43,386 nucleotides of DNA from a virus: IMG/VR virus record IMGVR_UViG_3300005734_000003, positions 1 to 43,386 of that record; one strand, given 5' to 3'. A program made the position numbers and the translations under genes. This document shows, piece by piece, positions 1-43,386 of the stretch. The notes below the pieces were generated by a model. The model did no database searches and had not been told where the DNA came from. It worked only from the letters and a program-made list of their open reading frames with translations. The number at the start of each line of letters is the position of its first letter. The first letter of the stretch is position 1.

Positions 1-16
1 CCCGCCTGTATTTTAT
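1..16 (+). terminator. Right half of the hairpin after the major capsid gene
   Basis: CCCGCCT at the window start pairs with AGGCGGG at the window end (43379-43386) if the molecule is circular, giving a six-base-pair stem with a three-base loop followed by gTATTTTAT. This is a plausible weak intrinsic terminator or processing hairpin between the major capsid gene and the next gene. Confidence 0.5.
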
Positions 17-27
17 AGGAAAATAAA

Positions 28-189
28 ATGACAGTTGAAACATCAACATCAACCGGAAAGAAAAACAAAGACGGCCTAATCGGTGGTTCCTTAGTATCCC
101 ATCAGGATCTACAGCGTATCAAGCGCCAAAAGCATAAGTCAGTTGTTGCTACTCAAGAAAAGCAAGAAAAGCAAGACGATAAGAAGTAA
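28..189 (+). CDS. Small charged protein after the major capsid gene
   Basis: This 53-residue reading frame starts at ATG with an AGGAAA ribosome site upstream and ends just before a terminator hairpin. The product is rich in Lys, Gln and Asp (it ends in KQEKQDDKK) and contains no Cys or hydrophobic segment. On the circular map it is the first gene after the major capsid gene, where phages often keep a small head accessory or decoration protein. The family was not recognised, so a head role is inferred only from position. Confidence 0.6.
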   Translation: MTVETSTSTGKKNKDGLIGGSLVSHQDLQRIKRQKHKSVVATQEKQEKQDDKK

Positions 190-194
190 TAAAC

Positions 195-216
195 AGCCCC
201 GTAAGGGGCTTTATTT
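195..216 (+). terminator. Intrinsic terminator
   Basis: AGCCCC, loop GTAA, GGGGCT, then TTTATTT. The perfect six-base-pair stem with a U-rich tail lies between the small post-capsid gene and the next virion gene, and probably trims the very abundant capsid transcript. Confidence 0.8.
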
Positions 217-225
217 GAGGTGATT

Positions 226-720
226 ATGGGTATTGTAAAAGGCACATTACGCGGTAGCCTCAAGAACTCAACCAAGAAGACAAGAGACGATTATTTGCGC
301 TTACAGCAGCGTCGGAATCACTCTAATCCTGTTGCTGTATTTCCAATCAATCAGAATTCAGAATTTACCGAACCAAACGGCACAGGCTGGACAGAAGAAG
401 AAACAGGAGACGCTTCTGGTGTTGTGGACTTCTCTACCCTTGGATTTGCATTGTTTACGTCTACATTACTAGGCGGAATATTCATTAAGCAGACAATACT
501 AGAAGTTGATGCAACGTATCGCGTAGAGATTGACGTGTCTAGTTATGTTTCTGGATCTCTAACAATCGTTAATGATACTGATGATGTAGACTGCGGAATA
601 ACGTCTACAGGTACGTTTGCTGTTCAATTCGTAGCCAAGACAACTGTATTCTCTATTGGTTTATTGTTAGGTTCAATCAAAGCGCTGACGTGTAGCGCTA
701 TTCGTGTTTACAGGGTATAA
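226..720 (+). CDS. Putative head-associated protein with CBM-like C-terminal beta-sandwich
   Basis: The protein has 164 residues. ATG at 226 is preferred over GTG at 220 because GAGG at 217-220 is correctly placed for it. The first 30 or so residues are basic and look like an anchor. The rest is Ser/Thr/Val rich, with the pattern GWTEEETGDASG, a central TYRVEIDVSSYVSGSLTI and a closing CSAIRVYRV, which resembles the jelly-roll carbohydrate-binding modules often found on virion surface proteins. Its place directly after the capsid genes suggests a head fibre or decoration protein. The fold and role are inference. Confidence 0.55.
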   Translation: MGIVKGTLRGSLKNSTKKTRDDYLRLQQRRNHSNPVAVFPINQNSEFTEPNGTGWTEEETGDASGVVDFSTLGFALFTSTLLGGIFIKQTILEVDATYRVEIDVSSYVSGSLTIVNDTDDVDCGITSTGTFAVQFVAKTTVFSIGLLLGSIKALTCSAIRVYRV

Positions 721-722
721 GA

Positions 723-1274
723 ATGAGCTACACACAACAGGGTATTTTTAGCGACACATACACAAGCTCGATAACTGGCACGCGCCGACTGAAAACAGAA
801 CAGGGCAGCACAGCATACGACGAAGGGCGGTTATTCAGGACGTTCTACGATTTTACTGGCGATACTATGCCAGTGGTATTAAAGTTCACCATTACAAAAG
901 ACGCAAACCTGCTGTCATCAAGCCAAGAGGTGCACGATGGATCTTTGCGCTATCGTGTTTATACAAGTGGCGTAGAAGGTGGGACATTTACGGATCTTAC
1001 GTCGTATCCTGTAAACAATAAGACCGGAGTTGTGGCCAGTGACAGCGGGATAACGGTATCAGTAGGTGGCACATTGGATGTATCAGGCGTAGAGCCAAAC
1101 GATGTCGTTTATGTGCGCACCAGTGGAGCGAGTGGACAGACATCCACAGTTGACGCCATCACGTCATCGTCTCGTGGGTTCCCGCCTACTACCGCTTATG
1201 TTGTAATAGATCAGATCCCTGGTGGGAATAAATCGCCCGAGGGCGTACTAAAATATGAATGGAGTGTCGACTAA
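723..1274 (+). CDS. Hypothetical virion protein, beta-rich
   Basis: This 183-residue protein has no Cys and is dominated by Ser, Thr, Gly and Val, typical of phage structural beta-sandwich proteins. It lies two bases after the previous gene, and its stop codon shares a base with the ATG of the next gene (TAATG), so it is translationally coupled to the connector genes. No family was recognised. A head decoration, head fibre or connector-associated role is inferred from location. Confidence 0.6.
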   Translation: MSYTQQGIFSDTYTSSITGTRRLKTEQGSTAYDEGRLFRTFYDFTGDTMPVVLKFTITKDANLLSSSQEVHDGSLRYRVYTSGVEGGTFTDLTSYPVNNKTGVVASDSGITVSVGGTLDVSGVEPNDVVYVRTSGASGQTSTVDAITSSSRGFPPTTAYVVIDQIPGGNKSPEGVLKYEWSVD

Positions 1275-1699
1275 TGGCAATCATCGGCTACGTTGAACAA
1301 ACAGATTTCGAGAACTACGCAGCAGCGCGTGGCATTACGCTTGAGCGTGATACAAGCATTACACTAACACTGGCGCTTGATTATATAGATAGGCAGACAT
1401 ACTCTGGTTATAAGACTGACCCAAATCAAGAGCTAGACTTTCCACGGAATGGCGACACAGAAGTACCGCAAGGCATACTAAACGCTCAAATGGAGGCTGC
1501 TTTATTGTACGACAAAGGCCAAGATCCTATGGGTGAGATTGGGCAGCGCGTTACCGAGAAAACCGTTGTTGGCGCTGTGTCGATTAAGCTTTCAGACTCA
1601 GGCACGAGCACTACTATCTACCGCAAGCTTAACGCAACACTAGCGCCATTCCTTGCTAACGGTGGTTCGGGCATTCAAATGGTGGCTATCCGTGGCTGA
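1274..1699 (+). CDS. Head-tail connector / adaptor (DnaT-like phage family)
   Basis: A 141-residue protein starting MAIIGYVEQTDFENYAAARG. The helical N-terminal half with paired aromatic residues (LALDYIDRQTYSGYKTDP), followed by a short DFPR segment, is the pattern of the phage family that databases name putative DnaT-like ssDNA-binding protein. In siphoviruses that family occupies the head-tail connector slot, so an adaptor under the portal is more likely than DNA replication. ATG at 1274 overlaps the previous stop; longer forms begin inside the upstream gene. Confidence 0.7.
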   Translation: MAIIGYVEQTDFENYAAARGITLERDTSITLTLALDYIDRQTYSGYKTDPNQELDFPRNGDTEVPQGILNAQMEAALLYDKGQDPMGEIGQRVTEKTVVGAVSIKLSDSGTSTTIYRKLNATLAPFLANGGSGIQMVAIRG

Positions 1700-2039
1700 T
1701 TTCTATCAAGATATGCAAAACACTGCCGATGAACTAATGGCAGAATTTAACCAGGGCGTGATCACGTACACACCTGTTACGCCCGACACTAGCGGATATG
1801 GTGCGCCCGTTGAGGGTACTCCAATAACCTTGGACGCCACGGCACTTGGCGTTAGCCAGCGCTATCTTAACGAGCTTATAACGTCTAGCGACATCGAAGT
1901 TACAACCGCTGTATTCGAACCTATGCCAACCAATGACGGCATTATTCATATCGATGGCGTTCAGCGCCAGATCATATCTGTTAAAGCCCTGCCCTCCGCT
2001 GGTATCCCTTCCGTGTATAAAATATTTGTCAAAGGCTAA
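1692..2039 (+). CDS. Putative head closure / head-tail joining protein
   Basis: A 115-residue protein starting at GTG (VADFYQDMQNTADELMAEF), overlapping the connector gene by eight bases. Size, order after the adaptor and the beta-rich second half (TTAVFEPMPTNDGIIHIDGV, then a C-terminal VYKIFVKG) fit a neck or stopper protein. No diagnostic motif was seen, so the function comes mainly from synteny. It is the last structural gene before a run of accessory genes. Confidence 0.55.
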   Translation: MADFYQDMQNTADELMAEFNQGVITYTPVTPDTSGYGAPVEGTPITLDATALGVSQRYLNELITSSDIEVTTAVFEPMPTNDGIIHIDGVQRQIISVKALPSAGIPSVYKIFVKG

Positions 2040-2054
2040 TCTTTGCGCTAGTAT
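2026..2054 (+). promoter_or_regulatory. Promoter for the 2.1-4.0 kb accessory block
   Basis: TTGTCA (2026-2031), 17-base spacer, TAGTAT (2049-2054). The same TAGTAT -10 occurs in the control region at 19.9 kb. It lies partly inside the end of the preceding gene and 33 bases before the first accessory start codon. Confidence 0.5.
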
Positions 2055-2086
2055 CATGGATGATGCTGACTAAAGGAGATTGGCTA

Positions 2087-2305
2087 ATGATCGATAAAAT
2101 ACCACAAGCAGCAAGCAGAAATAATACTGAAATCAGAAACCCAGCTGGAATAAATCAAGTTTCTTATGATTATTCTAGCTTTCATAAGTGTCATTACTGT
2201 AATGGTAGTGGCAGTTTTAGTGTATTAGGGTTTAACTGTACTGGTAAGGTAGTAGAAAGTAATTTTCCTTGCAGTTATTGTAATGCAGGACAAAAGGAGA
2301 GCTAA
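2087..2305 (+). CDS. Small zinc-finger protein (DnaJ-type CxxCxGxG knuckles)
   Basis: A 72-residue protein. ATG at 2087 is chosen because AAGGAG lies eight bases upstream. It contains CHYCNGSGSF and a second CSYCNAG, which together form one DnaJ-like CxxCxGxG zinc knuckle pair. It is the first gene of the accessory block interrupting the head genes. It could bind RNA or a host protein; nothing in the sequence fixes its target. Confidence 0.6.
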   Translation: MIDKIPQAASRNNTEIRNPAGINQVSYDYSSFHKCHYCNGSGSFSVLGFNCTGKVVESNFPCSYCNAGQKES

Positions 2306-2306
2306 A

Positions 2307-2522
2307 ATGACATACGACAACAAAACAACGTTTGAATTAAAGACCAAGCAAGCCGAGCTCAAGCTAAAAATAGCAATGCTTGATGTTGAGATTAAGCAGA
2401 ATATTGCGAAGCTTAAGCGTGATTATAAGAGAAACCTTATCACGACAGGGGCGTTAGTTTTTGTACTTAATAACTCAGTATTAGGCTTACTACTAGCCGT
2501 TTTTGCGATTATGGAGGGGTGA
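2307..2522 (+). CDS. Small C-tail-anchored membrane protein
   Basis: A 71-residue protein with an N-terminal Lys/Glu-rich coiled-coil-like helix (about residues 8-45) and a hydrophobic C-terminal segment (ALVFVLNNSVLGLLLAVFAI). ATG at 2307 follows AAAAGGAGAG, the same ten-base ribosome site used by the primase gene at 28 kb. It starts one base after the zinc-knuckle gene. Function unknown; topology suggests a cytoplasmic coiled coil anchored in the inner membrane. Confidence 0.55.
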   Translation: MTYDNKTTFELKTKQAELKLKIAMLDVEIKQNIAKLKRDYKRNLITTGALVFVLNNSVLGLLLAVFAIMEG

Positions 2523-2525
2523 GTT

Positions 2526-2741
2526 ATGGCTTGTGACATGTGCGGTAAGATTGGGACAGTATTAGAGCCTCTAAATGAACAATATAAGACTGACGATATT
2601 CAGCATATTTGCAGAGAGTGCTCCAAGGAGATAAATGATCAAATCTGGGCGATAAGAAAGATACAAAACGGTTTTGCAAAGACATTTATCAAGCGTTACA
2701 TGATGAATAAGAAACTAAATATTACAAAGGGTGAGTTATGA
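2526..2741 (+). CDS. Small zinc-ribbon-like protein
   Basis: A 71-residue protein with CDMCGK at residues 3-8 and HICREC near residue 30, giving a CxxC...CxxC zinc-binding pattern, followed by a basic helix (KTFIKRYMMNKKLNI). It overlaps the next gene by four bases (ATGA). Phage-encoded zinc ribbons often bind RNA polymerase or nucleic acid, but no specific family was recognised. Confidence 0.55.
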   Translation: MACDMCGKIGTVLEPLNEQYKTDDIQHICRECSKEINDQIWAIRKIQNGFAKTFIKRYMMNKKLNITKGEL

Positions 2742-3082
2742 AACTAACACGCGAGCAGGTATCACAGCTTAGTGATGTAGAGCTGAATCTAGGTATGACT
2801 TGGTTTTACTCGGGTAGCGATAAAGGATTAAACGGCCGTTATATTGATGGTGAGCTTTATTATAATATGGGTACTGGTAGGATTTATGAGTACTTAGATG
2901 ACTATAATCTAACTATGCCTTTGGCCCATAAACTAAATTTAATTATTGATTTGGCAGGTGAATATCCAGACGATGGTTCAATATGCTGGAGTCAGTTTAA
3001 GGAATATGCGGCAGATAGCATAAACCCACTACGAGCAATCTGCGAGGTTTTATTAATGATAGCTATGGAGCGTGATCAATGA
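2738..3082 (+). CDS. Hypothetical protein
   Basis: A 114-residue acidic protein starting MKLTREQVSQLSDVELNLG. The opening resembles small phage proteins in which a short helix is followed by Tyr/Asp-rich segments. There are no catalytic motifs or membrane segments. It is coupled to both neighbours by ATGA-type overlaps, so it belongs to the same accessory operon. Confidence 0.55.
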   Translation: MKLTREQVSQLSDVELNLGMTWFYSGSDKGLNGRYIDGELYYNMGTGRIYEYLDDYNLTMPLAHKLNLIIDLAGEYPDDGSICWSQFKEYAADSINPLRAICEVLLMIAMERDQ

Positions 3083-3219
3083 ACCGTCTATACCTAGAAG
3101 ACAGAATCGAAAAACTAGAACGCAAACTTAGACAGCTTGGTGTGCGATACAAGCAAGATCTTATGATTGCCTGTGCAGGCGGTTTGCTTATTGGCTTTCT
3201 AATTGGTGGATTATTATGA
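3079..3219 (+). CDS. Very small single-span membrane protein
   Basis: A 46-residue product starting MNRLYLEDRIEKLERKLRQL, a basic amphipathic helix, followed by a glycine-rich transmembrane segment (LMIACAGGLLIGFLIGGLL). Start and stop overlap the neighbouring genes by four bases each. The charged-helix-plus-C-terminal-anchor design resembles the 71-residue protein at 2307. No function assigned. Confidence 0.5.
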   Translation: MNRLYLEDRIEKLERKLRQLGVRYKQDLMIACAGGLLIGFLIGGLL

Positions 3220-3311
3220 ATCGAATTGGCGAGATTATTTTTAGTGGACTGGTATTCGCGTTTGCTGTAGTCTCGCTTATATTGTTCGTATTATCGGAGG
3301 TGATAACATGA
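3216..3311 (+). CDS. 31-residue transmembrane peptide
   Basis: MNRIGEIIFSGLVFAFAVVS followed by LILFVLSEVIT: one hydrophobic span covering almost the whole product. Its start overlaps the previous stop (ATGA) and its stop overlaps the next start, which argues for real translation despite the small size. The end of the frame supplies GGAGG, the ribosome site of the next gene, so it could instead serve mainly as a coupling leader. Confidence 0.4.
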   Translation: MNRIGEIIFSGLVFAFAVVSLILFVLSEVIT

Positions 3312-3760
3312 GTTTTGAGTGGCCAAAGCGTGATGAAGATGGGCGGCATGTGTCAGCAAAAAAAGAAGGTGATGTTATTTTGGACGACAAGGGGAGGTTG
3401 TTTACAATTGGCCAAGTTGGGCCTGAGATTATTGACTACGACCCAGTAGAATTATTGGAAGGTAGTGACTTGTCTGAGTGCCTAGAAACCATCTCAACAT
3501 GGCCGCTAATGACGCTTAGTGATAGTATCAAGCGGAGAAATAAGTTGGCTAAAGATATATTGGATAGAAGTAAGTCAAAAAACAAATGGCACCTACCAAG
3601 CGAGACGCTGCCGATAGCAGGCAAGGATGGATACAACATCGAAGTACGAACTAAGAATGGCATACACATAGCTGTGTTTAGGTATCGTTGCAGTATTGAG
3701 CAGCTTTCAGATACTGAGTTCGACAGCGAAGATGAGATTTTGGAGTGGCGCTACTTATGA
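3308..3760 (+). CDS. Hypothetical protein
   Basis: A 150-residue acidic protein beginning MSFEWPKRDEDGRHVSAKKE, with a strong GGAGG ribosome site in the gene before it. No membrane segment, Cys pair or recognised motif. The C-terminal DSEDEILEWRYL overlaps the next start by four bases. It belongs to the accessory block within the head genes. Confidence 0.5.
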   Translation: MSFEWPKRDEDGRHVSAKKEGDVILDDKGRLFTIGQVGPEIIDYDPVELLEGSDLSECLETISTWPLMTLSDSIKRRNKLAKDILDRSKSKNKWHLPSETLPIAGKDGYNIEVRTKNGIHIAVFRYRCSIEQLSDTEFDSEDEILEWRYL

Positions 3761-4005
3761 GCATTATAAAATACACAAAAGACGAACTACCAAAAGAACG
3801 TCAGGTCGTTTATTGCGACAATGAGCCGCATTCCAGTGATCGGGCCATATTTACAGATGGTAAATTCATAGGTGGCGGTGAGTATCCGGTAAAAGAATAC
3901 GAAATGACCAATGTGACAAAATGGTTTGACTTCGAAGAGTTTGACATGAAAATAAACTCATCATGCTATTCTGTTTCATTCGAGGAAGCGGAGAAGCTAG
4001 AATGA
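3757..4005 (+). CDS. Hypothetical protein
   Basis: An 82-residue acidic protein starting MSIIKYTKDELPKERQVVYC. The ATG at 3757 overlaps the previous stop. It has Cys residues but no paired knuckle. Last gene of the accessory block; its stop overlaps the start of the minor head protein by four bases, so the inserted block is translationally welded to the virion operon. Confidence 0.5.
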   Translation: MSIIKYTKDELPKERQVVYCDNEPHSSDRAIFTDGKFIGGGEYPVKEYEMTNVTKWFDFEEFDMKINSSCYSVSFEEAEKLE

Positions 4006-5027
4006 CAATCAACCTAGACCTGATCGCAACAACACAAGAGCGCGCCATGCTGCGAGCGTTCAATCAGGCTGTTAGCGACATCAAGAACACAACCAAGTTG
4101 AGCCAATTAGAAGCGCTAATCGGCTCAAATGACATCGACGGTGCTATCCGTTTGCTAGGACTAGAACCTGCCGCGTTTGAAGGTATGGAGGAAGAGCTTT
4201 ACCAAGCATACCGCACAGGTGGCCTGACAGGTGCAACCCAAATTGGGTCTGTTCCTACCCAGATTGGGTCTTTAACCATGAATTTCAATATTGGCTCACC
4301 CGCTGCCGTAGACTGGATTCTCTCGCAGTCTAGTCGTATGATCACTGAGATGGTCGAAGGGCAACAAGAGCTAGTACGAGAAGTACTTGCCACCAATCTT
4401 GACAAAGGCATTGCGCCTAGACAGTCTGCTCTTGACCTGATCGGTCGTGTGTCTGATTCTGGCGCTCGAACAGGTGGCAATATAGGACTGACAACGCAGC
4501 AGGCAGGGTGGGTAAGTAAGGCCCGAGAAGAGCTAGAAAGCCTTGACCGCCACTATCTTAGTCGTGACCTGCGAGACAAACGCTTCGACTCGTTAGTAGA
4601 GAGAGCCATAGCTAATGGTAAACCCTTAACTAAAGTACAGATAGACAATGCTATTACGCAGATGCAGAACAAGACGCTTAAGTACCGTGGTGACGTAATA
4701 GCACGTATTGAGTCGATTAACGCATTACGAGCTGGTCAGCATGAATCACTAATGCAAGCCGCAGATAAGGGTGACGGTTCGCGTGATGATGTGAAGCGGT
4801 TTTGGGATGCGACAGGTGATAGTAAGACGCGCTTAGACCATCTGATTATAGAAGACCAAGAGCGTAGAGCTGACGAACCGTTCACGTTCCCTGATGGTTC
4901 ACAAGCCTTGTTCCCAGGGGATAACAGCTTGGGCGCACCAGCTAAGCAGCTTATCCAGTGCCGTTGTCGTGAGCGTATCGAGATTGATTTTATCGGCAGG
5001 TTAAAAAGGGTTGAAGGGTTTAGGTAA
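4002..5027 (+). CDS. Minor head protein, phage Mu gpF / SPP1 gp7-like head morphogenesis domain
   Basis: A 341-residue protein. The C-terminal half has the family signature: a helix with RIESINALRAGQHESLMQAA, then FWDATGDSKTRLDHLIIEDQ, FTFPDGSQALFPGD and a closing QLIQCRCRERIEI, matching the W..D.R.R..H...F..P.G....P....NCRC pattern of the Mu gpF-like domain. Members are incorporated into proheads through the portal and affect DNA ejection or head assembly. ATG at 4002 overlaps the upstream stop. This family usually lies directly after the portal; here scaffold, capsid, connectors and the accessory block intervene. Confidence 0.85.
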   Translation: MTINLDLIATTQERAMLRAFNQAVSDIKNTTKLSQLEALIGSNDIDGAIRLLGLEPAAFEGMEEELYQAYRTGGLTGATQIGSVPTQIGSLTMNFNIGSPAAVDWILSQSSRMITEMVEGQQELVREVLATNLDKGIAPRQSALDLIGRVSDSGARTGGNIGLTTQQAGWVSKAREELESLDRHYLSRDLRDKRFDSLVERAIANGKPLTKVQIDNAITQMQNKTLKYRGDVIARIESINALRAGQHESLMQAADKGDGSRDDVKRFWDATGDSKTRLDHLIIEDQERRADEPFTFPDGSQALFPGDNSLGAPAKQLIQCRCRERIEIDFIGRLKRVEGFR

Positions 5028-5066
5028 GAGTGGTAGTGTACTTATAACCAATAGAGGGTAACAACA

Positions 5067-5522
5067 ATGACAACACTCGCATACAGCCGTGCAGAGAATC
5101 GGATTGCTATTGACAGCAGAATCACAGCAGGCGAGATAATACAGACCGACAACGCAAAGAAGTGGGTAAAATCCAAAGGCGAGGTTTATTTTATTACTGG
5201 ATGCCTATCGGATGTTGACCAGATGCTTGATCTAATAAATTCTGGTGAGCTAGTGCCAGAGTTTGACGCAGACTTACAAGTAAACCTTATTCGTGTTACT
5301 GGCGATCCGGTTGTTTTTGGGCTGGATGATGGCGTGTTGTTTCAGGACAGGCTCGACACATGCGAATTTAAGGCTTACGGTTCTGGCGCTAGTTTTGCCC
5401 TAGCCGCACTAGACCTAGGCTGCACAGTCAAGCAAGCAGTCAGCCAAGCCATGAAGCGCGATATTTACACAGGCGGCAAAGTGGTACAATATGATCTTAC
5501 TAAGCAAAGGTTTTTGAAGTGA
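5067..5522 (+). CDS. HslV/proteasome-beta-like Ntn hydrolase of phage type
   Basis: A 151-residue protein beginning MTTLAYSRAENRIAIDSR. Removal of Met1 would expose a Thr-Thr N terminus as in HslV, whose nucleophile is Thr1. IAIDSRITAG aligns with the IAGDGQATLG region of HslV (catalytic Asp17 region) and NAKKW with NVKKV (Lys33 region). GSGASFALAALDLG and AVSQAMKRDIYTGG match the GSG...A..A...A....D.YTGG pattern of phage HslV-like proteins. It sits between a minor head protein and a tail completion protein, so it may process virion proteins or act on host targets. SD is AGAGGG. The stop overlaps the next GTG. Confidence 0.75.
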   Translation: MTTLAYSRAENRIAIDSRITAGEIIQTDNAKKWVKSKGEVYFITGCLSDVDQMLDLINSGELVPEFDADLQVNLIRVTGDPVVFGLDDGVLFQDRLDTCEFKAYGSGASFALAALDLGCTVKQAVSQAMKRDIYTGGKVVQYDLTKQRFLK

Positions 5523-5935
5523 CATTCACCGCCCAGATAGAGCAATTCATAGCAAAATCAAACGCACGACTAGAGGCCGTGGTAAAGACGGCTGCACAGG
5601 ATACGTTTGATGAAGCGCAAGTGCCGGTCGCGAAAGGTGGTCGTATGCGTGTTGACACAGGCTTTCTAAGGAATAGCGCAAACGCTGCCATAGGCTCCAT
5701 GCCTGTTGGCGAGTCTGTCAATGATCAGCCTGTCGTTAAGCGCGAAGAGTGGAATATTACGTCAATTAGTTCGGCACTGTTACAGTGGGATCTTAAAGCC
5801 CCTCTTTACTTTGGCTGGACAGCGAACTATGCTAAGTACCGTGAAAACCGAGACGGCTTTATGCGTATAGCTGCGCAGAATTGGCAGAAACATGTAAACG
5901 ATGCCGTGGCGAGAGTTAAGGCGGAGATACCTTAA
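5519..5935 (+). CDS. Tail completion / neck protein (HK97 gp10-like)
   Basis: A 138-residue protein starting at GTG and overlapping the HslV-like gene by four bases. It has the N-terminal helix FTAQIEQFIAKSNARLEAVV, then VDTGFLRNS (the VDTG.LR.S motif of gp10-like proteins), APLYFGWTANYAKYRE (the Y...E.G.....Y pattern) and a C-terminal helix NWQKHVNDAVARVKAEI. These features identify the HK97 gp10/tail completion family, which joins the tail tube to the head connector. Confidence 0.75.
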   Translation: MTFTAQIEQFIAKSNARLEAVVKTAAQDTFDEAQVPVAKGGRMRVDTGFLRNSANAAIGSMPVGESVNDQPVVKREEWNITSISSALLQWDLKAPLYFGWTANYAKYRENRDGFMRIAAQNWQKHVNDAVARVKAEIP

Positions 5936-5947
5936 AAGGAGAATGAT

Positions 5948-6241
5948 ATGAGTATTGAAAAAGAACAAATTATAGAATGGTTTAACGAAAAGCGGTTCCC
6001 AATCAAGACAGAATCGCTTGCTAATCTTATGGAGCAATGCTTCAACGACCTATCGCCTAAGTGGATTAGTATTGATGGGTACAAAAATCTACCAATTGGA
6101 ATCTGGCTAGTAAAAATTGAAGGCGAGGAAGTTCCAATGGTAGCAGACAATACTAAAACTATATGTGTAATAGGCGGTCGATTTGCGTTTGATCATGAGA
6201 TGGTTGTTTCTTATATGCCACTGCCGGAGGCTAACAAATGA
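5948..6241 (+). CDS. Hypothetical protein (moron-like)
   Basis: A 97-residue protein with a good AAAGGAG ribosome site. It contains ISIDGYKNLPIGIWLVKIEG and MVVSYMPLPEANK. The N-terminal helix followed by short beta segments gives no recognised family. It is placed between two structural genes and overlaps the tail terminator start by four bases, so it is expressed with the virion genes. Confidence 0.5.
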   Translation: MSIEKEQIIEWFNEKRFPIKTESLANLMEQCFNDLSPKWISIDGYKNLPIGIWLVKIEGEEVPMVADNTKTICVIGGRFAFDHEMVVSYMPLPEANK

Positions 6242-6633
6242 CAACAAACACAGACATAGCAATGGCATTCTACGACAAGGTGCGCGACAGCGGTATCGTT
6301 AGTACTGACAGCATAGGCTACGATGGTAAAGTATTCACAACACCTGATTCTGGCAACTGGCTCGAATTGTCGTTTATGCCTAATTCTGGAATTGATCAAT
6401 CCATGTCCAGCAATAATGTACTAAAGCAGGGATTGTTACAGGTAAACGTAGGAGGCAAACCCAATCTCGGGATTATCGAGCTGCAAGCAATAGCCGAGCA
6501 GGTAATGGCGCTGTTCCCTAAAGGCACTGTACTGCACGAGTTGGCTCGAGTCAGTGCTGTTCCGTATATGTCAGATGACATATCGTTAGATGACCGTACT
6601 TTAATTCCTGTTACCATAGCTTACTCAGAGTAA
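6238..6633 (+). CDS. Tail terminator protein (DUF4128-like)
   Basis: A 131-residue protein starting MTTNTDIAMAFYDKVRDSG. The layout of N-terminal helix, strands with LELSFMPNSG, LLQVNVGGKPNLGIIELQAI (the Q.....P.G.G.....AD pattern), a second helix and final VPYMSDDISLDDRTLIPVTI matches the gpU/DUF4128 tail terminator class. Its position just before the major tail protein supports this. These proteins cap the tail tube and meet the neck. Confidence 0.7.
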   Translation: MTTNTDIAMAFYDKVRDSGIVSTDSIGYDGKVFTTPDSGNWLELSFMPNSGIDQSMSSNNVLKQGLLQVNVGGKPNLGIIELQAIAEQVMALFPKGTVLHELARVSAVPYMSDDISLDDRTLIPVTIAYSE

Positions 6634-6638
6634 ATGCC

Positions 6639-6944
6639 ATGGGTGTAATAGTACTAGAAAGGCATGGATATACCTATAAAATGTCAGGCCATGCAATAGA
6701 TAGATGGAAGGAGCGTTTTAGTGGAATCAATCGATACATTGAATTTAGGGGCGCTCAAAGGGTAGGAAAGAAAACAATAAAACTAATAAAAGAACTATCA
6801 CCAGTAAACTCAAAAAAATACCTAGATGGAAAGTATAAAGGAAGATACTGCCTACTAGGCAGAAGTAATATAGTTTTTGTTATAAGTGGTTCTGATGACG
6901 TCATAGTCACAGTGTTCCACCTATATGGCGACGAAAACCAATAG
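6639..6944 (+). CDS. Small basic protein, DUF4258-like
   Basis: A 101-residue product with MSGHAIDRWKERF near residue 15, a basic middle and RYCLLGRSNIVFVISGSDDV before a C-terminal VTVFHLYG. An HA..R...R motif followed by strands ending in I..viTV is the general pattern of the DUF4258 superfamily, which overlaps with small toxin-like RNases. Start choice is uncertain: ATG at 6639 or the internal ATG at 6681. It lies alone between tail terminator and major tail protein, a typical moron slot. Toxin activity is only a possibility. Confidence 0.5.
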   Translation: MGVIVLERHGYTYKMSGHAIDRWKERFSGINRYIEFRGAQRVGKKTIKLIKELSPVNSKKYLDGKYKGRYCLLGRSNIVFVISGSDDVIVTVFHLYGDENQ

Positions 6945-6971
6945 CCTACTCAGAATAGCCACTTAAATATA

Positions 6972-6980
6972 TGGTATCAT
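6972..6980 (+). promoter_or_regulatory. Extended -10 promoter before the major tail protein
   Basis: TGG immediately before TATCAT, 31 bases upstream of the start codon, with no convincing -35. The same TGG-TANNAT form precedes the small terminase and scaffold genes. This would give the abundant tail tube its own transcript. Confidence 0.35.
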
Positions 6981-7011
6981 TGGCTTACATTTAATCCAAT
7001 GAGGAAAAGCC

Positions 7012-7479
7012 ATGGCCGCTACTCCAGTAGTTACCTCCCTAGGCACCACGATAGCTGTATCGCTTGGTGCCCCAGACACTTATACAACCACTGATTTCGC
7101 GTTAAAAACTTATACAGAAGTGGGTGAAGTTTCAGACATCGCTGAATATGGTGGCGAATCAGAAATTATCACTTTTACGCCTATTAAAACAGGTACCGTT
7201 AACAAACTAATCGGCTCTACCGACTACGGCACAGCATCCGTCCAGTTCGGTAAAGTGTTCGAGGATGACGGTCAAGACGCAATGAAAGCGGGTTTTGATG
7301 GAGCAAACCGTGGCTTAACTCACTCGTTTAAAGTGACTTATTTTGACGGCGGCATTGAATATTTCACAGCTATTATCACCAGTTTTAAATCCAACATTGG
7401 TAGCGCGTCTAGTGTCCGTATGGGTTCGTGCAACGTCGCCCTAAACAATGCCGTTCTAGTAGTTGAACCAACTCCATAA
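7012..7479 (+). CDS. Major tail (tube) protein
   Basis: A 155-residue beta-rich protein with a strong GAGGAAA ribosome site. TYTEVGEVSDIAEYGGESEI, FTPIKTGTVNKLIGSTDYGT and DAMKAGFDG follow the pattern of siphovirus tail tube proteins (a gE.s.i.efg...... tfTpl..g.v.k..Gs.d.G). It is followed by the frameshifted chaperone pair and the tape measure gene, the invariant order in siphoviruses. Confidence 0.85.
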   Translation: MAATPVVTSLGTTIAVSLGAPDTYTTTDFALKTYTEVGEVSDIAEYGGESEIITFTPIKTGTVNKLIGSTDYGTASVQFGKVFEDDGQDAMKAGFDGANRGLTHSFKVTYFDGGIEYFTAIITSFKSNIGSASSVRMGSCNVALNNAVLVVEPTP

Positions 7480-7491
7480 TAAGGATTTTTC

Positions 7492-7875
7492 ATGGATATT
7501 AATTCACTTAGTGCAGCAGACTCTATTGAGTTTGAACTAAAGTATCCGAGCGGCAAGACCACGGGCGTCGTGTTCGATGTTGTTGGTCAATTCTCCAGCG
7601 GTTACAACAAGGTAGCCGCACGAGTAAACGCTATTATATCGAAGCTGGACTGCGCAGATGATGAAAAATCAGACCGACGCATTACTGAGACAGCTATCGC
7701 ATGTGTGCGAGGCTGGAAAGGATTAGAAGAAACCAACGAAGCTGGCGAAAAAGTCACTCTAGAATTTAGCGAAGACAACTGTCGCAGATTCTTAGATGAA
7801 CCAAGTCGTAACTGGATTGCTACTCAGATTTATTTGCGTGTAATCGGTGAAAAGGGTTTTTTCGGAAAAGCCTAG
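7492..7875 (+). CDS. Tail assembly chaperone, short form (gpG-like)
   Basis: A 127-residue protein encoded between the major tail and tape measure genes. It ends GEKGFFGKA just after a T_TTT_TTC slippery heptamer. Its role, known for lambda gpG, is to coat the tape measure protein during tail assembly. There is no sequence motif that identifies the family by itself; the call rests on position, size and the frameshift arrangement. The -1 frame after the slip is open into the next reading frame. Confidence 0.8.
   Translation: MDINSLSAADSIEFELKYPSGKTTGVVFDVVGQFSSGYNKVAARVNAIISKLDCADDEKSDRRITETAIACVRGWKGLEETNEAGEKVTLEFSEDNCRRFLDEPSRNWIATQIYLRVIGEKGFFGKA
7857..7863 (+). promoter_or_regulatory. 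Programmed -1 ribosomal frameshift site T_TTT_TTC
   Basis: The codons read GGT TTT TTC in the gpG-like frame, so the heptamer T TTT TTC has exact X_XXY_YYZ form. After a -1 slip the frame continues CGG AAA AGC CTA GAG and runs in frame into the ATG at 7899 with no stop, 10 bases before the zero-frame stop. Confidence 0.85.
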
Positions 7876-8267
7876 AGCAACTAACGCTCTGGGCTAAGAT
7901 GAAAGCTTTTTTACATACCACACCAGAAGGCGCAGCAGACCCCCGTTGCGTCACTTGGGTTGGCGGTGAACCGGAACCGGGTGACCTTAGTTATCTTGGC
8001 GACTACCTATTTGATGTGGGGCCACTGGTTGTCACTGGTCAAGGCAATAGACCGATCATGTGGGATGACCTAGCAGCATGGCAAGCCGTTACTGGTGAGC
8101 GTTTGAATAAGATGGAATTACGCGCATTAATTGATTTATCATGCGCTTATTTGTCGCAGCACAGATTATCACTAGCCAATGATGCTACAGCGCCTTGGGC
8201 TGACCATACACAAGTTAATCACGCCGCATTAGCTGCGCGTAGACGTAAACGAGGCAAGAATGACTGA
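7863..8267 (+). CDS. Tail assembly chaperone, frameshift extension (gpT-like part of gpGT)
   Basis: This frame is most likely made as a fusion: the first 124 residues of the upstream chaperone plus 134 residues from here, about 258 in total. The junction reads RKSLEQLTLWAK before the internal ATG at 7899. That ATG has no Shine-Dalgarno sequence, which supports frameshifting rather than independent initiation. The segment contains WDDLAAWQAVTGERLNKMEL and ends ALAARRRKRGKND. By analogy with lambda gpGT it would bridge the tape measure protein to tail tube subunits. The stop overlaps the tape measure start. Confidence 0.8.
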   Translation, partial: RKSLEQLTLWAKMKAFLHTTPEGAADPRCVTWVGGEPEPGDLSYLGDYLFDVGPLVVTGQGNRPIMWDDLAAWQAVTGERLNKMELRALIDLSCAYLSQHRLSLANDATAPWADHTQVNHAALAARRRKRGKND

Positions 8268-10059
8268 TATTGCAGAGCTTGGTTTTAAGGTTGATACTAG
8301 CGGTTTAAGCTCTGCTGTGTCAGAAGAAAACAAACTAATAGCGACATCGAAAAAACTGGAAACGGCTGAGTCAACGCTAACCAGTGCTAATAAAAAACTT
8401 GATACTACAAACAAAAACCTAGCCGCTTCAACTGATGCTGTTGAGCGCGAAGCTAAGCAAGCCGCTGCCGCACAAAATGCCGCAGCCGTAGCAACATCCA
8501 AGGCAAATGTTCAAGCGAATACATTTGTCAGTAATACCAAGAAAGCTGGCGCAGCCTCCGGCAATGCAACCTACAAAATAGGACAGCTTGGCTTGCAAGC
8601 GCAAGACGTTGCAGTTCAATTGGAAGCTGGGACTAATGCTGGTCGTGTATTTACTCAACAATTCGGTCAAATTGCCTCAGTTTTTGGCCCTGCTGGTGCT
8701 ATTGTTGGTGCTATTGGTGTTACTGTTGGTGCGATAGCTGGGCCGCTTATTTCAACACTGTTTAGCGCAGAGAACGCAACCGAAGACCTATTGGAAAAAG
8801 TACGCGATCTTACGGACGAATACAAACGCGCAACATACGAACAGAAACAACTTGCTCGTGATGATATTAGCAAGCGAATCGCAGAAGAAACAAAAATACG
8901 AGACGAAGCGAAGACCAAGCTAAAAGAATATATAGCAGAAGAAAAAGAGCTGTTACGTGTTCAGGGTGGTATTGGTCTACGTGCAACAGAGCTATCTAGA
9001 TTGATAAACGAGCAAACAGCCATTGTTCAAACATCTAGTCAAGCGATTAAAAAATACAAAGATGAGCAAGAAGATGTCGGCGGTGTAGAGCGCGGACGTG
9101 TTGAGAATGTAAAAACTCTAATTGCAGCATTAGGCGATGAGCTTGCAACTATTACAATGAGCGAAGAAGCTCTACTGAAGCGCCAGTTTACACAAGCTGG
9201 AGCGACAGAGGCCGAGATCAATGCGGCATTAGCCATACAAAAAACAATAGATGCAGAAAAAGAAAAAGCTAAAGTTATTGAGGAAAACGCGAAACTTGAA
9301 CAGGAATTAGAAAAGGTCGAAACACAACAAGCCGATCCTGCTGCACGTGCTGCCATTGCTTTCGAGAATAGAAACAAGATTATTCAGGATGCGAATGACC
9401 GCGGCCTAATAGATCAAGCCAAGTATGATCAACTTCGTATAGATAACGCTAATAAACTTCAATCCGAATTAGTCTCTATTGAAGAAAAAACGCAAAAGCA
9501 AAAGAATGAGATATTAACGGCAGGAGAAGAGGCCGCTCTGTCATCTGCTGGCTCGTTATTTGGTAATCTTGCGTCTATTGCTGCAGAAGGTGGCGAGAAG
9601 CAGTTTCAAGCGTACAAGAACTTAGCAAGTGCTCAGGCTGCAATAGCTGCGGCATTAGCTTCAATAAAGGCGTTAGCAGAAGGTGGCCCATTAGGCCCAG
9701 CTTTGGCTGTATCAATTGGAGCGGTCGCAGCAGTACAAATTGCCAAGATACAAGGACAAGAATACCAAGCGCGTGTAGCAGGTGGTCAAGTACAAGCTGG
9801 GGGCCAGTATCTTGTTGGTGAGAATGGGCCGGAGCTATTGCAAATTGGCAGTCAAGGCGGAAACATAACACCAAACCATGCTATGAACAGCAACACGCAA
9901 ACCACCCAGCAAATATTCCAAATATCAGCAGGCGTGGCCGGAACTGTGCGAGCTGAGATTATGTCAATGCTGCCCATGTTTAAACAACTAGCGGTATCAT
10001 CTGCTGCACAGAATACACGAAACGGCGGACAAATGGCTAAAGCGGTAGGATTAAGGTAA
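8260..10059 (+). CDS. Tape measure protein
   Basis: A 599-residue protein, the longest helical protein in the tail cluster. Residues 1-90 are an Ala/Lys/Thr coiled coil. Residues 105-170 contain GQLGLQAQDVAVQLEAGTNA and a hydrophobic Gly/Ala/Val stretch (FGPAGAIVGAIGVTVGAIAG), typical of tape measure proteins. Long coiled coils follow, then a second hydrophobic region around residue 460 and the common C-terminal segment QYLVGENGPELLQIG. At 0.15 nm per residue it would set a tail of about 90 nm or less. No lytic enzyme domain was seen. Confidence 0.9.
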   Translation: MTDIAELGFKVDTSGLSSAVSEENKLIATSKKLETAESTLTSANKKLDTTNKNLAASTDAVEREAKQAAAAQNAAAVATSKANVQANTFVSNTKKAGAASGNATYKIGQLGLQAQDVAVQLEAGTNAGRVFTQQFGQIASVFGPAGAIVGAIGVTVGAIAGPLISTLFSAENATEDLLEKVRDLTDEYKRATYEQKQLARDDISKRIAEETKIRDEAKTKLKEYIAEEKELLRVQGGIGLRATELSRLINEQTAIVQTSSQAIKKYKDEQEDVGGVERGRVENVKTLIAALGDELATITMSEEALLKRQFTQAGATEAEINAALAIQKTIDAEKEKAKVIEENAKLEQELEKVETQQADPAARAAIAFENRNKIIQDANDRGLIDQAKYDQLRIDNANKLQSELVSIEEKTQKQKNEILTAGEEAALSSAGSLFGNLASIAAEGGEKQFQAYKNLASAQAAIAAALASIKALAEGGPLGPALAVSIGAVAAVQIAKIQGQEYQARVAGGQVQAGGQYLVGENGPELLQIGSQGGNITPNHAMNSNTQTTQQIFQISAGVAGTVRAEIMSMLPMFKQLAVSSAAQNTRNGGQMAKAVGLR

Positions 10060-11207
10060 TGGCAGACTTCCCAGATATAGAACCAGATTCAGAAGAAATT
10101 TCGCTTATTGCAAATAATCAGGTGTATGATTCTCCACTGACTGGCGAAACCCAAACAGCTTCATTAATTGGCGCAAAATGGAATTGCACCCCAACGTTCA
10201 GCAACCGAAACGGTGCCGACGCTAGAAAGTTGCGCGCGTTTATATTCAATCAAGAGGGCGTGTCGGGTCGTTTCAATTACTACCCCGCATCTGCCGACAA
10301 CCAAGGCACAAGATTAGGTTCAGGCGTAGTCGATGGCGCTGGGCAGACTGGTAAATCACTACTAACAAAAGGCTGGGATGCTGATCAGGATTTGCTATTA
10401 GCAGCAGGTGACTACATCACTCTTAACGGTGAAATGAAGATTGTTACCGATGACGTTTCAACCAATGACGAGACATATATCGAGTACGAAGAAACGAACT
10501 ACATGCCTAGTCCGTTTGATCCGAGTGGGTGGAGCGGGGCTAGTGATCCAGACTTAGCATATACTTCTATTACCGAGAGCAACCCTAGTGGAGAAAGTTT
10601 CGTTGGGGAGTTTGAAGTACTAGCGTCAACTTTTTGCCAGATAAATACCCTAAATTACTTAACCACTCCACCAAATGGGTTTTATTATACTTGCTTCATA
10701 ATCAAAGAGATAGCTGGGACAGATATAGGAATCAGGGTTATTACAAGAAGCACTGATGCTCAACTTGACAATAGTTACGTCAATTTAAGTACTTTAAATA
10801 CCTCAACAACAGGAGGAGCAGAATTTAATAATATTAATCTTGGCTCAGGCTGGAAGCTTATTCAAGTAAAACTAGATATACAGTCAAGCGAAGCGACACT
10901 AAGGAGCGAGATATACCTGTGGGATGTCAACTCATCCGGTACAGCTACAGGCTTCCCATCTGTTGGCGACACTGTACATTGTCAAGCCGCCTTCTTCGGC
11001 AAAGCAACCGACTGGCCAGCTAAGTACCGTGCAGGCGCAACGATACCTATTTCACCGCAGTTAAGGTCGAGCCCTGCAGATGGCAATGCGATTGAGACTG
11101 AAAACCCATTTTTCACTGCACGACTAGAATCAGACGACCAAAGCAGGCTGCAAGTGTCAGCACCCGTTATATACAACACAACGCTTTCGATTATTGAGGA
11201 CTTCTGA
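10059..11207 (+). CDS. Distal tail-type protein with a large inserted CBM-like domain
   Basis: A 382-residue protein directly after the tape measure gene. The first 145 or so residues (FIFNQEGVSGRFNYYPAS, VVDGAGQTGKSLLTKGWDA, LLAAGDYITLNGEMKIVTDD) and the last 55 (ISPQLRSSPADGNAIETENP to the end) read as the two halves of one phage tail protein family in which those segments are normally nearly adjacent. Between them, residues about 147-326 form a separate Ser/Thr/Asn-rich beta-sandwich-like domain beginning SPFDPSGWSGASDPDLAY, resembling sugar-binding modules. This is the design of an evolved distal tail protein. Family and fold are inferred by eye. Confidence 0.65.
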   Translation: MADFPDIEPDSEEISLIANNQVYDSPLTGETQTASLIGAKWNCTPTFSNRNGADARKLRAFIFNQEGVSGRFNYYPASADNQGTRLGSGVVDGAGQTGKSLLTKGWDADQDLLLAAGDYITLNGEMKIVTDDVSTNDETYIEYEETNYMPSPFDPSGWSGASDPDLAYTSITESNPSGESFVGEFEVLASTFCQINTLNYLTTPPNGFYYTCFIIKEIAGTDIGIRVITRSTDAQLDNSYVNLSTLNTSTTGGAEFNNINLGSGWKLIQVKLDIQSSEATLRSEIYLWDVNSSGTATGFPSVGDTVHCQAAFFGKATDWPAKYRAGATIPISPQLRSSPADGNAIETENPFFTARLESDDQSRLQVSAPVIYNTTLSIIEDF

Positions 11208-11758
11208 TGGATATATCAGTAATTGAAGCGCTCGAAGGCAGTCACTTTGATATTCGATTTCTAGTCACGTTTGAATTAGACAGCGGAACGATAAGGTACA
11301 CAACTAATCCCAATGGCGCCACATTTGACGGTGAAGACTACACATTTCTTGGTGCTATCGGATCACTTGCTGACGCAGAAGAAAACGACCAATTAGACCC
11401 GAGCGAATACCAAATCGGCATAGGTGGCGCTGACCCGGTTATCCTGGCTAAATTTCTGGGCGAGAATATTATCAATAGGCGCTGCTCGGTAATCCAAGTT
11501 GTATTTGTTGATGGTGAGCTAATCGGTGAAATGCACAGGGTAGAAGGCTTTATGCAGCCGCCAACAATCTCACAGGGCAACAGCGCCATGATTACAATAC
11601 CAGTCAAAGACGATCTAGCAGACTGGGACAGAAACATCGAACAGCTTTACACAGATGAAGCGCAGCGTCGCATAAATCCAAATGACAACTGCCTAAACCA
11701 CGTAAGTGAGATAGCTGGTCGTGATATAATTTGGCCAGCTTCATCATATTGGGATTAG
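11207..11758 (+). CDS. Tail tip / hub-associated protein (DUF2163-like)
   Basis: A 183-residue protein beginning MDISVIEALEGSHFDIRFLV, with FDGEDYTFLGAIGSLADAEE, YQIGIGGADPVI and a C-terminal DNCLNHVSEIAGRDIIWPAS. The F.G..Y...G.i.s..... pattern and the terminal Cys-containing segment are characteristic of the minor tail proteins located between Dit and the J-like protein. The start overlaps the previous stop by one base. It probably forms the baseplate hub collar. Exact family assignment is uncertain. Confidence 0.6.
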   Translation: MDISVIEALEGSHFDIRFLVTFELDSGTIRYTTNPNGATFDGEDYTFLGAIGSLADAEENDQLDPSEYQIGIGGADPVILAKFLGENIINRRCSVIQVVFVDGELIGEMHRVEGFMQPPTISQGNSAMITIPVKDDLADWDRNIEQLYTDEAQRRINPNDNCLNHVSEIAGRDIIWPASSYWD

Positions 11759-11767
11759 GGGTATTCA

Positions 11768-14700
11768 GTGGCATCACTTAAGGACTTAGATCCGCTTTAC
11801 AGTAAAGGCGCACTTGGTGGAGCGGTAAGCGCAACTGGGCTTGACTATCTTGTTAATCCGTTTGTTGCCTTGGGTAATGATATACTCTCATACCTTGGCA
11901 ATGAGCTCATTAAAGCGCTTACGCCAGATATTGACTACCAAGACCGTAAAGTGAACAGCCGAGGCCCAACGAATCCGCGTCGCATCATCTACGGTGAGGC
12001 TCGCGTAGGTGGTCAGGTAATATACATTACAACAACTGGCTCGGATGACAAGGTTCTCAGAATGGTATTGGCGGTAGCTGGCCATTCATGCGAAGAGATT
12101 GGCGACGTTTATATTAATGACACTATTATCACTGACGAAAAGTTCGACGGGAAAGCGTTTGTATTTAAGCAGCCACAAACTGGCCTTAATAGCGCCTTAT
12201 CTAATGTACTTGTGGGACAAGGCGACGATGGATACTTGTACGACGAGATTGCTTATATTTATGTAGCACTGATATACGACGAAGAGGTTTTCACCTCAAT
12301 CCCCACAATAACCGCCACGGTAAAAGGCAAAAACACAATATACGACCCGCGCACTGATACGACGGGCTACACGGACAATGCTGCCCTATGTATGCTAGAT
12401 TTCTTGTTAACCGAGCGCAAACTATCGCCATCTTTGATTGACATGGATTCATGGGCCGATGCAGCGGACATAGCCGACGAACAAGTAGCCGCCGCAGATG
12501 GCACAACTGAGAAACGCTTTGCATTGAACGGTACGCTAATGCGTAATGGATCTAAGCTTCAAGCATTCACCAAGATGGCTGTCAACTCAGGTATATATCC
12601 AAGTCGTGAGGCTGGCGTATACAAAGCCGTGCCGTCTGTTTACGTGCCACCTGAGGCTAATGCCATTATTGACGAAAGCGATATTATTAGCGACATTGAA
12701 ATCGTCACAGGCAATAACAAGCAAGACAAAATGAACACGGTTGTCGGTACGTATATCGACAAGGCGACCGGATACGAACAGGTCGAATACCCGTCGATTC
12801 AAACACCGAACTACGAAGCCGAAGACCGCGAAGTATTGCAGCAGTCAATCGACTACCAGCTAGTTAGTTCAGGCACCCAATGCCGTAGACTGTCTAAGAT
12901 CGCACTGGAGCAATCGCGCCGTGGTATCACTGTTACGTTTAACGGCCGCTATCGATTGCTTCAATACGGCGTAGGTTCGCGTGTAAAATTGAATTACTCG
13001 TCACTTGGATGGAGCGAAAAAGTATTCCGCGTTGTCGCTCGCACAATTAGCCCGCAAAGCGGTGTGAACGTAACGCTTCGAGAAGACTCACCAGATATCT
13101 ATTCATGGGAAGAAGGTGACGCACTGGCCACTGTAGTGCCGCCATTCTTAACGCTGCCAGATCCAAGCGTAGTAAACAAACCTACGAGCTTTGCCATCGA
13201 GGAATCACTCTACGAGGCCAACACAACCGCGGCTGTTAAGGCACGCGCTGCGTTCTCATGGGTGGCAGGTGATAACACCGCCAACCACTACCAGCTTGAA
13301 GGCTCTTACGAGGGCGGCCCGTACAGGGTGTTTAGCTCATATATTGGCGGCACTGAGTTTAAATTCGATGACTTACAAGTAGGTAGCTGGATATTCCGTG
13401 TTCGTGCTGTGAACTCAATCGGTGCCGTGTCGCCGTGGACGACTATTAACTACAGCATTAAGGGTAAAGAAGCACCGCCTAGTGACGTGACGAACTTCAA
13501 AGGCACCGTAAGACCGTTCAGCATAGAACTTAGCTGGGACGAAATACCAGACATCGACGTTGATCAGTACGAGATTAGATTAGGCTTAGACTGGGATTCT
13601 GGCACAGTGCTAGAGAAAACCAAGTCATTAAACTGGGCATGGGAAACACGCCCAACTGGTACAGAAAACGTATTCATTAAGGCCATAGACACCAGCGGTA
13701 ACTACTCACAGAACGCAAGTGAAGCGCAGATCAACATATTAGCGCCTAAATCCCCCGCACCTGTGACAGCGGATGTTATTGATAATTTCGTGTCGCTACG
13801 CTGGGCCGATGCTACAACATCGTTCAGTATTTCAGGTTACGAGATACGTCGAGGTGACACGTTTGATTCTAGCTCGTTAATTCTGACAGTGACGGGCACT
13901 GGCGCACAGATCATGGAGTCAACCAAGGGCACCTATAAATATTGGGTACGAGGCATCGACGTGAACGGTAACGCAGGCGTGGCCGCTGGTATTACTGCAA
14001 ACGTGGATCAGCCGCCTGATTTTGTGTTGCAGTCGGATGCTAATTTAAATTTAGCCACGGCTACAGTTGTCAATATGGCTGACACGATAAGCCCGGGCGT
14101 TACTATTGATAGTGAAGAGGTCACTATTGATAGCGAAGCAGTGACAATTGACAGCGATACTCAATATGTCTATGTAGGCCCTGCCAATACGACAGAAACA
14201 TGGGCAGAACATTTCGAGAAGTTGCCGGGCCACACGGTTCCCACGACTATTGATAATGACACTATCACGATAGACAGTGAGATGACTATTGATGATGATT
14301 ATCAGTCTATACAGCAATTACACATAAACAACGGTTATAACGGATATCTACAACCTACACCGTCAAGCGCAAGCTTGGAGGTTGTGCAAGACTACTTAGG
14401 AGAACTATCGTTATCACGCATACAGCTAACACCAGACGTTGATATATTGTCCGGCGCGCCAGATGCAGTTTATACAATTGGTTATTCTCAGGATGGCATT
14501 ACTTACACGGATGTCGTAGGTCTTGAAACAATCGGGATTAATTTCCGGTACGTTCGCGTGCGTGTTGATATTACGAGCACGTCAGACCTTGACCTTATGC
14601 GCATAAATGCGCTACGTGTTAGACTTGACGTTAAGTTAAGGACAGATGCTGGGCGCGTTACGGTTAGCAGCACAGGCGGAACACAGGTGTTATTTAACAT

Positions 14701-14875
14701 ACCATTTGTTGATGTTCAGTCTATAACTGTTTCAGCTAACAGCACAAGTTTTAAAAACGCAATATATTATTTTGTTGATACGCCTAACCCTGCGGGGTTC
14801 TATGTGTATCTTTTTGATAGTGACGGAAATGAATTGGATACAGGCGAGGTATCGTGGAATGCTAGGGGCGTATAA
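11768..14875 (+). CDS. Tail tip host-specificity protein (lambda gpJ-like) with fibronectin III domains
   Basis: A 1035-residue protein starting at GTG with a GGGG-type ribosome site. Residues 60-460 (NPRRIIYGEARVGGQVIYIT, YDPRTDTTG, AALCMLDFLL, FNGRYRLLQYGVGSRVKL) match the gpJ-type hub and tail tip domain. Three fibronectin-III-like modules follow (about 467-560, 572-655, 661-745), with signatures such as ELSWDEIPDIDVDQYEIRLG and VSLRWADATTSFSISGYEIR. Then come TIDSE repeats and a beta-rich C terminus. It is the likely adhesion platform contacting the host receptor. The next gene overlaps by one base. Confidence 0.85.
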   Translation: MASLKDLDPLYSKGALGGAVSATGLDYLVNPFVALGNDILSYLGNELIKALTPDIDYQDRKVNSRGPTNPRRIIYGEARVGGQVIYITTTGSDDKVLRMVLAVAGHSCEEIGDVYINDTIITDEKFDGKAFVFKQPQTGLNSALSNVLVGQGDDGYLYDEIAYIYVALIYDEEVFTSIPTITATVKGKNTIYDPRTDTTGYTDNAALCMLDFLLTERKLSPSLIDMDSWADAADIADEQVAAADGTTEKRFALNGTLMRNGSKLQAFTKMAVNSGIYPSREAGVYKAVPSVYVPPEANAIIDESDIISDIEIVTGNNKQDKMNTVVGTYIDKATGYEQVEYPSIQTPNYEAEDREVLQQSIDYQLVSSGTQCRRLSKIALEQSRRGITVTFNGRYRLLQYGVGSRVKLNYSSLGWSEKVFRVVARTISPQSGVNVTLREDSPDIYSWEEGDALATVVPPFLTLPDPSVVNKPTSFAIEESLYEANTTAAVKARAAFSWVAGDNTANHYQLEGSYEGGPYRVFSSYIGGTEFKFDDLQVGSWIFRVRAVNSIGAVSPWTTINYSIKGKEAPPSDVTNFKGTVRPFSIELSWDEIPDIDVDQYEIRLGLDWDSGTVLEKTKSLNWAWETRPTGTENVFIKAIDTSGNYSQNASEAQINILAPKSPAPVTADVIDNFVSLRWADATTSFSISGYEIRRGDTFDSSSLILTVTGTGAQIMESTKGTYKYWVRGIDVNGNAGVAAGITANVDQPPDFVLQSDANLNLATATVVNMADTISPGVTIDSEEVTIDSEAVTIDSDTQYVYVGPANTTETWAEHFEKLPGHTVPTTIDNDTITIDSEMTIDDDYQSIQQLHINNGYNGYLQPTPSSASLEVVQDYLGELSLSRIQLTPDVDILSGAPDAVYTIGYSQDGITYTDVVGLETIGINFRYVRVRVDITSTSDLDLMRINALRVRLDVKLRTDAGRVTVSSTGGTQVLFNIPFVDVQSITVSANSTSFKNAIYYFVDTPNPAGFYVYLFDSDGNELDTGEVSWNARGV
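14101..14295 (+). repeat. TIDSE repeats inside the tail tip gene
   Basis: Codons for VTIDSEEVTIDSEAVTIDSD are followed about 40 residues later by TIDNDTITIDSEMTIDDD, so the motif TID(S/N/D) occurs at least six times. The copies differ at third codon positions (ATTGATAGT, ATTGACAGC), so this is selection on the protein repeat, not a recent DNA expansion. Confidence 0.7.
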
Positions 14876-15633
14876 TGGCTGCTGATTTTAATAAACCGAC
14901 AATTTCAGGCGATCCGTATGTTGACATACTGCCAGAGATTAGGGCGCAGATGGAAGTCGTTAGCACGATGTCTTACGGCAACGCGCTAAACAAAAAAACG
15001 AATGCTGTGCAGTTTTTAGACGGACGGTTTCAGCGATGGGATGGATCTGCTTTTCAGAATGTGCCAATTAGCATTACAGGCGGCGGCACTGGCGCTAGTA
15101 CTGCCGAAGGTGCAAGGGCTGCGCTGAGCGTGCCGAGTGTTGCAGATGTTTCCAGTGGGTATTTAAGCAAGGCGGGCAATCTGGTTGGCCTTACCAATTA
15201 CGCCATTGCTCGTGATTATATGGATGTTTACGGGAAGAGTGAGGTTTATACAAAAGACGAATCTGATACAAGAACTTTAGATTTAATTGAAAGTGAGGCT
15301 ATTTACTCTAACAGCGAAACCATAGTTGCACCTAGCAACGATCTAACAAGCGGATCGTGCACCGTGGCTAGAGTTGGGAATCTTGTGGTTATAAGTGGCA
15401 GTTTTTCACATAGTAGTTCCGCTTTCCCTGGCAGCTTAAATGGATTTATCCCAGAATGGGCTCGCCCTTCTACATTGTGTAGTAACAATTACGTATTAGG
15501 TACTAACTATTCGAAAAGGGTTGTAGTTAGCTCGCTTGGCGGCTTTGCGTTTTATTATCGCAGCTTTGATGAAGGCGGGTCTGCTCATCTTGATACTACC
15601 ACTGACGGCTTCACAATCTCATACACAGTATAA
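14875..15633 (+). CDS. Tail fibre protein
   Basis: A 252-residue protein whose first third, including ITGGGTGASTAEGARAALSV, carries the GGTGA.TA..AR..L tail-fibre repeat, followed by NLVGLTNYAIARDYMDVYGK and SEVYTKDESD, a common fibre shaft segment. The C-terminal 100 residues form a Ser/Gly-rich beta domain that would be the knob. ATG overlaps the stop of the tail tip gene (TAATG), so the two are co-translated. Confidence 0.8.
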   Translation: MAADFNKPTISGDPYVDILPEIRAQMEVVSTMSYGNALNKKTNAVQFLDGRFQRWDGSAFQNVPISITGGGTGASTAEGARAALSVPSVADVSSGYLSKAGNLVGLTNYAIARDYMDVYGKSEVYTKDESDTRTLDLIESEAIYSNSETIVAPSNDLTSGSCTVARVGNLVVISGSFSHSSSAFPGSLNGFIPEWARPSTLCSNNYVLGTNYSKRVVVSSLGGFAFYYRSFDEGGSAHLDTTTDGFTISYTV

Positions 15634-15642
15634 GGAACAAAC

Positions 15643-16728
15643 ATGGCAATAGAAACACTAGACACAGGCACAGCACCGGGCTCTGGCAACGGTGACGGAC
15701 TGCGCACAGCAATGACAAAGGTAAACTCAAACTTTGCTGTATCAGAAAACGCCGCCTCAAAACTCGTACAGGCATCGAGCGCGGATACTACTAGCGATAA
15801 AGTGATGCTGAGCGACTACGCTTGGCGTGGCGCTCAGTTGGGCGATTACATGACGTACGGGGGTACAGCTAACGCGATCACGCTTACGAGTGCGAACCTT
15901 GCGGCGGCTGGTACTCTTATAGCGGGCATGCGTTATCGGTTCTTAGCGACAACACCTAATACCGGATCGGCCACTATCGCTGTAGATGGGCAGGCTGCTA
16001 AAAACTGTATCACTCCCATGGGTGGAGATGTACCTGCTGGCTTTATCGATGGACTTATCACTGCTGAATACAACGGTTCAGAATTCGTTATTATGAATGA
16101 AGCGGCGGCGTTATATGCACGTTCTGGTAATTATATGACGTATGGTGGTACTGCTGATGCTATCACTCTAACGAGTGCTAATTGTATTCCTAGTCCTGCG
16201 CTTACCTCGGGCATGGAGTTCCGTTTTCAAGCAAGCGCTACAAACACCGGAGCGACAACCATCCAAGTAGACGGCGGCGCGGCTATTGATTGCATTACGC
16301 CAACTGGCGTGGCATTGCCTGCTGGGTTTATTCGTACCGATGTCGAGACAGTCTGCACCTTTGACGGGGCGGATTTTGTTGTTAGTCGTAAAGTTGAGAG
16401 CGGATCGAATGCGAATGGGGAATGGACTAGATGGGAGGATGGGTCTCAGATTATAAGATTCAGCGGGTTGATAGATCAGTCGGGCGCATCAACAAACTCT
16501 TTTGGCACTACGTCTGGCACTACTTACTACGCAAGGGACGTATTTTCTTTCCCTGTTGATTTTGCAAACATAGACTACACTGGCGACGTTTCAGCCACTG
16601 GGCCGGCTGTCTCTGATGGTACATATGATATAAAAACAACAAACAGTGTTAGGATAACAATTTCTTCTGTCGCAAATGGATCTACTGATAATCCATTCGA
16701 TGCTTTTTTCATGGGAAAATGGTACTAG
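15643..16728 (+). CDS. Tail fibre / receptor-binding protein with two tandem homologous domains
   Basis: A 361-residue protein. Residues about 67-161 and 162-256 are homologous units of 95 residues (GDYMTYGGTANAITLTSAN and GNYMTYGGTADAITLTSAN openings; TGSATIAVDG and TGATTIQVDG middles; CITPMGGDVPAGFIDG and CITPTGVALPAGFIRT ends). The C-terminal 100 residues (WTRWEDGSQIIRFSG onward) resemble fibre tip domains. The ribosome site is AAGGAA. Last rightward gene of the tail cluster, so probably the distal adhesin. Confidence 0.75.
   Translation: MAIETLDTGTAPGSGNGDGLRTAMTKVNSNFAVSENAASKLVQASSADTTSDKVMLSDYAWRGAQLGDYMTYGGTANAITLTSANLAAAGTLIAGMRYRFLATTPNTGSATIAVDGQAAKNCITPMGGDVPAGFIDGLITAEYNGSEFVIMNEAAALYARSGNYMTYGGTADAITLTSANCIPSPALTSGMEFRFQASATNTGATTIQVDGGAAIDCITPTGVALPAGFIRTDVETVCTFDGADFVVSRKVESGSNANGEWTRWEDGSQIIRFSGLIDQSGASTNSFGTTSGTTYYARDVFSFPVDFANIDYTGDVSATGPAVSDGTYDIKTTNSVRITISSVANGSTDNPFDAFFMGKWY
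15841..16410 (+). repeat. Tandem 95-codon domain duplication in the fibre gene
   Basis: Unit 1 spans 15841-16125 and unit 2 spans 16126-16410. Both begin G(D/N)YMTYGGTA(N/D)AITLTSAN and end before a FV(I/V) strand. Nucleotide identity is clearly lower than protein similarity, for example GGGGGTACAGCT against GGTGGTACTGCT, so the duplication is old. Confidence 0.75.
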
Positions 16729-16752
16729 TCACACGCTACGCAGGATGCGCCT

Positions 16753-17094
16753 TTATTGGCGTATTTCTGCTTGGTCTTGTGATTGCTTGTGTTGGGTATG
16801 TGTGTGCTCGCTGGTTAATCGGTCGAAGCCGAGACCTACAACAGCTGCAAAAAGGACGGTCAGTACGGCGCCAGCGACCTTCCAATAAGCGTTGTTAGTG
16901 GCTTGGTTTTTTTCGATGTCAGATATGCGAGGCTCGTGTGATTCCATCATTTTTGACATTGTTTCAGCTAAATGCCGCGTTGTAGCCGAGTTTTCAGACA
17001 CTTCTTTTTGCATTGTAAATATAGCGTCTGGTAGCTTGCTGAATGGTTCTAGGTGTGTCTTTAGTTGCTCGTGAGTCACATGTGTGTCGCTCAT
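16753..17094 (-). CDS. Coiled-coil protein with C-terminal membrane segment (XhlA-like)
   Basis: A 113-residue leftward gene facing the tail genes. Residues 1-68 form a charged helix (EQLKTHLEPFSKLPDAIF, TTRHLAETMSKMMESHEPRI), followed by a transmembrane stretch (VAGAVLTVLFAAVVGLGF) and a short His/Gln tail. The coiled-coil-plus-single-span design resembles the hemolysin XhlA family associated with phage lysis. AAAGG lies upstream of the ATG. It is odd that it runs opposite to both the tail cluster and the lysis genes. Confidence 0.55.
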   Translation of the reverse strand: MSDTHVTHEQLKTHLEPFSKLPDAIFTMQKEVSENSATTRHLAETMSKMMESHEPRISDIEKNQATNNAYWKVAGAVLTVLFAAVVGLGFDRLTSEHTHTQHKQSQDQAEIRQ

Positions 17095-17180
17095 GTCATG
17101 CCTTTAAAAATAGTGTATATTGTAACCTTGATTATACATTAAACAATCAGTCAACGGTATGAATTTGGTAAGGATGTGAT

Positions 17181-17633
17181 ATGGAGCTACTTTTAAAACG
17201 AATAGGTGGGGATAACGACACGACAATAGGCGCACTGTATATTGGTGAAGGCGTTAGCGGATACTTATTCTCATTTACGATAGAAGATGAACGGCGGTTC
17301 AATAAGGTAGCCGGTGAAACCCGAATACCTGCTGGGCGATACAAGATCGAATACAACAGAGTGGGTGGTATGAATGCAAAATACTCTAAATACCCATGGC
17401 ATAAAGGAATGTTAGAATTACAGGGTGTACCTGATTTCGAGTGTATCTACATCCATCCCGGCAATGATGACGATGACACAGAAGGATGCATACTGCCAAA
17501 TTACAAAGCAGACACCGAGAACATGCGCGGTGAAAACAGTTTCGAGTGCTACAAAGACTTGTATTTACTTGTCAATGAAGCCATGAAAGACGATGAAGAC
17601 GTTTATATCACAATTGAAGATGAGGAATTCTAA
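17181..17633 (+). CDS. DUF5675-like protein, candidate cell-wall hydrolase
   Basis: A 150-residue protein with the DUF5675 signature: FTIEDERRFNKVAGETRIPA, GRYKIEYNRVGGMNAKY, HKGMLELQGVPDF and IYIHPGNDDDDTEGCIL. His92 and Cys103 in IHPGN....TEGCIL resemble the H.G....S.GC active-site motif of L,D-transpeptidase (YkuD) folds. It lies just before a small membrane protein and the spanins and no other endolysin is visible, so it is the best endolysin candidate. Enzymatic activity is an inference. Confidence 0.65.
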   Translation: MELLLKRIGGDNDTTIGALYIGEGVSGYLFSFTIEDERRFNKVAGETRIPAGRYKIEYNRVGGMNAKYSKYPWHKGMLELQGVPDFECIYIHPGNDDDDTEGCILPNYKADTENMRGENSFECYKDLYLLVNEAMKDDEDVYITIEDEEF

Positions 17634-17816
17634 ATGGAATACTTAACAATCGCACTAGCAGTCGTAGGTGGTGCATCAGCCATTCTCAAGGGCCTAGAAA
17701 TGATCGCAGGCATTACGCCAAGTACTAAAGATAATGAATATGTCAGCAAAGCTAAGAAATACGTTGGCTATGCTGCATCGTTTCTTGAGAAGATTTCACT
17801 AGGCTTGAAAAAGTGA
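17634..17816 (+). CDS. Putative holin (small membrane protein)
   Basis: A 60-residue product starting directly after the stop of the DUF5675 gene. It has one N-terminal hydrophobic segment (YLTIALAVVGGASAIL) followed by a Lys-rich amphipathic tail ending SLGLKK. Size and position between endolysin candidate and spanin genes fit a class III-like holin or pinholin. No family motif was recognised. The stop overlaps the GTG start of the next gene by four bases. Confidence 0.5.
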   Translation: MEYLTIALAVVGGASAILKGLEMIAGITPSTKDNEYVSKAKKYVGYAASFLEKISLGLKK

Positions 17817-18016
17817 AAACCCTATTAGACCTGCTTGTAAAACTGCTCTCACTATGGGAGCAGTACAAAGCTGACAAAAAGGCCGCGAAACGTGCAGAAG
17901 AGCTTGACAAATTACGCAAAGATCCTAATGATTGGTTTAATGATCACTTTGACGGGGTGCGTAACGTGTCCGCAAAAGCCGATAATGCCGATAAAACCAG
18001 TGCTAAGCCCGATTGA
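17813..18016 (+). CDS. Putative i-spanin (Rz-like)
   Basis: A 67-residue protein starting at GTG, overlapping the holin candidate by four bases. It has a short hydrophobic N terminus (MKTLLDLLVKLLSLWEQYK), then a charged helix (ADKKAAKRAEELDKLRKDPN) and a polar tail. It is short for Rz, but the +1-shifted lipoprotein gene nested in it is the hallmark of an Rz/Rz1 pair, which fuses inner and outer membrane in the last lysis step. Confidence 0.55.
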   Translation: MKTLLDLLVKLLSLWEQYKADKKAAKRAEELDKLRKDPNDWFNDHFDGVRNVSAKADNADKTSAKPD

Positions 18017-18101
18017 GCAGCCGGACGGTTCCCTGCTGTTTAGCAGGGATGATGCCGTGAAGTTGGGGGTTTATATTATTGAGTTGGAGGCGGGGTATTA
18101 A
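17892..18101 (+). CDS. o-spanin lipoprotein (Rz1-like), nested in +1 frame
   Basis: A 69-residue frame starting inside the Rz-like gene in the +1 frame (GTG 17892; ATG at 17928 is an alternative start). The N terminus MQKSLTNYAKILMIGLMITL leads to a lipobox LTGC with Cys23. The mature part is proline-rich at first (CVTCPQKPIMPIKPVLSPIE), then PDGSLLFSRDDAVKLG and a terminal YIIELEAGY, typical of Rz1-type outer-membrane spanins. Its presence implies a Gram-negative host. Confidence 0.75.
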   Translation: MQKSLTNYAKILMIGLMITLTGCVTCPQKPIMPIKPVLSPIEQPDGSLLFSRDDAVKLGVYIIELEAGY

Positions 18102-18307
18102 CCCACCTCATGCGTCTTAACGATAGTCAGTTCAGCGTCTTTGCTTTCTCGCGCAAAGATAATGCTATTTGCTTCGTCAATCGTGCCGACGAACATGGCT
18201 TCTTCTTGCCACTTCATTGCTAGTTCCCAGTTTAGGGTAACTGGGTTAAGCACGCTGTTTCCGTTCCACACCTGAAATTTCCCGTTTGCGTATTCTCTAA
18301 TTTCCAT
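18098..18307 (-). CDS. Hypothetical protein
   Basis: A 69-residue leftward product, MEIREYANGKFQVWNGNSVL onward. It is beta-rich at the N terminus and acidic later, with no membrane segment or cysteine pair. It is the last gene of the leftward 19.8-18.1 kb cluster and overlaps the gene before it by 11 bases. Its stop overlaps the converging spanin stop by four bases. Confidence 0.5.
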   Translation of the reverse strand: MEIREYANGKFQVWNGNSVLNPVTLNWELAMKWQEEAMFVGTIDEANSIIFARESKDAELTIVKTHEVG

Positions 18308-18485
18308 TTCTAATCTCCCGTTCTAAGTAGGTTCCGCACGCTGCAATAACTTGCTCGCGTGCATCGTATTTTTGTGTTGCCGTTACAAAATCTGGCACTT
18401 TGCTAGGGCCCCAGAAATATATAGTTAGGCATATCACTATTGTGTACATCCACATGATAATTAGTGATAGGTTGTGGGTGCTCAT
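18297..18485 (-). CDS. Small membrane protein
   Basis: A 62-residue product with an N-terminal transmembrane helix (LSLIIMWMYTIVICLTIYFW) followed by a soluble tail (VPDFVTATQKYDAREQVIAA). ATGA overlap with the preceding gene indicates coupling. No family recognised. Confidence 0.5.
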   Translation of the reverse strand: MSTHNLSLIIMWMYTIVICLTIYFWGPSKVPDFVTATQKYDAREQVIAACGTYLEREIRNGN

Positions 18486-18841
18486 GATAGTAGCTCGGGG
18501 TTTTCGTACTTATTACCTAGCTTAACTGGGTAGTCACCTTCTGCTATACAGTCAATAAGAGGTATTTCATAGCGACCTTTTTTAGCGGTTATCCCATAAA
18601 AAATATCGATACAAATTTCGCAGTTACCTTGACCTGGAATATAAACCACATCGCCAACATACATTTCCTCGCCTGTGTCTTTGTAGTTGTATCCGGTGTA
18701 TTGCATTATGTCATAATCACAAGATAACCCACTTGCCTTCCCGTTTTTTACTTCATGAATACCCTCTTCTTCAAAAAAATAAAGGCTCTCTATGTGTATC
18801 ATACTTGAGCCGTTCCAAGCTCTGAACTTAATATTATTCAT
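18482..18841 (-). CDS. YopX-family protein
   Basis: A 119-residue protein starting MNNIKFRAWNGSSMIHIESL. The opening (I.FRAWN...M), DIMQYTGYNYKDTGEEMYVG and DVVYIPG form the signature of the YopX family (M.fTGl.Dk.GkeIyeGDiv), small proteins common in phages of many hosts with unknown biochemical role. ATG at 18841 is preferred because of GAGGGG upstream and alignment with the family start; an upstream in-frame ATG would add 17 unrelated residues. Confidence 0.8.
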   Translation of the reverse strand: MNNIKFRAWNGSSMIHIESLYFFEEEGIHEVKNGKASGLSCDYDIMQYTGYNYKDTGEEMYVGDVVYIPGQGNCEICIDIFYGITAKKGRYEIPLIDCIAEGDYPVKLGNKYENPELLS

Positions 18842-19076
18842 GTGGCCAATTCCCCTCAAATTCTTTGCACTGATGTTCATTGTACGCGTCAATAATAGAC
18901 TGCTTATCTTCGCGCGTCATGTCTGGGTCAATCTCTTGACCATCCTCGTTATATATAATGTAATCAATATGAGCAGGCCAAGCATCCTCATGATACGACC
19001 ACTGAATTGGCGGTTCGTAATTAGTGACGACGATTGTCACTTCTTTGTCGTGTATTGTTGTGTTGAATTCGGTCAT
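18834..19076 (-). CDS. Hypothetical protein
   Basis: An 80-residue strongly acidic protein, MTEFNTTIHDKEVTIVVTNY onward, ending NEHQCKEFEGNWPHE. It overlaps its neighbours by four and eight bases. The beta start with an acidic C-terminal helix is common in small phage proteins. No function assigned; a DNA-mimic role would be speculative. Confidence 0.5.
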   Translation of the reverse strand: MTEFNTTIHDKEVTIVVTNYEPPIQWSYHEDAWPAHIDYIIYNEDGQEIDPDMTREDKQSIIDAYNEHQCKEFEGNWPHE

Positions 19077-19363
19077 AGTTTGCCTCTGGCTTTTGCTAGC
19101 GCTTGTTTTGCAGCTTTTACAGCAATATGATCATTATGGTATCCACTGTCTTGCATTGATGTAACAGCTTGGTCTAGTGCCTCATACAAATCCGGTGCTG
19201 CTGCGATCAATTTGGCGTTAGCTAGATGTTCCTTGTAGTTTGAATTAAAAACAGTCCTACTGCAAATAAGCTTTCCTGATGCATCTTCTACCGACATATA
19301 ACTTTCATTAACAATAATGTCAGGAAGATAGTAACCCCATGGCCCTTTAGTGAAATTACTCAT
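19073..19363 (-). CDS. Hypothetical protein of the common phage ANAKLIAAAPDLYEAL family
   Basis: A 96-residue protein. The segment HLANAKLIAAAPDLYEALDQ and the final AKQALAKARGKL are hallmarks of a widespread phage family of unknown function that usually starts with TPGPW-like residues (here FTKGPWGYY). It is flanked by overlapping leftward genes of the same cluster. Confidence 0.65.
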   Translation of the reverse strand: MSNFTKGPWGYYLPDIIVNESYMSVEDASGKLICSRTVFNSNYKEHLANAKLIAAAPDLYEALDQAVTSMQDSGYHNDHIAVKAAKQALAKARGKL

Positions 19364-19653
19364 ACCCCAGCCTCCAAATCACTAAGCACGCACGCCAAGC
19401 TTGTCAAGCAATCATTGATCATCTTCTCGTTTTTGTCGCTGTTGTACTTTAAGTCGAAATCCATGTGCCAGTCTGCATCATGGCCATATCGTAAAAACGG
19501 CGCTTCTCGGCCCAGTATAAACACGTACAGTGCGCCAGTCTGATTATTAACGTCATAATCAACGATTAGGCGCTTACTTCGGTGAATCTGGATGTCAATA
19601 ACCAACTCCATTAGCTGGCGCTGGATTAGGTCTAGCTCTTCTTGTGTTTTCAT
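19360..19653 (-). CDS. Hypothetical protein
   Basis: A 97-residue protein, MKTQEELDLIQRQLMELVID onward, an N-terminal helix followed by a mixed domain with YVFILGREAPFLRYGHD. ATG at 19653 is chosen because AAAGGAG lies 10 bases upstream and the ATG overlaps the stop of the small gene before it (ATGA). The in-frame extension upstream is not needed. No family recognised. Confidence 0.5.
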   Translation of the reverse strand: MKTQEELDLIQRQLMELVIDIQIHRSKRLIVDYDVNNQTGALYVFILGREAPFLRYGHDADWHMDFDLKYNSDKNEKMINDCLTSLACVLSDLEAGV

Positions 19654-19787
19654 AGTCCTGTTGCTCCTTTTATAACGTTGAATACCGAGGCCATGGCGTG
19701 CTGCAAGTGCTCGCTTTTGCATCGTACTGTGAAATAGCCGCATTTTGCGGTTACTGTGTATAAGTTATCCTGCTTGGTTATTGTCAT
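19650..19787 (-). CDS. 45-residue hypothetical protein, first gene of leftward cluster
   Basis: MTITKQDNLYTVTAKCGYFT and VRCKSEHLQHAMASVFNVIK, ending GATGL. The frame is supported by an ATGA overlap with the next gene, whose ribosome site lies within its last codons, and by a promoter 29 bases upstream of its start. The short beta hairpin plus helix with two Cys gives no known family. Confidence 0.45.
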   Translation of the reverse strand: MTITKQDNLYTVTAKCGYFTVRCKSEHLQHAMASVFNVIKGATGL

Positions 19788-19815
19788 TTTGTTGTTCTCG
19801 TTAGCTGATAATCAA

Positions 19816-19843
19816 ACTCTAGCACACTAAAAAACGATTGCAA
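19816..19843 (-). promoter_or_regulatory. Leftward promoter for the 19.8-18.1 kb cluster
   Basis: On the minus strand TTGCAA, a 16-base spacer ending in TGC, then TAGAGT. It has the same extended -10 architecture as the promoters at 20155, 32677 and 33480. It is divergent from the short-RNA promoter at 19859. Confidence 0.6.
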
Positions 19844-19858
19844 ATATTTTTTACACTA

Positions 19859-19950
19859 TTGACACACATATATTGTTAATGATAGTATCAACCCTGACTC
19901 AAGTAGTCACTCTCCTTTTTCCCGCCGCGGTTCGCCAAAGCGGGTTTTTT
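19859..19950 (+). ncRNA. Promoter plus predicted 56-base small RNA 1 with its own terminator
   Basis: Promoter TTGACA (19859-19864), 18-base spacer ending TGA, TAGTAT (19883-19888). The predicted RNA starts near 19895 with hairpin TGACT-CAAGT-AGTCA (19895-19909), then a single-stranded CTCTCCTTTTT (19910-19920), then CCCGC...GCGGG (19921-19944) and six T. Hairpin, C/U-rich seed and terminator is a classic small-RNA layout. No ORF fits. Alternatively it is an attenuated leader for the early genes that needs antitermination. Confidence 0.55.
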
Positions 19951-19956
19951 ATGTGC

Positions 19957-20081
19957 TTGCAATGCTAAACAACCAATGATAGTATCTATTTCGTACCTTC
20001 CTTAGTACGTTTATTTGGTAGCTATTTACTATCCAGGGCTTAGCTACTGTCCCGCACCCTTTCATGGGATGCGGGTTTTTT
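19957..20081 (+). ncRNA. Promoter plus predicted 90-base small RNA 2 with its own terminator
   Basis: Promoter TTGCAA (19957-19962), 17-base spacer ending TGA, TAGTAT (19980-19985). The predicted RNA starts near 19992 and folds as CGTAC-CTTCCTTA-GTACG (19992-20009), GTAGCTA...TAGCTAC (20018-20047) and the strong terminator CCCGCACCC...GGGATGCGGG (20051-20075) with six T. The twelve bases AATGATAGTATC around the -10 are repeated exactly from module 1 (19878-19889 and 19975-19986). It lies directly upstream of the early-type genes. Confidence 0.55.
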
Positions 20082-20154
20082 ATGTCCATGTTTCAGCTAT
20101 AAGCACAACTTTAAATAAGACTCCCCACTATTTTAACTTATTAGCAAAAACTCT

Positions 20155-20182
20155 TTGCATTCTCGCGGCTGTGTGCTATGTT
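20155..20182 (+). promoter_or_regulatory. Promoter for the 20.2-22.0 kb gene row
   Basis: TTGCAT (20155-20160), 16-base spacer ending in TGC, TATGTT (20177-20182). It lies 31 bases upstream of the first start codon and downstream of both short-RNA terminators, so this row can be transcribed independently of them. Confidence 0.55.
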
Positions 20183-20213
20183 CTTATTGTTAACTAAACA
20201 AAAGGAGAAAAAC

Positions 20214-20378
20214 ATGCTCGGATTTATATTTTTATTTCTTATACCTGGTATTGCAGGTTTCGTTACTGCAGCAAACGGTGCGTCTTACTTTAAGCCGGAC
20301 GAGTTACACTTGGCTTTAATGATTAATGTACCAATATGCCTTATTTCTAATATTACTTACTGGGCATTAAAAGACTAA
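20214..20378 (+). CDS. Small membrane protein
   Basis: A 54-residue protein with two hydrophobic helices (MLGFIFLFLIPGIAGFVTAA and LALMINVPICLISNITYWAL). AAAGGAG lies eight bases upstream of ATG. First gene of a rightward row of small genes, so probably made early. A superinfection or host-membrane role is possible but nothing specific was recognised. Confidence 0.55.
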   Translation: MLGFIFLFLIPGIAGFVTAANGASYFKPDELHLALMINVPICLISNITYWALKD

Positions 20379-20389
20379 AGGAGCAACGC

Positions 20390-20524
20390 ATGAAACCAGA
20401 CACTAAACCAAAACGCCAGCGAGACGACTACCGACGTAAGCACTGGACGCTTGAGCTGTATGACAAAGACGGGAAAGCATACCTGGTTAGCCCTAAGCAC
20501 GTTACGTTGAAAGAGGAGGCGTGA
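20390..20524 (+). CDS. 44-residue basic protein
   Basis: MKPDTKPKRQRDDYRRKHWT, then LELYDKDGKAYLVSPKHVTL and KEEA. AAGGAG precedes the ATG, and the C-terminal codons supply GAGGAGG for the next gene. The strongly basic N terminus suggests nucleic-acid or ribosome contact, but this is inference. Confidence 0.5.
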   Translation: MKPDTKPKRQRDDYRRKHWTLELYDKDGKAYLVSPKHVTLKEEA

Positions 20525-20525
20525 A

Positions 20526-20714
20526 GTGAATCTACAAAAGTGGAAAACGTATAAATTCAAAGGGCAGGATGAAGTGGTCATGGTTTACAATGGCACTGAT
20601 TTTTACCTTGACGATAGCCGAGTATGGTATCAATTCTCAAAATTAGGCAGTACTGATGTATGGGCCGAAATGCTTGATTCTGACTTACATTTGATTGAGG
20701 AGGTTTTGAAATGA
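20526..20714 (+). CDS. Hypothetical protein
   Basis: A 62-residue product starting at GTG after GAGGAGG. MNLQKWKTYKFKGQDEVVMV, YNGTDFYLDDSRVWYQFSKL and a C-terminal acidic helix. Beta-rich, Trp/Tyr-rich small domain without known motif. It shares four bases with the next gene. Confidence 0.5.
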   Translation: MNLQKWKTYKFKGQDEVVMVYNGTDFYLDDSRVWYQFSKLGSTDVWAEMLDSDLHLIEEVLK

Positions 20715-21061
20715 GCATTAAAGACATGCCGCATGTAACAGTAGAGCAAGTACTTGCATTGCGTGATGCTGCTATTGAGCTAGAGAAAAATTTACACTTA
20801 ACTCAGATAGAGCATTCTATGTACGTTCTTGAAAATCATGTGGCAAAAGAAAAACTAGAGCAGATCAAACACGAGCGCACAGCGTATAAGACATCACTAG
20901 AGAATCTTGAGGCGTCTATACCTAATATCAAGGCGGATGCTGTGCTTGATCTATGCAAGAATGAGACGAGCATAGTTCGATTAAGGAATGACAATAAACG
21001 ATCTGTTATTTTTGTTAGCGATGCGTATAAATACGCCAACAAACTAGAGGCCGAAGAATGA
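20711..21061 (+). CDS. Coiled-coil hypothetical protein
   Basis: A 116-residue protein. Residues 10-65 form a long charged helix (EQVLALRDAAIELEKNLHLT, KEKLEQIKHERTAYKTSLEN), followed by a short domain with a conserved-looking VLDLCKNET. ATGA overlaps at both ends. No recognised family; possible oligomeric scaffold or host-takeover factor. Confidence 0.5.
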   Translation: MSIKDMPHVTVEQVLALRDAAIELEKNLHLTQIEHSMYVLENHVAKEKLEQIKHERTAYKTSLENLEASIPNIKADAVLDLCKNETSIVRLRNDNKRSVIFVSDAYKYANKLEAEE

Positions 21062-21294
21062 AATTCAAAGAGAAGCGAGGAAACGTATTCGTATTTAAAG
21101 GCGGGTACGAGCGGGAAGAGTTTGAGTTGATACAAGACGGTTACGGATTTTTTAATTTTAAGGATGTAACTATAACTGATAAGCAAGGGGAATTTTGTAT
21201 TGCTAGGAACGGTACATACGGGTTTATATCATACCAAGACATACAAACAGCCGTCTGCATGATGCAGATATTGATTGAGGAGGGGTTAGTATGA
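21058..21294 (+). CDS. Hypothetical protein
   Basis: A 78-residue product, MKFKEKRGNVFVFKGGYERE onward, beta-rich with FELIQDGYGFFNFKDVTITD and a final helix (TAVCMMQILIEEGLV). Overlaps both neighbours by four bases. No function assigned. Confidence 0.5.
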   Translation: MKFKEKRGNVFVFKGGYEREEFELIQDGYGFFNFKDVTITDKQGEFCIARNGTYGFISYQDIQTAVCMMQILIEEGLV

Positions 21295-21452
21295 GTGATA
21301 AAGAAACATACACGCCACCTGATAAGGATGGGAAATGCCCACACGGTGTTTTTGTGAATAGCGCTACATGCACAAAGTGCTACGAACTAAAGAAAAAGTA
21401 TGACAAAGCCAAGGATCGAGTTAATAAATTGGCTGATAATTTGGATTGGTGA
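21291..21452 (+). CDS. Small zinc-finger-like protein
   Basis: A 53-residue product MSDKETYTPPDKDGKCPHGV followed by FVNSATCTKCYELKKKYDKA. CPHG...CTKC offers three Cys and one His for a zinc site, followed by a Lys-rich helix. ATGA overlap with the gene before. It could bind nucleic acid or RNA polymerase; unproven. Confidence 0.5.
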   Translation: MSDKETYTPPDKDGKCPHGVFVNSATCTKCYELKKKYDKAKDRVNKLADNLDW

Positions 21453-21461
21453 GGGGTTAGT

Positions 21462-21587
21462 ATGAACCATAAAGATTTAGAAGAACGTATAAAAAAATCA
21501 AAAGAGGCCATTGATAAATATCCAGCATGGGTAAAGCGATCTATGAAATTTGTAGGTGGAGGAGTTAGAAGAGGTGATAATAAATGA
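21462..21587 (+). CDS. 41-residue basic hypothetical protein
   Basis: MNHKDLEERIKKSKEAIDKY, PAWVKRSMKFVGGGVRRGDN, K. The ribosome site is GAGGGG, and the stop overlaps the next ATG (ATGA). An amphipathic basic helix with a Gly/Arg tail; small and unassigned. Confidence 0.45.
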   Translation: MNHKDLEERIKKSKEAIDKYPAWVKRSMKFVGGGVRRGDNK

Positions 21588-21904
21588 ACCCACTCAAACA
21601 ACTACTAACAGCAAACACTGAAATAAAAGAAATAGACCGTATCCGTCGCGAGCTAAAGGAACGCCGAGAACGATTTCTGGCCGATGTGGCGCAGGCTAAA
21701 GCTGACTTGATAGGATTCTGCCCTATGAGTATCGGCGATAGCGTACCGCTCGATACAGGCGGATATGGCGAGGTTATTGGTATCAAGCTACTCGGACGAC
21801 GATCTGACTACGTTAGCTATGGCGTAACACTACTAAAAGACGATGAGGAGCACTTTATGAAGATGGTTCCTAGTCGGGCGAATATGGGAAAACTGAGGTA
21901 TTGA
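21584..21904 (+). CDS. Hypothetical protein with coiled coil and SH3-like region
   Basis: A 106-residue protein. A charged helix (EIKEIDRIRRELKERRERFL, about residues 14-40) is followed by MSIGDSVPLDTGGYGEVIGI and KLLGRRSDYVSYGVTLLKDD, a strand pattern resembling a small beta-barrel of KOW/SH3 type. No database family recognised. It overlaps the gene before it by four bases. Confidence 0.5.
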   Translation: MNPLKQLLTANTEIKEIDRIRRELKERRERFLADVAQAKADLIGFCPMSIGDSVPLDTGGYGEVIGIKLLGRRSDYVSYGVTLLKDDEEHFMKMVPSRANMGKLRY

Positions 21905-21905
21905 T

Positions 21906-22043
21906 ATGGCTACATTTGGACACTTATTGATTCAGACTGTTTTTATGGCTTTGTTCTTTTTTTGTATGTACATTTGGAATGAGTGGAGACATAGAAAGGA
22001 TACTATTGACAATAACAGCGTTTTTATCTTGGCAGGTTGGTAA
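21906..22043 (+). CDS. 45-residue membrane protein
   Basis: MATFGHLLIQTVFMALFFFC, MYIWNEWRHRKDTIDNNSVF, ILAGW. A single N-terminal transmembrane helix with a short basic cytoplasmic tail. It follows the previous stop by one base and is the last gene before a terminator. Confidence 0.5.
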   Translation: MATFGHLLIQTVFMALFFFCMYIWNEWRHRKDTIDNNSVFILAGW

Positions 22044-22072
22044 TTTTTACGGGCGGATGAATGCAACCAATT

Positions 22073-22094
22073 AAGGGCTACGGCCCTTTTTTTT
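22073..22094 (+). terminator. Intrinsic terminator
   Basis: AAGGGC, loop TACG, GCCCTT followed by eight T in total. The UACG tetraloop and long U tract make this a strong end for the 20.2-22.0 kb transcript. Confidence 0.85.
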
Positions 22095-22114
22095 ACGCCT
22101 ATAAAAAATAAAAC

Positions 22115-22154
22115 ACAACAAAACTGTTGTATTATAATAATAGTAGTGTATTAT
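22115..22154 (+). promoter_or_regulatory. Candidate promoter with overlapping palindromic operator
   Basis: ACAACA-AAAC-TGTTGT (22115-22130) is a perfect inverted repeat that overlaps a candidate -35 TTGTAT (22127-22132). A 16-base spacer leads to TATTAT (22149-22154). The next start codon is at 22192. The third gene of this unit encodes a small HTH protein, which could autoregulate here. Confidence 0.4.
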
Positions 22155-22191
22155 TAACTTATTGAAGCAAAACACACAAAAGGAAAAAGAA

Positions 22192-22368
22192 ATGTATAAA
22201 GCACTAATTGAACAGCATAAACACAATGAATTCTACGCTCTAGTAGTACGAATTGATGCAGATGATAACACTAATCATGTATGCCATTCGTATAAAGGAA
22301 AGTACTTCAAATCTCTTTCTGCCGCTGAAAAATCAACTAACAAGCATATCGCTAAATTGGAGGGGTAA
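22192..22368 (+). CDS. Hypothetical protein
   Basis: A 58-residue protein MYKALIEQHKHNEFYALVVR onward, with SYKGKYFKSLSAAEKSTNKH. ATG at 22192 follows AAAGGAAAA; an upstream in-frame start would place translation inside the ribosome site. Small alpha/beta protein without known motif. First gene of a separate three-gene unit. Confidence 0.5.
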   Translation: MYKALIEQHKHNEFYALVVRIDADDNTNHVCHSYKGKYFKSLSAAEKSTNKHIAKLEG

Positions 22369-22370
22369 TA

Positions 22371-22541
22371 ATGGAGCTTAGCAATTTCACTAGATACTGG
22401 CTTATTAATGCAAATGGCCCAAAGGCTACAGAACTAAGAAAGTATGTGTTATATCTTGAAGATCAATTGAAAAACAAGCATAACAAGAATAAAACAGCAG
22501 AAGCGCAGTCAGATAACGTAAAAGAGGAAGACAATAAATGA
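22371..22541 (+). CDS. 56-residue hypothetical protein
   Basis: MELSNFTRYWLINANGPKAT, ELRKYVLYLEDQLKNKHNKN, then an acidic tail ending KEEDNK. A helical protein with a GGAGGGG ribosome site; the stop overlaps the ATG of the HTH gene by four bases. Confidence 0.5.
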   Translation: MELSNFTRYWLINANGPKATELRKYVLYLEDQLKNKHNKNKTAEAQSDNVKEEDNK

Positions 22542-22711
22542 CCCTCCAACAACACATAGACGAATCATACGCAGGAAATATAGCTGCCTTCGTGCGTCAT
22601 ATTAACGAAGCAAGAGAAAAGCCTGTAAATCGAGTACAGGTTGAGCGCTGGATCAAATACGGCAGTGAGTGGGATAACGGAAAGGTTAAGCGGGTTGTTT
22701 TTGAAGTGTAA
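22538..22711 (+). CDS. Small helix-turn-helix DNA-binding protein (Cro/YdaS-like), paralogue A
   Basis: A 57-residue product MTLQQHIDESYAGNIAAFVR, HINEAREKPVNRVQVERWIK, YGSEWDNGKVKRVVFEV. The segment AAFVRHINEAREKPVNRVQVERW reads as helix, turn and recognition helix. A paralogue lies on the other strand at 39575-39736, and the first seven codons of the two are identical at DNA level. With a palindromic site near its promoter it is a plausible Cro-like regulator of early transcription. No other repressor-type gene was found. Confidence 0.6.
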   Translation: MTLQQHIDESYAGNIAAFVRHINEAREKPVNRVQVERWIKYGSEWDNGKVKRVVFEV

Positions 22712-22712
22712 T

Positions 22713-22759
22713 AAAAAACCCCTAAGCAATTTAATCCCGAAGAACCAAACCGATAGGGG
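22713..22759 (-). terminator. Leftward terminator 2 of the replication operon
   Basis: On the minus strand CCCCTA, a 29-base loop, TAGGGG, then TTTTTT. It shares the ACGGCCCC...GGGGTTTTT layout with the hairpin at 22785-22824, so the leftward operon appears to end in two related terminators. Confidence 0.55.
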
Positions 22760-22784
22760 CCGTGTTCCGCTTATTGTATCACAT

Positions 22785-22824
22785 AAAAACCCCGCGTAAG
22801 CTGCAAGCAGCCAAGAGGCAGGGG
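22785..22824 (-). terminator. Leftward terminator 1 of the replication operon
   Basis: On the minus strand CCCC, an internal GCTG-CTTG-CAGC hairpin, GGGG, then TTTTT. It lies downstream of the last leftward gene (23058-23270) and converges on the HTH gene unit. Confidence 0.55.
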
Positions 22825-23057
22825 CCGTATTTTGTGTATTATATATCGTTATTTATGATACAGAAAGGCTCTAGCGTATTATGTGTAAGCTACTAAGGCT
22901 GACGGGTTATCCAGTATCACCGCCGTTACCTGCTACATTTCGAGGCTAGAACACCGCCTACTGGTGGCAGCTACCAATTAACCATTACCGGACAATGCCT
23001 CGACCTTGTTACAGGTTGTCACGGGTTGACGTTTCCGCCCTTGGTTACGCCCGCTGT
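22825..23057. other. Non-coding interval with an inverted repeat
   Basis: No credible gene was found between the HTH gene (ending 22711) and the leftward gene ending at 23058. The interval is less AT-rich than other intergenic regions here. It contains TCGAGGC (22940-22946) matched by GCCTCGA (22997-23003), a seven-base inverted repeat enclosing 50 bases. The spacing recalls an acceptor-like stem, but no T-arm or anticodon arm could be fitted on either strand, so no tRNA is called. Confidence 0.35.
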
Positions 23058-23270
23058 TTACCCTCGCATTATAACCCGCTCAACAAACAACCGCAACCGA
23101 GTATTTGCAGCGCGTCTAGCAGCGTTACTTTTCTTGTGCTCGACTGGCTCTAGGTCGTATGCCTCTTGCCATGCTTGTTCGTAGCCTTCTCGGGCTTTTT
23201 GCTTGTACTGCATCGGTAATCGGTTTATTTGTTGCTGTATCCATTTTACATCGTGCTTATGTACGGCCAT
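23058..23270 (-). CDS. Hypothetical basic helical protein
   Basis: A 70-residue protein, MAVHKHDVKWIQQQINRLPM onward, ending LRLFVERVIMRG. It has many Arg, Lys and Gln and helices with KAREGYEQAWQEAYDLEP. Similar small proteins with conserved R..A....R follow replication genes in phages. It overlaps the nuclease gene before it by 14 bases and is the last gene of the replication operon. Confidence 0.55.
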   Translation of the reverse strand: MAVHKHDVKWIQQQINRLPMQYKQKAREGYEQAWQEAYDLEPVEHKKSNAARRAANTRLRLFVERVIMRG

Positions 23271-23655
23271 TCAAGTAGTCCTCAAATGCAAGCATTGCGC
23301 CTTCCCAGCCTAGAGCGACACAACCAAAAAATCCCAATTCTATTTGGACTTCAAGGAATTCGATCTGTTCTTCGCTTATCTTCGACTTTGTGTGGTCTTT
23401 TCGTTTTAGCTCACAATAAAAAGAGCCAACTACAATATCACTTGCGCCAGTAACCATGCCTTCCATTTTTTCGCGATCAATCTGCTGAACGCTTCGCTTG
23501 CCTTCATTCCTGATGTGCGTTGCAATCTTTCCCCATGTATCAGGGTATTTTGCACGAATAGTGTTTATAAACGTAATCTGCTCAGCGGCTTCTTTTGGGC
23601 ATTCGCCCCTGTATGATGTATCCCCATACACGGAGACGGTTTTAGGTAGTTTCAA
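23257..23655 (-). CDS. VRR-NUC-like nuclease (PD-(D/E)xK)
   Basis: A 132-residue protein. GMVTGASDIVVGSFYCELKR contains the Asp and the E-x-K of a PD-(D/E)xK core, followed by KISEEQIEFLEVQIELGFFG (the Q..fl...... G motif of VRR-NUC) and VALGWEGAMLAF. Such phage enzymes cut branched or flap DNA. TTG at 23655 has AGGAG at the right distance; the ATG at 23682 would add nine residues and overlap the helicase gene more. It sits after the helicase, so the two may act on the same intermediates. Confidence 0.7.
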   Translation of the reverse strand: MKLPKTVSVYGDTSYRGECPKEAAEQITFINTIRAKYPDTWGKIATHIRNEGKRSVQQIDREKMEGMVTGASDIVVGSFYCELKRKDHTKSKISEEQIEFLEVQIELGFFGCVALGWEGAMLAFEDYLNGRT

Positions 23656-25477
23656 TTTCAGGCTCCTGATCAACTGGCGCATTATGCGCGAATACGTTGT
23701 AATATTTTTTAGCGCGATTTCGCTGATAGGTTATTGTCCTAGGTGGGTAGCCTTTATCCTTATGTTCTATAAAAGTGTCAACGTCTGGGCAAACCTTCCC
23801 GTTAAAGTACGCTTTGCTAAAATCTTCATACAAATTACGCAAATATTGATTATGCGTATCTGGGCTGTACCATATGTCAAATGTAGCATATTCTGTGACG
23901 TACGTCGCTTTTAACGTGTCATTACCAGCTTTTGAAATGTGCTTAACTAGTGCAAACGCTTTCACTTCGTCCGTGCTGCGTGTGTACGGGTCTGCCTTCA
24001 TGCGCTTGAATTCTATTTGAAGCTTTTCAGATGGATCAACTAATTCAGCTTTGCATTTTTCACAATACCTGGCAGCTATGTCATTTTCATGCTCGCACTC
24101 GTGGCATTCTTTTAATGACCATCTATGTTCACACCTATTAGACACGCCATTGTGCAAAGAGTAGCCAAAGCAGCGTCTACCATAATGAGCAGGCATAGGC
24201 AGATCTTTATCTGTCATTATCTTATTGCCAGCTAGGTCAACAAAATCGCCATCCTGATCAATAGGAAATTCATCCGGATTTGGTCGCATGCTAAACGAAT
24301 TGATAGTCGAGCATAACGGGCAAACAACATCGATTGGCTCTCCTTTTTTACTGTGTCTAGCTTGAATAATTGGCGAGAATAAATCGTCTTCAAGCTGGTG
24401 CCGTTCGATATTGCCAGCGTAGTCAAGAACCAAACAATCTGATTTTTCAGGATGCAAACGCATTCCTCGGCCTATTATCTGTTGTAATAGACTGGCTGAT
24501 TCGGTGGCACGTAATATTGCAATAACATCCACATGTGGCGCGTCAAACCCAGTGGTTAACACGGCAACATTGACCAAATACTTAAACCGCCTAGCCTTGT
24601 AATCATCAATAATCTGCTTCCGTTCAGCCTTTGGTGTATCACCCGTTATCAATCGACTGTTCTCAGGCGGTAGTGATTCCATGCACTCTTTGGCGTGTTG
24701 AACGGTAGCAGCAAATATCATTACACCCATGCGGCCAGCACTGTGCTCGACAACGTCTTTTATAATCTCGTAAGTCTTTCGGCCCTTGCCTTCGAATACT
24801 TGTTCGTATTCTTTTTCAGTATGGCGCTTAATTCCGCTTGTGTCGTAGCTTTCAGCATGATTCGGGTCAGCGTGTGGCTGTGTCAAGTATCCTTCTTTAA
24901 TAAGGTATGGCGCAGTGATTCGGTAAACACACGTATGAAAATAAGGATCTTTTGTCTGGTCTTCATCAACTGGGCGACCGTCGGGCCAGTAGCGAAAAAT
25001 ATAGCCATCATTTAATCGGTAAGGCGTAGCGGTTAGACCAATGACGCGCAAGTTCGGGTTTTCTTCTCTAATATCCGCAATGATCTTTTTAATTGTTGGC
25101 GTAATATTGTGGCACTCGTCAACGATTACCGCGCCAAAATTACCACGGGCGAATTGGCGTACATTATTTTTCACAGTCAATGGCGTGCCAAAAACAACGT
25201 TATGACGTAATGATTTTCCCAATGAGGCAGAATAATACGAGGCTTTAAGGTCGTAACTTTCGTACTTCTCGAAATTTTGTTCTGTTAATTCAGTGGACGG
25301 CGCGAGACACAGTACTTTTTTGCCTGTGCTTTCTTCAATCCATTTTGCAACTAATGCGACGATGATTGATTTTCCTGCTCCGGTTGCGGCTTCTACTAAG
25401 CAAGGCTCTATACTTGCCTTAATCCAATTCAATACAGAATCTATTGCATCCTGCTGGTAATCTCTCGGTTGAAACAT
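23642..25477 (-). CDS. Superfamily 2 DEAD/H-box helicase with zinc-binding modules
   Basis: A 611-residue protein. RecA-like domain 1 has the Q-like QPRDYQQDAI, Walker A ATGAGKS (31-37), DECH box (120-123) and TAT motif III (149-151). Domain 2 has NVAVLTTGFDAPHVD and LLQQIIGRGMRLH (motif VI). A CPLC segment and a zinc ribbon CHECEHENDIAARYCEKC follow, then a C-terminal domain with Trp/Tyr-rich DTHNQYLRNLYEDF. This layout matches phage replication or recombination helicases of the RadD/UvsW-like type. It would unwind branched DNA during replication. Confidence 0.9.
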   Translation of the reverse strand: MFQPRDYQQDAIDSVLNWIKASIEPCLVEAATGAGKSIIVALVAKWIEESTGKKVLCLAPSTELTEQNFEKYESYDLKASYYSASLGKSLRHNVVFGTPLTVKNNVRQFARGNFGAVIVDECHNITPTIKKIIADIREENPNLRVIGLTATPYRLNDGYIFRYWPDGRPVDEDQTKDPYFHTCVYRITAPYLIKEGYLTQPHADPNHAESYDTSGIKRHTEKEYEQVFEGKGRKTYEIIKDVVEHSAGRMGVMIFAATVQHAKECMESLPPENSRLITGDTPKAERKQIIDDYKARRFKYLVNVAVLTTGFDAPHVDVIAILRATESASLLQQIIGRGMRLHPEKSDCLVLDYAGNIERHQLEDDLFSPIIQARHSKKGEPIDVVCPLCSTINSFSMRPNPDEFPIDQDGDFVDLAGNKIMTDKDLPMPAHYGRRCFGYSLHNGVSNRCEHRWSLKECHECEHENDIAARYCEKCKAELVDPSEKLQIEFKRMKADPYTRSTDEVKAFALVKHISKAGNDTLKATYVTEYATFDIWYSPDTHNQYLRNLYEDFSKAYFNGKVCPDVDTFIEHKDKGYPPRTITYQRNRAKKYYNVFAHNAPVDQEPEIETT

Positions 25478-25488
25478 ATAAAAGCCTT

Positions 25489-25506
25489 AGCCGCACATTG
25501 GCGGCT
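25489..25506 (-). other. Intercistronic hairpin
   Basis: AGCCGC, six-base loop, GCGGCT lies between the exonuclease and helicase genes. No U tract follows directly on the minus strand, so it is more likely an RNA-stability or processing element than a terminator. Confidence 0.4.
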
Positions 25507-25516
25507 TTAATAATAG

Positions 25517-26413
25517 TTATTTAAATGACCAATACTCAGACGGTTTGCCTCGGTATTGCTCAAGATCGACCCCTTTTAATTCTGGGATCTTCGCATAAGC
25601 AACATTACCTTTTCTAGTGACCTTGGTCAATTTATGCCCGTTAATTTCACTATCGCGTTCACCGCAACGTTCAACTAATTCGGCTAGAAGGTCTTTTTTT
25701 CTCGTGTCCAGATCTTTTATAGTGTCGCCAATGTTTTTTATAGTGTCTCCAATGGTTTTAATCTCGTTGGCAATATCCACGATTAAGCGGTCGTCCTGCT
25801 TCTTGTGCTTAGGCTCTAGGTACCGTAAAGCGTTTGGCATTTCGCGTTCTACAAGATAAGCGTCATAAAACTCTTTAAGCTTAGGGATGTTTTTATCAAG
25901 CCATTGTTGGTTTAGGTGATCTGTTTCAAGACTGTCCCCATGCGGTGCCCACTGGTAAAACTCGACATAGTCTCGACTAGCGCACGCCATCTCGATTTGA
26001 GTCTGTGCCATGTAGTGCGGCTGTTCATGTAGTGTTTTAAACACAGGCGGGTTTTTATCGCGTTGCCCATACGGGCATTTAATTTCGGCCACGCCTTTGT
26101 CACCGATTAGTCCATCTGGTGACGCGCCTAGCCATTCGTGTTCTGGATGCACGAAAAAACCGCATTCCTCGACGGGCTGATCCAAGTGAAACATTTCCAT
26201 TTGCTTAGTTGCACCTGGCTCGTTATGCGTGCCCCACTCCGTCGCTGGGTTACCGACAAACTCGCGCTCAGCATCGTGATAGGCTCGCACCATCTCGCGC
26301 ATGACATCAATCGGTTTTTTGAACGGGCTAAGACCTAGAATTGCGCCTACATTGTAGCCAGTAATGCGTTCCTTGCGTTGCTCAAACCATTCTTTGCTGC
26401 GTTGTTCAATCAT
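25517..26413 (-). CDS. YqaJ-type viral recombinase / lambda-exonuclease-like nuclease
   Basis: A 298-residue protein, MIEQRSKEWFEQRKERITGY, where W...R..RIT.S..A..lG is the YqaJ family opening. The active site shows GASPDGLIGDKGVAEIKCP (Asp and E-x-K) followed by a conserved Tyr/Gln region (QPHYMAQTQIEMACASRDYV). It resects double-stranded DNA ends to give single strands for annealing. It lies next to SSB and the Sak4-like ATPase. ATG at 26413 has GGAGAG upstream; longer forms run into the terminator. Confidence 0.85.
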   Translation of the reverse strand: MIEQRSKEWFEQRKERITGYNVGAILGLSPFKKPIDVMREMVRAYHDAEREFVGNPATEWGTHNEPGATKQMEMFHLDQPVEECGFFVHPEHEWLGASPDGLIGDKGVAEIKCPYGQRDKNPPVFKTLHEQPHYMAQTQIEMACASRDYVEFYQWAPHGDSLETDHLNQQWLDKNIPKLKEFYDAYLVEREMPNALRYLEPKHKKQDDRLIVDIANEIKTIGDTIKNIGDTIKDLDTRKKDLLAELVERCGERDSEINGHKLTKVTRKGNVAYAKIPELKGVDLEQYRGKPSEYWSFK

Positions 26414-26426
26414 ATAAAACTCTCCT

Positions 26427-26446
26427 AAAAAAGGGGCCGAAGCCCC
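26427..26446 (-). terminator. Leftward intrinsic terminator inside the recombination operon
   Basis: On the minus strand GGGGC-TTCG-GCCCC followed by TTTTTT. The UUCG tetraloop makes it very stable. It lies between SSB and exonuclease genes, so the genes downstream should be transcribed at a lower level, or only with antitermination. Confidence 0.85.
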
Positions 26447-26453
26447 GTATTGG

Positions 26454-26981
26454 TTAGAATGGGATATTATCGCCATCATCAGGAGCAGGACTAGCAGGCG
26501 CTTGTTGCTGCACAGGCTGCGGAACAGAGTCTTTGCTGGCTACTGATTGAACCCAGTTTCCTGTTTTCTTCTCTCCGTCGCGTTCCATTTCCCAAACCGC
26601 CAATTTAATGATCATCGGCTTCATGCCTAGGCACGTCATTAGGTTTTCAGCGTTTGGCGCTTGACCACTAGCCATTAACTTACCGCCAGCGTTCGCATCA
26701 ATATTGGCAAGCATGCGTTTTGCCTTATCACTAACCTTCGGGTCAAGATCAAAAACCTTAACCTTGTGAAAGATCTTACGGTTTTTGTATTCTTCGCCTT
26801 TCAGAACATTCCAGCGTAGTGAAATATATTCTTGACCATCGTATGCGTCAATCTTTGCCTCGTCGATTACGGCTAGGCATTCCGTACCATTAGGGATTGG
26901 CTCCATCTGACCGCCACCCATTTCAAAACTACCAGTTGCTTCTGGTGTTGTGTTATCGCTTAGATTCCAAAAATCGGACAT
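26454..26981 (-). CDS. Phage single-stranded DNA-binding protein (DUF669-like)
   Basis: A 175-residue protein. After the N-terminal MSDFWNLSDN the central part (ECLAVIDEAKIDAYDGQEYI, SLRWNVLKGEEYKNRKIFHK, IKLAVWEMERDGEKKTGNWV) fits the DUF669 OB-fold family. A Pro/Gln-rich linker leads to an acidic tip DDGDNIPF, like the DDDIPF tip of bacterial SSB that recruits partner enzymes. It is encoded between the Sak4-like ATPase and the exonuclease. AAAGGAAAG precedes the ATG. Confidence 0.75.
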   Translation of the reverse strand: MSDFWNLSDNTTPEATGSFEMGGGQMEPIPNGTECLAVIDEAKIDAYDGQEYISLRWNVLKGEEYKNRKIFHKVKVFDLDPKVSDKAKRMLANIDANAGGKLMASGQAPNAENLMTCLGMKPMIIKLAVWEMERDGEKKTGNWVQSVASKDSVPQPVQQQAPASPAPDDGDNIPF

Positions 26982-26993
26982 TTGTCTTTCCTT

Positions 26994-27839
26994 TTATTGT
27001 GGTTGATTTTGTTGTTTGTAAAACGTAATGTATTGAATAAGCGGGTTTTCACCTTTCAATACCTTTATTTCTTGTGGCATGTTGTAGCGGTTTTTTGCAT
27101 CAACATAGCCGGTAGTGCCATCGGAGGACGTTATCAAATAACGATCACCTGACGTCGTTACACGCGCAGACTTGATCTGCTCGCCTTTTCTGTTTGACTC
27201 GGCACCAGTTAGGTATCGCTCTTCTTTTATGTAGATGACAGCATCAGACCTACTGACATAAAGTTTTTTGCTACGCTCGTGCATTGCTAGAGAATACGTA
27301 CTATATTCGCTAGTCTCTTCTGGAGACATCTTAACTTTGTGTACTCCAGTGTGAGACAAAAATACTACTGCCATCCCTTTTTTACGTAAAAACTCACATG
27401 CTCGAATTAAATTTGAGTGCATTCCCATTGAGACATCGTACCCTTTATGGAATCCACCTGCTGCATTTCCGATAGAGTCGCAAGGCTTATTGCTGTCATC
27501 GAATACTACAACTTCCTCCTCATATAAATCATTAAGAGATGTAACAGAATCAATAACAACTGTTTTATAATCATGCTTCTCTTGAATAAGCATGCGCAAT
27601 TTATCCATAACTTCAAGTGATGGGCGATGCCCTGTCTGTTTATCAGCCTTTGTCAACTGCTTTAAGAAAGCTGGTTTTACTTCTGACGTCTCGAACACAG
27701 TCTTAGCATTTTCAGCTTGAATAAAAATAGGGTTAGGAAATAACCCAGCTAGAGAGGTTTTACCAGCGCCTGGAAAACCTACAATTGTGATGATTGGCGC
27801 TTGTGGTGCGTTATCATCTAGTTCATCTTTTAAGCTCAT
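26994..27839 (-). CDS. Sak4-like RecA-family ATPase (single-strand annealing)
   Basis: A 281-residue protein with Walker A GFPGAGKT (21-28), Walker B TVVIDSVTSL (about 93-102) and VVFLSHTGVHKV (motif after the core). Length and sequence fit phage P-loop proteins of the Sak4 group, which promote single-strand annealing together with SSB. First gene of the leftward operon, preceded by AAAAGGAG, an operator-like palindrome and a strong promoter. Confidence 0.8.
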   Translation of the reverse strand: MSLKDELDDNAPQAPIITIVGFPGAGKTSLAGLFPNPIFIQAENAKTVFETSEVKPAFLKQLTKADKQTGHRPSLEVMDKLRMLIQEKHDYKTVVIDSVTSLNDLYEEEVVVFDDSNKPCDSIGNAAGGFHKGYDVSMGMHSNLIRACEFLRKKGMAVVFLSHTGVHKVKMSPEETSEYSTYSLAMHERSKKLYVSRSDAVIYIKEERYLTGAESNRKGEQIKSARVTTSGDRYLITSSDGTTGYVDAKNRYNMPQEIKVLKGENPLIQYITFYKQQNQPQ

Positions 27840-27859
27840 TGGCTCGTCTCCTTTTGTAT

Positions 27860-27873
27860 TGTCGTTATCGACA
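27860..27873. promoter_or_regulatory. Palindromic operator candidate
   Basis: TGTCG-TTAT-CGACA, a perfect 14-base inverted repeat between the -10 and the start codon of the Sak4-like gene, where a bound repressor would block transcription of the recombination operon. Confidence 0.5.
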
Positions 27874-27879
27874 GAGGCA

Positions 27880-27908
27880 AATTTACGTGCTTAAAATAGT
27901 CATGTCAA
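27880..27908 (-). promoter_or_regulatory. Leftward promoter of the recombination/replication operon
   Basis: On the minus strand TTGACA, exactly 17 bases, TAAATT. A consensus -35 with optimal spacing, 41 bases from the start codon. It is divergent from the primase promoter region. Confidence 0.7.
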
Positions 27909-27945
27909 CAATTAATTCAAAATATTTTTGTTTGCATAACACTAA

Positions 27946-27974
27946 TTGACAACGTATTATCCCGTACACATACA
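27946..27974 (+). promoter_or_regulatory. Candidate rightward promoter of the primase gene
   Basis: TTGACA (27946-27951), 17-base spacer, CATACA. The -35 is perfect but the -10 is weak; TAGTAT at 27978-27983 is an alternative -10 without a matching -35. A phage or host activator may be needed. Confidence 0.4.
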
Positions 27975-28003
27975 GAGTAGTATTAAAAGGAGAGCTAAAC
28001 AAA

Positions 28004-30265
28004 ATGATGATAGATCATACTGACTATATAGAGGCCGGACTCAGGGTTTTTGGGGTCTACGGCGTAAAAGATGAAATGTGCGAATGCGGCAATCCAAACT
28101 GCAAAGCTTATTTCAAACATCCGCGCACATCAGCATGGCAGCACACCCCGCAATGGAGTGAAGAGCAAATAGAAATGATGGAGGAAATGGGATACTTCAA
28201 GACCGGATTCGGTGTTTTAGTATCAGGCCTTCTTGTTGTCGATGTCGATGCCAGGAATGGTGGGGTTCCATCATACGAGCGATTAGTCAGTCTAATCCCA
28301 GCTATAAAAGACAGCGGATTTGTCGTTGAGACTGGCAGCGGTGGCGGGTCAAAGCACGTATATTTTTCATTACCTGAACCTATCGCAATGGTGCAGACGC
28401 ATAAAGAATTTGAAGGTATTGATTTTAAAACGAGCGGGTTCGTGATTGGAGCTGGATCTGTTCATGCATCAGGAAATGAGTATGAAGCGCTATCCGGTTC
28501 ACCAAGCAAAATCACCCCAGCGCCACAAGCATTAATTGAGCTACTACGTAAACCAGAACGCCACAGGGCTGTTGTCGACGGGTCTGCGATAGACGTGTCA
28601 GATAGTGATCTGCGCGATATGTGCGCATATATCAACCCAAGCTGTGATCATGAAACATGGATACGAGTAGGTATGGCACTACATCATGCCACGCAGGGCA
28701 GTGGATTTGATATTTGGGATGGATGGAGCGCGGGAGGCGACACTTATCCTGGTAGTGATGAACTAGACAAACGTTGGCAGTCATTCGGTAAATCTAGCAA
28801 TCCTGTATCACTAGGCACCCTAATTCATTACGCGCGGGAGGGCGGCTACGTCGAACCCGTTGATTTTGTTCCGTCAGTCACTTTCGATATGGATGATACG
28901 CCAATTGACACCATGGCGATTGACTTGCTTCGCCCGCCCGGGTTCGTTGGTGATCTATGCGGGTGGATAAACGGGCAGTCGCTGTACCCGCGCGAATCTC
29001 TAGCAGTTGCGGCAGCATTGACGGCAGTGAGCAATATAGCAGGAATGCGATACCGTGACGAACTCGACGGGATGACTCCCAATATCATTGCGTTCTGCGT
29101 GGCTGGTTCGGGAACGGGTAAAGAATCCGTTGGCAAAGCCTTCGCAGAAATCATGCGTTTAGCTGATTTATCACCCGCTTTATACGGGGCGTTTAAATCC
29201 GAGCAAGAGCTGTACCGTAATTTATTGCGGCATCAACCTGCTTATTATTCGGTCGACGAGCTTGGCATTCAACTAACTAAGATAAAAAACGCCATGTCTC
29301 GAGGAGGGGCGTCATATCTTGAAGGTCTACTGGGTGCCGTTATGTCGGTTTACTCAAAAGCGGATTCGTTTCTACCTGTGACAGGCGATCTAAAAGAGGA
29401 GATACGCGCCCAACTTGGAAAAGAATATGCAGCAATCAATAAACAATTAGACGATGGACGAGGAAATACTGACTTACTAGAGCGCAAATTAAAAACCGTA
29501 GAACGGCAATTGAGCACGATAGATCAAGGCATCGACTCGCCATATCTGTCGATTATCGGATATACAACGCCTGCAACGTTCGACGGATTGTTCGATTTTG
29601 AACAAGCAACAAATGGGTTCTTGTCTCGCGCCATGATATTTAAAGAGCTTGAGAACAATCCGAAACGCAAGCCTAAATTTAAAAAGATGCCGATGTCCGA
29701 GCAAATGCAAAACACGCTGTTTACCTTACGCCACGCTGGGAATTATAGCGTCGTGCAGGATAGTCGCATAGAACATACAGGGCAGAAAACGGTCATACCA
29801 ACTACGCCAGAGGCGGCAGAGCTGCTAGATAAAGCTTACAACGAGTTTTGGACAATAGCAGAGCAGCACAAAAACCAGACTGGGCTAGAGGCTATACCGC
29901 GACGCGGTTACGAAATGGCAGCTAAGGTTAGCTTAATTCTGGCACTACCTGGTGGGTTACGCACCGAGGAGCACGTCAGATGGGCCGTGGCGCTCGCTAA
30001 TCGTGATATACAGGAAAAGCTAAAACTCGCCTACACAAACAGCGCAGAGAGCGAAATAGACCGCCTAGCGGCTCGAATCATGTCTATTATCAGTAGCGAT
30101 CACAGCGAGACTATAGGTGTTATCCGCAATCGTTGCCGTTCGTTTGATAAAGGGCAAGTTGACGCCGTTCTGAATAAGCTTGTCGATGCTGGGCAGATTA
30201 TATGCGAGGAAGTGCCCACCGAAAGCAAGCGACAATCCACCGTAAAAAAATATAGAGCGGCATAG
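28004..30265 (+). CDS. Bifunctional primase-polymerase (PrimPol) fused to a helicase-like domain
   Basis: A 753-residue protein. The N-terminal PrimPol domain shows the metal site VVDVDARNGG (Asp80, Asp82), the TGSGGGSKHVYF motif (Ser-x-His near 116-118) and FEGIDFKTSGFVIG. A CECGNPNC cluster lies at 26-33. Residues 200-285 resemble a PriCT domain (CDHETWIRVGMALHHATQ, WQSFGKSSNP). Residues 300-700 form a DUF3987-like helicase region with P-loop GSGTGKES (about 368-375). The C-terminal 70 residues look like a winged helix (IIGVIRNRCR..DKGQVDAVL). It primes and probably unwinds phage DNA and precedes the candidate origin. Confidence 0.85.
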   Translation: MMIDHTDYIEAGLRVFGVYGVKDEMCECGNPNCKAYFKHPRTSAWQHTPQWSEEQIEMMEEMGYFKTGFGVLVSGLLVVDVDARNGGVPSYERLVSLIPAIKDSGFVVETGSGGGSKHVYFSLPEPIAMVQTHKEFEGIDFKTSGFVIGAGSVHASGNEYEALSGSPSKITPAPQALIELLRKPERHRAVVDGSAIDVSDSDLRDMCAYINPSCDHETWIRVGMALHHATQGSGFDIWDGWSAGGDTYPGSDELDKRWQSFGKSSNPVSLGTLIHYAREGGYVEPVDFVPSVTFDMDDTPIDTMAIDLLRPPGFVGDLCGWINGQSLYPRESLAVAAALTAVSNIAGMRYRDELDGMTPNIIAFCVAGSGTGKESVGKAFAEIMRLADLSPALYGAFKSEQELYRNLLRHQPAYYSVDELGIQLTKIKNAMSRGGASYLEGLLGAVMSVYSKADSFLPVTGDLKEEIRAQLGKEYAAINKQLDDGRGNTDLLERKLKTVERQLSTIDQGIDSPYLSIIGYTTPATFDGLFDFEQATNGFLSRAMIFKELENNPKRKPKFKKMPMSEQMQNTLFTLRHAGNYSVVQDSRIEHTGQKTVIPTTPEAAELLDKAYNEFWTIAEQHKNQTGLEAIPRRGYEMAAKVSLILALPGGLRTEEHVRWAVALANRDIQEKLKLAYTNSAESEIDRLAARIMSIISSDHSETIGVIRNRCRSFDKGQVDAVLNKLVDAGQIICEEVPTESKRQSTVKKYRAA

Positions 30266-30269
30266 CCGC

Positions 30270-30297
30270 TTCACATCGTTAAAAAATGTGCTATATT
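30270..30297 (+). promoter_or_regulatory. Promoter firing into the candidate origin
   Basis: TTCACA (30270-30275), 16-base spacer ending TGC, TATATT (30292-30297). Transcription would start near 30304, at a hairpin CTGAAAGCC...GGCTTTCAG (30300-30328), and end at the terminator 30451-30476, giving an RNA of about 170 bases with no credible gene. Confidence 0.5.
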
Positions 30298-30334
30298 GTC
30301 TGAAAGCCGCATGGATAGTGGCTTTCAGCTATAT

Positions 30335-30626
30335 TAAATAGCTTAAATAACATAAATAGTAGAGAGCTTACTATTTATTAGAGCCAGCAATGGCGCGACC
30401 TACAGCAAGATTTCAACATTAAATAGCTAAATAGCAGCCGACCTCTAAAGCACTATATGAAAATATGGTGTTTTTTGCGTGTTTGTTTCTCTACTATTCA
30501 TTTATTTAACTATTTAATAATATATATATAATAATATATATATAAAAGAATAATAAAAACAATACCTTAGAAGTAAGTAAGTACTAACTACTAAATAGTA
30601 GATTATCCGCTATTTATTGCTATTTA
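30335..30626. other. Candidate replication origin: iterons plus AT-rich unwinding region
   Basis: The interval from 30266 to 30720 has no gene. It holds nine exact copies of the heptamer TAAATAG/CTATTTA: plus strand at 30335, 30353, 30420, 30428, 30592; minus strand at 30371, 30510, 30610, 30620. Two copies form a 10-base inverted repeat (ATAAATAGTA 30352-30361, TACTATTTAT 30369-30378). A run of TATATA and TAATAATATA (30516-30545) would melt easily. Repeated initiator sites around an AT-rich core next to the primase gene is the classic layout of an iteron origin. Confidence 0.65.
30451..30476 (+). terminator. Intrinsic terminator inside the origin region
   Basis: CACTATAT, loop GAAA, ATATGGTG (one G-U pair) then TTTTTT. 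It ends the transcript expected from the promoter at 30270 and separates the two groups of iterons. Confidence 0.75.
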
Positions 30627-30655
30627 GTGGTTTTTCTATTTTTTAGAAATAATCC

Positions 30656-30683
30656 TTGACCCCACCGACACGTTTTATATACT
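30656..30683 (+). promoter_or_regulatory. Promoter of the 30.7-32.7 kb accessory genes
   Basis: TTGACC (30656-30661), 16-base spacer, TATACT (30678-30683), 40 bases before the first start codon. The 16 bases AAATAATCCTTGACCC around the -35 (30647-30662) are repeated exactly at 33471-33486. Confidence 0.65.
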
Positions 30684-30722
30684 CAGTGGACGAATTGACG
30701 AATTGACCATGGAGAGCGGAAA

Positions 30723-31106
30723 ATGAAACTACACGACCTACTAAGACACATTGCGGATAATGTTGAGAATGGCGAAATTTGGAGTGAGGGAATTGATATT
30801 AGTGATGAAGCAGCATGGGAGGATTCTGTTTTCTTTGGAAGCGCTTCTTCTGTCAAATTAACACCACGCACCCGCGAGGTAAACGGGTTTACTGTGCCAG
30901 CGCCTGTTCGTGAGCCGATAAAAAATGGCAGTGTTTACTACGTAGAAGATCCAACTGATTCATGTTGGTATGTTGCCCACTCATGGGGCGGTGGTGATTT
31001 GGATAAACGATTCCTTGAGCGTGGTCTTATTCATCTTAATCAAGACTCAGCCATCGCCAACGCTAAAGCACATCGCGGAATTGATCCAAAGTGGGGTGAA
31101 GAATGA
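30723..31106 (+). CDS. Hypothetical phage protein
   Basis: A 127-residue protein. EVNGFTVPAPVREPIKNGSV is followed by YYVEDPTDSCWYVAHSWGGG and RGLIHLNQDSAIANAKAHRG, a pattern shared by a widespread family of small phage proteins of unknown function (N.f.vP.P......G..YYv.d........W......D...l..G......e.A...ak). GGAGAGCGG precedes the ATG. It is first in the rightward accessory operon. Confidence 0.6.
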   Translation: MKLHDLLRHIADNVENGEIWSEGIDISDEAAWEDSVFFGSASSVKLTPRTREVNGFTVPAPVREPIKNGSVYYVEDPTDSCWYVAHSWGGGDLDKRFLERGLIHLNQDSAIANAKAHRGIDPKWGEE

Positions 31107-31264
31107 AATACTCAGAACAAGAAATAAAAACAATGGCACGCGAATCACTGCGAGCAAAGGAAAATCACGACCCGCGCTATTTTCAGTTGATAATGTCTAT
31201 CAGTATGATTACAGGAATTCCGGCAAGCGAAGTTGAAAGTCGCATTGAGAGGTTATCAAAATGA
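31103..31264 (+). CDS. 53-residue hypothetical protein
   Basis: MKYSEQEIKTMARESLRAKE, NHDPRYFQLIMSISMITGIP, ASEVESRIERLSK. All-helical; the part RYFQLIMSISMITGIPASEV resembles a family of small phage proteins with D.RY.ql...l...TG....ev. ATGA overlaps at both ends. Confidence 0.5.
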   Translation: MKYSEQEIKTMARESLRAKENHDPRYFQLIMSISMITGIPASEVESRIERLSK

Positions 31265-31383
31265 CCCACCAAGCCACAAAAACGGCCCGTACAGACGATT
31301 TAGCGACAAACCCATACCGATGCACTACTAACAACAAAAACGCGCTTGTGTGGGCGTACAACAGTTGCAAGGTGGACGAATGA
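31261..31383 (+). CDS. 40-residue hypothetical protein
   Basis: MTHQATKTARTDDLATNPYR, CTTNNKNALVWAYNSCKVDE. Start and stop each overlap a neighbour by four bases, the main support for the frame. No motif recognised; low confidence. Confidence 0.35.
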   Translation: MTHQATKTARTDDLATNPYRCTTNNKNALVWAYNSCKVDE

Positions 31384-31754
31384 AACTAACCGACCTAATC
31401 CTGGAAAGCGACACACCTATAGAGGAGCTGGCCAGACGTGTAAGTGCATATCCTAGCCAGTTGCAAAAATATATTGACGGGAATAAACGAGCGATTACAA
31501 TTACCCAGCAAGAGCAGATTCGTCAAATGCTGATCGACGACGAGACGGACGACGATGACGGTCTCGATTGGGAGGAGCTTGCTAATAAATACGAACCACC
31601 AGCGCCTAACGGTGCCCAGTACTGGGGTTTTGGTAGTTTTTACAAAATAGCGCGCGGCCGTGTTTGGATGTACGTAGATGGTGAGTGGATCACGTCTAGC
31701 AAGACCGAGCAAGCTGTGAAGGATTATCCAGTGGTTGAGGATAGTGACAAATGA
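31380..31754 (+). CDS. HTH-containing hypothetical protein
   Basis: A 124-residue protein MKLTDLILESDTPIEELARR onward. Residues 12-50 (IEELARRVSAYPSQLQKYID) read as a small helix-turn-helix, followed by an acidic loop (DDETDDDDGLDW) and a Trp/Tyr-rich domain (GAQYWGFGSFYKIARGRVWM). ATG at 31380 overlaps the previous stop. Possible regulator; the aromatic C-terminal domain is of unknown type. Confidence 0.5.
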   Translation: MKLTDLILESDTPIEELARRVSAYPSQLQKYIDGNKRAITITQQEQIRQMLIDDETDDDDGLDWEELANKYEPPAPNGAQYWGFGSFYKIARGRVWMYVDGEWITSSKTEQAVKDYPVVEDSDK

Positions 31755-31930
31755 AAGAGAGGCAAATAGGTGAAATAGGCAATTATTACGGTTTTTTGGC
31801 GGTAAAAGAAGAAGGTGGCAAATTCTATTGGGGTATAGAGAACTGGGACGGTACTTACTGGCAGGAAATACCGGAGCATCTTTATGTTGCGTTAAATGCG
31901 TTTGAAGACAGTCAGGGGTGCGATCAATGA
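31751..31930 (+). CDS. 59-residue hypothetical protein
   Basis: MKERQIGEIGNYYGFLAVKE, EGGKFYWGIENWDGTYWQEI, PEHLYVALNAFEDSQGCDQ. A small beta-sheet protein rich in Tyr and Trp, a type frequent in phage accessory operons (g.IGnYYG.l.vk...g.yyW.iE...G..W..Ip..LY.AL). Overlaps both neighbours by four bases. Confidence 0.6.
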   Translation: MKERQIGEIGNYYGFLAVKEEGGKFYWGIENWDGTYWQEIPEHLYVALNAFEDSQGCDQ

Positions 31931-32106
31931 AATTTTCACTAATATTTATTTTTATATTGCTTGTGGGGTGTAAGGATTACACAATCGAAAAGCAGGATAA
32001 TATTAATTCATGCAGAGATATGGGTGGAATTCCTGTCCTATCGATATGGGATGGCAGGCTTTCAGATTGTATTTTTAAGGATAACAATAAAGGACAAGAT
32101 ATATGA
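31927..32106 (+). CDS. Small phage lipoprotein
   Basis: A 59-residue protein MKFSLIFIFILLVGCKDYTI with a short lipoprotein signal and lipobox LVGC (Cys15). The mature peptide contains two more Cys (NSCRDMGG and SDCIFK) that could form a disulfide. Lys-Asp after the lipid Cys could retain it in the inner membrane by the Asp+2 context rule only partly, so location is uncertain. A superinfection-exclusion or envelope role is possible. Confidence 0.65.
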   Translation: MKFSLIFIFILLVGCKDYTIEKQDNINSCRDMGGIPVLSIWDGRLSDCIFKDNNKGQDI

Positions 32107-32657
32107 AACCAACAAAAGAACAGCTGGCAGGATTGAGACTACTAGCAAAACGCCCAGAGCCAGTAAAAGAGCAAGTAAACGAACCCGAGTGGATGGATAG
32201 TCCAGGCACAGGTGAATGCCCTGTACCTGCTGGGCATGCTGTTGAAATTGATGTTTCAATTAAAGGAATTTGTAAGGATGGCCAGACTGAGTACTGCATT
32301 TGGGGTGATGACTCAGGGTCAGATATAACAACCAAATATAGAGACTGGACTGCATTTGAGCAAAAAGAAGAGCCAGTAAAAGAGTATGTGCCGAAGGTTG
32401 GGGAGGAGTGCGAGTTCAAACACCCAACTCTAGGATGGACTGGATGCACTGTGATAGGCCCATTTCGATCAGCCATGGTGTGCGCTCCAAATGGAGGTGG
32501 ATTTTATCAGGGTATGCCTAGTGATTATCGCCCAGTCAAAACCGACCGCGAGGAGTTGATTGATATTATTAAGTGCAATAATGGAAATCCCGCAGAATTG
32601 GCTGTTGATGAAATCCTATCTAAATTCACCCTAACCAAGAAGGATATCGATAATTAG
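32103..32657 (+). CDS. Hypothetical protein sharing a CPVP...YRDWTAF domain with 34211-34693
   Basis: A 184-residue protein. Residues 28-87 (EPEWMDSPGTGECPVPAGHA, then GICKDGQTEYCIWGDDSGSD and TKYRDWTAFEQ) form a domain found again in the protein at 34211. The second half (VGEECEFKHPTLGWTGCTVI, SDYRPVKTDREELIDIIKCN) resembles another common phage segment with an SH3-like fold. Several Cys could bind metal. Function unknown. Confidence 0.6.
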   Translation: MKPTKEQLAGLRLLAKRPEPVKEQVNEPEWMDSPGTGECPVPAGHAVEIDVSIKGICKDGQTEYCIWGDDSGSDITTKYRDWTAFEQKEEPVKEYVPKVGEECEFKHPTLGWTGCTVIGPFRSAMVCAPNGGGFYQGMPSDYRPVKTDREELIDIIKCNNGNPAELAVDEILSKFTLTKKDIDN

Positions 32658-32676
32658 CAACCTGTTAAATTAAAGA

Positions 32677-32781
32677 TTGACACCAGCGGTCATGGTGCTA
32701 GTCTGTGTTTATCACCAACTCGTAAGGAGGTGAAATAGCAGTACCCGCCAACAACATGCGTGAGCATCTTGGGCGGTTTTT
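32677..32781 (+). ncRNA. Promoter plus predicted 70-base small RNA 3 carrying an orphan Shine-Dalgarno sequence
   Basis: Promoter TTGACA (32677-32682), 16-base spacer ending TGC, TAGTCT (32699-32704). The RNA would begin near 32711, with hairpin TCACC...GGTGA (32712-32733) whose loop and 3' arm carry TAAGGAGGTGA (32723-32733), an exact 11-base complement of the usual 16S rRNA 3' end. No start codon lies at a usable distance. A terminator hairpin follows: CCGCC (32745-32749) with GGCGG (32772-32776), inner ATGC-GTGA-GCAT, then five T. Confidence 0.5.
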
Positions 32782-32821
32782 AATACTTACATTACACCCT
32801 ATAGCTAAAACGGAGATGAAA

Positions 32822-33064
32822 ATGATTACGGTGAGAGTGAAAATAACAGATTATGACAAGACAAGTAACACTTGCACGGCGCAATTATTGAATGGTGACA
32901 TTATTGAGCTAGACCCTTTTGTTAGTTGTGCCATAAACATGACAGATGAAGAATACGAGAGTGGTAAAGGCTTCGACATTGTCGGAAATAATTACTTGCT
33001 AACTGCGTATACGGTATATAAAGGAAACGTAGTCCCTCATAAGGGAGGAATGCTACCTGTATAG
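32822..33064 (+). CDS. Hypothetical protein
   Basis: An 80-residue protein MITVRVKITDYDKTSNTCTA onward, beta-rich, with LLNGDIIELDPFVSCAINMT and NYLLTAYTVYKGNVVPH. ATG at 32822 has CGGAG at a good distance; the in-frame ATG at 32756 lies inside the terminator hairpin of the upstream small RNA and is less likely. No family recognised. Confidence 0.5.
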   Translation: MITVRVKITDYDKTSNTCTAQLLNGDIIELDPFVSCAINMTDEEYESGKGFDIVGNNYLLTAYTVYKGNVVPHKGGMLPV

Positions 33065-33143
33065 CAACACAATATAAGACAGTTTGCAGAAGGGTAGCAT
33101 AAGCAAGATCGCAGCCCCTGCTGCCATTATTAGGAGAGAAGCC

Positions 33144-33476
33144 ATGAACCACCCAATAACAACAATCCGCCAATTGGCAGACAAGCTAGGCGTAAGCAGA
33201 TACGTACTGGATGGGCGACAAAGAAACTACCCTATCAACTCTGAATACACTATCAAGAATGGTGTTAGGCATTATAAGAAGGGGGTGCTAGTAGAGTGGC
33301 ACAAGCGGTGCGAGCGCATAAACGCAGGCGATCTCACTTTAGGTGTATCGGTTGTGATCAATGAAGGTAAGGACGCTAGGCTAAAAGGCGTTCCGTTAGA
33401 TGAGAACCCGCATTCTTATCGTGGCGACATCCGCCGATTCTGCGCATGGGCAGCAGGCTGGCATGATGCAAAATAA
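33144..33476 (+). CDS. Protein with N-terminal HTH and C-terminal ribosome-modulation-factor-like segment
   Basis: A 110-residue protein. Residues 5-30 (ITTIRQLADKLGVSRYVLDG) form a typical recognition HTH. Residues 73-110 (EGKDARLKGVPLDENPHSYR, then FCAWAAGWHDAK) follow the E G..A...G.....NP.......W..GW..A pattern of RMF/CrpP-like small proteins, which bind ribosomes (RMF) or act as stress factors. AGGAGAG precedes ATG. It lies just downstream of small RNA 3. The fusion is unusual and ribosome binding is inferred. Confidence 0.6.
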   Translation: MNHPITTIRQLADKLGVSRYVLDGRQRNYPINSEYTIKNGVRHYKKGVLVEWHKRCERINAGDLTLGVSVVINEGKDARLKGVPLDENPHSYRGDIRRFCAWAAGWHDAK

Positions 33477-33479
33477 TCC

Positions 33480-33507
33480 TTGACCCACAGCGCACAAGTG
33501 CTATATT
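33480..33507 (+). promoter_or_regulatory. Promoter of the outer-membrane protein gene
   Basis: TTGACC (33480-33485), 16-base spacer ending in TGC, TATATT (33502-33507), 26 bases upstream of the start codon. A near-ideal extended -10 promoter. The surrounding 16-base word repeats the -35 region at 30647. Confidence 0.7.
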
Positions 33508-33532
33508 TAATATAGACAAGAGGAGAGACGAC

Positions 33533-34051
33533 ATGACTAACAAAACTAAAAACATTCTAACAACGCTTTGGGTTATCGTGGTGCTGGCTGTATTTTCGGT
33601 TGGTACATTTGCGGATGAACTTGAAGTGCGCACTACCGACCTGACTTATACCTGGGGCCCTAATCATAGCTTCCCTGTTACCTTGTACCAAATCGGATAC
33701 ACAAAAACATTAACCCGTGGCGTTGGTATCCGTGTAATGTTTGGCGAATCTGATACGCAGAGTGACGGACATCGATACAGCTCAAAGATTGAACAAATGT
33801 TTGTGTTTAACATTCACCGTAACATTAACATTGGCCGTGATTGGGTTGTCCAGTATGGTGTCAACTACACCGAGTACAAAGAACACGGTAAGTCAGACAC
33901 TGGTACAGGGTATGCTTTGGCGTTACAGTACAACATAAACAGTGATTATGCTATTAAAGTGTCGTACGACGAGTATTACGAGAAATACAATGATCATTAC
34001 GGATTGGAACAAACTAAAGGCGTTGGCCTTTCACTTGTGAGTAAGTTCTAA
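33533..34051 (+). CDS. Phage-encoded outer-membrane beta-barrel protein
   Basis: A 172-residue protein with a Sec signal peptide (NILTTLWVIVVLAVFSVGTF, cleavage expected after TFA near residue 28). The mature part alternates polar and hydrophobic residues in about eight strands (LTYTWGPNHSFPVTLYQIGY, GVGIRVMFGES, WVVQYGVNYTEYKE, GYALALQYNI, YAIKVSYDEYYEKY) and ends VGLSLVSKF, where a terminal Phe is the BAM-complex signal of outer-membrane proteins. It has its own strong promoter. It may mask receptors or alter the envelope of infected cells. Confidence 0.75.
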   Translation: MTNKTKNILTTLWVIVVLAVFSVGTFADELEVRTTDLTYTWGPNHSFPVTLYQIGYTKTLTRGVGIRVMFGESDTQSDGHRYSSKIEQMFVFNIHRNINIGRDWVVQYGVNYTEYKEHGKSDTGTGYALALQYNINSDYAIKVSYDEYYEKYNDHYGLEQTKGVGLSLVSKF

Positions 34052-34209
34052 TGACGTTTACAAGTTGGATACCAGGGTATATTTACGGATTAGAGTTTGA
34101 GGATTATGACATCATCCCAAAGGATATGGATTTCGATGATGTTATAAAGAATGAGATATTAGCGTCAATGGTCGCTAATAATGCAATTTACAAGATGATG
34201 GGAGAGTGA
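34051..34209 (+). CDS. 52-residue acidic hypothetical protein
   Basis: MTFTSWIPGYIYGLEFEDYD, IIPKDMDFDDVIKNEILASM, VANNAIYKMMGE. The ATG overlaps the last base of the barrel gene stop (TAATG). Strongly acidic in the middle. No family recognised. Confidence 0.45.
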   Translation: MTFTSWIPGYIYGLEFEDYDIIPKDMDFDDVIKNEILASMVANNAIYKMMGE

Positions 34210-34210
34210 T

Positions 34211-34693
34211 ATGAAAGAACCAAAATGGCTACCAAACCCAATGACGGGCAAGTGTCCAGTGCCGGATGGGCATGATGTTGAGGTTAAGTTTGCGAACGGA
34301 GAAACATGTAGAGACGATGGGCCAGAGAGTTGGCACTGGGAAAATATTTCAGGCAATGAAACAATAACCCACTACCGAGACTGGACTGCATTCAACCAAC
34401 AGCAAGCGCAGGCCGAGACTACAAAAAGCGACGGTTCTACTGCTAGTTATTACGAGCTACCAGAAGGCGTAACAGAGCTACAGCACCTAATCAGTCATCG
34501 CAACATGAATGCACAAATTGGCGAGATATTCCGTGCGTGCTATCGTTACGGACTGGTTGAACATTCAGAAATGCTGCGTGATGCAAAAAAGATTAAATTT
34601 TATGCTGAGGCTGAGATTGAGAGGCTAGAGAAGCTATCAAGTAAAGTAGGCACTACCAAATGGGAGACTAGTCATGATACGCGGACTAATTGA
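34211..34693 (+). CDS. CPVP...YRDWTAF domain plus DUF3310-like helical domain
   Basis: A 160-residue protein. The N-terminal domain (EPKWLPNPMTGKCPVPDGHD, NGETCRDDGPESWHWENISG, THYRDWTAFNQQ) is homologous to residues 28-87 of the protein at 32103. The C-terminal part (GVTELQHLISHRNMNAQIGE, IFRACYRYGLVEHSEMLRDA, KKIKFYAEAEIERLE) follows the DUF3310 pattern (.l.dli.....f..G...ky..R....... .DLkKa..yl...i), known in phage nucleotide-kinase-like proteins. Two-domain fusion of unknown role. Confidence 0.6.
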   Translation: MKEPKWLPNPMTGKCPVPDGHDVEVKFANGETCRDDGPESWHWENISGNETITHYRDWTAFNQQQAQAETTKSDGSTASYYELPEGVTELQHLISHRNMNAQIGEIFRACYRYGLVEHSEMLRDAKKIKFYAEAEIERLEKLSSKVGTTKWETSHDTRTN

Positions 34694-34817
34694 AGCAGTG
34701 ATCGCAGTTACTATCTGTGTATGTTTATTGTACGCAGCGGTGGCTTATAGTAAGGTTTATCTATGTCAGCAGTTGCATGATGATTGTAAGATTGTGGCTG
34801 TGAAGGAGGTGGACTGA
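34674..34817 (+). CDS. 47-residue membrane protein
   Basis: MIRGLIEAVIAVTICVCLLY, AAVAYSKVYLCQQLHDDCKI, VAVKEVD. One transmembrane helix with a Cys-containing tail. It begins 20 bases inside the gene before it and supplies GGAGG for the following gene. Confidence 0.45.
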   Translation: MIRGLIEAVIAVTICVCLLYAAVAYSKVYLCQQLHDDCKIVAVKEVD

Positions 34818-34984
34818 TGGATAAATTTTTTCTTGGATTAGTAATAGGGTTTTTCACCATGGTTATTATTGCAAGCGTGCATGTTAATGACATAGACAGA
34901 AACGCTGGCATGCAGGAATGCGAGCAAAATCTACCGCGCAATGAGCATTGCGTACTAATCGCGGTACCGGAGAGTAAGCTATGA
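34817..34984 (+). CDS. 55-residue membrane-anchored protein
   Basis: MDKFFLGLVIGFFTMVIIAS, then VHVNDIDRNAGMQECEQNLP and RNEHCVLIAVPESKL. A signal anchor followed by an exported segment with two Cys; the pattern ECE.NLPRn..C..iavP is frequent in small phage membrane proteins. Its stop overlaps the next ATG by four bases. Confidence 0.55.
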   Translation: MDKFFLGLVIGFFTMVIIASVHVNDIDRNAGMQECEQNLPRNEHCVLIAVPESKL

Positions 34985-36471
34985 TCTGCCCTAGCTGTAA
35001 CTCAGACAACCTAAAGTCACACGGATCTAATCCGCCGAGATGGATATGTGGCGATTGTACAAAAACGACAAGAAAGCCGCTTGATGGCTATCAGTTCCCT
35101 GTAGTCGAAAAGACAAGCGATAGATTCGTAATCACATGGGCACAGAACGCAACGGCCCCACATGCAAGTACGCTGCGTACACTAAAACAGTATTGCAAGC
35201 ACAATAATGCTCAACTTCTAGTAATACCTGGGCGATACCGTAATGCGACAAGCGTATGGTCAAAAGCCCAAGAAGATCAGGATTGGTGGGACAAGGATAT
35301 TGAGCCATACTTACTGGGACATGAGCTTGAGCTATGCAAAAACCTAGTGATAGGTGGAGATGTTCGCCTTCAGCCGACTGCATCGAATCCGTTGCAAGGG
35401 CTAAAAACAATCAGTGGCCACAAGTCATATATCCTGGGGCACCCACAAATAGCCTTCGAGACAGTAGCGACCCCACAAAGCAAACTAGCAAAAATTGTAA
35501 CGACTACCGGAGCGATCACAAAGAAAAACTACAGCGACACAAAAGCAGGTAAGAAGGGCGAATTTCATCATGAGATAGGCGCAACCCTAGTCGAGCTAGA
35601 TGGCGGTAAATTCCACATCCGTCAGCTTATTGCTAATGGCCATGGTGTCATATACGACCTAGACAAGCGTTACGATGGCAAGACGATCAAAAGCAAGCAG
35701 CGTGCAGAGTGCTTTGTGTCTGGTGATTTTCACGGAAAGTACCTAGACGAGAAAGTAAAGGCAGCTTGGTGGACGGGAAAAAATAGCCTATTCAATCTTA
35801 TTAAGCCTAAGACACAGGTATTCCATGATGTCTTTGACGGTTATTTCGGATCACACCATCATAAGCACGACCCGTTTTTGGGTGTAAAGAAACACTTTAA
35901 AGGCGATAATGACGGACAAAACGAATTAATCGACACATTGCAGAAGCTTGATGATTGTCTGCTTGCTGATAAAAACTACATAACTAAGTCAAACCATGAC
36001 GAGCATTTAGACCGATGGTTGAAGGAAACAGACTGGCGTAAAGATCCAGCCAATGCGGAGTTTTATCTTGAGACCGCGCTAGAGATAGTTAAGACTATAA
36101 AGCATGGCGGCAAGTTCGACCCGCTTGAATACTGGGCAAAGAAAACAGGGCTCGCCAAAAAAGGTATTTTTCTAAAGCGTAATGATGTTGTTAGCGTCAA
36201 GGAGCATATTGTGTCAATGCATGGCGATAAAGGCAGCAATGGCGCCAGGGGATCAATAAAAGGGTTTGACGCGATTGGAGTTAGAAGCGTTACAGGCCAT
36301 GGTCATGCACCAGGGAAAGAAAAAGGCGCTTGGCGTGTTGGCATTAGTTGTATATATGGTTTAGAGTATGCAGTAGGTAGCCCGTCAAACTGGATGCAGA
36401 CGGGGTATATTTTGTACGCTAACGGCAAGGGTTCGCTAATCAGCTGCATTGATGGGGAGTATAGGACATGA
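34981..36471 (+). CDS. Zinc-ribbon plus calcineurin-like metallophosphoesterase-type protein
   Basis: A 496-residue protein. Residues 3-26 form a zinc ribbon (CPSCNSDNLKSHG...WICGDC). The rest shows in order SGDFHGKYLD (about 247), FHDVFDGYFGSHHHKHDP (about 280), KSNHDEHLDRWL (about 336), SMHGDKGSNGARG (about 413) and TGHGHAPG (about 437). These resemble the D-x-H, GDxxD, GNH(D/E), H and GHxH metal motifs of calcineurin-like phosphoesterases, the fold of SbcD/Mre11 nucleases. A DNA-acting phosphoesterase or nuclease is plausible. The call is by motif order only; the spacing is looser than in classical members. Confidence 0.6.
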   Translation: MICPSCNSDNLKSHGSNPPRWICGDCTKTTRKPLDGYQFPVVEKTSDRFVITWAQNATAPHASTLRTLKQYCKHNNAQLLVIPGRYRNATSVWSKAQEDQDWWDKDIEPYLLGHELELCKNLVIGGDVRLQPTASNPLQGLKTISGHKSYILGHPQIAFETVATPQSKLAKIVTTTGAITKKNYSDTKAGKKGEFHHEIGATLVELDGGKFHIRQLIANGHGVIYDLDKRYDGKTIKSKQRAECFVSGDFHGKYLDEKVKAAWWTGKNSLFNLIKPKTQVFHDVFDGYFGSHHHKHDPFLGVKKHFKGDNDGQNELIDTLQKLDDCLLADKNYITKSNHDEHLDRWLKETDWRKDPANAEFYLETALEIVKTIKHGGKFDPLEYWAKKTGLAKKGIFLKRNDVVSVKEHIVSMHGDKGSNGARGSIKGFDAIGVRSVTGHGHAPGKEKGAWRVGISCIYGLEYAVGSPSNWMQTGYILYANGKGSLISCIDGEYRT

Positions 36472-36680
36472 CAGAAAATAAATTAGATATGATTTACTTA
36501 TTTTTTACTATATTGGGGTTGATTTTATGTGCGCATATTGTATTGATGTCATTATGTGAATTCTTTACATGGGGTCAAGCTGTTTGGGATATTGGAAAAT
36601 GGAAGTTAGAGCAAAGAGTAGGCTGGCTGATTTACATTATTGCTTTCATGTTTGGATTTGCACATTATAGGTCAAAATAG
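36468..36680 (+). CDS. Two-span membrane protein
   Basis: A 70-residue protein with transmembrane helices MIYLFFTILGLILCAHIVLM and GWLIYIIAFMFGFAHYRSK, separated by a Trp-rich loop (EFFTWGQAVWDIGKWKLEQR). It overlaps the phosphoesterase gene by four bases. No family recognised; possible holin-like or exclusion protein. Confidence 0.5.
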   Translation: MTENKLDMIYLFFTILGLILCAHIVLMSLCEFFTWGQAVWDIGKWKLEQRVGWLIYIIAFMFGFAHYRSK

Positions 36681-36691
36681 GAGTATAGGGC

Positions 36692-36904
36692 ATGATAACA
36701 AGGCATTATTTTTATGATGTGAAGGTTTACCATGGAGATGGTACGTTAGGATATGGCTGTATCGAGGGGATATTTACTATAAAAAGCTTATTCCCGCGCA
36801 ATCCCGCAACGATACTTAGCGATATAAGAGATGAGGCAGACACTAGATTCAGGTCAATGTACCCTAACGGAAGTATAGAAGCCACTGCGTTTAATAGGAT
36901 TTAG
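36692..36904 (+). CDS. Hypothetical protein
   Basis: A 70-residue product MITRHYFYDVKVYHGDGTLG onward, with GIFTIKSLFPRNPATILSDI. The strand-rich start and the FP.......l...r pattern resemble small phage proteins beginning M...yfYdv......G.......G....kS.FP. Last gene before the terminase region. Confidence 0.5.
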   Translation: MITRHYFYDVKVYHGDGTLGYGCIEGIFTIKSLFPRNPATILSDIRDEADTRFRSMYPNGSIEATAFNRI

Positions 36905-36930
36905 CGCAGTAAGCAAACATGCACATATTC

Positions 36931-36939
36931 TGGTACTAT
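36931..36939 (+). promoter_or_regulatory. Extended -10 promoter before the small terminase gene
   Basis: TGG directly before TACTAT (36934-36939), 46 bases upstream of the start codon, without a clear -35. The decamer ATTTATACAT occurs at 36938-36947 and again at 36978-36987, where it runs into the start codon. Confidence 0.35.
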
Positions 36940-36985
36940 TTATACATTAGTACTGGAACGTGTACATTTTTGGGGTTATTTATAC

Positions 36986-37414
36986 ATGACAAAGAAGCTG
37001 ACGCAAAAACAAGAGAATTTCTGTCGGTTATTTGTTGAGCTTGGCAATCAGTCTGAGGCTTATAGACAGGCATACGAAACAACAGCAGGCCATGAGACCG
37101 TTAATGTAAACGCCTGTAAGCTACTCAAAAACGCTAACGTAGCACAAAGGGTAGCAGAATTAAGAGAAAACATAGCAATGAAGCACGAAGTAACCGTCGA
37201 AAGCCTCTTAAACGAGCTAGAAGAGGCGCGCACAATAGCATTGACCTGTGAGACACCTCAAAGCTCCGCGGCCATCTCTGCGACAATGGGTAAGGCTAAA
37301 CTGTGTGGGCTTGATAAGCAGATTATTGATCACACTAGTTCGGATGGTAGTATGAAGCCAAGCGTCATACAGATAGTTGCACCTAGCGAATCAACAGATC
37401 CAAGTGACGATTAA
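36986..37414 (+). CDS. terS: Terminase small subunit
   Basis: A 142-residue protein starting MTKKLTQKQENFCRLFVELG. LT.KQe.F...y.e.gN.seAYR.AY and ACKLLKNANVAQRVAELREN are the signature of the Terminase_2 family, in which the N-terminal HTH binds the pac or cos site. The central helices (ESLLNELEEARTIAL) provide oligomerisation. It is followed by the large subunit with an 11-base overlap. The C-terminal tail is acidic. The ribosome site is weak (GGGG). Confidence 0.85.
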   Translation: MTKKLTQKQENFCRLFVELGNQSEAYRQAYETTAGHETVNVNACKLLKNANVAQRVAELRENIAMKHEVTVESLLNELEEARTIALTCETPQSSAAISATMGKAKLCGLDKQIIDHTSSDGSMKPSVIQIVAPSESTDPSDD

Positions 37415-38630
37415 ACGCGTTGAAATCCCACCAAAACTAATCCCCGTCTTTGCCCCGCCTAGGGGCGAATTGCGTTACAGGGGAGCTTATGGAGGCCGTG
37501 GTTCTGGTAAGTCTTACACCTTCGCTAAGATGGCGGCTATCTGGGGCGCTGTTGAATGCCTGCGCATACTGTGTACTCGTGAGCTACAAAACTCTATCAA
37601 AGAATCATTCCATGCTGAACTGAAGAACGCCATTGCATCTGACCCATGGCTTACCAGTTGCTATGATGTCGGTATTGACTATATTCGCGGCCATAATGGA
37701 ACCGAATTCCTGTTCCGTGGTCTTCGTCACTCGATGGGCGCGATTAAGTCTACCGCGCAGATAGACCTATGTATCGTTGAAGAGGCCGAAGATGTACCGG
37801 AAAGCGCCTGGCTTGATCTTCTGCCCACTATTCGAGCGCCTAAATCTGAGATATGGATAGTATGGAACCCGAAAAAAGACGGCAGTCCTACCGATACTAG
37901 GTTCAAGAAAAACGAACCTAGCCGCTCTAAAATCGTTGCTATGAACTACAACGACAATCCATGGTTCCCCGATGAACTAGAGGAAATGCGTAGGGATCAG
38001 CGAGCCATTATGGAAGACGCTGTTTATCGCCATGTGTGGGAAGGCGCATACCTTAAACACGGTGCCGCGCAGATATTCAGCAAGAAATACGTAATCCAAG
38101 ACTTCGATGCTCAATCAAACTGGGATGGGCCTTACTACGGCATCGACTTTGGTTTCGCCCAAGATCCTACCGCTGCGGTGCGTTGTTGGGTAGCTGATAA
38201 TAGGCTTTATATTGATTATGAAGCTGGCAAAGTGGGGCTAGAGCTCGATGACACTGCCGATTATATAAAAGACCGAGTGCCAGATATAGCGAGTCATGTA
38301 TCAAGGGCAGACTCCGCAAGGCCTGAGTCCATTAGCTACCTTAAGCGTAAAGGTTTGCCAAGGATTGTTGGCGTTGAGAAGGGTAAAGGTAGTGTTGAAG
38401 ATGGCATCGAGTTTATTAAGAGCTTCGAGAAGGTGGTCATTCATACGCGATGTGAGAAGGTGGCCGAGGAGTTCAGCAACTACAGTTACAAGGTTGACAG
38501 GCTGTCAGGCGATATACTGCCCGTGCCTGTCGATGATTGGAACCACTACATTGATGCTCTGCGTTATGCCCTGCAGCCGCTAATGAAGGCGCGGAAAGTC
38601 GCGCCTATTGCGTTTAGTTGGTCGAATTAG
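37404..38630 (+). CDS. terL: Terminase large subunit
   Basis: A 408-residue protein. GTG at 37404 gives MTIKRVEIPPKLIPVFAPPR. The ATPase domain has RGAYGGRGSGKS (Walker A, 30-37), LCIVEEAED (Walker B, about 122-130) and WIVWNPKKDGSPTDTRF (coupling motif). The nuclease domain has YYGIDFGFAQDPTAAVRCWV, ADSARPESISYLKR and DDWNHYIDALRYAL, supplying the three catalytic Asp positions. This is the Terminase_3 (XtmB) family of headful or cos packaging motors. The next rightward virion gene, portal, is displaced by a leftward cassette. Confidence 0.92.
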   Translation: MTIKRVEIPPKLIPVFAPPRGELRYRGAYGGRGSGKSYTFAKMAAIWGAVECLRILCTRELQNSIKESFHAELKNAIASDPWLTSCYDVGIDYIRGHNGTEFLFRGLRHSMGAIKSTAQIDLCIVEEAEDVPESAWLDLLPTIRAPKSEIWIVWNPKKDGSPTDTRFKKNEPSRSKIVAMNYNDNPWFPDELEEMRRDQRAIMEDAVYRHVWEGAYLKHGAAQIFSKKYVIQDFDAQSNWDGPYYGIDFGFAQDPTAAVRCWVADNRLYIDYEAGKVGLELDDTADYIKDRVPDIASHVSRADSARPESISYLKRKGLPRIVGVEKGKGSVEDGIEFIKSFEKVVIHTRCEKVAEEFSNYSYKVDRLSGDILPVPVDDWNHYIDALRYALQPLMKARKVAPIAFSWSN

Positions 38631-38755
38631 TCACCATTGGTGGCACAGATCTCAAGAAGCCTCGCTATGGCAAATCCTCTCTGATCATAATCAAAAAGGT
38701 GCCAGCTTCTATCTATTTCGTCATACGTCATTTTGCTTATGGTTGCTTCATTCAT
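38627..38755 (-). CDS. 42-residue hypothetical protein
   Basis: MNEATISKMTYDEIDRSWHL, FDYDQRGFAIARLLEICATN, GD. Helical acidic product; the stop codon overlaps that of the converging large terminase gene. It is the last gene of the leftward cassette, one base after the stop of the gene before it. Support is mainly from gene packing. Confidence 0.4.
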   Translation of the reverse strand: MNEATISKMTYDEIDRSWHLFDYDQRGFAIARLLEICATNGD

Positions 38756-38756
38756 G

Positions 38757-38960
38757 CTAAATAGCCTCTAATCTTGATCCGTAAAATACAAAGCCGGAGC
38801 TAACTCCAAGCTTTCTCATCTGCTCTTTTGATATACGGACAACCTCTGGGTTGGCGCCATTCTTTGCCTTACGCCAGTATTCTTGGTACTGCAAAATCTC
38901 TTGCTGAACCTTCTCACTAGCCTTTGTCTTTGATAGTGGTTCTTTTTTTTGGTTGGCCAT
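38757..38960 (-). CDS. Small Lys/Glu-rich hypothetical protein
   Basis: A 67-residue product MANQKKEPLSKTKASEKVQQ onward, ending GFVFYGSRLEAI. Highly charged helical N-terminal half, then RISKEQMRKLGVSSGFV. ATG at 38960 is preferred; TTG at 38984 would give a four-base overlap with the preceding stop and eight extra residues. No family recognised. Confidence 0.45.
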   Translation of the reverse strand: MANQKKEPLSKTKASEKVQQEILQYQEYWRKAKNGANPEVVRISKEQMRKLGVSSGFVFYGSRLEAI

Positions 38961-38980
38961 CTCACACACCCATTTATTAG

Positions 38981-39196
38981 TCAAATATCTAAGACACTAG
39001 CCTTTGATTCCTCTAGATATTTTATTAATGAATCTATCTGCTTTATTGAATCACCTACTGCCTCATGTTTATTTTTTCCTACTGCGTTTATAACACCTTT
39101 GAAGCCACGACCAGATGAGTAGTAATCAATCACACCCTCGATCTTAACGCTATCGCGGCTTTCGCCAGGTTTTATGTTTATAGTTAGTTCCATCAT
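38981..39196 (-). CDS. Hypothetical protein
   Basis: A 71-residue protein MMELTINIKPGESRDSVKIE onward, with YYSSGRGFKGVINAVGKNKH and a C-terminal helix (SIKQIDSLIKYLEESKASVL). Beta-strand start with a helical tail; unassigned. AAAGG lies upstream. Confidence 0.45.
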   Translation of the reverse strand: MMELTINIKPGESRDSVKIEGVIDYYSSGRGFKGVINAVGKNKHEAVGDSIKQIDSLIKYLEESKASVLDI

Positions 39197-39220
39197 TGTT
39201 TGTTGCCTTTGTTAGTGGGA

Positions 39221-39508
39221 TTATAGGCTATCCAGGGCTTCTTCAATAGCTTCTCCCAAGCAGCAGCCACCATTGTAGTATTTAACTTCAAAAGATATTG
39301 ATCCATCACTATTTTTACTTGATGTAAAAATATCCTCATAATCGTAAACTTTACTATATTTAATTTCATATACAAGCCCATTAACAATAATAGCCTTTTC
39401 GTAGTAATGATCCTCGAACATATCTATATCTTCTATTTCTGGATCAAACTCAGCCATTGTCTTACCTGTTGGTATTAATTTACCTTTGTAATGTACAGTT
39501 TCGCTCAT
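39221..39508 (-). CDS. Acidic hypothetical protein
   Basis: A 95-residue protein rich in Asp, Glu and Tyr (EFDPEIEDIDMFEDHYYEKA, YSKVYDYEDIF), ending KYYNGGCCLGEAIEEALDSL. The GGCCLGEAI segment with paired Cys and a terminal helix is distinctive. The strong negative charge is compatible with a DNA-mimic or inhibitor role, but this is speculation. It has its own promoter upstream. Confidence 0.5.
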   Translation of the reverse strand: MSETVHYKGKLIPTGKTMAEFDPEIEDIDMFEDHYYEKAIIVNGLVYEIKYSKVYDYEDIFTSSKNSDGSISFEVKYYNGGCCLGEAIEEALDSL

Positions 39509-39543
39509 AATTGTTTCCTCTTAATAAGTATATTCAAACCCAA

Positions 39544-39571
39544 AACATACCACACCCAGCGGGGTTGTAAA
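39544..39571 (-). promoter_or_regulatory. Second leftward promoter of the terminase-portal cassette
   Basis: On the minus strand TTTACA, a 16-base spacer ending TGG, TATGTT, 36 bases before the start of the acidic gene. It lies just after the HTH gene stop and matches the extended -10 style used elsewhere. Confidence 0.5.
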
Positions 39572-39574
39572 GCA

Positions 39575-39736
39575 TTATTTATCTTGCTGCCATAGAGGCC
39601 GCAAAACCCGCCCATCGTGCCACTCACAGCCATAGTCAAGCCATCGGCACACCTGAGTGCGACTAACGCCTATTGAGCGGGAGAAAGCGGCTATGTTGCC
39701 GCTGTGGTTTTGGGTTATGTGTTGTTGGAGGGTCAT
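39575..39736 (-). CDS. Small helix-turn-helix DNA-binding protein (Cro/YdaS-like), paralogue B
   Basis: A 53-residue protein MTLQQHITQNHSGNIAAFSR, SIGVSRTQVCRWLDYGCEWH, DGRVLRPLWQQDK. FSRSIGVSRTQVCRWLDYG is a textbook HTH with recognition helix RTQVCRWLDYG. It aligns over its length with the 57-residue protein at 22538 (MTLQQHI, GNIAAF, QV.RW..YG.EW..G.V.R). The start overlaps the previous stop by four bases. It probably regulates this cassette or the neighbouring promoters. Confidence 0.65.
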   Translation of the reverse strand: MTLQQHITQNHSGNIAAFSRSIGVSRTQVCRWLDYGCEWHDGRVLRPLWQQDK

Positions 39737-39894
39737 AGAGAACCCTCATTATAAGCATTAATCATTTGTGATTTAGTGTAAATCTTCCCGTCCACATTAT
39801 AAGCGTCATTCCCATTAAGCTTAATTTTTAGTTTTGAGTAGTCGCCACCTTTGCTTAATACTGTTTTTTTGATTTCTGTTAGTGAAGTTTTCAT
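39733..39894 (-). CDS. 53-residue hypothetical protein
   Basis: MKTSLTEIKKTVLSKGGDYS, KLKIKLNGNDAYNVDGKIYT, KSQMINAYNEGSL. AAAGGAG lies upstream of ATG. A short helix, two strands and a final helix (SKSQMINAYN-like) resembling small phage proteins associated with antirepressor or anti-CRISPR loci only in size; no assignment made. Coupled to the HTH gene. Confidence 0.5.
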   Translation of the reverse strand: MKTSLTEIKKTVLSKGGDYSKLKIKLNGNDAYNVDGKIYTKSQMINAYNEGSL

Positions 39895-39905
39895 ATTTTC
39901 TCCTT

Positions 39906-40088
39906 TTATGCTACAACTGGTTTGTCTAAATCTGCTAATTTTACAGTGATTCGAGGAGCGCCAAACTCTACGCATTCGACAACCACTACTTTCTCACCAT
40001 CCCACAAGGTTTTTTCTTTTACTATTTCAAATGTGGCTTCTTCGCCTGAGATTGTGCCGTTTAGTACTGTTCCGAATAAGTTAGTCAT
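39906..40088 (-). CDS. 60-residue hypothetical protein
   Basis: MTNLFGTVLNGTISGEEATF onward, ending ITVKLADLDKPVVA. A beta-rich small protein with AAAGGAAAA upstream. First gene of the leftward cassette. It has a GTVLNG...EEATFEIV...VVVVECVEFGAPRI strand pattern; no known family. Confidence 0.5.
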   Translation of the reverse strand: MTNLFGTVLNGTISGEEATFEIVKEKTLWDGEKVVVVECVEFGAPRITVKLADLDKPVVA

Positions 40089-40127
40089 GATGTTTTCCTT
40101 TTTTGTGTGTTGTTAGTTGATGTAGTA

Positions 40128-40155
40128 ATAATACAATACTGTGATAATAAAGCAA
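40128..40155 (-). promoter_or_regulatory. First leftward promoter of the terminase-portal cassette
   Basis: On the minus strand TTGCTT, 16-base spacer, TATTAT, 40 bases upstream of the first cassette start. It shares the intergenic region with the rightward portal promoter. Confidence 0.5.
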
Positions 40156-40180
40156 GCACTAATTTCAATTTATTTTCGTA

Positions 40181-40189
40181 TGATACAAT
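40181..40189 (+). promoter_or_regulatory. Extended -10 promoter before the portal gene
   Basis: TGA directly before TACAAT, 27 bases upstream of the start codon, with only a weak -35 (TTTCAA, 15-base spacing). It would restart rightward transcription after the leftward cassette. Confidence 0.45.
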
Positions 40190-40216
40190 TAACCCAATTA
40201 TCTATAGGGCTATCTA

Positions 40217-41632
40217 ATGAGCGTCGACACTACACATCCAGAATACAAACGTTTTATTAAAGTATGGAAGCGCGTCCGAGACTGCGCAGAGGGCGAACCA
40301 GATATCAAGGCACCTGGCAACCAGACTACCTATTTACCAGCTGAGTTCTCGAATGACAAAGACCGCTATGCTCTATATGTTCAGCGAGCATATTTTCTAG
40401 GCGCTACCAAACAAGCACTTGCGTCAATCGTGGGCATGGTCATGCGTAAGCCTGGTGTTGTTGAGCTGCCGCCTCGTTTAGAGGAGTTGTCAGAGAATAT
40501 AGACGGATCTGAGCGTTCGCTTGATCAAATGTCAAAGTATTCGCTTAATCAGGTTGGTATCGCTGGGCGCATTGGCTACCTTGTTGACTACCCAGTGGCA
40601 CCTACCGGACTAACTAAAGAGCAACAGCGCCTTGGCGGTTATCGTCCGTACATGAAAGCCTACACTGCTGAATCAATCATTAATTGGCGTGAAGAAGTGA
40701 TAGACGGGCGCAACATGCTAACACTAGTTGTGCTTAAAGAGTGCATTGATAGTAACGATAATGACGAGTTCGCGCATGATGTAACCTATCAGTATCGAGT
40801 GCTACGCCTCCGCGACGGCATTTACTCACAGCAGATATACGACGAAGACGGCAATATTGGCGACGAATATCAGCCTCGCCAGAACGGCAATGTCATGGAT
40901 CATATCCCGTTCTACATAGCTGGCTCAGAGAACAACCAGCCTAGCTGTGATATGCCATTGATGTACGAGATCGCCACGTTGGATATTGCGTACTACCAAA
41001 CCACTGCTGACCATCGGGAGAACCTGCACCAGCAAGGGCAGATCACGGTAGGTGTTGCTACTAAGTACGATGCAGCAGAATGGCAAGCAGCAAACCCAGA
41101 CGGGTTCAAGGTTGGCGCTCGTACTGTTACAAACCTCGGCGAGGGCGGCTCTTTTACGTCTGTGTCTGTGCCAGCTATCACTGGTATTAGTACCGAGCTA
41201 GACTATCTGAAAGAAACCATCATTGGAGCAGGTGGCAAGATAATTCAGAAAGGTGGGCAGACTGAGACAGCAGAGGCAACACGGATTAATGCCAGTGCTC
41301 AAAACTCAATGCTTGAGACAGTCGTTGATAATGTGTCCGAGGCGATGGAGTTGTCACTAAAAGAGATGGCCAGATTTATGGGTGAATCTGACGACATCGT
41401 ATTCGAGCTAAACAAAGACTTCTTTGACGAATCACTAGATGCACAAACCATATCGGCAATCACCGGTCTTCAATCACTGAAAACAATCGCCAAAGCTGAC
41501 GCGCGTTATATGCTTCGCCAAGGTCGTATTGGTATTGAAGAAGGACGAACAGATGAAGACATCGACTTGGATATTGCAAATGAAGTAGCACTACCTGACG
41601 AGCCTAGTGAGGCGTCTGCAGGGCCTGAATAG
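40217..41632 (+). CDS. Portal protein (DUF4055 family)
   Basis: A 471-residue protein. MSVDTTHPEYKRFIKVWKRV, DIKAPGNQTTYLPAEFSNDK and YALYVQRAYFLGATKQALAS, then GMVMRKPGVVELP, GIAGRIGYLVDYP and IPFYIAGSENNQPSCDMPLM, match the DUF4055 portal family of siphoviruses. The dodecameric portal is the DNA entry and exit ring and docks the terminase. The C-terminal helices (DLDIANEVALPDEPSEASAG) are acidic. ATG follows TAGGG. It is separated from terminase by the leftward cassette. Confidence 0.88.
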   Translation: MSVDTTHPEYKRFIKVWKRVRDCAEGEPDIKAPGNQTTYLPAEFSNDKDRYALYVQRAYFLGATKQALASIVGMVMRKPGVVELPPRLEELSENIDGSERSLDQMSKYSLNQVGIAGRIGYLVDYPVAPTGLTKEQQRLGGYRPYMKAYTAESIINWREEVIDGRNMLTLVVLKECIDSNDNDEFAHDVTYQYRVLRLRDGIYSQQIYDEDGNIGDEYQPRQNGNVMDHIPFYIAGSENNQPSCDMPLMYEIATLDIAYYQTTADHRENLHQQGQITVGVATKYDAAEWQAANPDGFKVGARTVTNLGEGGSFTSVSVPAITGISTELDYLKETIIGAGGKIIQKGGQTETAEATRINASAQNSMLETVVDNVSEAMELSLKEMARFMGESDDIVFELNKDFFDESLDAQTISAITGLQSLKTIAKADARYMLRQGRIGIEEGRTDEDIDLDIANEVALPDEPSEASAGPE

Positions 41633-41635
41633 CTG

Positions 41636-41644
41636 TGGTATTAT
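41636..41644 (+). promoter_or_regulatory. Extended -10 promoter before the scaffold gene
   Basis: TGG directly before TATTAT, 54 bases upstream of the start codon, no clear -35. It matches the TGG-TANNAT form of the small terminase and major tail promoters. Confidence 0.35.
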
Positions 41645-41698
41645 TAGCGCATAAGACATGGCAGGTGCTATGTCAAGCATTATTTATCAGGGGATAAA

Positions 41699-42349
41699 AT
41701 GCCGATTCAAGTTGAGCATGAAGGTAATACTATTACAGTTTTTACCGAATCAGAAGTTAACGAAAAGATTGAAGCAGAAGTCAAAGGCTTAAAGATTACA
41801 AACGAGAATCTAAAGGCTGAAAAGACAGAAGCGATTGAGAAAGCGCGAGAAGCTAAAGAGCAAGTACTCGCTGCAGAAGAAGCCAAGGCAAAAGCTGAGG
41901 GTAACACAGAAGAGCTTAAACGCATTTCTGATCAGCGCGAACAGGAAGCTATGGCGAAACTAAACGAATTTAAGAGCACGATCCAAGCTGAGAAAGTTAC
42001 TAACATGCTCAGTCAGGTGGTTGACTCAGTTGGCGCAAGTGGCCAGCTTAAAGAAGATTTACGAGACTTGCTTAAGTCACGTTTTGAGTTCGGATATGAC
42101 ATGGATACCCATTCGGCTACGGTTAAAGGCGATGGAGTTCAATCATTAGACGACCTATTAAAAGTCGTTAAGGAAAGCGGGCGTTATGATGCCTACTTGC
42201 CAGGCGACGGTTCCTCAGGCGGGGGTTCGCTAGGGAACAATGGAGCGGGTGTCTCTACTAAAAAACCAAGTGAAATGACGAGCGCAGAGCGCATTGAATT
42301 TAAACAGCGAGACCCAGAAGGCTTTAAAAAGGCTTTCTTTAACTCCTAA
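41699..42349 (+). CDS. Capsid scaffolding protein
   Basis: A 216-residue protein with a long charged coiled coil (about residues 20-105: EVNEKIEAEVKGLKITNENL, KAEGNTEELKRISDQREQEA), a Gly/Ser-rich linker (GDGSSGGGSLGNNGAG) and a short C-terminal helix region (TSAERIEFKQRDPEGFKKAF) that probably contacts the coat. The position directly before the major capsid gene, the low complexity and the helix content identify a scaffold. No protease domain was seen. Confidence 0.85.
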   Translation: MPIQVEHEGNTITVFTESEVNEKIEAEVKGLKITNENLKAEKTEAIEKAREAKEQVLAAEEAKAKAEGNTEELKRISDQREQEAMAKLNEFKSTIQAEKVTNMLSQVVDSVGASGQLKEDLRDLLKSRFEFGYDMDTHSATVKGDGVQSLDDLLKVVKESGRYDAYLPGDGSSGGGSLGNNGAGVSTKKPSEMTSAERIEFKQRDPEGFKKAFFNS

Positions 42350-42358
42350 GGAACTAAA

Positions 42359-43372
42359 ATGGCAACAACTCAATTAACAGACGTACAATTTGACCCAGAT
42401 GTTTACGCATCATACTTGCGTGAAGATCATCCAGACCGTAACGCCTATTCTAAATCAGGCGTAGCTATCACCAACGCATTGCTAAACGCACGCGCAGCTG
42501 GCGAAGGTGATATCACATCTATCCCGTACTGGAAAGACTTGTCCTATTCTAATGAGAATATTTCAAGTGACGATCCGGCTTCTGCGGCTACTCCAGATAA
42601 GATCTCAACTGGCAAGATGGTTGCGCGTAACGTGCACATTAACAACGCGTGGCAAACTGCAAACTTAGTAGCAGAAGTGTTAGGCACAGAAGATCCAATG
42701 CGCGCCATCCAAGCACGTACTAGCTCTTACTGGGAAAACCGTTTTGAAGCACGCTTGATCGGTATCACTACCGGCCTGTTCTTAGAGAATGAAGGCGGCT
42801 CTCAAGATATGATTCACGACATCTCGTTAGAGACCACTGTTGGTCAGACCGCGGCTAACCTGTTTAACTTCGGTGCATTCGTTGACGCGCGTGCGACCAT
42901 GGGCGAATCAGCAGACGAGCTAGCATTAATCGCTGTTCACCCAGACGTTAAAACAACCATGATCAAAGAGAATCAGATTGATTACATTCAGGATTCAGTG
43001 ACTGGTGTTTTAATCCCGACCTACAACGGCGTTCGCGTTATCGAAGATAAGAAACTGCCAGTTATCGCTGGTACAACTTCTGGTTTCCGCTACGTGTCTG
43101 TGCTGTACAAAACTGGCGTGTTCGGTTATGGTGAAGCCATGGCTAAGCGCCCTGTGGCTGTTGAGTACGACGAGCTGGCTGGTAACGGTGCAGGTATCGA
43201 GACTCTAGTAGAACGCAAGCAATGGTTGATTCATCCAGAAGGTTACAAATGGAATGAAGATACCGTAGTTGGCGATTCTCCAACTGTTGCAGAATGCGCG
43301 AACCCAGACAACTGGACTCGTGTATTTGAGCGTGAAAATGTTGGTATTGCTTTCTTAGTAACCAACGGTTAA
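42359..43372 (+). CDS. Major capsid protein
   Basis: A 337-residue protein directly after the scaffold gene, with an AAGGAA ribosome site. MATTQLTDVQFDPDVYASYL, the ITSIPYWKDLS segment, VHINNAWQTANLVAEVLGTE, DPMRAIQARTSSYWENRFEA and a C-terminal ETLVERKQWLIHPEGYKWNE are typical of a large phage coat family (HK97 fold, non-cleaved type with separate scaffold). Codon use is the most biased in the window, as expected for the most abundant protein. Confidence 0.9.
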   Translation: MATTQLTDVQFDPDVYASYLREDHPDRNAYSKSGVAITNALLNARAAGEGDITSIPYWKDLSYSNENISSDDPASAATPDKISTGKMVARNVHINNAWQTANLVAEVLGTEDPMRAIQARTSSYWENRFEARLIGITTGLFLENEGGSQDMIHDISLETTVGQTAANLFNFGAFVDARATMGESADELALIAVHPDVKTTMIKENQIDYIQDSVTGVLIPTYNGVRVIEDKKLPVIAGTTSGFRYVSVLYKTGVFGYGEAMAKRPVAVEYDELAGNGAGIETLVERKQWLIHPEGYKWNEDTVVGDSPTVAECANPDNWTRVFERENVGIAFLVTNG

Positions 43373-43378
43373 TAACCG

Positions 43379-43386
43379 AGGCGGGG
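43379..43386 (+). terminator. Left half of the post-capsid hairpin at the window edge
   Basis: AGGCGGGG, seven bases after the capsid stop, is complementary to CCCGCCT at positions 1-7. The stem is completed only if the ends are joined. Confidence 0.5.

Follow-up and report, generated by a model that had tools for sequence, protein, structure and literature searches.

What is the function of two short transcription units, each with its own promoter and terminator and neither with a gene, that lie one behind the other between the divergent gene rows of a phage? The window analysed here, a virus record of 43,386 bases in IMG/VR, is probably derived from a virus of a marine bacterium. It carries a tailed-phage gene set that includes a primase (PHROG 3022), a Sak4-like protein, a RecE-like exonuclease, a portal, a major head protein and a tail-fibre J protein; no tRNA or tmRNA was found. 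Among named relatives its primase is closest to that of Pseudoalteromonas phage H103 (51% identity). The two units lie in the space that separates a leftward gene row, which begins at 19743, from a rightward early row, which begins at 20214. An earlier note on this DNA had suggested a pair of phage small RNAs (sRNAs) that down-tune translation or, alternatively, put-like attenuator leaders that need antitermination. The coordinates of the locus, of its candidate targets and of a further element seen in related phages are collected in Table 1.

Table 1. Features of the locus, candidate Shine-Dalgarno (SD) targets, and a second element of related phages (positions refer to the window unless a contig is named)
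Feature	Position	Strand	Basis or remark
Divergent promoter of leftward gene row, TTGCAA-16-TAGAGT	19815..19843	-	By eye; counterpart in L007
P1, TTGACA (19859-19864), 18-nt spacer, TAGTAT (19883-19888), extended -10 (TGA)	19859..19888	+	Sequence
RNA1, ~56 nt	19894..19950	+	5' end inferred from -10 position
RNA1 5' stem, UGACU/AGUCA	19895-19909	+	
RNA1 single-stranded stretch, CUCUCCUUUUU	19910-19920	+	
RNA1 anti-SD seed, CUCUCCUUUU	19910..19919	+	Invariant in four phages; unpaired p ~1
Terminator 1, CCCGC...GCGGG then TTTTTT	19921-19950	+	
P2, TTGCAA (19957-19962), 17-nt spacer, TAGTAT (19980-19985), extended -10 (TGA)	19957..19985	+	Sequence
RNA2, ~90 nt: hairpin with CUUCCUUA in apical loop, second hairpin, intrinsic terminator	19991..20081	+	
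Terminator 2, CCCGCACCC/GGGATGCGGG then TTTTTT	20051-20081	+	
P_R, rightward early operon promoter, TTGCAT-17-TATGTT, TGTGC upstream	20151..20185	+	By eye
SD AAAAGGAGAA of first rightward early gene (20214-20378)	20200..20209	+	9-nt complement of RNA1 seed
SD AAAAGGAGAC of Sak4-like gene (26994-27839)	27846..27855	-	9-nt complement; kept in G001, G002
SD AAAAGGAGAG of primase gene (28004-30265)	27985..27994	+	10-nt perfect complement; kept in G001, G002
SD AAAAGGAGAG of gene 2307-2522	2292..2301	+	10-nt complement; duplex -20.1 kcal/mol
SD CUAAGGAA of major head protein gene (42359-43372)	42346..42353	+	Best start-region match to RNA2 loop (8 nt), weak
Second element, L003	5285-5375	+	
Second element, L005	3310-3400	+	
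Second element, L018	4350-4440	-	
Second element, L007	2265-2360	-	

Anatomy of the two units

On re-reading the sequence, every coordinate previously given for the tandem promoters, their spacers and TGA elements, the common 12-mer and the terminators proved correct. The 12-mer, AATGATAGTATC, occupies 19878-19889 in the first promoter and 19975-19986 in the second. The units also lack a gene, as had been claimed, since the sole open reading frame listed there is a mechanical TTG ORF (20015-20197) that is not convincing. Under one fixed definition of a module, namely promoter-like hexamers followed within 140 nt by a G+C-rich stem and a T-run, these two are the only examples in the window, both strands included; the mean over 60 dinucleotide shuffles was 0.05 modules, with a maximum of one, and a tandem pair never arose.

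Alignment of the RNA1 unit with the RNA2 unit yields a local score of 30, above all of 1000 shuffles (mean 15.3), owing to the promoter 12-mer and the common 3' part of the terminators. Within the region of the terminator 3' arm, 18 of 20 bases are identical, and RNA2 is probably a sibling of RNA1. The folding z-score is -1.0 for RNA1 alone and -2.2 to -3.2 for its homologues; that of RNA2 is -4.4, a value equalled by none of 200 shuffles. Computed pairing probabilities uphold the exposure that had been proposed for both anti-SD stretches, with the RNA1 seed unpaired (p ~1) in all four of the RNAs from phages that carry it, and the RNA2 loop unpaired at p of at least 0.93. Read from sequence only, RNA1 has features of the Hfq-binding type, in that the U-rich CUCUCCUUUUU abuts the CCCGC...GCGGG hairpin and the 3' end is UUUUUU. 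The module is defined here after the title of Ishikawa 2012, a reference given in PMC5362039.

Conservation among related phages

Relatives were reached through the helicase, the primase and a sequence pattern. RNA1 recurs in three further distinct phages, G001 (L005/L208), G002 (L004/L007) and G003 (L018), and in all carriers it is positioned just 5' of the rightward early operon's own promoter. Model R1 scores 89-100 bits (cmsearch E 1e-21 to 1e-25) in the four phages, the same four that define it. G010 was left out of the carrier count; it is not independent evidence because 20 kb of it is 100% identical to the window.

Across the alignment, the -35 and -10 hexamers, the 5' stem, the exposed stretch and the terminator are kept, while the promoter spacer and both flanks have diverged. 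The counterparts of P1 read TTGACA-17-TAACAT in G001, TTGACA-17-TAATAT in G002 and TTGATA-17-TAATAT in G003, and CACTCTCC-TTTT is free of substitutions in all four RNA1 sequences. In L005 and L018 the upstream genes differ, yet RNA1 and its promoter hexamers stay. Directly 5' of RNA1 in L018 lies a DNA modification gene of the Mom family (L018:2008-2682), the last codons of which overlap the -35 hexamer. RNA1 is absent from a further relative, G006, whose early region is divergent.

The 5' stem covaries, with UGACU/AGUCA replaced by UGGCU/AGCCA, an exchange of A-U for G-C. Compensatory counts are AU:2/GC:2 for this stem and GC:3/AU:1 for the apical helix of the terminator, and each of the 13 pairs in the model can form in all four sequences (100% of cells), compared with 24-52% paired in slid controls. 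With four sequences this covariation is real but thin, representing about one event in the 5' stem and one at the terminator apex. The comparison with related phages that the earlier note had proposed as a check therefore succeeds for RNA1, with three other phages and one fully compensatory 5'-stem pair, and finds no counterpart for RNA2.

Rfam covariance models, applied at their gathering cut-offs, gave no match for RNA1 or RNA2; the best sub-threshold hits were ncS54, with 19.2 of the 43 bits required, and, at another site in the early region, tsr25 with 25.8 of 63. Searches of both RNAs by blastn against named phages returned 22-nt chance matches or none, and in five bacterial genomes with related helicases R1 matched at chance level only. 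Two sets of candidate homologues were rejected. L054, L075 and L076, which have CACTCTCCTTTT before a terminator, carry it immediately behind the stop of a gene, where it resembles an ordinary 3' terminator, and weak R1 matches in L285 and L286 belong to a different and longer non-coding element. Taken as a gene for an sRNA, RNA1 is very probably real. Its family is new to Rfam; anti-SD sRNAs as such have already been described in bacteria.

For RNA2, a search of 2.9 million viral contigs with its exact anti-SD hairpin produced no homologue among the matches listed, apart from the identical G010. All other hairpin matches that were examined are coding sequence or the SDs of genes. Among the contigs compared, RNA2 is thus confined to the genotype of the window, and the lack of an independent homologue implies that it is young or fast evolving. 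Of the proposed pair of sRNAs, what stands is RNA1 as a conserved RNA gene with an invariant anti-SD stretch; as a pair, the two are conserved nowhere else.

The related phages contain other non-coding elements. One, of approximately 85 nt and nearly invariant (AAACCATAGGCTATGG...ACCACCTCAAAT...), occurs in the same clade where the leftward replication operon ends (second element in Table 1). It closes with a CCCGCC/GGCGGG terminator and the same TTTTTTATGT tail, is absent from both the window and Rfam, and may be a small RNA or encode a short peptide. The window has at the corresponding position (22782-23080, minus strand) approximately 250 nt without an obvious gene, with a TTGCGG-17-TATAAT promoter and with terminators at the end, the folding of which is no better than that of shuffles. 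The element in L285 (734-1050, minus strand) and L286 (452-760, minus strand), two more distant phages, is long, non-coding and rich in hairpins (CCACGCCGTGAGGCGTTATGTAGTACGCACCCCGTTACGCGG...), ends in TCTCCTTGCCCGCTACCAAAGCGGGCTTTTTTT and has no Rfam match.

Complementarity to Shine-Dalgarno sequences

The 10-base complementarity that had been reported before the primase gene and before the gene at 2307 is present at both sites (Table 1), and at the primase it is kept in both other carriers that have the same primase. The Sak4-like gene, which is divergent, has its 9-nt match in the same three phages (window, G001 and G002), in all of which 8-9 nt of the seed complement also form the SD of the first early gene. 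In G003, which has other replication genes, the SD of a divergent exonuclease reads AAAAGGAGAG (10 nt) and that of the helicase AAAGGAGAG (9 nt). A third exact AAAAGGAGAG in the window (24338-24347, minus strand) is situated on the coding strand within the helicase gene (23642-25477) and not at a start.

The primase 10-mer is absent from five relatives without detected RNA1 (L009-L013, of which two contigs are short fragments). Over a set of twelve relatives without detected RNA1, 2 of 132 strong-SD genes have a seed match of 9 nt or more, compared with 16 of 71 in the carriers (Fisher 1.2e-6), the carriers being related to one another and not phylogenetically independent. For L013, the nearest non-carrier in the set, the proportion (2/23) is not clearly different from that of the carriers. 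At the primase SD the predicted duplex with RNA1 (-14.1 kcal/mol) is stronger than that with the 16S tail (-8.7 kcal/mol), so that RNA1 could compete for such SDs. Conversely, SDs of the GGAGG type fit the 16S tail better, which would make the seed selective and not universal. Individual targets are nonetheless weakly specified, because any SD complements any anti-SD.

The loop of RNA2 finds its best start-region match at the SD of the major head protein gene, followed in the window by 7 nt at a tail-fibre gene. In G001, which is without RNA2, the position of the major-head-protein SD reads CUAAGGAG. This match is suggestive only.

Proposed mode of action

The reading that we lean towards, with slightly better than even confidence, is that RNA1 and RNA2 are stand-alone, trans-acting phage sRNAs whose anti-SD seeds bind some of the SDs and thereby keep ribosomes from loading. 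In each unit a promoter of the host-sigma type with an extended -10 would drive the sRNA, and an intrinsic terminator would end it. RNA1 would be a minimal sRNA, in which a 5' stem is followed by the exposed CUCUCCUUUUU and then by a terminator that closes with a poly-U tail; this tail, together with the run of U that precedes the hairpin of the terminator, would suit Hfq. Its exposed stretch is predicted to pair with the AAAAGGAGA(G) SDs of a subset of phage genes, mostly those that lead operons, namely the genes for the primase, the Sak4-like annealing protein and the first early gene, and so to block loading of the 30S subunit. RNA2 would be a diverged sibling that displays CUUCCUUA in a hairpin loop and, owing to that sequence, would favour other SDs. 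As the exposed tips fit the SDs of operon-leading genes, the two RNAs probably throttle translation. That RNA1 acts by SD pairing we regard as reasonably likely; that its main targets are phage genes is a tentative view, held at a little below even confidence. Transcription, use of Hfq, targets, repression and timing in early infection are all matters that we infer.

Alternative explanations

The main rival is a general brake on host translation, in which host mRNAs are the principal targets: abundant mimics of the ribosome tail would mask host SDs and bring about an early shutoff of translation, general or selective, with the phage matches as a by-product. The 3' tail of 16S rRNA may be compared as UCACCUCCUU with RNA1 and as ACCUCCUUA with RNA2. 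From these, UCACUCUCCUU of RNA1 and ACCUUCCUUA of RNA2 each differ by one inserted U, and near-consensus promoters of the host type adjoin the early operon. Anti-SD sRNAs can moreover slow growth: attempts to clone NmsRB in E. coli were unsuccessful, and NmsRA had an attenuating effect on growth (PMC5362039). Such a brake would nevertheless leave the phage self-inhibited, in that the operon-leading SDs of carriers fit the seed better than do the SDs of relatives; many phage genes use other SDs. We consider this explanation unlikely. Somewhat less probable still is an insulator or promoter-clearing device, by which the units would shield P_R from read-through or hold RNA polymerase, the RNA itself having no function in trans. 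The units are always immediately 5' of P_R, their terminators are strong, a co-directional gene lies upstream in L005 and L018, and a sequence-constrained terminator in this position could also be kept as such. What an insulator leaves unexplained is the covariation of the 5' stem, the lack of any change in the single-stranded CUCUCCUUUU and the presence of a near-consensus promoter inside the unit.

The other reading of the earlier note, a put-like or attenuator leader, supposes that the RNA, by modifying RNA polymerase or by sensing a signal, lets transcription continue into the early genes, whose transcript would begin with a two-hairpin RNA and with terminators ahead of the genes. Against this stands the position of P_R, which is located 3' of both terminators and before the early operon. 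P_R or its counterpart, with hexamers read by eye as TTGACC-17-TAGTCT in L007 and L018 and TTGACG-17-TAATCT in L005, follows the last terminator in all four carriers. The early genes would thus be independent of read-through from P1 and P2, which makes a leader of this kind very unlikely. The structure likewise argues against it: putRNA is V-shaped, approximately 70 nt in length and built of two long stems (PMC9378689), where RNA1 consists of a single stem of 5 bp followed by its terminator; the MFE structure of RNA1 coincides with the centroid, an alternative antiterminator fold is absent, and there is no Rfam match. A replication-priming or origin transcript, of the oop type or as a primer RNA, would accord with a short promoter-terminator unit in the non-coding gap between divergent gene rows. 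It is the least probable of these explanations, as cumulative GC skew at 19.9 kb shows no clear origin-like turn distinct from gene orientation, no iterons were found at the locus, and an overlapping antisense gene is absent. A role as type I antitoxin against the product of the gene at 20214, a hydrophobic protein of 54 aa, was also considered and rejected, for this gene is not conserved beside RNA1 in the other carriers.

Comparison with known small RNAs

The nearest architectural parallel to the pair of SD-pairing sRNAs favoured here is provided by NmsRA and NmsRB of Neisseria, which are likewise tandem intergenic siblings with invariant anti-SDs, one between stem-loops and one in a loop, and with several target SDs; mutation of the anti-SD abolished repression of most targets (PMC5362039). 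The Neisseria RNAs differ in being chromosomal, metabolic in role and experimentally demonstrated, and in having three stem-loops and both anti-SDs on each RNA (PMC5362039), whereas in the phage the two placements are split between RNA1 and RNA2. No homology of sequence is claimed. Given this common layout, the statement in the earlier note that no counterpart had been described was mistaken; AbcR1 and other anti-SD sRNAs are also on record. The AbcR1-type RNAs of alphaproteobacteria similarly regulate translation initiation through an anti-SD region (PMC6234868), but are bacterial and of other sequence and structure; the Rfam scan gave no match to them.

In the open-access literature, virulent phages have furnished few sRNAs, among them band C/D of T4 and sRNA1/sRNA2 of PAK_P3, with function proven for none according to that source (PMC4933390). 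These too are pairs of small non-coding RNAs, and those of PAK_P3 lie in neighbouring intergenic regions, with base pairing proposed. According to the same source, the PAK_P3 RNAs are late, approximately 100 nt in length, and in one case furnished with a tRNA-like 11-mer, and SD mimicry is not reported there (PMC4933390). RNA1 and RNA2, in contrast, are predicted RNAs of the early region. VpdS of phage VP882 and PreS of lambda are phage-encoded sRNAs that act in trans; VpdS binds Hfq, and two further lambda sRNAs are Hfq-dependent (review PMC12197685). They come from temperate phages and are not presented there as SD mimics (PMC12197685); no sequence relation to them was found. The putRNA of HK022 likewise is short and structured and lies close to an early promoter of its phage, with terminators before the early genes, but it acts in cis on RNA polymerase, is approximately 70 nt in length with two long stems, and contains no internal terminator (PMC9378689). 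RNA1 and RNA2 do not have its length, its two long stem-loops or its place on the same transcript as the early genes.

Biological implications

A more elaborate version of the sRNA reading can be entertained as a speculation of low probability. The two RNAs would form a translational timer that competes with the 16S tail, the phage having tuned its operon-leading SDs to SD-mimic sRNAs of its own; RNA1 would gate the early and replication operons, and the duplicated RNA2 the late structural genes, such as that for the major head protein. The sRNAs known from virulent phages are few, and those with a known function fewer still. RNA1 adds an RNA gene that is compact and conserved, whose seed is clear and whose candidate targets make up a short list. 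Its proposed action predicts co-evolution of phage SDs with phage sRNAs. If this is true, the phage would set the timing of translation by mimicking the tail with which the ribosome itself binds mRNA.

Follow-up and report, generated by a model that had tools for sequence, protein, structure and literature searches.

The window, a 43,386-nt stretch of DNA analysed at its full length, is an IMG/VR virus record from an uncultivated phage. On its plus strand we confirmed a discrete unit of promoter, Shine-Dalgarno (SD) word and terminator at 32677-32781, as proposed in an earlier reading made from the sequence only. The promoter (32677-32704), read from the sequence and scored with a weight matrix, has a TTGACA -35 element (32677-32682) and, after a 16-nt spacer, an extended -10 in which TGC precedes the TAGTCT hexamer (32699-32704). 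From this placement the RNA is expected to begin at about 32711. A first hairpin (hairpin 1, 32712-32733) pairs TCACC (32712-32716) with GGTGA (32729-32733) and encloses part of the SD word TAAGGAGGTGA (32723-32733). The word has the 11-nt complementarity to the 3' end of 16S rRNA that had been claimed for it, and its core AGGAGGTG occupies 32725-32732. The triplets GTG AAA TAG, of which GTG lies inside the SD word, are found at 32730-32738, also as described earlier. A 12-nt linker without a start codon, AAATAGCAGTAC (32733-32744), leads to the terminator hairpin CCGCC-AA-CAA-CA-TGC-GTGA-GCA-TC-TTG-GGCGG (32745-32776) and a tract of five T (32777-32781). The next gene (32822-33064) starts 40 nt past the T-tract and encodes an 80-aa protein with no Pfam match; it is the putative regulated gene.

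Simple scans overlooked both ends of the unit, the promoter because its -10 fits TATAAT at only 3/6 positions and the terminator because of its internal loops. Folding recovered the terminator hairpin at -23.9 kcal/mol (z -2.6), and by the criterion of a stable GC-rich hairpin followed by a U-tract it is predicted to be an intrinsic terminator. The RNA of about 70 bases with a terminator at its end, as claimed from the sequence, agrees with the predicted start, the folded hairpin and the end of the T-tract. The promoter had been called strong. Its -35 is perfect, the TG extension is present and the weight-matrix score exceeds those of all 300 shuffles, but given the -10 hexamer the adjective is generous.

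The exact word TAAGGAGGTGA occurs once in the window, where chance would give roughly 0.02 when both strands of the 43 kb are counted; at up to two mismatches there is no excess in the window (10 occurrences versus a shuffle mean of 8.7). Its predicted duplex with the 16S tail has an energy of -18.0 kcal/mol, and the best of the 27 window genes examined reaches -16.4 kcal/mol, with most between -4 and -9. The claim that the word is far stronger than any ribosome-binding site of the phage needs qualifying, since opening the RNA's self-structure costs 10.5 kcal/mol and leaves a net binding of only -7.5.

Comparative sequence analysis indicates that the element is a small conserved phage RNA unit and not an isolated oddity. 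In addition to the window site we identified 17 further sites in viral contigs. One search followed relatives of a nearby T5 A1-like protein to nine loci, four of which carry the element, two of them at gene positions other than that in the window. This protein, encoded at 34981-36471, matches a T5 A1-like "DNA transfer protein" (phrog_1745, E 1.5e-139) and lies beside terminase genes in a 43-kb record. Further sites came from pattern scans of viral contigs; the final pattern specified the terminator hairpin and T-tract but not the SD word, and returned 17 stretches, one cut by a contig end. The sets of 16 sites used below for duplex energy, promoters, masking and peptide frame, and start codons and flanks leave out L040, which is cut by a contig end, and L192, which repeats the L189 element; the 16-site set for upstream stop codons leaves out L040 and L217. 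A covariance model (R1, 15 members) matched 16/21 records at E values up to 1, with 17 strong places; the sites from which it was built are among them, so the matches do not amount to independent evidence. Two copies occur in one record, G016, on opposite strands and in two operon-like positions. The linker between SD word and terminator measures 9-13 nt across 16 sites, and a T-tract is present at 16/16, with 4 to 7 T.

The terminator hairpin is supported by covariation. Across 15 distinct sequences the drawn two-hairpin structure is satisfied in 98.2% of cells, and 16 cells carry changes on both sides of a pair, compared with a shuffle mean of 4.8 (0/500 shuffles reach 16); the number of pairs with such changes, three, is equalled by 57/500 shuffles. 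RNAalifold on 16 sequences predicted the same terminator hairpin, with three two-sided pairs, all within it. The inner stem varies among TCA/TGA, CTA/TAG, CCA/TGG and CAA/TTG, and the apical stem changes from TGC/GCA to TTC/GAA beneath a GNGA loop. Single-sequence folding gave other minimum structures for L184, L186 and L190. For hairpin 1, only one-sided, compatible changes were seen, and RNAalifold returned three of the four drawn pairs plus one weak inner pair. The TCACC/GGTGA hairpin described in the sequence-only reading is present, but it does not mask the SD word in the window more strongly than shuffled 5' flanks do (p 0.17). Masking as a selected feature is not supported: p was above 0.05 at 15/16 sites and the combined p was 0.07 for nine chosen representatives. 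Also rejected, by inspection, was an antiterminator pairing of GGUGAU with AUCAC of the second hairpin: GGTG is constant, yet the inner stem can read CTA, CAA or CCA. A CsrA-type sponge was discarded by inspection as well; the element has a single GGA-containing word.

The AGGAGGTG core lies directly 5' of the hairpin in 16/16 judgeable sites, found with a pattern that did not contain the SD word. Conservation of this word in related phages had been named as a point on which the original proposal could fail, and on this point it did not. In 14/15 records the examined sequence, with both strands considered, has its longest exact anti-SD complement (8-11 nt) in the element; in the exception, G001, a 9-nt match elsewhere exceeds the element's 8. 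The 24 nt before the SD word diverge strongly from lineage to lineage; L184 and L189, for instance, share 29% identity there and 97% in the hairpin, and both keep the word. These observations bear on the plainest alternative, that this is an ordinary intergenic terminator whose SD word serves something unrelated, or was kept by recent common ancestry or by exchange of a gene-boundary cassette. Its occurrence between different gene pairs would fit, as would the other exchangeable boundary sequences and other conserved terminators common to these phages. However, a plain terminator has no need of the longest anti-SD complement in a record, nor does it account for survival of the word where the 5' flank has been replaced, and we consider this explanation rather unlikely.

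Could the SD word instead serve translation of a short leader peptide or minigene, from the GTG within it or from an ATG in the hairpin? At 9/16 sites a GTG inside the SD word is in frame with an apparent, conserved-looking peptide encoded by the hairpin (P-A/V-N-x-M/I-R-E-x-L-x-R-F). However, that GTG overlaps its own SD, one further site has only TTG, and six of the 16 have no in-frame start. The same upstream gene end precedes the element in L007, L036, L217 and L025, yet the frame is shifted by their linkers of 10, 11, 12 and 13 nt, respectively, and paired positions of the hairpin covary. In L184 and L189, ATT stands in place of the ATG found at 32756. Translation from this codon, which the sequence-only reading had regarded as incompatible with its proposal, is thus not a common feature. 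No start codon occurs 3-12 nt after AGGAGG at 13/16 sites, in line with the earlier claim that there is none, and neither a reading frame nor a start codon is conserved across the element at 16 sites. A translated product is thus highly improbable. Minigenes of the lambda bar type likewise combine a strong SD with almost no coding sequence; the phage element differs from them in the same lack of a start codon at 13/16 sites.

A decoy acting in trans, in which an RNA some 70 nt long builds up and occupies the anti-SD of 30S subunits, was one of the functions suggested from the sequence. The complementarity of 8-11 nt and predicted duplex energies of -13.9 to -18.1 kcal/mol at 16 sites would suit such a decoy, as would the missing open reading frame and the combination of own promoter and terminator in the window, L005 and L019, with weaker promoters at four further sites. 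Promoter-like sequences whose -10 ends 19-21 nt before the SD word are found at 7/16 sites (shuffle p 0.00-0.06), but the other 9/16 have no suitably placed promoter-like sequence from which an autonomous RNA could arise. The element also sits in a leader-like position, its SD is partly masked (predicted opening costs are 4-10.5 kcal/mol across sites) and a decoy would require ribosome-like copy numbers. We regard a decoy as distinctly unlikely; what may stand of the original suggestion is a switch acting on 30S subunits in cis rather than in trans.

The same reading had paired the element with a second ribosome-directed function, a nearby gene for a protein resembling ribosome modulation factor (RMF; 33144-33476). 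Its C-terminal match to RMF is weak (Pfam 19.7 bits, below the curated cut-off of 27.9), and there is a faint N-terminal helix-turn-helix match. Among the records searched, only the window and one close relative, G001, have an RMF-like gene in the vicinity of the element, and the protein, tried as a route for tracing conservation, had no relatives in viral contigs. The proposed pairing is not upheld.

Flanking genes differ between sites, and the element usually lies just before a co-directional gene. At 12/18 sites, a co-directional gene with an SD-like word begins 15-41 nt past the T-tract. At the other 6/18, the first such gene either lies farther than 41 nt away or was not seen; L025 has an ORF at +30 without an SD. 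At 10/16 sites the gene upstream ends close to the SD, with its stop codon finishing 14-17 nt before the word. Terminase or portal genes follow on the same strand, 1.7-4.4 kb downstream, in ten records including that of the window, with large terminases 26-58% identical to that of the window phage where compared. Short runs of small genes follow the element in G020 and the second copy in G016; in G020, one has a YopX domain. Signal-peptide-like starts are seen in the product of window gene 33533-34051 and in products of genes that follow the element in L007, L036 and L019; the window protein also has a weak match to beta-barrel outer-membrane proteins.

This arrangement resembles the Escherichia coli ampC leader, which overlaps the end of frdD and likewise runs from an upstream gene end through AATGTAA, a GC-rich hairpin and a T-tract to the next gene shortly after. 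According to Jaurin and colleagues (about 1981), a ribosome in the ampC leader reportedly prevents termination. As judged from sequence, the phage element likewise appears to place a ribosome-binding sequence just before a terminator and a downstream gene, with the 9-13 nt linker at 16 sites and the gene 15-41 nt away at 12/18. In place of the start-stop AATGTAA of ampC, it has an SD word of 8-11 nt, usually without a start codon. With none at 13/16 sites, stable initiation is unlikely and the start-stop feature of ampC is missing. Further differences are the hairpin itself, with its internal loops and GNGA apex, and its phage-borne exchange between gene contexts, and the covariance model did not match the ampC leader. 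We therefore do not claim it as a member of the ampC type.

We tentatively favor, at somewhat less than even confidence, a cis-acting, ribosome-responsive transcription attenuator that works like ampC. Arguing for it are the SD word kept in all judgeable sites and its rank as the longest anti-SD complement in 14/15 records, the terminator covariation, the short linker, the constant T-tract, the missing reading frame, the leader-like position with its nearby stop codon upstream and terminase or portal genes downstream, the two copies in G016 and the order of parts in ampC. From these we infer the following sequence of events. RNA polymerase would either start at the promoter of the element or come in from the gene upstream, and the transcript would present the strong SD word and, 9-13 nt later, the 5' arm of the terminator. 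With the SD unoccupied, the hairpin would fold and transcription would stop. Alternatively, the SD could be bound by a 30S subunit, or could recapture a ribosome fresh from termination at the stop codon upstream. The footprint of a 30S subunit reaches about 15 nt past the start position, so that of the bound subunit or ribosome would overlap the 5' arm and hinder the hairpin, and transcription would continue into the downstream genes, in many phages toward terminase and late genes. No start codon would be necessary, because occupancy and not a peptide would be the signal. A possible but more doubtful extension is that the SD without a start codon captures 30S subunits or just-terminated ribosomes as an antitermination signal, which would give it a physiological role in gating late transcription by translational capacity.

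Several observations count against attenuation, among them the lack of a start codon at 13/16 sites. Hairpin 1 sequesters part of the SD and would be expected to slow 30S docking in the brief interval before the terminator forms. The genes downstream vary from site to site and do not obviously form a common regulon, and at 6/18 sites no qualifying gene was seen within 41 nt.

Other phage leaders offer partial parallels. The late leader of lambda, transcribed from pR', is a terminated short RNA before the late genes; the phage element, which also precedes late genes, is comparable as a short terminated unit close to a promoter. Unlike that leader, it has a conserved SD word, many sites lack a promoter, and no Q-like gene was identified. 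A put-like RNA, which would bind RNA polymerase and confer terminator resistance, is suggested by the size of about 70 nt, the two stem-loops and the two copies in G016 at two operon-like positions; putL and putR of HK022 are, according to PMC9378689, about 70 nt long with two stem-loops and two copies per genome. The phage element differs in the T-tract after hairpin 2 (16/16 sites) and the invariant SD word, which a put-like function would leave unexplained. The covariance model had no match in HK022 24000-40751, a stretch in which the put coordinates are unchecked. Such a function is very unlikely here.

Searches for the element elsewhere covered several collections. Rfam (4227 families) gave no match to the whole window at gathering thresholds, nor to the 3.2 kb around the element at E values up to 5. 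Short-query blastn, which is insensitive at such length, returned only short chance-like matches in 50,697 phage records and in 72,556 plasmids. The best-scoring cultured-phage matches to the terminase and primase of the window phage are to an Alteromonas and a Pseudoalteromonas phage; the covariance model found nothing significant on Alteromonas phage PB15, part of Pseudoalteromonas phage H103 and five related loci. A pattern search of 369 class-level and 390 order-level genomes around one marine gammaproteobacterium gave 0 matches and thus no host or prophage. With the covariance model, the element was not among the 150 candidates scored per genome in three whole genomes, and in a whole-genome scan with the hairpin pattern none among the matches listed had both upstream GGAGG and TTT after the hairpin. 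An SD-plus-TAG pattern was rejected as a finder, as it returned only ordinary ribosome sites of other phages. The element is undescribed in the literature searched, which takes in few subscription papers and includes PMC9378689, PMC8545117, PMC12190993 and PMC8430887.

If the attenuator reading is correct, the SD/anti-SD contact would act purely as a sensor of occupancy that controls transcription, with no initiation involved, and phages would have a compact, transferable device coupling operon read-through to ribosome supply. Should the mechanism prove wrong, there would still be a concrete object here: a family of small structured phage RNAs that Rfam lacks and whose anti-SD complement is invariant.

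Two other sequences were encountered in these phages. L212-L214 (records G015, G014 and G001), which are weak matches to the model, contain a conserved terminator of another kind, CCCGCCAATCGAAAGAAAGGCGGGTTTTTT, with CCACCTC ahead of it. Pairing between CCACCTC and the GAGGTG in the element is conceivable, but the match is probably coincidental. Another exchanged boundary cassette, ATGCAGATATTGATTAAGGAGGGGTTGGTGTGA, lies on the minus strand at L219:16635, L224:5861, L230:7035, L234:2407 and L235:19983. It is apparently a gene end with a strong SD, is followed by different downstream genes, and has a diverged form at position 21278 of the window.
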